A DNA stretch of 35,371 nucleotides from Acidobacteriaceae bacterium. GTDB taxonomy: Bacteria; Acidobacteriota; Terriglobia; Terriglobales; Acidobacteriaceae. Below the pieces are notes generated by a model. The model was given only the letters and a program-made list of their open reading frames with translations. It was not told the DNA's origin and ran no database searches. This document shows positions 1-35,371 of the stretch, piece by piece. Made by a program: the position numbers and the translations under genes. Each line of letters opens with the position of its first letter. Position 1 is the stretch's first letter. The stretch is taken from positions 1-35,371 of the forward strand of contig JANXZS010000210.1 in the NCBI GenBank assembly GCA_025355385.1, read 5' to 3'.

Positions 1-1
1 G

Positions 2-760
2 ATTGCGGCGTTCTACACATTCCGCTGGTCATCGTTAATGGTCTTTGCGGGGATGTGGATTTTCGCGCAAAACGTCGGCATCGCCGTTGGCTACCATCGG
101 CTGCTCACGCATCGTGGCTATGTTACTCCCAAGTGGTTGGAGTATTGCATCGCCGTGTGCGGCACGATGGCGCTGCAGGGAGGGCCGATCTACTGGGTGG
201 CAGTGCATCGCCTGCATCATCAGCTTACCGATCGTCCCGGCGATCCACATTCTCCACGAGACGGTAAATGGTGGTCCCACATAGGCTGGATCCTTCGCGG
301 AACCCTGCACAACGAAACTTCCTTACTCGCAAAGTATGCTCCAGACCTCGCCCGAGACCCTTTCTATTGCTGGTTGAGCCGATATAACTGGCTACCCGTC
401 ACGATCGTCGGCATCGCACTCTATCTTGCCGGAGGCTGGTCCTGGGTATTCTGGGGAATCTTTCTGCGTGCCACCCTCGGCCTGCATGTCACGTGGCTGG
501 TGAATTCCGCAACGCATATCTGGGGCTCGCGCCGGTTTGCGACTCGCGACGACTCGCGGAACAACTGGTGGGTCGCGCTTCTCACTGGCGGCGAGGGATG
601 GCATAACAATCACCACGCCCACCCGGTTTCGTGCCGGCACGGATTGGCCTGGTATGAACTTGATCTGAACTACGCCTGCATCCGGCTGCTGGCCGCAGTG
701 GGGCTAGCCCGCAAGGTGAAGGTCGCGCGGGTGGATGGCAGTTCCGCAATTCAGCACTAG
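2..760 (+). CDS. Fatty acid desaturase (acyl-CoA/acyl-lipid type), 5' end cut by window edge
   Basis: This is a membrane-bound di-iron desaturase that introduces a double bond into a fatty acyl chain. The frame is open from base 2, so the true start lies outside the window; the first ATG inside is at 38. All three histidine boxes are present: HRLLTH just after the second hydrophobic stretch, HRLHH about 40 residues later, and HNNHH near the C-terminus. Between the last two boxes lie hydrophobic segments expected to span the membrane. The architecture matches delta-9-type stearoyl-CoA desaturases. The exact substrate (acyl-CoA, ACP or lipid) cannot be told from sequence. The TAG stop lies inside a sequence resembling the arm of the inverted repeat at 4105-4338. 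Identification is firm; the N-terminus is missing. Confidence 0.93.
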   Translation: MAAFYTFRWSSLMVFAGMWIFAQNVGIAVGYHRLLTHRGYVTPKWLEYCIAVCGTMALQGGPIYWVAVHRLHHQLTDRPGDPHSPRDGKWWSHIGWILRGTLHNETSLLAKYAPDLARDPFYCWLSRYNWLPVTIVGIALYLAGGWSWVFWGIFLRATLGLHVTWLVNSATHIWGSRRFATRDDSRNNWWVALLTGGEGWHNNHHAHPVSCRHGLAWYELDLNYACIRLLAAVGLARKVKVARVDGSSAIQH

Positions 761-779
761 ATTATTTTGCCTGTAGGTG
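757..779 (+). repeat. Copy of the outer inverted-repeat arm overlapping the desaturase stop
   Basis: The sequence from CTAGAT through CCTGTAGG closely matches the arm of the 19-bp inverted repeat found around 4105 and 4320, with only a few substitutions. It begins within the last bases of the desaturase gene and includes its TAG stop. In copy 2 the same arm provides the stop codon of the 60-residue gene ending at 4334. This suggests that the composite repeat tends to sit right at gene 3' ends. Confidence 0.6.
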
Positions 780-780
780 T

Positions 781-912
781 GAGATTCTGAAAAAGATTGA
801 CGCTTCGCGAAACCAGCAGCCCTCCGAAAATCCCTCCCGCTGGCAGGCGGCTCCGCTTGCTGAGCTTATGGAGTACATCGTTCGCACCCACCATGAACGG
901 GTACGCAAGGAG
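781..912 (+). pseudogene. Remnant of a YtfE/RIC (ScdA) iron-sulfur cluster repair protein
   Basis: The frame starting at GAG 781 reads as the junction between the N-terminal DUF542 region and the hemerythrin-like domain of RIC proteins. It contains W-Q-A-A-P-L-A-E-L followed by M-E-Y-I-V-R-T-H-H-E-R-V-R-K-E. E. coli YtfE, as I recall it, has a very similar W-R-S-A-P-L-A-E segment followed by a first di-iron histidine. There is no N-terminal cysteine motif upstream, because the desaturase ends at 760. Downstream the similarity stops at about 912, where the sequence turns into the 42-bp repeat fragment, and the frame ends at TAG 973-975. It is therefore truncated at both ends and unlikely to be functional. 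RIC and Hcp both belong to nitrosative-stress defence, and hcp lies next door, so a former NO-response locus is a reasonable inference. Confidence 0.65.
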
Positions 913-916
913 ACTC

Positions 917-958
917 TCGCTGACGCTGGATACATCACACGATCCCTGCTTCTGCTCT
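917..958 (+). repeat. Half copy (right 42 bp) of the 114-bp palindromic repeat
   Basis: From TCGCTGACG to the terminal CCCTGCTTCTGCTCT this segment matches the right 42 bp of copy 2 (4272-4313) and the reverse complement of copy 3. The matching left terminal repeat is absent; instead the RIC remnant abuts it. It is in the same orientation as copy 2. Confidence 0.8.
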
Positions 959-984
959 ACACGTCGCAGTCGTAGTTACATATT

Positions 985-1009
985 CCCGCGGAGGTTATTC
1001 TCCCGCGGG
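985..1009. other. GC-rich hairpin in the desaturase-hcp intergenic region
   Basis: CCCGCGG at 985-991 pairs with CCGCGGG at 1003-1009, with two further pairs inside after a bulge. No strong T-tract follows on either strand. It lies downstream of hcp and may contribute to 3'-end formation. Confidence 0.45.
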
Positions 1010-1033
1010 CAAATGTTGCTCCAGACAACAAGT

Positions 1034-1057
1034 CCGGCGCGGGTAGCCCCGCGCCGG
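1034..1057 (-). terminator. Possible hcp terminator or 3' hairpin
   Basis: There is a perfect 10-bp stem (1034-1043 with 1048-1057) with a four-base loop, 22 bases past the hcp stop. On the reverse strand it is followed by ACTTGTTGT, which is T-rich but not a clean T-tract. It could be an intrinsic terminator of moderate quality or an mRNA 3'-protecting hairpin. Confidence 0.45.
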
Positions 1058-1079
1058 GCTCCAGTCTTGCGAGCGAAGG

Positions 1080-2720
1080 TCAAACCATCATAGCGGCCAG
1101 ATCCTCTTCCACTGTTGTGATCGCCATCAAGTTGAACTTCTCATGCAGAAGATTCAGCACCGCTGGTGACAGGAATACGGGCAGGGTTGGTCCGATGCGG
1201 ATATTGCGCACTCCCAGATGCAGAAGCGTGAGCAGTACCGCGACGGCCTTCTGTTCGTACCAGGACAGAACCATAGACAGGGGCAGGTCGTTCACTCCGC
1301 AGTTGAATGCCTTAGCCAGTGCCAATGCCACCTGCAATGCTGAGTAAGTATCGTTGCACTGACCCATATCGAGCAGGCGCGGAATGCCCCCAATTTCTCC
1401 GAATTCGAGTTTGTTAAAGCGGAACTTGCCGCAGGCCAGGGTCAGGATCACACAGTCCTGGGGAAGCGACGTAGCCAGATCAGTGAAGTAGCTGCGGCCC
1501 GAACGTGCTCCGTCGCAACCGCCGATCAGAAAGAAGCGCTTGATCGCTCCCGTCTTGACGGCATCGATGATTTTGTCTGCTACACCTAACACCGCATTGT
1601 GCCCAAAACCGGTCATGATCTCTTCATCAGGACCATCCTCATCAAACCCCGGCGCGCGCAGTGCGGCCGCTATGACAGCGCTGTAGTCTCGGTTGGAAAT
1701 ATGCTTCACGCCCGGCCATGCGACTGCACCGGCGGTGAAAATACGATTCACGTAGCTGGGCTTGGGGAGCTGGATGCAGTTGGAAGTCATCAGGATCGCA
1801 CCGGGGAAGGCATCGAAGTCGTTCGCCTGATCCATCCATGCTCCGCCGTAGTTGCCGGCCAGATGCGCATAGGCTTTGAGCTTCGGATAGCCGTGAGCTG
1901 GCAGCATCTCGCCATGCGTGTAAACGTTGATGCCGAGCCCCTTTGTCTGTTCCAGAAGAGCCCACAGGTCGCCGAGATCGTGTCCGGAAACGACAATCGC
2001 TTTGCCCTTCCTGGGATGAATTCGCAGTTTGGATGGCTGCGGATGTCCGAAGGTTTCCGTGTGGACCTTGTCGAGCAGTTCCATCACGCGGTAGTTCAAC
2101 TCACCAACACGAAGCGCCGCGGCCAGCAGCTGATCCGCCGTCGCAAAACGCGTGAGCGAGTCGAGGATTTCATGGATGATGGCGTAAGCAGCCGGATCGT
2201 CGCCGCCCAGCGCGTGTGCGTGGACCGCATATGCGGCAACACCTTTGATTCCGTACAACACCAGTTCCTGAAGGTTAGCGATTTCCCTCGTCTCGGTGAG
2301 GAATCGGACCGGAAGCAACGTCTCCTGCCCCTGTAGCAGCAAACCTTCCATAGTGGAAGCGGGTTGCCACGCAGCCGGTCCCTGCAATATTTCAGGAACA
2401 ACGCCGTTCGCCACACAAGCATTTTCGTAGAGAGAACGCGCTTGCTGACGAATCACCACCGCCTGATCAATCAGCACCATCAAGCGCTCAGGATCGAAAT
2501 TGACGTTGGTCAGCGTCGCGAAGATGGCTTCGATAGTGAACGCATCGATCTCAGGATCGGCCGCGCCCTGCTGCTTCGCCCGATGGGCGTACATCGAGAT
2601 ACCCTTTACGGCGTGAATCAGGAGATCCTGAAAAACCGCGGTGGTTTCATCTTTTCCGCAAACGCCTGAAGTCTGGCAGCCCTCGCCTTTTGAGGTTTGT
2701 TCGCACTGGTAGCAGAACAT
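1080..2720 (-). CDS. hcp: Hydroxylamine reductase / hybrid cluster protein
   Basis: Hcp contains a cubane iron-sulfur cluster and a hybrid Fe-S-O cluster. It reduces hydroxylamine to ammonia in vitro, and in enteric bacteria it acts as a nitric oxide reductase or S-nitrosylase. The 546-residue product has the usual length. The N-terminal cysteine set is C3, C6, C15 and C21, the spacing of the class with a short cysteine motif. Further conserved segments are TSNCIQ, IGGCDGA and ACGKFRF, which carry hybrid-cluster cysteines. The ATG is preceded by AGGAAGG at about 2730-2736. No hcr reductase partner lies nearby; a RIC remnant does. It diverges from the flavoprotein gene starting near 2900. Confidence 0.96.
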   Translation of the reverse strand: MFCYQCEQTSKGEGCQTSGVCGKDETTAVFQDLLIHAVKGISMYAHRAKQQGAADPEIDAFTIEAIFATLTNVNFDPERLMVLIDQAVVIRQQARSLYENACVANGVVPEILQGPAAWQPASTMEGLLLQGQETLLPVRFLTETREIANLQELVLYGIKGVAAYAVHAHALGGDDPAAYAIIHEILDSLTRFATADQLLAAALRVGELNYRVMELLDKVHTETFGHPQPSKLRIHPRKGKAIVVSGHDLGDLWALLEQTKGLGINVYTHGEMLPAHGYPKLKAYAHLAGNYGGAWMDQANDFDAFPGAILMTSNCIQLPKPSYVNRIFTAGAVAWPGVKHISNRDYSAVIAAALRAPGFDEDGPDEEIMTGFGHNAVLGVADKIIDAVKTGAIKRFFLIGGCDGARSGRSYFTDLATSLPQDCVILTLACGKFRFNKLEFGEIGGIPRLLDMGQCNDTYSALQVALALAKAFNCGVNDLPLSMVLSWYEQKAVAVLLTLLHLGVRNIRIGPTLPVFLSPAVLNLLHEKFNLMAITTVEEDLAAMMV

Positions 2721-2905
2721 GAAAATATTCCTTCCTGGTAATTTTGCTAATGTTTGAGTGGTCTTGAACTAAGCATAATTACTGACGGATTCGACGGCAG
2801 CGACTTAAGTCACACGCTGCACGGAGAGAATCGGCACGGCATAATTGATCCAGACGGTGTTATCTGGTCACGCGAAAGGGAGTGCTTTTTGGCGGAGGGA
2901 TGTGC

Positions 2906-4093
2906 GTGACGGAAACATTGTGGTCGGCTGCGCAATCCTGCGATGCAATCGTGCTTGGCGCGGGAGCAGCTGGCATGATGTGCGCCATTGAAGCTGGACG
3001 TCGCGGCAGACGTGTGGTGCTGCTTGAGCACGCCAATCGTCCGGGCAAGAAGATCCTCATCTCTGGCGGCGGCCGATGTAACTTCACCAATATCCATTGT
3101 CGACCCGAGAATTTTCTCTCGGCAAATCCTCATTTCGCCAAGTCTGCACTAGCTTCGTACACACCCCAGAATTTTCTTGAACTGGTGGCAAAGCATGGCA
3201 TTCCATTCCATGAGAAAACGCTGGGCCAGCTTTTTTGCGACCGATCCGCGACGGACATCGTGGACATGCTGGGAAAGGAGTGTGAGGCCGCGGGGGTGAT
3301 CACATTTCTTGACACCCGCGTGACCGAAGTTTCCCGCCCTGATGAGTTTGTCGTTCGCACCAATAGAGGCGAACTGAGGGCGCCTTCCCTAGTGGTTGCC
3401 ACCGGTGGACTATCCATCCCAAAGATGGGTGCGACTGCGCTCGGATATGAAGTCGCACGGCAGTTTGGCCTGGCTGTACGCGAATGCCGCCCCGCCTTGG
3501 TCCCGTTGACGCTCCACGGCAGCGATAAAGACGCTCTCTGCGATTTGTCCGGCGTCTCAACGGAAGTGATCGCGTCCTTTGGCCAGGGACGGTTCCGCGA
3601 AAAGATGCTGTTTACGCATCGCGGTCTTAGCGGTCCGGCAATCCTGCAGATTTCCAGCTACTGGGACTCGCGCTCTGCCATCACTCTCGATCTTGCGCCG
3701 GGGAAAGATTTGACTTCCACGCTACGAGCCGCAACCGCACGTCGTGACTTTACCACCGCGAGAGTGGCGTTGCGTGCCGCTTTGCCTGCGCGCCTCGCCG
3801 ATCGACTCCTCGAACTTGACCCCCCGGCGGGCTGGAACAATCACGCCCTCGCCAACTACGAAAGTCATCTCCATGCATGGCCCATCACCCCTGCGGGGAC
3901 CGAGGGTTACGAGAAGGCAGAAGTGACTTCTGGAGGCGTGGATACAGGAGAGCTTTTCGCGCGCACAATGGAAAGCCGTCGCGTGCCGCGCCTATTTTTC
4001 ATAGGCGAAGTTGTGGACGTCACCGGCCACCTCGGTGGCTTCAACTTTCAGTGGGCCTGGGCCTCCGGCGCAGCAGCAGGCCGCGCGGTATAG
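2906..4093 (+). CDS. BaiN/YhiN (HI0933) family NAD(P)/FAD-dependent oxidoreductase
   Basis: This is a flavoprotein of the HI0933/YhiN family; some members, such as BaiN, reduce bile-acid-like substrates, but most have no known substrate. The FAD-binding Rossmann motif GAGAAG appears right after the start, followed by the family signature GGGRCNFTN and a C-terminal GEVVDVTGHLGGFNFQWAW segment that closes the FAD site. There are three in-frame starts. GTG 2906 is favoured because GGAGGG at 2894-2899 sits six bases upstream; ATG 2900 abuts that motif, and GTG 2882 gives 403 residues. The gene is apparently monocistronic and divergent from hcp. Confidence 0.9.
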   Translation: MTETLWSAAQSCDAIVLGAGAAGMMCAIEAGRRGRRVVLLEHANRPGKKILISGGGRCNFTNIHCRPENFLSANPHFAKSALASYTPQNFLELVAKHGIPFHEKTLGQLFCDRSATDIVDMLGKECEAAGVITFLDTRVTEVSRPDEFVVRTNRGELRAPSLVVATGGLSIPKMGATALGYEVARQFGLAVRECRPALVPLTLHGSDKDALCDLSGVSTEVIASFGQGRFREKMLFTHRGLSGPAILQISSYWDSRSAITLDLAPGKDLTSTLRAATARRDFTTARVALRAALPARLADRLLELDPPAGWNNHALANYESHLHAWPITPAGTEGYEKAEVTSGGVDTGELFARTMESRRVPRLFFIGEVVDVTGHLGGFNFQWAWASGAAAGRAV

Positions 4094-4151
4094 CCATGGA
4101 CACAGCTAGATCATTTTCCCTGTTGCTATGTACTTTTTAGAATGGGAATAA

Positions 4152-4177
4152 GCAGCTTTTCTTAACGGAAAAGCTGC
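4152..4177. terminator. Hairpin between convergent genes, possible bidirectional terminator
   Basis: GCAGCTTTTC (4152-4161) pairs perfectly with GAAAAGCTGC (4168-4177) around a six-base loop. On the reverse strand it is followed by TTATTC; on the forward strand by GCCATCTTC. It lies between the convergent flavoprotein gene and the 60-residue gene, so it could end transcripts from either side, although the T-tracts are poor. Confidence 0.5.
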
Positions 4178-4199
4178 GCCATCTTCACTTCTCCGGTCT

Positions 4200-4313
4200 A
4201 GGGCAGAAGCAGGGTTACTGTAAGCTAAGTCAGAGATTTTTGTATGCATTTAAATCAAGAAAATGCCTACATCGCTGACGCTGGATACACCACACTATCC
4301 CTGCTTCTGCTCT
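4200..4313 (+). repeat. 114-bp palindromic repeat element, copy 2 (full)
   Basis: The ends are AGGGCAGAAGCAGGG and CCCTGCTTCTGCTCT, an inverted pair with one mismatch out of 15. Inside, GCATTT and AAATGC form a shorter inverted pair. The reverse complement of copy 3 (17276-17389) has exactly the same length, with identical ends and a matching right half. It shows no coding potential and fits a MITE- or REP-like non-autonomous element or a structured terminator. Confidence 0.85.
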
Positions 4314-4333
4314 ATGCCTACAGGGAAAATGAT

Positions 4334-4516
4334 CTAGCGGCGGATGAAGTACATCAGCCAGCTGGCTGCCATCACGGCCGCGACGAACATGGCAAAGCAA
4401 TATATCCCGTAACGAACCATGGCCTTCGTAGTGGAGCGCTGCGTGACGCCAAAAACTACGGAAGCAAACAATGCGAAGATAAGCACCGCCGTGAAATGGG
4501 AAGGAGCAAATATCAT
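4334..4516 (-). CDS. Small membrane protein, 60 residues, unknown function
   Basis: The product has two hydrophobic segments, roughly residues 8-25 and 37-57, and ends in a positively charged tail (FIRR), so it is probably a two-span inner-membrane protein. I do not recognise a family. The start ATG overlaps the stop of the upstream gene as ATGA. A strong GGAGG lies five bases upstream, inside the end of that gene. Translational coupling to the DUF6677-like gene is therefore likely. Its TAG stop is within the right arm of the 19-bp inverted repeat. Confidence 0.75.
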   Translation of the reverse strand: MIFAPSHFTAVLIFALFASVVFGVTQRSTTKAMVRYGIYCFAMFVAAVMAASWLMYFIRR

Positions 4517-5007
4517 GCCTTCCTCCCGATGCGGATGTTGTGAGCATCCACGGCCGAAATCACGTTTAGCAGGCCCGCAACGACCGTGAATTTCGTCCCG
4601 TAATCCGCCGTCGCTACCTGCACCGCTCCATGCCCCAGATCGAGCGCGCGACCAAGCGCGTAGAGCAACCCTCCGCCCAGATCACCGGCGAAACCGAGCA
4701 TGTCGAGAATGTCACCCGCATTCGGAGCGTAGAGCTTGCCCTGCATCAGCAGCCCCAGCACAAACATGGTTGTAATCGAAATAAAAAGAAGAGCGCCGCG
4801 GCCCCAGCGCTTCTGGAGCACATGTCCCGCTCCCGGCACCAGCCATCCCACAATTAACGGAAGATAGACAAAGCCGGATCCCGATCCCGCTTCACCCCGC
4901 CTTGCAACTTGAACATTCGAGACCATCCCCTTGAATATACAGCACGGCAAGCGTGCTGTTGTGCAGTCGCAAGTGAGAGCTTTGGCGGAAAGCAAGACCA
5001 CAACCAA
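4513..5007 (-). CDS. DUF6677-like membrane protein
   Basis: This is a membrane protein with a segment PLIVGWLVPGAGH followed by KRWGRG, then a second hydrophobic stretch and a C-terminal LLNVISAVDAHNI, an arrangement I associate with the DUF6677 family of Acidobacteria. The function is unknown. The long start is TTG 5007, with GAGGAG at 5014-5019 six bases upstream, an ideal ribosome site. An alternative is ATG 4926 (137 residues), where AAGGGG abuts the start codon; it would begin just before the conserved region. The family name is from memory and moderately secure. It forms a unit with the overlapping 60-residue gene. Confidence 0.75.
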   Translation of the reverse strand: MVVVLLSAKALTCDCTTARLPCCIFKGMVSNVQVARRGEAGSGSGFVYLPLIVGWLVPGAGHVLQKRWGRGALLFISITTMFVLGLLMQGKLYAPNAGDILDMLGFAGDLGGGLLYALGRALDLGHGAVQVATADYGTKFTVVAGLLNVISAVDAHNIRIGRKA

Positions 5008-5055
5008 AGCATTCTCCTCACTCCCTCGCCGGATCCAAGCTGACCGCTGTGCCAG

Positions 5056-6240
5056 CTAAATCCTCACCAGATCCGTTTGCACTTGGCCCGTGGTCTCTGC
5101 CCTTCCCGGCCAGGTCATCATGTTCAGCTCGCTGCGCACGCCGAACTCCGACAGATAGATTCCCGGCTCCACTGAAAAGCACGTATGGGGCAGGATCAGC
5201 CGTTCATCATGCGTTTCCAGATTATCCAGATGGGCACCGTTCCCATGCAGTTCGGTGGCGATGTTGTGCCCAGTGCGGTGAGTGAAGTATTCCGCCAATC
5301 CAGCTTTTCTGATCACCTCGCGCGCAGCATCGTCGGCCTGCCAACCAGCGATCTGTTGGCCTTGAGAAAAGGCTTGCCGGACCAGATCCACGGTCGCGTC
5401 GCGAGCTTCCCGCACCGTCTGGAAAATCTGATGCTCCCGCTCACTGGGTTCTCGGCCAATCACTCCAGTCCATGTAATGTCGTACCAGCACGAATTAGCA
5501 ACCGTGCAACGAGCCCAAATATCCACCAGGAGAAAATCTCCATCGCGGATATTTCGCGAAGTAGCGGCCGTCGGTTCGTAGTGAGAGTCAGAGGAGTTTT
5601 GATTCACGGAGACATTGGGTCCGTTCTCCCACTCCAGGCCTGCCCTGCGCATGGCCTCCTGGAGCCACATCACCATGTCGTACTCGGTCACCGTCTGGCG
5701 CGAACCGCCGTTGGCCGTTCGCAGACGACGCCCTATCTCACGGAAGCCTTCGGCGAGAATCTCATCTATCGCACGCTGCGCCTTGTAGTGGGTCTCGATC
5801 TGGGCCTCGGTCAACACCGCCTCAAACTGGCTGACGAGATTCGCCGAGCTCACGATGATCTTCCTGTATTCGCGCAAAACTTCGATCGTGCCTGCGTCTA
5901 CCATCGAGACATACATGATCGCGTTACGCGGCGAGTATTGCATCGCAATGCGATCATAGCCGGCAAGCATTCGCTGCAATCCTTCTTCGAGCTCCTGCCA
6001 CGAGGAGTACAGGCCCTTATCGCCGGGCAGTGTATCCAGTCGCCCCTGCTCCACGCGGTGCACCAGTTTGCGCGGTTCCCCTTCCGCCGGCACCAGGTAG
6101 TACCAGCGCCGCGTTACGTGCATACTTTCGCTCAGGCCAAGGATTCTGTACGCGATGGGATCACGATGGTGATGATCGTAAAAAAGCCACCCGTCCAGCT
6201 TCTGCTCACGAAGTGCGGATTGAATCGCTTCCAAGTTCAT
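5056..6240 (-). CDS. M24 family metallopeptidase (Xaa-Pro aminopeptidase-like)
   Basis: The product has 394 residues. It has an N-terminal creatinase-like domain of about 150 residues and a C-terminal pita-bread catalytic domain. The expected metal ligands are visible: D in LLVDIW, D in WYDITWTG, H in HRTGHNI, E in SVEPGIY, and E in VRSELN. This set supports a dinuclear metal enzyme that cleaves Xaa-Pro or related peptides, probably cytoplasmic because no signal peptide is seen. No Shine-Dalgarno sequence precedes ATG 6240; instead a TACAAT hexamer lies seven bases upstream, which suggests a leaderless transcript. Confidence 0.9.
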   Translation of the reverse strand: MNLEAIQSALREQKLDGWLFYDHHHRDPIAYRILGLSESMHVTRRWYYLVPAEGEPRKLVHRVEQGRLDTLPGDKGLYSSWQELEEGLQRMLAGYDRIAMQYSPRNAIMYVSMVDAGTIEVLREYRKIIVSSANLVSQFEAVLTEAQIETHYKAQRAIDEILAEGFREIGRRLRTANGGSRQTVTEYDMVMWLQEAMRRAGLEWENGPNVSVNQNSSDSHYEPTAATSRNIRDGDFLLVDIWARCTVANSCWYDITWTGVIGREPSEREHQIFQTVREARDATVDLVRQAFSQGQQIAGWQADDAAREVIRKAGLAEYFTHRTGHNIATELHGNGAHLDNLETHDERLILPHTCFSVEPGIYLSEFGVRSELNMMTWPGRAETTGQVQTDLVRI

Positions 6241-6247
6241 TCGTGTG

Positions 6248-6253
6248 ATTGTA
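6248..6253 (-). promoter_or_regulatory. Candidate -10 element for the M24 peptidase gene
   Basis: TACAAT on the reverse strand ends seven bases before the ATG at 6240. A good -35 hexamer is not obvious. If used, transcription would start at or next to the A of the ATG, giving a leaderless mRNA, consistent with the lack of a ribosome-binding site. Confidence 0.4.
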
Positions 6254-6343
6254 GAAGAGGAGTGTGGTTCCTGCAGAAGTTGAGCCAGAGCCCAGCCACT
6301 ACGCGCGCTGACCGTAGCCCATTCTGCCGACTCGCTTGCGAGT

Positions 6344-6787
6344 CTAGCTGCTCATGCCCGTGATGTAGGCTTCCAGATGACGGATGGTTTCCTGTTGCGC
6401 CTGCATCATCCAGTTCACCAGGTCGCCGATGGAGATTACGCCAACCACACGGTCTCCCTCCAGCACTGGAAGGTGGCGGATCCGGTTTTCCGTAATAATT
6501 CGCATGCAATCGCCCACAGTATGCCTGGGCGTCACGAAGATGACTGGGCTGCTCATGATTTCACTTATCTCCGTGTCCTTCGAGCTTCTGCCCCGAATAA
6601 CCACCTTGCGGGCGTAGTCCCGTTCCGAGAGGATGCCGACAAGTTTGTCGTCTTCCATCACCAGCAAGGCACCCACGCTCTTCTCAGCCATTGTTACTAC
6701 GGCGTCGTAAACAGAGGCAGACGGAGACATCGACCATACCAGCCCCTTCTGCTTCAAGATCGGACCGATTGCGTCAGAGAATTCCAT
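6344..6787 (-). CDS. Two-CBS-domain protein
   Basis: The 147-residue protein consists almost entirely of a tandem CBS pair (a Bateman module). The first spans about residues 20-75, with the signature VGILSERDYARK; the second about 80-135, with VVGVISIGDLVNW. Such stand-alone modules bind adenine nucleotides and act as regulatory or sensing subunits, but the partner cannot be read from sequence. AAGGTG lies seven bases before the ATG. It is separated by about 100 bp from the M24 gene downstream and 210 bp from the binding-protein gene upstream, so it is probably its own transcription unit. Confidence 0.9.
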   Translation of the reverse strand: MEFSDAIGPILKQKGLVWSMSPSASVYDAVVTMAEKSVGALLVMEDDKLVGILSERDYARKVVIRGRSSKDTEISEIMSSPVIFVTPRHTVGDCMRIITENRIRHLPVLEGDRVVGVISIGDLVNWMMQAQQETIRHLEAYITGMSS

Positions 6788-6896
6788 GGGCAGTCACCTT
6801 GGGAATGGGATGATAGCGCCCGGGCAAAACAACGGTCAACATTGCCCGGCAAGTGAAGAGTGAGAGCTCTTATCTGTTGCTGGGATGCGGGTCCGC

Positions 6897-6934
6897 CCCG
6901 CGCAGCCGTTTTTCAACGGAATGGGCCGCGCGGG
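6897..6934. other. Nested GC-rich inverted repeat between the CBS and binding-protein genes
   Basis: CCCGCGC at 6897-6903 pairs with GCGCGGG at 6928-6934, and inside it CCGTT and AACGG pair around TTTC. It lies 66 bp downstream of the binding-protein stop. It may be a 3' structure for that transcript, although no T-tract follows. Confidence 0.5.
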
Positions 6935-6999
6935 AATAAGTTCTTGCTCCATGCCTGGAGGAACTGATCAGCCCGCCGGGCCGACCCTCATGCCGCGCG

Positions 7000-7998
7000 C
7001 TAGTGGGCCTGGGCATCTGCCCGGGATTTCAGGAAGATGTCCACATTGCCATTATCCACAAGGGTGGCGCCCGTATCCACAAATGTTGGAAGCGGCGAAA
7101 ACGAATCGACTGAATACACCGTCCCCAGCGACTTCAGTGGGTAGTGGTGTAGATCGTCGAGCTGCTTCAACCCATAGAACGCCATAGTAAAGGGCTTCTG
7201 CGCAATCGTGGCGTCAATGACACCGGCCTTTACCAGGTTCAGCGTCTCCTCATCTACATCCATCGCCACCAGCAATTTGCCCTTCGCGTTAGCGCGCTTC
7301 ATTGCTTCGGCTACATCCTTGCCTGCCGAAGCCTCAAGGCACACAAGGGCGTCAATTTTGCCTGCCCCCGTACGACCTAGATACTCGGTAGCCTTGTCGA
7401 GTGCCGTACCCGAGTCACCCTTGATGTTGAAGATCTCCACCACGTTGATGCCCGGATGGGTGGCGAACACATCCTGATAACCCTTCAGGCGCTCATCGAG
7501 ATTAGGTTGGCCCGGCATGCTGAAAAAAATCACGTTGCCCTTGCCGTTGAGCTTCTGCACCAGCCGCGTCCCGCCGAGACGGCCCGCCTGCAGGTTGTTG
7601 GTCCCGATGAAGAGCAGCCGGTGGCTGTTCGGGGCATCGGAGTCCATCGTGATCACCGGAATGCCGGCCTGGATCGCCGCGTCAATTTCCGGCGCCATCA
7701 GTTTAGGATCCGCTACCGAGACCAGGATGCCTGCGGGCTTCCGCGCCACCACATCGCGGAATTCCTTCACTTCTGCTTGTGGGTCAAATGTGTCGGGCCC
7801 GCGCATCTCTGCCGTCACGCCAAACTGCGCAGCCGCCTGCTCCAGACCAAGCGCAGCCGACTGCCAATAAGGCAACTTGGTGTTTACCACGACCAGATAG
7901 TAACTCTCAGACTTGGCATGGCGCTCGCACCCGGCCAGCATGGTTGCCAGAGTGATAGCAAAAACCCCAACAAACAAACGCGACACAAAATTTGGCAT
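7000..7998 (-). CDS. Sugar-type ABC transporter substrate-binding lipoprotein (RbsB-like)
   Basis: This is a periplasmic binding protein of the type-1 (Peripla_BP_4) fold that usually captures ribose or another sugar, or autoinducer-2. The signal peptide covers residues 1-23 and ends in the lipobox L-A-G-C, so C24 should be lipidated. The mature part shows the typical pattern: a Y-L-V-V-V-N strand, the hinge segment P-V-I-T-M-D-S-D, and A-L-V-C-L-E further on. The 332-residue length fits the family. GAGGTG lies four bases before the ATG. No permease, ATPase or sugar-metabolism genes are adjacent, so the ligand is unknown and the partner transporter must be elsewhere. Confidence 0.88.
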   Translation of the reverse strand: MPNFVSRLFVGVFAITLATMLAGCERHAKSESYYLVVVNTKLPYWQSAALGLEQAAAQFGVTAEMRGPDTFDPQAEVKEFRDVVARKPAGILVSVADPKLMAPEIDAAIQAGIPVITMDSDAPNSHRLLFIGTNNLQAGRLGGTRLVQKLNGKGNVIFFSMPGQPNLDERLKGYQDVFATHPGINVVEIFNIKGDSGTALDKATEYLGRTGAGKIDALVCLEASAGKDVAEAMKRANAKGKLLVAMDVDEETLNLVKAGVIDATIAQKPFTMAFYGLKQLDDLHHYPLKSLGTVYSVDSFSPLPTFVDTGATLVDNGNVDIFLKSRADAQAH

Positions 7999-8200
7999 AG
8001 TTCACCTCAGTTGGAAAAAATCCTGCACGGAGCTTATTTAGATACAAGTCCAATGGACCGAGCTAGGAAAGACGGATTCTACGCCCCTGCCGGTCAAATT
8101 GACACCCTGAGATGAAAGACGCACGGAAAATCTAGATTGCGTCCCTCCTCGGTTGGCCTGGCACGGTCAGAAAGGCATGAAAAGAGGTATCCAATCGGCC

Positions 8201-8238
8201 AACAAAAGGGGCGCGCAGAATGTGCCTGCACGCCCCTT
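8201..8238 (-). terminator. Intrinsic terminator of the rimP-nusA-infB operon
   Basis: On the reverse strand AAGGGGCG (8238-8231) pairs with CGCCCCTT (8213-8206), extended by GCA/TGC inside, and is followed by TTTGTT. It begins 22 bp after the infB stop, so it is well placed to end the operon. Confidence 0.75.
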
Positions 8239-8260
8239 CCGTCTGGCTTTTGTTGTTTTT

Positions 8261-11200
8261 CTACGCTGTCAGAACCGCCGCGATGCGCTCGGTCACGAAG
8301 GCTTCAATCGTATCGGCAACCTTCAGATCATTAAAGTTGGAAATACCGATACCACACTCCATGCCATTCGTCACTTCCTTCGCATCGTCCTTAAAGCGGC
8401 GGAGCGAAGAGAGCTTGCCTTTGAAGACCTGTTCGCCGTCGCGCAGAATGCGAATCTCTGCATCGCGCTTGATGGCGCCATCGGTCACACGGCAACCGGC
8501 GATTGTGCCCACCTTCGGAATCTTGAAGATGTTGAGCACTTCCGCACGGCCCGAATAGTTTTCCTTGATGGTCGGCTCCAGCAGTCCAAGCATCGCCTTC
8601 TTCATCTCGTCCTGCAGTTCGTAGATGATCGAATGCAGGCGAATCTCCACGCCTTCCTGCTCTGCCAGTTGAGATGCTTCGCGTCCCGGCCGAACCCCGA
8701 AGCCGATCACGATGGCATTCGATGCCGAGGCCAGCAAAATATCGCTCTCGGTGATCGCACCCACTCCGGTATGAATCACCTTGATGCGAACTTTTTCCGT
8801 CGACATCTTCTGCAGCGAGTCGGCAAGCACTTCGACCGAACCCGTAACATCGCCCTTGAGGATGAGAGGCAGTTCCTTGACCCCCGCCTGCTTGATCTGT
8901 TCGGCAAGCCCTTCAAGCGATACCCTCGACGACTTCGCAAGCTGCGACTCGCGCTCCTTCATCTTGCGATACTGCGCGATGCCCTTGGCCTTGTCTCGAT
9001 CTGCTACTACCAGGAACGTGTCGCCAGCATCCGGCATACCCTCCAGCCCGAGGACTTCAACCGGCGTCGATGGCCCAGCCTCTTCCACGGGGCGCCCGCG
9101 ATCATCGAACATCGCACGCACCTTGCCGAAGGTGTTGCCCATAATGAAGCTGTCGCCTGACTTAAGCGTGCCATTTTGTACCAGCACCGAGGCGACAACA
9201 CCCCGACCGCGATCCAGTTTGGCTTCTATAACGGTTCCCACAGCCTTGCGATCTGGAGTGGCCTTGAGTGCCTTCAAATCGGCAACGAGGCAGATCATCT
9301 CCAACAGCAGATCGAGATTAATACGTTTCTTCGCGGATACATCCACGAACACCGTATCGCCGCCCCACGCTTCTGGCACCAGCCCGCGATCGCCCAACTG
9401 CTGCTTCACGCGATCCGGATTCGCCTCGGGTTTATCGATCTTGTTCACCGCCACGATAATCGGCACATTGGCCGCCTTCGCGTGATCGACGGCTTCAAGT
9501 GTCTGCGGCATCACCCCGTCGTCCGCCGCCACCACGATAACTACAAGATCGGTCACCTTGGCGCCGCGTGCACGCATCCTCGTAAAGGCTTCGTGACCCG
9601 GCGTATCCAGGAAGACGATCTCGCGCCCGTGAGCCGGAGATCCTTCCTTGTTGAAGCGCACCTTGTACGCGCCAATGTGCTGGGTAATACCGCCAGCCTC
9701 ACCAGCCGCCACATCGGTCTCGCGGATTGCGTCGAGCAACGAAGTCTTGCCGTGATCGACGTGGCCCATCACCGTGACTACGGGAGGACGAGGCACTTCG
9801 AGTTCGTCGGGATTCTCAGTCTCCAGAATCTCTTCGATGGCTTCGTTCGCCATCTCCTCTTCAAAGCTGATCACCAGCGCATCGGCGCCAAACTGGCGCG
9901 CAATGTCCTTGACAAGTTCGCCCTCGAGCGATTGGTTCACCGTGACAAAGACTCCGCGCATCAACAGCGAAGCGATCAGGTCCTTGCCGCGTACATCGAG
10001 CTTCTCCGCAAGTTCCTTTACGCTGACGCCTTCCGTCACCGTGATGGTGCGCGTGATCGGCACCGGCTCGCGCGAGTATCCGCCGCCCATGCGTGGCGGC
10101 GGAACAAAGCCCTTCATCGAGCCTTCTTTGCTCTTTTCGTAGCGTTTGTTGCCACCACCGGGACGCCGATTAGGCCCCGTAGGCCGCTGCGGCCGCGGCG
10201 CTTCTCCCGGAGGAGGCATCATCCCACCAGCTCCGACGCCCCCTCCCGGACGGGCACCAAAGCCAGGACGACCGCCCATTCCCGGGCGAGTACCCATTCC
10301 TGGACGTGCCCCGGGAGGACCACCCGTTGGCGAACTCCGCGTAGGATGCATGGGGCGGCGACCTGGGGCTCCCGCTGGACCGGCCTGGAAACCCGGACCG
10401 CCTGGCGGTCGCTGACCAAATCCCGGAGCCCCACCCGGCCGACCGCGATCAAAAATCGGACGACCGCGTTGAATGCCTGCAGGACCAGCCGCTTGGGGCG
10501 CATTGACCGTGGGCGGCGGCGGCGGCGGAGCCGTATATACCGGCCGTGGGCCCGTCTGCGGCATGATCACGCGACGTACGGGCGGTGGAGGCGCTACCGG
10601 TCTCGCCGCAGCTGCCACTACCGGAGTTGAGGTCTCGGTTTCGGCGGCAGCAGCAACCTCGACCCTTTCAGTACTCTGCGCTCCATCGCCAGTCTGGGTA
10701 ATCTCGGACGCCGAAGTGACTCTCGTCGCGGATTCTGACTTGGCAATCGGCGCGGCATTCGTTTCCGCCACTGGAGTTGCCACCGGCGCTGCGGCCATCG
10801 CAGTTGCTGGCGCAGTCGATGGTGCTATTGGAGTGGAGAGTGCCGTTGGCTTGACGGCAACCGGCGCCGTCGGAACCGACGAAGCAATTGCCGGCTTTCC
10901 TTCACCGGCCACTACCTTCCCGGCCGGGGGCGCAGCTACCACCGGACCCATCGGAGGCTTGGCGGCAATCGCCGGCACTGGGGCGATGATGCGCGGTTCC
11001 TGCCGGGGCTGGGGAACAATCTTTCGCGGAGCGGGCCTGGACGGCTCTGGCGAAGGTGCCACATGGACCGGGGCCACAGGCTTGGGCGGCGCAGGCGTAA
11101 CGGCGACGACGACAGCAGCGCTGGGCTTCGGTGCAGTGGCTACTACGCGACGATTCTCGCGCTCAGCAGCGACCTCCTCGTTCCGGCTCTGGATTGCCTT

Positions 11201-11455
11201 GAGCACATCGCCTGGTTTGGATACACGCGACCAGTCAATCTTTGGCTTCGGTTCGCTCTCCACCTTATGCGGGCTCGCGGACGCACTGCGGCCTGCGCGC
11301 TGAAAGTGGACACGCACGCGCTCCGCTTCATCTGCCTCAAGCGAACTGGAGTGAGTCTTCTTTTCCGTAACGCCAACATCCGTGAGAACGTCCAGAATTG
11401 ATCTACTCTTGACTTCCAGTTCCCTGGCTAAATCGTTGATCCGAACTTTACTCAT
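8261..11455 (-). CDS. infB: Translation initiation factor IF-2
   Basis: This GTPase delivers initiator fMet-tRNA to the 30S subunit and promotes subunit joining. An IF2_N helical domain occupies residues 1-50. A long low-complexity segment rich in Ala, Pro and Gly fills roughly 65-440, and a second IF2_N-like domain lies near 465-525. The G domain starts at about 558 with GHVDHGKT (P-loop), then DTPGHEAF and NKID. Beta-barrel domains and the fMet-tRNA-binding C-terminal domain follow. At 1064 residues it is longer than E. coli IF-2 (890), mostly through the linker. It is the last gene of the rimP-nusA-infB operon, with AAGGGGCGG just before the ATG. Confidence 0.98.
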
Positions 11456-11585
11456 CCGCCCCTTTTTGGCACCGTTCCCATGGCTCTAGATGGTCATAAC
11501 ACCCTCTCGCCGGTGGGGCTCAGTGCAACTTCTATTATCCTCTGAAATCGCGCCATATGCGCTGCTCAAGATCGCGGACGCCATT

Positions 11586-13268
11586 TCAGGCGCCACCCTC
11601 TTCATCCCTGTTTGCCTTAGGCTCCAGGGCATGCTTCTCTATCGGCAGATCCCGCGACACCGTAACCTTCCGCGCCGGCAGTTCACCCGTCGCGGCATCT
11701 TCTTCCTTCAATTCCCCTGGTACTTCGGCCGCCTCGGCAAGATCCTCTGGATCGGCAGCCACTTCATTGCTGATGATTTCGCCCCCGGGATCAACCGGAA
11801 CCACGCCTTCATCCCCGGCCACTTCGCCGGACTCGGTCATCTCTTCCACCATCGCCCCGGCCACATCGTCTTCAATCAGGCCCGATCCATCCGCTGACGG
11901 CGTGACTTCATCGCTCTGGCTCAGTCCGGCTACTGTCTCGCCTTCGATCGCTTCTGCCGCCACTTCGGCAGGTGCAGGCCGCTCTTCGCCTTCCTCGTAC
12001 TCGCCGAAGTAGTGGCGCACCGCTACGCTGATCTTTTCAAGCGTTTTCTCACCAATTCCTGGAACCTCTTCGAGCTCTTCCGGAGTCATATCGGCCAGCG
12101 CTTCGACCGTCGTAATACCGTGCGCCACCAGCTTCTGGATGATTGCCTCGCCCAGTTCGCTAACCTGCTCAATCGGCGTAGAAGGCCCGCCAGACATGGC
12201 CTGCATCTGCTGCTCGACCTCCTGCCGCTTCTCCTCTTCGCTCTTGATGTCAATCTTCCAGCCCAGCAGTTTCGCCGCCAGCCTTACGTTCTGGCCTTTC
12301 TTGCCGATAGCCAGCGATAACTGGGTATCATCGACGATCACTTCAATCTGCTTGTCGCTGAGATCGGCAATGCTCACCCGGCTCACCTTGGCGGGCTGCA
12401 GAGCCTTCTCCGCGAAAGTCGTGATCTCTTCGCTGTACTCGATAATGTCGATCTTTTCCCCGCGCAATTCACGGATGATGGATTGCACGCGCATGCCTTT
12501 CATGCCGACACATGCGCCCACCGGATCCACATCCTTGTCCCGCGACATCACCGCAATCTTGGTGCGCTCGCCAGCCTCACGCGCAATGGCGCGGATGACT
12601 ACGGTTCCGTCGTAAATCTCCGGCACTTCGCTGTGGAAGAGGTTTTGCACCAGTTCGGGCGCGGCGCGGGACACAATCACCTGCGGTCCCTTGGCGGCGC
12701 GGTCCACCCGCAACAAGACAACCCGCACGCGTTCGCCGACCGCGAATTGCTCCAGCCGGGACTGCTCCCGGCGCGGCATTCTCGCCTCGGTCTTGCCCAG
12801 ATCGAAGATCACATCCTGCGGCTCGACGCGCTTCACCGTTGCCGTCAATACCTCGTTCAGACGGTGATTGTATTCGAGGAAAACCGTGTCGCGCTCAGCC
12901 TCTCTCACCTTCTGGAAGATGACCTGCTTGGCCATCTGCGCGGCGATGCGGCCCAGAACATCGGTCGGCTTGTAGTAACGGATCTCGCCGCCGATCTCCA
13001 CCTCGGGGGCCAGGCCTCGCGCCTCTTCCAGTGCAATCTGATTCACCGGGTCTTCAATCTGTTCCGGAGCTTCCACCACCGTCTTGTAAACGTAGGCCCG
13101 GATCTCGCCCGACTCCTTGTCCAGCTCGGCGCGCATGTTCTCCTGCGTCTTGTAGTACTTGCGGGTAGCCAGCGCGATTGCGTCTTCCACGGCTGTCACT
13201 ACGATCTGGGGATCGATCCCCTTCTCGTGACTCAATGCTTCGATACTCTGATACAGCAAACTTGCCAT
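11586..13268 (-). CDS. nusA: Transcription termination/antitermination factor NusA
   Basis: NusA binds RNA polymerase and nascent RNA and modulates pausing, termination and antitermination. The 560-residue protein has the N-terminal RNAP-binding domain (about 1-125), an S1 domain (about 135-200) and KH domains including the VGACVGMKGMR signature, with the IGKKGQNVRLA motif further on. A helix-hairpin-helix region near 375-425 contains the GIGEKT turn. After about 435 comes a very acidic tail of roughly 120 residues, ending in a short basic stretch. Unlike many bacteria, no ylxR or L7Ae-like gene lies between nusA and infB; the gap is 130 bp. Confidence 0.97.
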   Translation of the reverse strand: MASLLYQSIEALSHEKGIDPQIVVTAVEDAIALATRKYYKTQENMRAELDKESGEIRAYVYKTVVEAPEQIEDPVNQIALEEARGLAPEVEIGGEIRYYKPTDVLGRIAAQMAKQVIFQKVREAERDTVFLEYNHRLNEVLTATVKRVEPQDVIFDLGKTEARMPRREQSRLEQFAVGERVRVVLLRVDRAAKGPQVIVSRAAPELVQNLFHSEVPEIYDGTVVIRAIAREAGERTKIAVMSRDKDVDPVGACVGMKGMRVQSIIRELRGEKIDIIEYSEEITTFAEKALQPAKVSRVSIADLSDKQIEVIVDDTQLSLAIGKKGQNVRLAAKLLGWKIDIKSEEEKRQEVEQQMQAMSGGPSTPIEQVSELGEAIIQKLVAHGITTVEALADMTPEELEEVPGIGEKTLEKISVAVRHYFGEYEEGEERPAPAEVAAEAIEGETVAGLSQSDEVTPSADGSGLIEDDVAGAMVEEMTESGEVAGDEGVVPVDPGGEIISNEVAADPEDLAEAAEVPGELKEEDAATGELPARKVTVSRDLPIEKHALEPKANRDEEGGA

Positions 13269-13415
13269 AGTCTTCTCTCTGTCGCCCCGTACTCATGCCC
13301 GGCTTCGAAATCCGCAACGGTTGCCGATGCCGAAGGCTTGAACATACCGGCAATCAGCTGCGTCGTTGCGTCTCGCCTTATGTGACGTGCCGTATTCGCT
13401 GCCCCAGTGGATGCC

Positions 13416-14003
13416 CTAAATCTCGGGAACCAGATTGGCCTTTTCTATATTGGCCAGAAGGATTTCGACCGATTCAACTCCCTCCGCCTTTTTTCGCTTT
13501 CCCTTCTGCTTCAAAGCAGAAAGATCCAGTCGTATCGAATTCGCGGCAATCTCTGTCAGCCTGCCCTGCCAATGCCGGTTGCCTGCCACCGGCTCAAACG
13601 TCTGCAGTTTTAGTATGCTGCCGCGGAAGCGCTTGTAGTCCGCGCGTCCGTAGAGCTTGCGGTCCAGGCCCGGCGACGATATTTCGAGCGTGTAATCGCT
13701 GGCCGGAACCAGCTCTTCGACATCGAGAACGGTGCCAAAATCCTGGCTGAAACTCTGGCAGTCTTCGTGTGTCACCCAGGCAAGCTGATCGATGTTCAAT
13801 TCGCCTGCCGCAAGTTTTTCCGGGAGATCCGCTTCCGCAACCGCCGCCGCCTGCCTGGCGCGTCCTTCCGCATTCTTCTCGATGAAAACGCGCATTACCC
13901 TCTGCTTGCTACCGCCGAGATATTCGATTTCCACTACCTCAAGCCCGTGCGATACCGCCACGCGGTCGGCCAGGGCACGAATTGTCTCGAGATTCAGCGC
14001 CAT
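13416..14003 (-). CDS. rimP: Ribosome maturation factor RimP
   Basis: RimP assists 30S subunit maturation. The product shows the N-terminal alpha/beta domain with LEVVEIEYLG and RVFIEK, and the SSPGLDR motif around residue 107 followed by the C-terminal SH3-like domain. The start chosen is ATG 14003 (195 residues, MALNLETIR); a TTG at 14027 would add eight residues without a better ribosome site. It is the first gene of the rimP-nusA-infB operon, the usual bacterial arrangement, 147 bp upstream of nusA. Confidence 0.93.
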   Translation of the reverse strand: MALNLETIRALADRVAVSHGLEVVEIEYLGGSKQRVMRVFIEKNAEGRARQAAAVAEADLPEKLAAGELNIDQLAWVTHEDCQSFSQDFGTVLDVEELVPASDYTLEISSPGLDRKLYGRADYKRFRGSILKLQTFEPVAGNRHWQGRLTEIAANSIRLDLSALKQKGKRKKAEGVESVEILLANIEKANLVPEI

Positions 14004-14039
14004 AGATTGCACGCAGACACCCGCCAAAACGCTGGCTGA

Positions 14040-14057
14040 TTGCGGTTTTTACCGCAA
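14040..14057. other. Small perfect hairpin in the rimP leader
   Basis: TTGCGGT (14040-14046) and ACCGCAA (14051-14057) pair around a TTTT loop (AAAA on the reverse strand). It directly follows the T-tract of the terminator-like hairpin at 14065-14080 on the reverse strand and lies 36 bp before the rimP start. Confidence 0.55.
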
Positions 14058-14080
14058 AAGAAAAGTGGGCTCTCGCCCAC
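14056..14080 (-). terminator. Terminator-like hairpin in front of rimP (terminator or attenuator)
   Basis: On the reverse strand GTGGGC-GAGA-GCCCAC is followed directly by TTTTCTTTT, a textbook intrinsic terminator. It could end the DUF4097-like gene 235 bp upstream. However, a candidate promoter at 14134-14162 lies upstream of it, so it may act as an attenuator in the rimP-nusA-infB leader. Confidence 0.75.
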
Positions 14081-14133
14081 TCATTTCTCCCGGCCACTGG
14101 TACACCGCCAGGGACAAACTTGTCTGCTTCTGT

Positions 14134-14162
14134 AGGATACGACGTTTCTTCAGGGAATTCAA
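14134..14162 (-). promoter_or_regulatory. Candidate promoter for rimP-nusA-infB
   Basis: On the reverse strand TTGAAT (-35, 14162-14157) is separated by exactly 17 bp from TATCCT (-10, 14139-14134). Each hexamer matches the sigma-70 consensus at four of six positions. The predicted start near 14127 would give a leader of about 120 nt that includes the terminator-like hairpin. The rest of the 14081-14314 stretch shows no gene I can support. Confidence 0.4.
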
Positions 14163-14314
14163 TCCACATTCCGCGGGACCATGGGACGGAGCCGCAAGTC
14201 GCAGGCACGGGTTTGTCTACTGCGGCACTGAGCGCTTTCCCTGGCAGGATTGCGTGCGCGTCGCGGCAGCAATGCTCCCTCCCAGGGGAAGCTCGCGGTG
14301 CGTCTATGGCTCGT

Positions 14315-14998
14315 CTACATGCCGCCGTCTTCTCCGGTCAGTACCAGATCCCCGGCACCGACATGCAGCAGCAATTGATACCGCCCTTTTCCCTCCAGAA
14401 TCAACGTGCCCCCCCACAATCCACTCTGCTTGCTATGAAATACACCATCGGTCAGTTCGCCCAGACGCACATCAGCCCTCACATGCCCATACGCTACAGG
14501 ATCGGCTCCCCGCAGCGTGAGCATACCCGATTCGACGCGGAGGTCCTTATCGCCCTTGACCCCAGCAACTGTGAGGCTTCCGCCCTGCATTTTCACCACG
14601 AGAGTGGTGACTGGTGGCACATAAATCGTAACCAGGCCAGCGGAGCGACCAGTGGGAAGCCGCAGATCAATCGCTGCATGGCCGCCCTCGACATCCATAC
14701 GTTTCACCCAACGCTGCTGCGCCAGCACTGGATCGAGTTGGTGGCCGGTAACCCCAACCTCGAGCCGGATTTGCCCTGGCTGCAGGTTGCGCACGATGCG
14801 CACCTCCCCGGCATTGACCACTAAATCCAACGCTGCGCCCTCGGGGAACGCTTTTTCTACAACGAACATGCGTGGCTCGTCCGTGCGCGGGTGCGGGCCC
14901 GCAGAGTGCTGCCCTTGCAGCGCCCCACAAGAACACGACACCAGGACCAGACCGGCAAGCCTCATCCACGAGTGTCCGGCGAGCGAACTTCTCTGCAA
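14315..14998 (-). CDS. DUF4097-like exported protein, possible lipoprotein
   Basis: The mature part is made of short repeating beta-strand units such as [30 protein letters not shown] and [13 protein letters not shown]. This is the pattern of DUF4097/DUF2807-type beta-solenoid domains of surface or adhesin-like proteins. The N-terminus has a basic patch, a hydrophobic stretch and an L-V-S-C lipobox-like site, so it is exported and may be lipidated. TTG 14998 is chosen because GGAGG at 15004-15008 lies five bases upstream; TTG 15028 and ATG 14965 are alternatives. It is divergent from guaB, with a 5' gap of about 150 bp. The function is unknown. Confidence 0.75.
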
Positions 14999-15048
14999 GG
15001 CTTCCTCCGTTTCTTTGCTGCGATGCAACGGTTTCGGTGCGCCTGAGT

Positions 15049-15077
15049 TTGCCGTTGCGGGTAGGCCCCTCTACAAT
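15049..15077 (+). promoter_or_regulatory. Candidate guaB promoter
   Basis: TTGCCG (15049-15054) and TACAAT (15072-15077) are separated by 17 bp, a good sigma-70-type match. The predicted start near 15084 gives a 5' leader of about 63 nt. The leader contains a CCCAGC/GCTGGG stem and a GGGT/ACCC pair just before the ATG, but no clear close Shine-Dalgarno sequence. Confidence 0.6.
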
Positions 15078-15146
15078 GGCAAGAGGCCATCCCAGCTTCA
15101 GCCTATTCTTTCGCCCTGCTGGGCCGGGGTGTCTTTAAAAACCCAC

Positions 15147-16676
15147 ATGATCGAATTTCCCATACCGGAAGCACTGACCTTCGACGATGTCCTGCTCGTC
15201 CCCGCCTACAGCGATGTTGTGCCCGCCCAGGTTGATACGCAGACACAGCTCACGCGCCAGATCTCCCTCAACACTCCCCTGCTTAGCGCGGCAATGGACA
15301 CGGTCACAGAATCCCGTCTCGCCATCGCCATGGCGCAGCAGGGAGGACTGGGCATGGTTCACCGCAATCTGACCATAGAACAGCAGGCGGGAGAAATCGA
15401 CAAGGTAAAACGCTCCGAGAGCGGAATGATCGTCGATCCCGTAACCATCACCCCCGAGCAACCCATCTCGGATGCACTCGAAGTCATGCGCCGATTCAAG
15501 ATCTCCGGCGTTCCCGTAACCAAAAACAAGAAACTGGTTGGCATTCTGACCAACCGCGATTTGCGTTTTGAAACCCGCACCGACATTCCCATCGCCGAAG
15601 TGATGACCAAGGAGAATCTCATCACGGTTCCCATGGGCACCACTCTGGAAGATGCTGAGTTGATCCTTCACAAGCATCGCGTGGAAAAATTGCTCGTGGT
15701 CAACGATCAATACGAGCTCAAGGGATTGATCACAGTCAAAGACATTCAGAAGAAGCTGAAATATCCCAATGCCGCAAAAGATGAACAGGGACGCCTGCGC
15801 GTTGGCGGAGCCCTGGGCGCAACCGGCGACTACCTGGAGCGTGCCGCGGAACTCATTCGATATCGCGTCGATGTACTCGCCATCGACTCCGCCCACGGCC
15901 ACTCTTCTCGAGTCCTCGAAGCGGTGCGCGCCGTTAAGAAGCGCTTTCCCCATGTTGCCCTGATCGCAGGCAATGTGGCCACCTACGAAGGGGCTTGCGC
16001 GCTGATCGACGCGGGTGCGGATGCTATCAAGGTGGGCATCGGGCCCGGGTCCATTTGCACCACGCGCATGGTTACCGGTGCCGGCATGCCTCAGATCACC
16101 GCCATCAGCGAATGCTACAGAGCCTGCAAACCACTCGGCGTCCCGGTCATCGCCGACGGCGGAATTAAATACTCTGGCGACATCACCAAGGCCATCGCCG
16201 CCGGAGCCAGCGTCGTCATGATTGGCTCGCTCTTTGCCGGAGTGGATGAGAGTCCGGGTGAAACCATCCTCTACCAGGGCCGCTCGTTCAAGGCCTATCG
16301 CGGCATGGGATCCCTTACCGCCATGGCACAGGGTTCCGGCGAACGTTACTTCCAGGGTAAGGAAGACTTCGAAGACGCCGCCTCCCAGCGCCTGAGTGAA
16401 GGCGTCGTGAATCGCGAACGAAACACGCAGAACCGCCTGGCAAAGTTTGTCCCCGAAGGAATTGAGGGTAGAGTACCGTATCGCGGACCACTCGAAGCCA
16501 TGGTCTATCAGTTGGTGGGAGGCCTTCGTTCCGGGATGGGCTACCTGGGTTGTAGCTCCATCAAGGATCTGCATGAAAATGCCCGCTTCGTTCGTATCTC
16601 TAGCGCGGGTCTGCGCGAGAGCCACGTCCACGACGTGATCATCACCCGGGAAGCTCCCAATTATCATGTCGAATAG
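15147..16676 (+). CDS. guaB: Inosine-5'-monophosphate dehydrogenase
   Basis: GuaB oxidises IMP to XMP with NAD+, the committed step of guanine nucleotide synthesis. The 509-residue product starts at ATG 15147 with [18 protein letters not shown], the family N-terminus. A CBS pair interrupts the TIM barrel at about residues 95-215, with signatures VGILTNRDL and KGLITVKDI. The catalytic loop GPGSICTTR contains the active cysteine. GMGS and the flap (RVPYRGP) follow. The frame is open further upstream to 14652, but that part overlaps the divergent gene and the promoter and is not expected to be translated. Confidence 0.98.
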
Positions 16677-17184
16677 GGAGTCGCCCTTCTTGCGGCTGAT
16701 ATCCGCGTGGATACCGGCGATCTGCGCAATCGCCATTATCGTTTGGGAATCAACCGAACGGTTTTCTTCCGCGAATACCAGTGCCCCGCTGCGCCACTTG
16801 TGGGAGCTTTGGGCCGGCCCGGTGAGCGACCAGGTATGGCTGCTGATTCATCACCACATCCGCAAGGCGGGTCACGTCTTAGGGTATGGCCTGTTGAGCG
16901 GCTTCATCTTCCGCGCATGGTTCCTGACGATCAATCTTGCCTCAGCCCTCAGGGTTTTAGCCTGGCAAGTCAGCACTGTCATGGCCCTGGCCTGTACCTT
17001 GATCATCGCCACCGCTGATGAAGTTCACCAAAGGTTTCTGATTTCCCGTTCAAGCTCACCAAGGGACGTAGCCATCGATATGGCAGGAGCCCTGACGGCA
17101 CAACTACTGATTGCAACGTTTATCCTCCTCTATTCCCAACCGCGCCAGCAGGCTCTACGCCCCCAGACCAGCCCCGAATCCTGA
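16666..17184 (+). CDS. VanZ family membrane protein
   Basis: The 172-residue protein has an N-terminal hydrophobic segment and further spans around residues 70-90, 95-115 and 135-160. It carries the VanZ-like signature H-x-x-R-K-x-x-H-x-x-x-Y, then DEVHQ followed by [11 protein letters not shown]. VanZ of enterococci gives low-level teicoplanin resistance, but most homologues have no known role. The ATG overlaps the end of guaB by 11 bp, so the two are probably cotranscribed and translation may be coupled. The start is supported by a GGGAAG about 11 bases upstream. Confidence 0.85.
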
Positions 17185-17275
17185 AGCCTTTGCAAAATTC
17201 TGCAGCCAAAAAACGCCGCACTCCATATCGGGTGCGGACGCTTGTGAGTCTTTAGAAATTACGTGCGGGCTTCTT

Positions 17276-17389
17276 AGAGCAGAAGCAGGGATAGTGTTAT
17301 GTATCCAGCATCAGCGATGTAGGCATTTTCTTGATGAAAATGCCTGCAGAGATCTGTGGCTCATCTTAAAGTAACCCTGCTGCTGCTCT
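17276..17389 (-). repeat. 114-bp palindromic repeat element, copy 3 (full), overlapping the rplQ stop
   Basis: The ends are AGAGCAGAAGCAGGG (17276-17290) and CCCTGCTGCTGCTCT (17375-17389), an inverted pair with one mismatch. In the middle, AGGCATTTTC and GAAAATGCCT form a perfect 10-bp hairpin with a five-base loop. It is inverted relative to copy 2 and of identical length. The last two bases of the element are the first two of the reverse-complemented rplQ stop codon (17388-17390), so the element begins exactly where the alpha operon's coding sequence ends. Confidence 0.85.
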
Positions 17390-17864
17390 AGCTTTTTCCT
17401 TCGCTACCATCGGCTGGAGCATCGCCCTTGCTCATCGCCTCTTCCATCTCGGCGCGACGCTTGGTGCGAACTTCCGCACGCTTCTGCCGCTTTTCATCCA
17501 GAATCTGCTCGGTGCCCAGCAATTCGATGTAGGCCTTCTCGGCCCCGTCGCCGCGCTGGAATCCCGTACGCACTATGCGCAGGTAGCCACCATTGCGATC
17601 ACCGTAGCGAGGCGCCACCGTGTCAAAAAGACGACTGACTGATTCGCGCGTCATCAGGTAAGAGAGCGCCTGACGGCGTGCATGGAGATCACCCTTTTTA
17701 CCGAGCGTGATCATTCTTTCGACAAGGGGACGGGCTGCCTTCGCTTTGGTAAGCGTAGTCTCCACCCGGTCTTCGACGAGAATAGACGTCACCAGATTGC
17801 GCAACATCGCGCGGCGATGGCTGGTATTGCGTCCGAGTTTGTATCCTGCTTTGCGATGTCGCAT
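17388..17864 (-). CDS. rplQ: 50S ribosomal protein L17
   Basis: L17 lies near the peptide exit tunnel. The product begins MRHRKAGYKLGRN, the invariant L17 start, and contains SHRRAMLRNLVTSI and the ARPLVERMITLGK segment. It is 158 residues against about 120 in E. coli; the extra part is a charged tail (KRQKRAEVRTKRR onward). It is the last gene of the alpha operon, 113 bp after rpoA. Its stop codon is part of the terminal repeat of copy 3 of the palindromic element, which may serve as the operon's 3' end. Confidence 0.97.
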   Translation of the reverse strand: MRHRKAGYKLGRNTSHRRAMLRNLVTSILVEDRVETTLTKAKAARPLVERMITLGKKGDLHARRQALSYLMTRESVSRLFDTVAPRYGDRNGGYLRIVRTGFQRGDGAEKAYIELLGTEQILDEKRQKRAEVRTKRRAEMEEAMSKGDAPADGSEGKS

Positions 17865-17977
17865 GGTCGAATCTCTCTATCTGGAGTTCTCAGTCATTAG
17901 TGTTCAGTTGCCGGTGGCGTCCGAATCCTCTATCGCGAACGACGCACCGGTAGCTGCTGAAAACTGACTGCACTTTA

Positions 17978-19075
17978 TTAGAAGTTCTCTGGCTCGGTCT
18001 GTAGCGGAACGTCCGCTTCCAGACCCTCTTCATCGTCGTCATCGTCGAAGCGGTTGTAGCTTGCCGCCAGCGTTGCTGCCGGCAGTACGCTCGTCGGTCC
18101 GGGGACCGCGTTCCCACTTTCGTCAATCTTCATGCCCAGCGACAAACCCATCTGCGCAAGAATTTCCTTGATTTCATTCAAGGACTTGCGACCAAAGTTT
18201 TTGGTCTTCAGCATCTCGGCTTCGGTCTTCTGGACCAGTTCGCCGATGGTCTGGATGTTGGCGTTCTTCAAGCAATTGTAGCTGCGAACCGAAAGCTCCA
18301 GTTCTTCCACCGAGCGATTCAAGTTCTCGTTGCGCAACTGCAAACGACTTTCATCCGCCGCACCTGCCTCTTCAATCTCCTCCTCGAAATTGATGAAGAT
18401 GCTCATGTGATCTTTCAGCAGCTTCGCGGCCAAACCCACGGCATCGGCAGGCAGCACCGATCCGTTGGTCCAGACTTCGAGCGTCAGCTTATCAAAGTCG
18501 GTGATCTGACCCAGACGGGCTGCATCGACCGCGTAATTCACCTTGCGTACGGGCGAGTGCACTGAATCGACCGGAATAAAACCGATGCCCAGATCCGAAT
18601 CGAAGTTCTTGTCGGCAGAGATATAGCCACGGCCGCGCTTCAGGCGCATTTCCATGTCCAGCCTGCCGCCCTCGCTGACCGTCGCGATGTAGATATCCTT
18701 GTCCAGAATCTCAACGTCACCATCGGCCTCGATCATGCCCGAGGTAATTACCCCCGGCTGATCCGCGCGAAGATAGAGCGCCTTGGGACCCTCTCCGTTC
18801 AACTTGAAAGGAATCTGCTTCAGGTTGAGGATGATGTCCGTCGCGTCCTCGACTACGCCGGTGATCGATTGGAACTCGTGCAACACTCCCTCGATCTTGA
18901 CCGCGGTCACGGCCGCGCCTTCAATCGATGACAGCAGAGTGCGCCGCAGCGCGTTCCCGATGGTGGTGCCGAAGCCGCGCTCAAAAGGCTGAGCGCTGAA
19001 CTTCCCAAACTTCTCTGTCAGCGTCTCGGTTTCAACTGCAAGACGCTTCGGCTTTTGAAATCCTCTCCAAAGCAT
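17978..19075 (-). CDS. rpoA: DNA-directed RNA polymerase alpha subunit
   Basis: The alpha subunit dimerises to scaffold RNA polymerase and contacts activators and UP elements. The N-terminal domain shows [16 protein letters not shown]. The C-terminal domain, at about 255-320, contains S-V-R-S-Y-N-C-L-K and the helix-hairpin-helix around [12 protein letters not shown]. It is 365 residues, longer than E. coli (329), because of a tail with an Asp/Glu-rich run. A 170-bp spacer separates it from rpsD upstream; no further gene is supported there. Confidence 0.98.
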
Positions 19076-19246
19076 ATCGGTTTCGCTCTCCTGCGCTGCA
19101 ATCGTCGCGAAGCATTCTGCAACGGCCGCGCTTGTTCTCCCTCGTTAATTTCAAGTACGCCGCGAGGATCCGCGGTCCCGCTCCGAACAGCCTGCGACGT
19201 CTGGCATCGTTCATGTAAAGCCCAGGCCGCTTCGACGATTCCGTGC

Positions 19247-19876
19247 TTACTTGCTGTAAAGTTCAACGATCAACTGCTCGTTAACCGGCAGATTGATATC
19301 CTCGCGCTTCGGCAGCGCGATAATCTTGCCGACTAGATTCGCCGCGTCCATGGTGATCCACTGTGGCGGCACCTGGTGACTGGCAAATTCACGGGAGATC
19401 TCAAGCAGCGTCAACTTCTTGCTGTTCTCGCGCACGCGAATTTCATCCCCCACCTTCACCTGGAACGAAGGAATGTTTACCTTGCGGCCATTCACTTCCA
19501 CGTGTCCGTGGCGGACCACCTGCCGAGCCTGGCGCCGCGATGTGGCAAGCCCCATGCGGAAGGCAACGTTATCCAAACGGCGTTCCAGTTGCTGCAGGAG
19601 CAATTCACCAGTGACGCCGGGCGCATTCGTAGCCTTCTCGTAATAGGCGCGAAACTGGCCTTCAAGGGTGAAATAAATGCGCTTGGCTTTCTGTTTCTCG
19701 CGCAACTGCAGGCCGTAGCCAACGATCTTGGCCTTGCGATCCTTGCCATGCTGGCCGGGAGCAAAATTTCGCTTCTCGATAGCGCACTTATCGGAAAAAC
19801 ATCTGGTGCCCTTCAAAAAAAGCTTGGTGCCTTCGCGACGGCAAAGGCGGCAGACTGGTCCGGTATAACGTGCCAA
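19247..19876 (-). CDS. rpsD: 30S ribosomal protein S4
   Basis: S4 is a primary 16S rRNA binder that nucleates 30S assembly and, in E. coli, represses the alpha operon. The 209-residue product starts [16 protein letters not shown] and has four cysteines (9, 12, 26, 31) that form the zinc-binding form of S4. The S4 RNA-binding domain follows around 95-155, with the [13 protein letters not shown] signature. It lies between rpsK and rpoA as usual. Confidence 0.98.
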
Positions 19877-20009
19877 TTTCTTTCTCCTGTTTCAGAGGAC
19901 GATCAGTTTACGGAGTGGCACTCCTTCAATCCCGATCCCCTGTTTAACTTCTAGTCTCTAGCGCTAAAGCCTCAGACCCATAAACTCCTACCCACAGTCA
20001 GAAGCTGAT

Positions 20010-20429
20010 TTACACCCGGCGCCGCTTCGGCGGACGGCAGCCGTTGTGCGGGATCGGCGTAACGTCGCGGATCGAGCGGACATCCAGGCCCGCCGCCGCC
20101 AACGCTCGCACTGCGGACTCACGACCAGACCCCGGGCCGCTGACGCGCACATCCACCGAGCGTAGACCGTGATCCCGCGCTTGGTTCGCCGCATTCTGTG
20201 CTGCCTGCTGCGCCGCGAAAGGAGTGCCCTTACGCGATCCACGGAAGCCAAGTGAGCCCGAACTCTTCCAGGAGAGCGTGTTGCCCTGGCCATCCGTGAT
20301 GGTCACGATGGTGTTGTTGAACGTGGCCTGGACATACACCAATCCATAAGGAACGTTCTTGCGCTCGCGCTTCTTGAACTTCTTGTTCTTGCCGGCCTTC
20401 CCCGCAGTACCCTTCTCTGGCTTTGCCAT
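20010..20429 (-). CDS. rpsK: 30S ribosomal protein S11
   Basis: S11 forms part of the 30S platform near the mRNA exit. After a basic N-terminal tail of about 20 residues, the protein shows the core [20 protein letters not shown] and ends in the typical [13 protein letters not shown]. The 139 residues fit the family. The ATG overlaps the rpsM stop by one base (TAATG), so the two are translationally coupled. Confidence 0.98.
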
Positions 20430-20815
20430 TAGGTTTTCGATACCGCTTTCTTACGGTTCGTGACCGTACCCTTGCGCGGACCCTTGCGGGTGCGGGCGTT
20501 GGTGTGGGTGCGCTGACCGCGCGTCGGCAAATTGCGACGATGGCGGAGCCCACGATAAGACTGAATATCGATCAGGCGCTTGATGTGCATGGAGACGTCC
20601 TTGCGGAGATCGCCTTCCACATTGCCCTCTTCTTCAATCGCCATACGGATGCGGTTGACCTCGTCTTCGCCGAGATCCTGGATCTTCTTCAACGGGTCCA
20701 CATTGGCCGTCGCCAGGATGCGCAGCGCACGCGGGTTGCCGATCCCAAAAATATAGGTGAGCGCGATCCGGGCCTGCTTGTTGCGGGGCAGATCCACGCC
20801 AGCAATACGTGCCAT
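20429..20815 (-). CDS. rpsM: 30S ribosomal protein S13
   Basis: S13 in the 30S head contacts the P-site tRNA and forms intersubunit bridges. It begins [14 protein letters not shown] and contains the helix-two-turn-helix IFGIGNPRA and the signature [15 protein letters not shown]. Length is 128 residues, slightly longer than usual at the basic tail. AGAAGGAA precedes the ATG. The 173-bp region upstream has a small GC hairpin and could be the site of S4-type feedback, as in the E. coli alpha leader; this is inference. Confidence 0.98.
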
Positions 20816-20988
20816 GCTGATTCCTTCTAATACCGCAGTCAGTCATGATTGCGGCGGTTGTGGCGCACCGGACTTCCGGTTTGCCGATTGAAACGAGCCT
20901 CGGGGTTCATCGCAAGCCTGAATTGGCTAACTAGCCCCTGCCTCTTTGGCGGTCGGCACGTCTTTCGATACACGCAAATGACAGGGCT

Positions 20989-21102
20989 CTAACCCTGGCG
21001 CTGCTTGTGCTTCGCATTCTCGCAGATCACCCGCACCACCCCACGGCGATGGATGACCTTGCACTTGTCGCAAATCTTCTTAACCGATGCCCGAACCTTC
21101 AT
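20989..21102 (-). CDS. rpmJ: 50S ribosomal protein L36
   Basis: This short gene of 37 codons translates as [20 protein letters not shown] followed by [17 protein letters not shown], the standard L36 sequence. The C-x2-C ... C ... H zinc site is complete. The stop is TAG at 20989-20991. It lies between infA and rpsM, the normal position. Confidence 0.97.
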
Positions 21103-21181
21103 TTACAACTCCTAAACTCAAAAACGAGCAATCAGTCTTCAGCGGTCAAGGATAAACCTGACAAACTAAAAACTGACAACT

Positions 21182-21400
21182 TCACTTATAGCGGTAGACA
21201 ATCCGCCCACGCGTCAAATCGTACGGGCTCAACTCCACCGCAACCCTGTCGCCAGGAAGAATACGGATAAAATTCTTTCGCATACGCCCCGAGACATGCG
21301 CCAGGACCTGGTGCTTGTTCTCCAACTCAACCTTGAACATGGCATTGGGCAACGTCTCAACGACCACTGCCATCACCTCAATCGCGTCTTCCTTCGACAA
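21182..21400 (-). CDS. infA: Translation initiation factor IF-1
   Basis: IF-1 is a small OB-fold protein that occupies the 30S A site during initiation. The 72 residues match the family length and show [26 protein letters not shown] and the ending RGRIVYRYK. It sits between map and rpmJ in the spc/alpha region, as in many Gram-positives and acidobacteria. Confidence 0.98.
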
Positions 21401-21455
21401 TCCGTGTCCTGATTCCGCCTGGCGACCTTCGCCGCAGGCTCGGTTCCGAAACCTT

Positions 21456-22205
21456 CTACGTCAGCACTACCGCACCGTTGGCCGTTACTGCAACCGTGTG
21501 CTCGAAGTGGGCGCTCATACTTCCATCCTGAGTTACTGCCGTCCAACCATCCCCCAGAACCTGCACCCCGGGCTTTCCCGCATTCACCATTGGCTCGATC
21601 GCGATTACCATGCCCTCGCGCAGTTTCAATCCCATACCGCGGCGGCCGTAGTTCGGAACCTGCGGATCTTCATGCATCTGCGTGCCAATCCCGTGCCCTA
21701 CAAAATCACGTACCACACTGAAGCCGTCCGACTCGACCACTTCCTGAACGGCCGCGCCGACATCGCCCAGGGTTGCTCCGACCTTTACCATCCGGATAGC
21801 ACTGTCGAGCGATGCCTTGGTCACTTCCAGAAGCCGCAAGGTTTCGGGATTCACCTTCTCGCCCACCGGAACCGTGATCGCCGAATCGCCATAATACCCG
21901 TCCATCACCAGGCCAAAATCCAGGGAGACGATGTCCCCTTCCCGCAGTACCTTCGTCGCCGAAGGAATACCGTGCACCACCTCTTCGTTCACCGAAGCGC
22001 ACACGGAGCCGGGATAACCGTGGTACCCCTTGAATGCGGGGATTGCCCCCAGTTCCAGCGTCTTCCGCTCCGCCTCCACGTCGAGATCGAGAGTTGTGAC
22101 GCCGGGTTTGACCAGACTCGCCAGGTGCTGCAGGACCTGACGGGTTGCTGCCCCCGCGCGCCGCATCTTCTCAATTTCCTGCGGCGTCTTGATCATGATC
22201 GCCAT
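21456..22205 (-). CDS. map: Type I methionine aminopeptidase
   Basis: Map removes the N-terminal methionine from nascent proteins. The 249-residue protein shows all metal-binding positions: the aspartates in SLDFG and YYGDSAIT, the histidine in [11 protein letters not shown], and the glutamates in AIEPM and [25 protein letters not shown] is the typical substrate-pocket segment. The ATG at 22205 gives M-A-I-M-I-K; the ATG three codons on would also be acceptable. It follows adk by seven bases. Confidence 0.97.
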
Positions 22206-22212
22206 CGGCAGA

Positions 22213-22929
22213 TCAACTCCTCAACCGCTCGGCGGCGGCCAGTATTCCGGCGGCAACCCGATCAACCGCCTGCTCGCCGTCAACCTCTGCAAAACGACCC
22301 AGAGAATGGTAGTGTTCGATCACGGGAGTCGTCTGCGACTCATAAGTCCGCATGCGCTCTTCGAAGACTCTCTCCGTATCGTCCGCACGCTGCACCAATG
22401 GCGTGCCGTCCACATCACACACCATAGCCGACTTCGGCGGCTGGGTATAAACGTTGTAGATATGCTGGCAGGCGAGACAGGTGCGACGTCCAGTGATACG
22501 ACGCAACAACTGAGTATAACCCACCCGGATACTCACGGCAACGACGGGGAGCGGACTGTTCTCCTCCGCCAGATGCTTATCCAACCACTCGGCCTGCCCC
22601 AGAGTCCGGGGAAAGCCATCCAGAATATAGCCTTCACTGGTGTCCGGTTCGGCAAGCCTAGCCGCCACCATGCGATTCACCAGGTCGTCGGGAACTAGTT
22701 CGCCGCGCCCCATGATCTCCTTGGCAAGCTTGCCAACTTCGGTCCCTCTCGCCACGTTGCCGCGCAAGATGTCGCCGGTCGAGATCTGAGGAATTTTCCA
22801 GACCTTCGCTAATTCCTGGGCCTGTGTCCCTTTGCCAACTCCCGGAGCTCCCAGTAACAGGATTGGTCCGGGAATCAATTTCCGCGAAACAGCACTCACT
22901 GTGTCTTCTTCTAAACTCGGCGCTTTCAC
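22213..22929 (-). CDS. adk: Adenylate kinase
   Basis: Adk interconverts AMP, ADP and ATP. The P-loop GAPGVGKGTQ is at about residues 27-36, preceded by a 20-residue extension unusual for the family. The NMP-binding part (STGDILR) and GFPRT follow. The LID carries C-L-A-C and, later, C-D-V-D, the pattern of a zinc-stabilised LID. The start is GTG 22929, which shares one base with the secY stop (TAGTG), indicating coupling. The total of 238 residues is a little longer than typical (about 215). Confidence 0.96.
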   Translation of the reverse strand: MKAPSLEEDTVSAVSRKLIPGPILLLGAPGVGKGTQAQELAKVWKIPQISTGDILRGNVARGTEVGKLAKEIMGRGELVPDDLVNRMVAARLAEPDTSEGYILDGFPRTLGQAEWLDKHLAEENSPLPVVAVSIRVGYTQLLRRITGRRTCLACQHIYNVYTQPPKSAMVCDVDGTPLVQRADDTERVFEERMRTYESQTTPVIEHYHSLGRFAEVDGEQAVDRVAAGILAAAERLRS

Positions 22930-24326
22930 TACCAGTTCCTTCTTCCCCGTATGCGGCCGCTCTTGGGGGAGAACCCTTCATAGTGGCGCATGATGAGCTG
23001 GGATTCCACCTGGTTGATCGTGTCCATGGCGACGCCCACTACGATCAGTAGCGAGGTGCCACCGAAGTAGAAGTTGACGCCTAGCCCGTGGGTCACCCAG
23101 ATCGGCAGCCTCTCAAAAAATGGGCCGACCAGCCATAAATTGTTCAGGTGAATGCCGCTGATCAGGATCTGAGGGACCAGCGAAATCACTATAAGGTACA
23201 GCGCGCCCACCAGCGTGATGCGCGTAAGGATATCGTTGATGTAGTCGGAGGTCCGCTTGCCAGGGCGGATACCAGGAATAAAGCCACCGTACTTCCGCAT
23301 GTTGTCCGCGATGTCACTCGGTCGGAAAACAATCGAGATATAGAAGTACGCGAAGAAGATAATCGCAACCATGTACAGCAGTTCGTACCAAGGCTCTCCT
23401 GGACGCATGCCCTCGAAAACCCGCGATAGAAAATTGCTGTTATGCACCCAACTCACATTGGCAAACAACAATGGGGCGGAAAGAATCGAACTGGCAAAGA
23501 TGACCGGCATGACTCCGCCGGAGTTCACCTTCAGAGGCAGATGCGTCGATTGACCACCCATCAGCCTGCGTCCCACAATGCGCTTGGCGTATTGCACCGG
23601 AATGCGCCGCTCACTGCGCTCGACAAAGACAATGAACGCAACAATAGCGATCATGGCCGCCACCAGCAGGATCAGCGCCGGAACCGTCAAGGCTCCCCAT
23701 GCCTGGGTTTTCGCTTTATCGACGAGGTCGGCGATCCCCCGGGGGATTCCAACTACGATGCCCGCGAAGATCAGCAGGCTCATCCCGTTGCCCACGCCGC
23801 GGTCGGTGATCTGTTCACCCAACCACATGATGAATGCCGTTCCCGTCGTCAGGGTTAGCACGGTCATCAGGACGAAGCCTAATCCGGGATTCAATACGTA
23901 AGAGACGCCGCCCGCCCCACTGTTCAAAGTCAGGGCAATGGCGCCGGATTGCACCGCCGCCAGAATGACGGTGAGGTACCGGGTCCATTGCGTAATCTTG
24001 CGTCGCCCTAGCTCGCCTTCCTTCTGCAGCCGCGCCAATGGCTCATACACGACGGTCAGTAGCTGGAAGATGATCGATGCCGTGATGTACGGCATGATGC
24101 CGAGCGCGAAAACCGTCATGCGGCGCATGTTTCCGCCGCTGAACAAGTCGACCATGCCAAGAGCGCTGCCACTCTGCTGATCAAAAAACTGCGCGAGAAG
24201 CTTGGTGTTGACGCCGGGAGTCGGAATATGAGCGCCCAGCCGGTAAATTGCCAGTAGACCGAGCGTAAACAACACGCGCTTGCGCAGGTCGGGAATGCGG
24301 AAGATATTGGCGATCTTCTCAAACAT
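22929..24326 (-). CDS. secY: Preprotein translocase subunit SecY
   Basis: SecY is the channel of the Sec translocon in the cytoplasmic membrane. The 465-residue protein has about ten hydrophobic segments and the family motifs YRLGAHIPTPGV after the first helix, FALGIMPYITASIIFQLL, GNGMSLLIFAGI and ERSERRIPVQYAKR. The C-terminus YEGFSPKSGRIRGRR is also typical. It lies between rplO and adk in the standard spc order. Confidence 0.98.
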   Translation of the reverse strand: MFEKIANIFRIPDLRKRVLFTLGLLAIYRLGAHIPTPGVNTKLLAQFFDQQSGSALGMVDLFSGGNMRRMTVFALGIMPYITASIIFQLLTVVYEPLARLQKEGELGRRKITQWTRYLTVILAAVQSGAIALTLNSGAGGVSYVLNPGLGFVLMTVLTLTTGTAFIMWLGEQITDRGVGNGMSLLIFAGIVVGIPRGIADLVDKAKTQAWGALTVPALILLVAAMIAIVAFIVFVERSERRIPVQYAKRIVGRRLMGGQSTHLPLKVNSGGVMPVIFASSILSAPLLFANVSWVHNSNFLSRVFEGMRPGEPWYELLYMVAIIFFAYFYISIVFRPSDIADNMRKYGGFIPGIRPGKRTSDYINDILTRITLVGALYLIVISLVPQILISGIHLNNLWLVGPFFERLPIWVTHGLGVNFYFGGTSLLIVVGVAMDTINQVESQLIMRHYEGFSPKSGRIRGRRNW

Positions 24327-24388
24327 GTTCTAGGACTTCCGATCAGGCGCCAGCAACCGGGCGCCCTTCCATTAAACATCCGCCGCGG

Positions 24389-24835
24389 TTACGCGATCAG
24401 GATTGCCTTGCCGCCAGCCTTCTCGATCTTCTCCTGGGCGGCCTTGGAAAACTTGTGAGCGTGCACGGTCACTGCCACCGTGATCTCGCCATTCGCCAAT
24501 ATCTTGAGCAATCCATCGCGCTTCTTCATGAAGCCTAACTCGGTCAGCCTCTCAACCGTCAGCTCCGCCTCGCCAATCTCGGCTATACGATCGAGATTCA
24601 GCACGGTATATTCGGTGCGGAAAATATTGGTAAAGCCGCGCTTCGGCAGACGACGGTGCAACGGCATCTGGCCGCCTTCAAAGCCGCGCATCAGGCTCGT
24701 GCCCGTACGCGAACCCTGCCCCTTGTGGCCGCGAGTAGAGGTTTTGCCCATGCCGGAGCCCATGCCTCGACCCACACGCTTGGGCCCGGTATTTGCCTTC
24801 TTCGGCGCTCTTAAATTGGATAAATTCTTTGCCAT
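24389..24835 (-). CDS. rplO: 50S ribosomal protein L15
   Basis: L15 is an early assembly protein of the large subunit. The start chosen is ATG 24835 ([14 protein letters not shown]), with GAGGGG three bases upstream; the frame is open 21 codons further without a recognisable L15 N-terminus. The glycine- and arginine-rich [20 protein letters not shown] and [18 protein letters not shown] are diagnostic. The C-terminal domain ends around [15 protein letters not shown]. Length is 148 residues. Confidence 0.96.
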
Positions 24836-24957
24836 CTTCCCCTCGCTTAGCGCCAGCAGGTGACCCCGGTTGACTCGCGTTTTGCTGCGCACTTGCACGT
24901 CACTGGTGCGTTTTCAATTCTTAAGGACTCAAGACCCATCCCGCTACGGCGGTGGGC

Positions 24958-25152
24958 TCAGTCGACAATGCGCACGAGGTGCGGAATCGCCTTCACCATG
25001 CCGCGGATCGACGGCGTATCTTCCCGCAGCACGATCTGGTTCAGCCGGGTAAAGCCCAGGCCCTTTACCACCTTGCGGTGCTTCTCTGGCGTCGAGTTCT
25101 TAGAGCGAAAATACTCGATTCGAATCATCGTTTTTGTCTGGTCGTCTGCCAT
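24958..25152 (-). CDS. rpmD: 50S ribosomal protein L30
   Basis: L30 is a small large-subunit protein. The 64 residues include IRIEYFRSKNSTPEKHRKV, GLGFTRLNQIVLREDTPSI and RGMVKAIPHLV, the normal L30 pattern. It starts two bases after the rpsE stop, so it is probably coupled to it. A 122-bp spacer separates it from rplO. Confidence 0.97.
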   Translation of the reverse strand: MADDQTKTMIRIEYFRSKNSTPEKHRKVVKGLGFTRLNQIVLREDTPSIRGMVKAIPHLVRIVD

Positions 25153-25154
25153 GG

Positions 25155-25664
25155 CTATAGCTCCTGCACGCTCTTACCGCGCATCGCGGCTACTTCTGCG
25201 CGGTCGCGGAGTTGCACCAGCGCGTCAAAGGTCGCCTTGATCACGTTGTGCGGGTTGGCTGTTCCCAGGCTCTTGGTGAGAACATTCTGGATGCCAGCCG
25301 AGGTCATCACCGCACGAACAGCACCGCCGGCAATCACGCCTGTGCCTTGAGGAGCCGGCTTCAGGAGGACGTGGCCAGAGCCGTAACGGCCCAGCACCTG
25401 GTGAGGAATCGTGGTATCCGTCAGATTGATGCGAACCAGATTCTTCTTGGCCGACTCGATTCCCTTGCGGATTGCCTGGGGAACTTCCTTAGCCTTGCCC
25501 GAACCATAACCCACCACTCCGGCAGATGCATCGCCCACCACCACCAGTGCCGCGAAAGACATATTCTTGCCGCCCTTCACTACCTTGGTGACGCGGTTGA
25601 TGGCCACAACCTGATCTTTCAGGTTGAACTGACCAGCATCGAGTTTCTTCTTCTGCATTCCCAT
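25155..25664 (-). CDS. rpsE: 30S ribosomal protein S5
   Basis: S5 lines the mRNA entry channel and affects accuracy. The start ATG 25664 gives 169 residues, the usual length, with AGGA four to five bases upstream; a GTG at 25721 would add 19 residues not seen in the family. The segments [33 protein letters not shown] and [16 protein letters not shown] identify the double-stranded RNA-binding and S5-fold domains. Confidence 0.96.
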
Positions 25665-25725
25665 TGGCTTCCTGATCCTTCCGCGCGGCCGCACCTGCGA
25701 GCTGCGCCTCAACCCCGGCACTCAA

Positions 25726-25767
25726 CCCTTAAAACTCAAATCTTAAAACTCGAATCTTAGAACTCAA
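25726..25767 (-). repeat. Three tandem 14-bp repeats at the rplR 3' end
   Basis: Three near-identical 14-mers follow each other at 25726, 25740 and 25754, with the core CTTAAAACTC. The third unit includes the TAA stop of rplR (25757-25759) and the others fill the rplR-rpsE spacer. A related single unit occurs near 24919. Confidence 0.8.
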
Positions 25768-26113
25768 GCCCTGCTTCGCGCGCCGCATCTGCGAGTGCCT
25801 TGATGCGCCCGTGGTAGAGATACCCGCCGCGATCGAAGACCACCCTCTTAATGCCTTTTTCCTTCGCCCGCTCGGCAATCAGCTTTCCGACTTCCTTCGC
25901 CGCCGCAACGTTACCGCCCGCCTTTACCTTGGCGGCCAGCGTCGAAGCCGAAACCAGCGTTACACCTTGCGAATCGTCGATGACCTGAGCATAGATATGG
26001 TTCAGGGAGCGATAGACGTTTAGCCGCGGACGCTCAGTCGTGCCGTCCATCTTCTCGCGAATGCGAAAGTGAACACGCTGGCGAGCCACATTTCTCTGTC
26101 TCTGCGGAATCAT
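25757..26113 (-). CDS. rplR: 50S ribosomal protein L18
   Basis: L18 binds 5S rRNA. The 118-residue product shows [35 protein letters not shown] and the final [24 protein letters not shown], all standard L18 segments. It lies between rplF and rpsE. Its stop codon is part of the tandem 14-bp repeat. Confidence 0.98.
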
Positions 26114-26128
26114 ATTCTTTCCTATCAG

Positions 26129-26150
26129 CGGAGCCGCCTTGCGGCCTCCG
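26129..26150. other. Strong hairpin in the rplF-rplR spacer
   Basis: CGGA-GCCGC pairs with GCGGC-(C)-TCCG around a three-base loop, giving about nine to ten GC-rich pairs. On the forward strand it is followed by TTCGGTTTTT, so as a terminator it would act on antisense transcripts rather than on the operon. On the operon strand it is a plain mRNA hairpin. Confidence 0.55.
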
Positions 26151-26160
26151 TTCGGTTTTT

Positions 26161-26184
26161 AAGCTCTCAGCTGTCAGCAGCTCG
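26161..26184. repeat. Degenerate AGCT-type short repeat, rplF-rplR spacer
   Basis: The sequence AAGCTCTCAGCTGTCAGCAGCTCG consists of loose copies of a seven-base unit (AGCTGTC/AGCTCTC). Similar tracts occur in other spacers of this cluster at 31961-31986 and 32859-32888. Confidence 0.5.
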
Positions 26185-26242
26185 AATCGCAACCCTATCT
26201 ATCACTCTAGCTGACCGCTGCCTGTTCATCAGACTGGGTTCC

Positions 26243-26782
26243 TTACTTGGCGCCCGTCTTGCCAACCTTCTTCTTCAGCTTCTCACCGGTATAACGCACA
26301 CCCTTGTTCTTATAAGGATCCGGCTTGCGCAGCGAGCGCATGTCCGCCGCCACCTGGCCAACCTTCTGGCGATCGATGCCACTGACCGTCAGGTGGGTTT
26401 GTTTGGGATCAATCGCCACGTCTATACCAGTGGGGAGCGGAAACTCGATGGGATGGGAGTAGCCCAGGGTAAATACCACGGTTCCCTTACCCTTCAGCTC
26501 GGCGCGGTAACCGATGCCAACAATGTCCAGCTCCTTGGACCAGCCCTTGGTTACGCCCTCAACGGCATTCGACACCAGTGCTCTGGTCAGGCCGTGCAGC
26601 GCCGCCTGCGAATCGTTCTCGCGAACCGCGTGCAAGACTCCATCGACGGTCTCGAGCGTAATGCCCTTCGCTACCAGCGCCTGCAGCTTGCCCTTAGGTC
26701 CCTCGACCAAAACGGTATTGCCCAGGAGCGTGTACTTCACTCCCGCTGGCAACGCAATCGGTTTCCTACCAATACGCGACAT
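26243..26782 (-). CDS. rplF: 50S ribosomal protein L6
   Basis: L6 lies near the factor-binding site of the large subunit. It begins [15 protein letters not shown], contains the two L6 repeats, and has the diagnostic [23 protein letters not shown] at the C-terminus. Length is 179 residues, as expected. It is separated from rpsH by 165 bp, a wide spacer containing a strong hairpin. Confidence 0.98.
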
Positions 26783-26914
26783 AATCCAACCCTTGAATGC
26801 TTGCGAGTCCCGCAGCCGCCTGTCTCAGGCTTGGCCCCGTTCCACTGCAGCGATGCAGCCTATGCACCCTAATCCTTAATCACTTCAAACGGCTCCTGAT
26901 GCTAGCCGGAACAA

Positions 26915-26939
26915 CGCCGGAGGCGTGATCCGCCTGGCG
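26915..26939 (-). other. Hairpin just downstream of rpsH
   Basis: CGCC-GG-AGGCG pairs with CGCCT-GGCG with a two-base bulge and a five-base loop. It lies eight bases after the rpsH stop in the transcript. It may be a processing or stability structure; it lacks a T-tract. Confidence 0.5.
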
Positions 26940-26947
26940 TGCAGCAC

Positions 26948-27346
26948 TCACCAGACTTCGCAAAGCAGTTCGCCGCCCACACCTTCGCGACGGGCCTGAC
27001 GTCCCGTCATAACACCACGAGGAGTCGTCAGAATCGCGATGCCCAGACCACCCTGCACGCGCTTGATCTCATCGCGTCCGACATACACCCTGCAGCCTGG
27101 CCGGGAAACACGCGCCAGATCGCGGATGGCGGCTTCGTTGTTGGCGCCGTACTTCAGATACACGCGGAGCACTGCGCGACCATCTTCCTCGGCAGCCTTG
27201 TAGTTGGCGATGTAGCCTTCTTCCTTCAGAATGCGGGCAATCTCTGTCTTCAGCTTGGAGGCTGGGACATCCAGCTTCTGGTGACGCGCACGAATCGCAT
27301 TGCGAAGACGCGCCAGGAAATCTGCTACGGGATCGGTAAGACTCAT
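26948..27346 (-). CDS. rpsH: 30S ribosomal protein S8
   Basis: S8 is a primary 16S rRNA binder; in E. coli it represses the spc operon. The 132-residue product begins [20 protein letters not shown] and ends with the [25 protein letters not shown] segment typical of S8. The upstream 155-bp spacer contains an inverted repeat. Confidence 0.98.
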
Positions 27347-27462
27347 TCTATCTCCTTCATCCCCCGTTCGCTCTGCTACTCAGAGAACCTGCAGGAATGT
27401 CTTGTGCTCAACTTACATTCAGCACGGATCCTAACCTTGATGCGACCCTGGTCGACCAACCC

Positions 27463-27485
27463 TGATCGATGTGACACAGATCACG
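27463..27485. promoter_or_regulatory. CRP-like palindrome in the rpsN-rpsH spacer
   Basis: TGTGA at 27470-27474 and TCACG at 27481-27485 are six bases apart, close to the E. coli CRP consensus half-sites. The surrounding TGATC and GATCA also pair. Its location within an operon makes function doubtful. Confidence 0.25.
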
Positions 27486-27501
27486 TCTGCCCGTACGGCC
27501 A

Positions 27502-27687
27502 CTACCAGCTGGATTTCACCACGCCGGGAATCTCACCCCGCAGGGCAAGCGAACGGAAGCATAGACGGCATACGCCGAACTTACGCAGGTACGCGCGCGG
27601 ACGACCGCACAGCTTGCAGCGATTGTGCTTGCGGCACTTGAACTTGGGCTTGCGTGCGTCTTTAACTCTCTTTGCAGTAGTTGCCAT
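27502..27687 (-). CDS. rpsN: 30S ribosomal protein S14, zinc-binding (type Z)
   Basis: The 61-residue protein is the short zinc-binding form of S14. It has CKLC and CRLC knuckles and the ending [17 protein letters not shown]. It assembles into the 30S head. It is located between rplE and rpsH as usual. Confidence 0.98.
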
Positions 27688-27711
27688 TTCGCCTCTGTTT
27701 CCTTGATCGCT

Positions 27712-28344
27712 TTACGCCGTCAGGCGGAAGGGCATGCCAAACGCCTTCAACAGCGCGCGCGCCTCGTTGTCATCCTTGGCCGTCGTCACAATCGTGACGT
27801 TCATGCCCTTCAGCTTCTCTACCTTTGAATAGTCGATCTCGGCAAAAATCAACTGATCGCGCATGCCCAGGGTGTAGTTGCCGCGTCCATCAAAACTCTT
27901 GGTCGAAACTCCGCGGAAGTCGCGAACTCGAGGCAGCGCAACCGAGATCAGCCGGTCCAGAAATTCATACATCGTGTCCTGGCGGAGTGTAACCATCGCC
28001 CCGATCGGCATCCCTTCGCGAACCTTGAAGGCTGCAATCGACTTCTTCGCCCGTGTCGTGACTGGCTTCTGGCCCGCGATGGTCGCCAGATCCGCCACCA
28101 GCGGATCCATCAACTTCACATTCTGCGTGGCCTCGCCAAGACCCATGTTCAGGACGATCTTCTCCACCCGTGGCACCGCCATCGGATTCGATAGCCCAAG
28201 TTCCTTCTGCAGAGCCGGTCTGATCTCTTTGTTGAACTTCTCGCGTAGCCTTGCTTTGCCCGCCGACGTGCGCACGCTTGCTTCCGGCACCGCGGTCTTC
28301 TTTGCTTCCCCGGCTGTCTTCTTTTCTCCTGCTTTGCCTGCCAT
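27712..28344 (-). CDS. rplE: 50S ribosomal protein L5
   Basis: L5 binds 5S rRNA and contacts the P-site tRNA. The core begins near residue 33 with [17 protein letters not shown] and contains [34 protein letters not shown] and [20 protein letters not shown]. About 30 extra N-terminal residues rich in Lys, Ala and Glu precede it, so the total is 210 instead of about 180. The ATG at 28344 follows a short GAGA-rich stretch. It lies in the rplX-rplE-rpsN order of the spc operon. Confidence 0.97.
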
Positions 28345-28419
28345 CGTTTCTCTCTTCTCTCACGGTCCCGGATTAGGCTGAATCGCCCGTCTACCGTTCG
28401 GTGACGATTAACTTTCCAG

Positions 28420-28749
28420 CTACTTCTTCTTCGCCGCCAGAGTCTGCCCGCACTTCTTGCAGACACGCACCTTGGTGTCGCCTTCAAACTTGTGGCCGAC
28501 CCGCGTGGGGCCGCAGTTGGAGCAGACCAGCATCACGTTGGAGATGTGCAGCGGCGCTTCCTGCTCCGCAATCCCACCCTTGATGTTCTTCTGCGGATTG
28601 GGCCGCACGTTCTTCTTCACCATGCGCACATGCTCGACCAGCACGCGGTTCACCTCCGGGAGCACGCGCAGCACGCGGCCTTGCTTACCCTTGTCGCTCC
28701 CGGCGATAACCTCGACCTTGTCATCGCGCTGTATATTCAAACTCGCCAT
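28420..28749 (-). CDS. rplX: 50S ribosomal protein L24
   Basis: L24 starts large-subunit assembly. The 109-residue protein has the KOW motif DKVEVIAGSDKGKQGRVLRV, then GGIAEQEAPLHISNVMLV, and a C-terminal pair of C-x2-C motifs (CSNC and CKKC), which many bacterial L24 proteins carry as a putative zinc site. Confidence 0.97.
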   Translation of the reverse strand: MASLNIQRDDKVEVIAGSDKGKQGRVLRVLPEVNRVLVEHVRMVKKNVRPNPQKNIKGGIAEQEAPLHISNVMLVCSNCGPTRVGHKFEGDTKVRVCKKCGQTLAAKKK

Positions 28750-28779
28750 AAAAATGTCCTCTAACTCCCGCCCCCGTGC

Positions 28780-29151
28780 TTAGATGACTTCCGGTGCAAG
28801 GGAAACAATCTTCAAAAACTTCTTCTCACGCAACTCACGGGCCACTGGACCGAAAACGCGCGTTCCTATAGGCTCGCCGGCGTCATTGATCAGAACCGCG
28901 GCGTTGGTATCAAAGCGGATGTAGGTGCCATCCCGCCGCCGATACTCCTTGCGCAACCGAACCACGACTGCCTTGACAACCTTGCCCTTCTTCACCTGGC
29001 CATCCGGCGAAGACTCTTTCACTGAGGCGGTAATCACGTCACCCAGCCCCGCCTTCTTGCCACTCGATCCGCCCAGTGGCAGAATCATCTGCAGCTTGCG
29101 GGCGCCGCTGTTATCGGCCACTTCGAGCATGGACCTCATCTGCACTGCCAT
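28780..29151 (-). CDS. rplN: 50S ribosomal protein L14
   Basis: L14 forms intersubunit bridges and binds RsfS. The 123 residues include [19 protein letters not shown] near the start, [21 protein letters not shown], and the ending [26 protein letters not shown]. The length and sequence are standard. Confidence 0.98.
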
Positions 29152-29206
29152 AGCGAACTCTCCTTAGCTGCCCAGCCTCTTCCCGCCGGACCCCACTTGC
29201 CGCAGA

Positions 29207-29530
29207 TTACGCGGTCGGAACTGCTTCTTCGATCTGCGCCAGCGAGGAGCGGCGAACTATCTCTTCCAGTTGCCAGCGCTTCAGCTTGCTCAGTGGACGC
29301 GTCTCGCGAATGCGCACCACATCGCCAACACGCGCGGAATTCTGCTCGTCATGCGCATAAAATTTCTTGTTCGTCTTCATCACGCGTTTGTACTTGGGAT
29401 GCGCTTTGCGCATCTCGACCTCGACCACGATGGTCTTCTGCATCTTGGTCGAAACCACATTGCCGACCTTCTCGTTACGGCGTGACTGCGTATCGCCTGT
29501 CTGGGCGCTCGTTACCGTGGCTTCGCTCAT
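29207..29530 (-). CDS. rpsQ: 30S ribosomal protein S17
   Basis: S17 is a primary assembly protein of the 30S subunit. The OB-fold core [17 protein letters not shown] starts near residue 23, followed by [17 protein letters not shown] and [19 protein letters not shown]. About 20 polar N-terminal residues precede the core, so the total of 107 is longer than the usual 80-90. It is three bases from the rpmC stop. Confidence 0.97.
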
Positions 29531-29533
29531 TGT

Positions 29534-29809
29534 TTAGCGAGCCTCCTTCTTGGTCTTCTTGGCTACCTTCTGCGCCTTGACGGGCAGAGTGGCTTCCGTT
29601 TTTGGGCGCGCACCGTGCAGGCCCATTTCGCGCTCACGCGCGATCGTCTTCAGGCGAGCGATATCCGTCTTCAGCTCGCGCAGCTTCTTCACTCCCTCGG
29701 TCTGCCCCAGCTTCGTCTGGAAGCGGAGGCGGAAGATCTGCTCAGCGGACTGACGCTCCTGCTGCTGGATCTCCCCGTCACTCAGATTTCTCAACTTCTC
29801 GATTTCCAT
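29534..29809 (-). CDS. rpmC: 50S ribosomal protein L29
   Basis: L29 sits at the tunnel exit and helps to bind trigger factor and SRP. It begins MEIEKLRNLSDGEIQQQ and contains LFRLRFQTKLGQTEGVKKL-like and KTDIARLKTIARERE helices. With 91 residues it is longer than normal (60-75) because of a lysine-rich C-terminal tail. Confidence 0.96.
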   Translation of the reverse strand: MEIEKLRNLSDGEIQQQERQSAEQIFRLRFQTKLGQTEGVKKLRELKTDIARLKTIAREREMGLHGARPKTEATLPVKAQKVAKKTKKEAR

Positions 29810-29873
29810 TCCCTTATCTCTCCAGCCGTCAGGACTTTCGTGCCTTGAGTCCGGCCTCGTATTCTTACGCGCT

Positions 29874-30308
29874 TTACTTGGCCGCGACCGCTACCTTCGC
29901 ATCATGCCGCTGCACGAAACGCGTCTTCAGAGGAAGTTTGTGCGAGGCGAGGCGCATAGCTTCCTGCGCCATTTCCACGGAAACACCTTCCATCTCGAAA
30001 AGAACCTTGCCCGGCCGGACAACGGCGACCCAGTGATCCGGAGCTCCCTTACCCTTACCCATACGGGTCTCGGCGGGTTTCTTGGTTACCGGCTTGTCGG
30101 GGAAAAGACGCAGCCAGATCTTGCCGCCGCGCTTGATAAAGCGAGTCATGGCAACACGGCTGGCTTCGATCTGCCGATCCGTGATGTATCCGCACTCCAT
30201 AACCTTCAGGCCGAAGTCACCGAAAGACAACTCTGCTCCACGCCACGCCTTACCCTTCATGCGTCCGCGCTGCTGCTTGCGATACTTGACCTTCTTTGGC
30301 ATCAACAT
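29874..30308 (-). CDS. rplP: 50S ribosomal protein L16
   Basis: L16 organises the A-site side of the peptidyl transferase centre. It contains [18 protein letters not shown], the [20 protein letters not shown] segment and [16 protein letters not shown]. The ATG 30308 has a GAGG eight bases upstream; the ATG two codons later (30302) gives the more usual M-P-K-K start. Length is about 142-144 residues. Confidence 0.97.
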
Positions 30309-30392
30309 AGCGAAATCCTCGTTAGCTAATAGCTTTTGCTATCAGCCTGTTTCTCAACCTGCCTGCCGGGCTCAGCGCCTGGCTCACAGCAG

Positions 30393-31061
30393 CTAAAAAG
30401 CGGTGGTGCCTACCTGCTGCGGCTGACGACGCTTCTGCTCGTAGATATCGCCCTTGTAGATCCAGCACTTGACGCCGATGATGCCGTACGTGGTGTGGGC
30501 CTCAGAAAAACCATAGTCGATATCCGCGCGCAATGTGTGCAGCGGCAGGCGACCCTGGAGATACCACTCGGAGCGGGCGATTTCATTGCCATTCAGGCGG
30601 CCCGAGACACGAACCTTTATTCCCTTGCAGCCAAATCGCAGAGCCGAGTCCACTGACTTGCGCATCGCGCGACGGAAACCGACACGCTTTTCAAGCTGCA
30701 GCGCAATGTTCTCGCTCACAAGCTGCGCATCGAGCTCCGGCTTGTTCACTTCCAGAATGTCGATGAACACATCGCGATTGGTGCGCTTTTGCAGTTCGCC
30801 CTTCAGCTTCTCGATCTCGGCGCCCTTCCTGCCGATCACGATGCCGGGACGCGCTGTGCGAATAATCAGGCGCAGCTTGTTACCCGGACGCTCCACTTCC
30901 ACCGAACTGACACCGGCAGCCTTGAGCTTTTCTTTCAGCTCACGCCTTAGGTGCACATCTTCGACGAGTAGCTTGTCGTAGTCACGCTCCACAAACCAGC
31001 GCGACCTCCACGGCTTGTTGACTCCGAGCCGAAATCCGTAAGGATGGACTTTCTGTCCCAT
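30393..31061 (-). CDS. rpsC: 30S ribosomal protein S3
   Basis: S3 forms part of the mRNA entry helicase. It begins [20 protein letters not shown], has the KH domain with [17 protein letters not shown], and a C-terminal domain containing [20 protein letters not shown] and [14 protein letters not shown]. The 222 residues are as expected. It lies eight bases after rplV. Confidence 0.98.
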
Positions 31062-31069
31062 AAGTTCCT

Positions 31070-31603
31070 CTACTTCGCAGCTTTCTTGGTTTTGGCTGCG
31101 GTCTTCGATGCAGTCTTCTTGACCCCGGTCTTTTTAACCAAAGCCTTGGTTGCCGCGGCTTTCTTTGCCGCCGCCTTAGTCTTGACCCGCTGGTTCGGAG
31201 TTTCCGTCCCTGGCTCGACGGTTGTCACCACCCCACCCTGTTTGCGCTCCGCCACCGAAATAAGAATGTGCGCAAGGCGCCGTTGATAGCGGAATGCCCG
31301 GCCCATGGGAGCTGGACGGATTCGCTTCATACGAGGTCCGTCATTGGCCACGGCCGTCTTCACATAGAGGTTGTCCACATCCACGTCCAGACCCTGCTCC
31401 TGGCTGAGGTAATTGGCATTCTGCAGGGCCGATCGCAGCACCTTCTCGACTAGCGGGGCAACGCCCTTTTTGGTGAATGCAACTGTCTGCAGTGCCTCTT
31501 CCACCCGGCGACCCTTGATCAGCTCCAGCACCAGGCGCGCCTTCTGCGGCGATACCCGTTGGAAGCGCGCTTCAGCCCGGAATTCTCGTGTGTCCAATTG
31601 CAT
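31070..31603 (-). CDS. rplV: 50S ribosomal protein L22
   Basis: L22 lines the exit tunnel. Its core (residues 1-112) has [34 protein letters not shown] and the tunnel hairpin around [13 protein letters not shown]. After it comes a 60-residue tail almost entirely of Lys, Ala and Thr. The total of 177 residues is much longer than in E. coli (110). The tail probably lies on the ribosome surface, an inference. Confidence 0.97.
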
Positions 31604-31655
31604 TGGCTTGCCTTCCCAATCCTTCTCTAAACTCTTCGCTCAGAACCGGCTCTTG

Positions 31656-31943
31656 TTAGCGCGGCTTGGTCGTCGTTTCAGCCGCCTTCGCCGAGTGCCC
31701 CTTGAAGGTGCGCGTCGGAGCGAATTCGCCCAATTTGTGCCCAACCATGTTCTCCGTCACGTACACCGGAACAAACTTTCTGCCGTTGTGCACCGCAATC
31801 GTATGGCCCACCATGTCCGGGTGGATGGTCGAACGCCGCGACCAGGTACGAAAGACCTTCTTCTCGTTTGCCTGATTCATCACATTGATCTTGACCATCA
31901 AGTGCCCGTCGATGAAAGGACCTTTTTTTGTGGAACGTGCCAT
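31656..31943 (-). CDS. rpsS: 30S ribosomal protein S19
   Basis: S19 is in the 30S head near the A-site finger. The product begins [15 protein letters not shown] and contains [23 protein letters not shown] and [20 protein letters not shown], standard for the family. Length is 95 residues. Confidence 0.98.
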
Positions 31944-31960
31944 AACTCGATAGCTCCTGG

Positions 31961-31986
31961 CCTCCAGCCTTTAGCTGTCAGCTCTT
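31961..31986. repeat. Degenerate AGCT-type short repeat, rplB-rpsS spacer
   Basis: CCTCCAGCCTTTAGCTGTCAGCTCTT contains loose copies of a seven-base unit (AGCTGTC, AGCCTTT) like those at 32859-32888 and 26161-26184. No coding potential is visible. Confidence 0.45.
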
Positions 31987-32023
31987 TCTGCTTATGGTGC
32001 AACCAGCGCCGTACTGAACTCGC

Positions 32024-32848
32024 CTACTTCTTAGCCCGGCTGATAATGAAGGCATCCGTGCGTTTGTTGTTGCGCGTCTTGTAACCCCTGGTGGGCTGTC
32101 CCCATGGCGTTACTGGATGACGTCCACCCGAGGTCTTTCCTTCACCGCCACCGTGGGGGTGATCGACCGGGTTCATCGCCACGCCGCGAACGCTGGGACG
32201 AATTCCCTTCCAGCGATTGCGTCCCGCCTTGCCAATCGACACATTTTCGTGGTCGGTGTTGCCCACCTGACCCACCGTCGCCATGCACTCCACTAGAACC
32301 TTGCGGGTCTCGCCAGAGGGCAGCTTGAGAAGTGCATAGTCGCCTTCCTTAGCCACCAGTTGCGCCGATCCGCCAGCAGAACGCACCATCTGCGCGCCCT
32401 TACCGGGCCGGAGTTCCACATTGTGAACCGTGGTGCCGGAAGGGATGTTCTTCAGCGGCAGTGCATTGCCCACCAAAATATCGGACTCTGGTCCACTCAC
32501 CACCGTCATGCCCACCTTCAGGCCGACCGGCTGGATGATATAACGCTTCTCCCCATCGGCGTAACTTATCAGCGCGATGCGCGAGGAGCGATTAGGATCA
32601 TACTCGATGGTGGCAACCTTGCCCGGGATTCCGAACTTGTCGCGCTTGAAATCGATCAGGCGGAGCTTTTGCTTATGGCCGCCACCGTGGTGGCGAATAG
32701 TCAGGTCACCCGCATTCCGTCGTCCACCGGTGCGCTGCTTGACTGCCAGCAGCGGCTTGTGTGGCCGGTCTGTAGTCAGGTCATCGTTGACCAACGAGGT
32801 CTTGAAACGCAGCGTTGGTGTGATCGGTCGATAGGTCTTGATCGGCAT
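32024..32848 (-). CDS. rplB: 50S ribosomal protein L2
   Basis: L2 is required for subunit association and peptidyl transfer. The 274-residue product shows [34 protein letters not shown], and the highly conserved C-terminal [17 protein letters not shown] with the functional histidine. It is in the standard position between rplW and rpsS. Confidence 0.98.
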
Positions 32849-32858
32849 CGTCTTCTTC

Positions 32859-32888
32859 TCAGCTTTCAGCTTCTAGCTTTCAGCTTTT
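32859..32888. repeat. Degenerate AGCT-type short repeat, rplW-rplB spacer
   Basis: The forward strand reads CAGCTTTCAGC, TTCTAGCTTT, CAGCTTTT in succession, an approximate seven-base tandem repeat (AGCTTTC). It is the clearest example of a motif that recurs in several spacers of the cluster. Confidence 0.6.
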
Positions 32889-32962
32889 CCCGTTGTGCGG
32901 GCGGAAGAAACCCGCCAGCGCATAACTGATTTGCGTTCTGCAACTTTTACCAGCAGCCCGCT

Positions 32963-33256
32963 TTAAAGATTATTCACGTAATCCGGCATTTTTTCACCGG
33001 CCTTGAGGCGTACATACGCCTTCTTCCAGTCCGGACGATAGCCGGAAAACTTGCCTCGCCTACGCTCTTTCCCCACGAAGTTCGCGGTGCGCACGCCGTA
33101 AACCTTCACTTTGAAGAGTGCCTCTACCGCCTGCTTCACTTCCGTCTTGGTAGCATTGGCGGCCACTTCGAAGACCAGGGTCGATTCGGTCTCCTTAACG
33201 CCCAGCCCTTTTTCGGTGATGAGCGGCTTGCGAATTACCGTGTACAGGGTTGGCAT
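32963..33256 (-). CDS. rplW: 50S ribosomal protein L23
   Basis: L23 lies at the tunnel exit and docks trigger factor and SRP. The 97 residues include VIRKPLITEKGLG, KTEVKQAVEALFKVKVYGVRT and a final KKAYVRLKAGEKMPDYVNNL. The ATG directly follows the rplD stop (TAAATG). Confidence 0.97.
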   Translation of the reverse strand: MPTLYTVIRKPLITEKGLGVKETESTLVFEVAANATKTEVKQAVEALFKVKVYGVRTANFVGKERRRGKFSGYRPDWKKAYVRLKAGEKMPDYVNNL

Positions 33257-33937
33257 TTAGGCCACCTCCGCCTGGGCTGTCGCTCGCTTGCGCTTCGAAA
33301 CAGTCCTTTTGAGCATCTCCTGCAACTGCTCGATAGCCGTCCGCGAGAAGATTGCGCGCTCGTTGCGCAACAGATCATAAGGATGTACTTCGTTGCCCAA
33401 CATCAGTTCGACGCCGGCGAGATTACGCGCCCCCAGGATCACGGAACGGCCCAGAGTGTGGCTGTTCTCAACGATCAAGACGGTGCGCTTGGCATCCAGC
33501 TTATCTAGCGCTTCGCGATACAGCTTCGCCTTCGGCTCCTTCAGTTCGAGACTCTCCACGATCGTGAGCTTGCCGTCAGCCAGCTTCGCTGCCAACGCCG
33601 AGCGCAATGCACCCAGTAGCTTCTTGTGGGGGAAAGGGTATTCATACGAGCGGGGCTGAGGACCGTGCACCGTGTAACCATGCCGCCAGAGAGGCGAACG
33701 CACAGAGCCAATACGAGCGCGGCCAGTGCCCTTCTGTTTCCACAACTTCTTACCGGAACCGGAAACCGAGGTGCGGTTCTTGGTCGCAGCCGTGCCCTGG
33801 CGCATAGCGGCGCGATAGTGCTTTACCGCTTCCCAGAGCAGTGCATCGTTTACCTGGCTCGGCGCAAAGACTTCATCTGCCAGCTCTATCGAGCCAACCT
33901 TCAGTCCGCCGAGATCGAGTACGTCAAAGTTTGCCAT
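33257..33937 (-). CDS. rplD: 50S ribosomal protein L4
   Basis: L4 extends into the exit tunnel and, in E. coli, represses the S10 operon. The ATG 33937 (MANFDVLDLGG) is chosen, giving 226 residues; upstream TTG codons lack family support. The core has KNRTSVSGSGKKLWKQKGTGRARIGS and the L4 loop around SPLWRHGYTVHGPQPRSYEY. A weak GAGAAG precedes the ATG. Confidence 0.96.
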   Translation of the reverse strand: MANFDVLDLGGLKVGSIELADEVFAPSQVNDALLWEAVKHYRAAMRQGTAATKNRTSVSGSGKKLWKQKGTGRARIGSVRSPLWRHGYTVHGPQPRSYEYPFPHKKLLGALRSALAAKLADGKLTIVESLELKEPKAKLYREALDKLDAKRTVLIVENSHTLGRSVILGARNLAGVELMLGNEVHPYDLLRNERAIFSRTAIEQLQEMLKRTVSKRKRATAQAEVA

Positions 33938-34013
33938 CTTCTTCTCTTTCAAGCCGGGTCGCATCAACAACTGCGTTCGCCTGGCTCAATTCCATGCCGT
34001 CAAGCGGCAGATG

Positions 34014-34754
34014 CTACTTCTTCTTGCTGGAGGCCTTCTTCGAAGCCTTCAAAGGATCCACCGTTCCCGAACCGCCGAAGCCACGGCGCTCACGCGGCGG
34101 AGCCTTCGACTTGGATATCAGAACGTATCCGTCTTTGGGACCTGGAACAGCACCTTCTACCATCAACAAATTCTCTTCGAGATCGATGCCGCGAATCCGC
34201 AGATTGCGGACCGTAATGCGATCGACGCCAAAGTGCCCCGGCATGCGCTGCCCGGGAAATACCCGCGACGGGAACGAAGAAGCACCGATCGAACCCTGCA
34301 CCTGAAACATGTGACCGTGAGACTTGGGTCCGCCACCGAATCCATGGCGGCGAACGACGCCCGCAAAGCCGCGGCCCTTGCTCGTTCCAATCACATCGAC
34401 ATACTTCGTCTGGGAGAAGATATCGACCAGGACCTTATCGCCAGCCTTGATCGCCGTCTCTGCCTCACCGTCGCCGGCAGGAGCGGAAGGCTCGAACGTC
34501 ACTTCGCGTACCAGCTTGACGGGAGGAACATTGCTCTTGGCGAAATGGCCAGCCATCGGCTTGTTCACCTTCGAGCTCTTGACAAATTCGACGAGGCCGA
34601 TCTGTGCCGCTTCGTATCCATCCCGGGCCAGCGTCTTCAACTGCGTAATCACGCACGGACCCGCCTGCAGCACGGTGATGGGGTGAACATCCCCCTTATC
34701 ATCGAATAGCTGGGTCATGCCGATCTTTTTACCTAAAATCCCTACAACTGCCAT
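34014..34754 (-). CDS. rplC: 50S ribosomal protein L3
   Basis: L3 binds close to the peptidyl transferase centre. It begins MAVVGILGKKIGMTQLFDD and contains GTSKGRGFAGVVRRHGF and the SFPSRVFPGQRMPGHFGVDR loop. The C-terminus is a lysine/serine-rich tail (residues about 225-246), so it is 246 residues instead of about 210. It is followed by rplD after a 76-bp spacer. Confidence 0.97.
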   Translation of the reverse strand: MAVVGILGKKIGMTQLFDDKGDVHPITVLQAGPCVITQLKTLARDGYEAAQIGLVEFVKSSKVNKPMAGHFAKSNVPPVKLVREVTFEPSAPAGDGEAETAIKAGDKVLVDIFSQTKYVDVIGTSKGRGFAGVVRRHGFGGGPKSHGHMFQVQGSIGASSFPSRVFPGQRMPGHFGVDRITVRNLRIRGIDLEENLLMVEGAVPGPKDGYVLISKSKAPPRERRGFGGSGTVDPLKASKKASSKKK

Positions 34755-34860
34755 AATCTCTCCTCCTCATCATGCGCCGGACTTTCTCTCCAGGCCTCGA
34801 TCAAGCCAACTGCTTCGATCCTCGCCCGCGTCCGCTGCGCACTGCCGGGATACTCAAGTT

Positions 34861-34890
34861 ACGGCGGAAAGCCTTTTGGCTATCTGCCGT
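34861..34890 (-). other. Hairpin in the rpsJ-rplC spacer
   Basis: ACGGC (34861-34865) pairs with GCCGT (34886-34890), and AGCC with GGCT around a four-base loop; on the transcript strand two short mismatches separate the helices. It lies about 30 bases after the rpsJ stop in a 166-bp spacer that also lacks a T-tract. It could be a site of RNA processing or ribosomal-protein feedback. Confidence 0.5.
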
Positions 34891-34920
34891 TAGTAAAACT
34901 ACTTACTTAAAAGCCCTATA

Positions 34921-35238
34921 CTACTTTTCGAATGCCTTGATCTCGACGTCCACGCCAGCAGGCAGGTCCAGCTTCATCAGCGCGTCTACCGTTTGCTGCG
35001 TGGGTTCGAGGATGTCGATGAGGCGCTTATGGGTACGAATCTCAAATGCTTCGCGCGACTTCTTGTCCACGTGCGGCGAACGCAGCACGCAGTACTTGTT
35101 CTTCACGGTTGGCAAGGGAATAGGCCCTGCAACCTGGGCGCCCGTGCGCTTCGCCGTATCGACGATCTCGCCGGTAGACGTGTCAAGCACACGATAGTCG
35201 TAAGCCTTGAGCCGGATTCGAATTCTCTGTCCTACCAT
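34921..35238 (-). CDS. rpsJ: 30S ribosomal protein S10
   Basis: S10 (NusE) is in the 30S head and also joins NusB in antitermination. The product of 105 residues starts [19 protein letters not shown] and contains [26 protein letters not shown]. It is the first r-protein gene of the S10 operon, with 64 bp to tuf. No good Shine-Dalgarno sequence is within ten bases of the ATG; AGGAA is about 15 bases away. Confidence 0.98.
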
Positions 35239-35258
35239 CGTTGTGTTCTTTCATTCCT

Positions 35259-35280
35259 GGGGAGCTTTCGGAATCTCCCC
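35259..35280 (-). other. Hairpin in the tuf-rpsJ spacer
   Basis: GGGGAG (35259-35264) pairs with CTCCCC (35275-35280), with two more A-T pairs after one mismatch and a tetraloop. It lies 22 bp after the tuf stop and 20 bp before the rpsJ ATG. Without a T-tract it is probably a processing or stability element rather than a terminator. Confidence 0.5.
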
Positions 35281-35302
35281 TGGCCAGTTTTTTAACTTCC
35301 GT

Positions 35303-35371
35303 TTACTTGACGATTTCGGCGATGGTACCGGCGCCTACGGTGCGTCCGCCTTCGCGGATGGCGAAGCGCAG
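35303..35371 (-). CDS. tuf: Elongation factor Tu, C-terminal end only
   Basis: The last 22 codons before the window edge read L-R-F-A-I-R-E-G-G-R-T-V-G-A-G-T-I-A-E-I-V-K followed by TAA, the characteristic end of EF-Tu. The rest of the gene lies outside. EF-Tu brings aminoacyl-tRNA to the ribosome. Its position in front of rpsJ matches the str-S10 arrangement. Confidence 0.95.
   Translation of the reverse strand: MRFAIREGGRTVGAGTIAEIVK

Follow-up and report, generated by a model that had tools for sequence, protein, structure and literature searches.

A probable IS630-type MITE family in an Acidobacteriaceae genome duplicates TA and often occupies stop codons

The closest described counterpart of the repeat family reported here is RUP of the pneumococcus, a 107-bp element present in 108-110 copies with terminal repeats and TA at its ends, which the passages describing it ascribe to IS630-Spn1 acting in trans and report as over-represented between convergent genes (PMC2229807, PMC3049150). 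Insertion with duplication of TA is described as habitual for IS630 elements (PMC2170065). Correia/NEMIS and ERIC elements are likewise portrayed as about 107-155 bp long, with TA at their termini and base-paired transcripts, and effects on mRNA stability are reported for ERIC (PMC2229807). That repeats can supply stop codons has precedents in the texts on BOX and REP sequences: in one pneumococcus 58 coding sequences overlap BOX repeats, and 36 of them take their stop codon from the repeat (PMC3049150), and the ends of GTAG REPs often provide TAG (PMC3733652). The acidobacterial repeat that we call family 1 is similar to RUP, as described, in size, copy number, terminal repeats, TA ends and an excess between convergent genes. 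RUP differs in belonging to another host phylum, the likeness being one of description and not of sequence, and in that its genome is reported to hold an IS630 element with similar ends, whereas we found no intact one in the genome of family 1. Correia/NEMIS and ERIC are also likened by description, with no mRNA-stability effect shown for family 1 as it is for ERIC. The supply of stop codons is shared with BOX and GTAG REPs; the former are described as modular and the latter as 20-40 bp long and tied to RAYT, neither of which applies to family 1, and the passages on them contain no description of a TA duplicated within the stop codon.

The window, meaning the whole stretch of 35,371 nucleotides that was analysed, belongs to a draft genome of 4,626,746 bases (4.63 Mb) in 321 contigs. 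An earlier note on this DNA had recognised two full copies in opposite orientation and one half copy of a palindromic repeat, and all three are real (Table 1). Its measurements needed small corrections: the unit given as 114 bp has 116 bp once the flanking TA is counted, the half copy put at 42 bp (917-958) extends one base further, and the terminal inverted repeats of 15 bp are 16 bp long and perfect in the consensus (TAGAGCAGAAGCAGGG). The internal palindrome that it mentioned reads GGCATTTTC-ATCAA-GAAAATGCC in the consensus. Family 1 is a short, non-coding mobile element, and on the evidence presented below it is very likely a MITE (non-autonomous DNA transposon) of the IS630/Tc1-mariner type, with a YTAR target and TA duplication.

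Table 1. Repeat copies and adjoining gene features in the window.
Feature	Position	Strand	Remarks
Family-1 copy A, probable MITE	4199-4314	+	116 bp including both TA; TA duplication 4199-4200 / 4313-4314
Family-1 copy B, probable MITE	17275-17390	-	inverted; inserted in the stop codon of presumed rplQ
Family-1 half copy	917-959	+	right-hand 43 bp; remainder missing
Family-2 probable MITE	4107-4336	.	~117 bp without insert; interrupted by copy A; ends TAGATCATTTTCCCTGT
Lone family-2 end	758-774	+	two mismatches; precedes the presumed ric-like remnant on its left side
Presumed ric/hemerythrin-like gene remnant	785-916	+	ends where the half copy starts; longer in the sister species (by inspection)
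Presumed rplQ	17388-17807	-	TAG stop formed by the duplicated TA and the first base of copy B
Small ORF	4334-4516	-	stop formed by the family-2 end; ...LMYFIRR* here and in the sister species

Across the whole genome the end pattern TAGNGCAGAAGCAGGG, with at most 2 mismatches, gave 196 matches (100+96 on the two strands) against 15 (7+8) for the reversed control, and individual positions were listed for 100 of the 196. The core pattern, with at most 3 mismatches, gave 61+62 matches against 0+0 for its reversed control; a place often matches on the two strands at once, and merging the core matches listed leaves at least 81 distinct places. Numbers of this order cannot be put down to chance. From 88 places examined (30 loci, two of them the full copies of the window, and 58 further ones) we extracted and aligned 85 distinct full copies with a profile, and the remaining three comprise a partial copy (L128), one cut by a contig end (L130) and a lone chance end match (L109, C56:46217) with no match to the element model. 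The family is thus estimated at 85 to 90 copies, with about a dozen ends unaccounted for. Exactly 116 bp is the length of 70 of the 85 full copies, and the consensus has 16-bp ends, asymmetric arms and, at its centre, a hairpin whose 10 pairs close a loop of 5 bases; the full unit folds back on itself with a predicted energy of -52.6 kcal/mol. Identity to the consensus averages 93.7% (range 87.9-98.3%) over the 85 copies; pairwise identity averages 88.4% against 87.9% for a pure star, the closest pair reaches 95.7% and no pair 97% or more. The copies are star-like around one consensus, which suggests to us that they spread in a single burst from one master or a small number of nearly identical ones; we see no hint that the family was active recently.

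Direct evidence for TA duplication comes from the nested site in the window, where copy A interrupts a member of a second repeat family. This family-2 copy has a perfect 19-bp outer inverted repeat (4105-4123 / 4320-4338), and family-2 ends have 37 matches in the genome against 0 for the control; 16 copies were extracted, including the one in the window, and fall into two sequence subtypes, six uninterrupted copies being of the same subtype as the window copy. The site of copy A reads GGTC-TA-[element]-TA-TGCC, and five of these six relatives (L144, L152, L163, L166, L169) carry a single TA after GGTC, the sixth (L161) having TT, so that the TA was duplicated when family 1 inserted. The stop codon of rplQ in the sister species, which has no element, agrees with such an insertion. 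Over the 85 copies, C precedes the TA in 88% and T in 9%, and G follows it in 72% and A in 27%; the reconstructed pre-insertion targets are CTAG in 49, TTAG in 15, CTAA in 12 and other sequences in 9. The target of family 1 is YTAR, mostly CTAG. A CTAG-like target has reportedly been described for IS630 as well, to judge by the title of a 1991 paper by Tenzen and Ohtsubo that PMC2170065 cites.

The ends of family 1 point in the same direction. IS630-type transposase matches (PF13358) occur in 114 of 300 genomes of the same bacterial family, this genome included, and 50 such loci (30 + 20) were searched for TA-bounded terminal repeats. Fifteen full-length elements were chosen by a length of 990-1060 bp, a limit fixed only after the ends had been viewed, and by a match at 17 or more of the 26 end bases; common to their ends are TAGAGCA on the outside and, at positions 20-24, an inner box resembling GTGTA. 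Elements of this kind (L184, L196, L224 and others) are TA-bounded with an outer TAGAGCA as family 1 is, and the box at 20-24 is common to both; they differ from family 1 in being about 1.0 kb long with a transposase gene and in bases 8-16 of the end. Scored against the matrix of the 15 elements, family-1 ends gave p = 2.5e-5 (left) and 2.5e-4 (right), their inner part alone 6.9e-4 (left) and 7.7e-3 (right), and family-2 ends reached the floor of the test, 5e-6. When each of the 30 IS630 ends is scored against a matrix that excludes its own element, the values run from 9.2 to 29.2; the family-1 ends, at 7.9 and 3.2, fall short of every one, and the parent would therefore be a more distant relative of this subset. 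Family-1 ends thus resemble the full-length IS630 ends of the same bacterial family, with a weaker fit, and an IS630 transposase probably mobilised the family; the enzyme and its binding sites are what we infer here.

No intact IS630 element with family-1 ends was found in the 321 contigs of this draft. The genome has two PF13358 matches, on contigs C312 and C321; both are decayed, neither transposase is flanked by family-1 ends, and we rejected them as the parent. The decayed stretch on C312 has an end, TAGATCAATTTCCCTCT (3199-3215), close to that of family 2, with an inner part that misfits the IS630 matrix (p = 0.09), and the same contig carries two ordinary family-1 copies, at 926 and 15414. 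That the window itself contains no transposase, as the earlier note had it, holds for the two protein families checked, PF13358 and PF01797, none of whose matches in this genome is on the contig of the window. Since the assembly is a draft of 321 contigs, the autonomous partner may be unassembled, and it could lie among the ends unaccounted for; a MITE is able to outlive its autonomous partner.

A different enzyme, a tyrosine transposase of the RAYT type, would be implied if family 1 were a terminal repeat of the REP/TIR kind, like those reported for the TIRtrons of Acidobacteria (PMC3733652). Acidobacterial RAYT genes with flanking terminal repeats are on record, GTAG REPs are reported often to supply the TAG stop of flanking open reading frames as family-1 copies do (PMC3733652), and this genome has two Y1/RAYT-like genes (L225 on C68, L226 on C137). 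No family-1 copy lies in the stretch fetched around either of them (0/2; one stretch has only 1,977 bases), the unit of 116 bp exceeds the 20-40 bp given for the REP palindrome (PMC3733652), insertion duplicates TA, and the ends resemble those of IS630. We consider this origin very improbable and rejected it on the two RAYT-like genes and the TA duplication, and with it the REP-type reading of the earlier note; its MITE reading gains from the terminal repeats, the duplicated TA, the high copy number and the IS630-like ends.

To place the copies relative to genes, we called genes with a small purpose-written finder that scores hexamers and took its training set from the long reading frames of the loci retrieved; each pre-insertion site was classed after removal of the copy and one TA. 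The TA lay in a stop codon in 38 of the 85 sites, between convergent genes in 23, between tandem genes in 14, between divergent genes in 2 and within a predicted gene in 4, with 4 unassigned. The statement that the copies lie at gene 3' ends therefore applies to most copies genome-wide, the 4 within predicted genes and the 2 between divergent genes being outside it. As a null we took the unused TA sites outside gene interiors in the same loci, weighted for YTAR, which is not fully independent as these loci all bear copies; it splits into 22.5% stop codon, 28.9% convergent, 40.6% tandem and 8.0% divergent. Stop codons account for 38 of the 77 assigned copies outside gene interiors against the 22.5% expected (p = 2.9e-7), and the excess is weaker against plain unused CTAG sites, of which 21 of 80 are in stop codons (Fisher p = 0.003; 201 sites in total, 103 inside genes and 18 unassigned). 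Among intergenic copies alone there is a modest convergent excess (23/39 against 22/59 CTAG sites, p = 0.04). One of the 38 copies touches two stop codons, which brings the number involved to 39; before insertion 35 of these read TAG and 4 TAA, the codon after insertion is TAG wherever TA and the G are intact, and orientation relative to these genes shows no preference (20 same, 22 opposite).

Two cases lie in the window, and both agree with the sister species. The product of the gene that we take to be rplQ (ribosomal protein L17) ends in ...EGKS* (TAG) here and in ...EGKA* (TAA) in the sister species; this stop-codon comparison was used since the empty-site alignment of 17050-17460 is poor in its intergenic part. 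The other is the small open reading frame that ends in family 2 (Table 1). A copy on contig C4 (L118) was set aside as proof of an identical stop, the gene ends in the sister species differing by a few residues.

Such an excess could arise if the transposition complex actively preferred stop codons or gene 3' ends beyond what the CTAG motif and selection produce. The departure from the null, the ratio of stop-codon to convergent intergenic copies (38:23, p = 0.004) and the similar behaviour of family 2, with 8 of 16 copies in stop codons (8 of 15 assigned, p = 0.009), would all fit an active preference. Against it stand the weaker excess over plain CTAG sites, the predominance of TAG among used stops, which the CTAG motif alone favours, the equal appearance that survivors of selection and products of targeting would have, and the full-length IS630 elements, of which 1 in 15 lies in a stop codon with 9 of the 15 unassigned. 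We regard active preference as rather unlikely. Of similarly low probability is the broader proposal that the two MITE families, being of one length and design, represent a stop-codon-seeking class whose transposase favours stops or 3' ends and whose landings are protein-neutral through the G; if it were true, a 116-bp hairpin would stand, by our estimate, at the ends of perhaps 1 gene in 100.

The hairpin itself raised the question of a benefit to the host, as a bidirectional transcription terminator or a protector of mRNA 3' ends, and the earlier note had spoken of a portable bidirectional terminator. In favour of such a role, the unit has its predicted hairpin, 58 of the 80 copies with both neighbours called and outside open reading frames lie between convergent genes, and divergence is uneven, at 3.7% in the central hairpin against 7-9% in the arms; the hairpin value is still 3.6% when the count is limited to the 63 copies in which one end or both are perfect. 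Other signs expected of such a role are absent. There is no run of T in the flanks on either strand (T 1-28% at +1 to +10, A 1-35% at -1 to -10); paired sites diverge by 6.3% and unpaired ones by 6.0%; double changes number 23 where 15.9 are expected, and only 10 of the 23 are compensatory; and the balanced orientation reported above shows no polarity. The sister species yielded no copy, and the orthologous genes there do without one. An excess between convergent genes has, in the passages concerned, been noted for RUP, BOX and IS elements too, with tolerance given as the reason. Signs of selection on the fold are absent, a terminator role is not supported, and the host-benefit reading as a whole appears improbable. 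Within the MITE reading we attribute the low divergence of the hairpin to constraint that acted on the active lineage prior to insertion, and selection after insertion could also have lowered it; decay from a single master does not predict uneven divergence, which counts against that part of the model, as do consensus sites 96, 98 and 99. At these three sites, in the right arm (about 4294-4297 in copy A), 25-28% of copies depart from the consensus; each site shows several different bases and the changes are little linked, and the corresponding positions mirrored in the left arm are conserved.

Taken as an IS630-type MITE, family 1 suggests the following course. An IS630 transposase acting in trans would recognise the ends, that is the 16-bp repeat and the inner box at about positions 17-24, and mobilise the 112-bp body into the TA of a YTAR site, preferably CTAG, with duplication of the TA. 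One master sequence may in this way have spread to some 85-90 copies in the lineage of this species, the copies then decaying and the parent element being lost or not assembled. Because the body begins with G, an insertion into a TAG or TAA stop codon would rebuild TAG at once, in either orientation. Tolerated YTAR sites would be those in stop codons or between genes, and insertions that disrupted a gene or its promoter were presumably lost, which would explain why copies accumulate at gene 3' ends. The fit to stop codons offers a simple reason for the high copy number that IS630-type MITEs can reach in a dense genome, since the duplicated TA and the leading G restore the stop codon.

Family 1 has so far been found in one species, judging from the sequence collections searched. 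None of 60 relatives, one of them of the same genus, has a match. The exact end occurs 80 times in this genome and once each in 6 of the 397 others among 398 genomes of the bacterial family, where only the end region matches and the rest of the element has no match; the reversed pattern, by our own count, matches 9 family genomes. A paired-end pattern had no match in a collection of 84,980 species (from which this genome's own records were perhaps left out), and single-end patterns gave one match there, in Calothrix (L173), and one in viral contigs (L174). Because the reversed control also matches 9 genomes, we take the matches in the six family genomes, Calothrix and the viral contig, all confined to the end region and at most 11.5 bits, as chance. 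The earlier note recognised no named family, and we likewise found no family-1 match in plasmids or phages and no match in Rfam 15 at the gathering score (window 600-18200). On this check family 1 is a new IS630-type MITE family, best compared with RUP, and adds an acidobacterial counterpart to the pneumococcal element. A text search of open-licence literature, which is blind to sequence, returned no paper on acidobacterial IS630-type MITEs or on TA insertion in stop codons. The noteworthy part is the frequent and exact use of stop codons.

In the window, family-1 copies are also placed at a break in synteny and at a cut gene end. Collinearity with the sister species is lost between 4093 and 4334, where the nested pair lies, the left side continuing on contig C8 and the right side on C3, and this may be a join of the draft assembly. 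The gene remnant at 785-916, presumably of a ric/hemerythrin-like gene, is placed between the lone family-2 end and the family-1 half copy, and it adjoins what we take to be an hcp-like gene.
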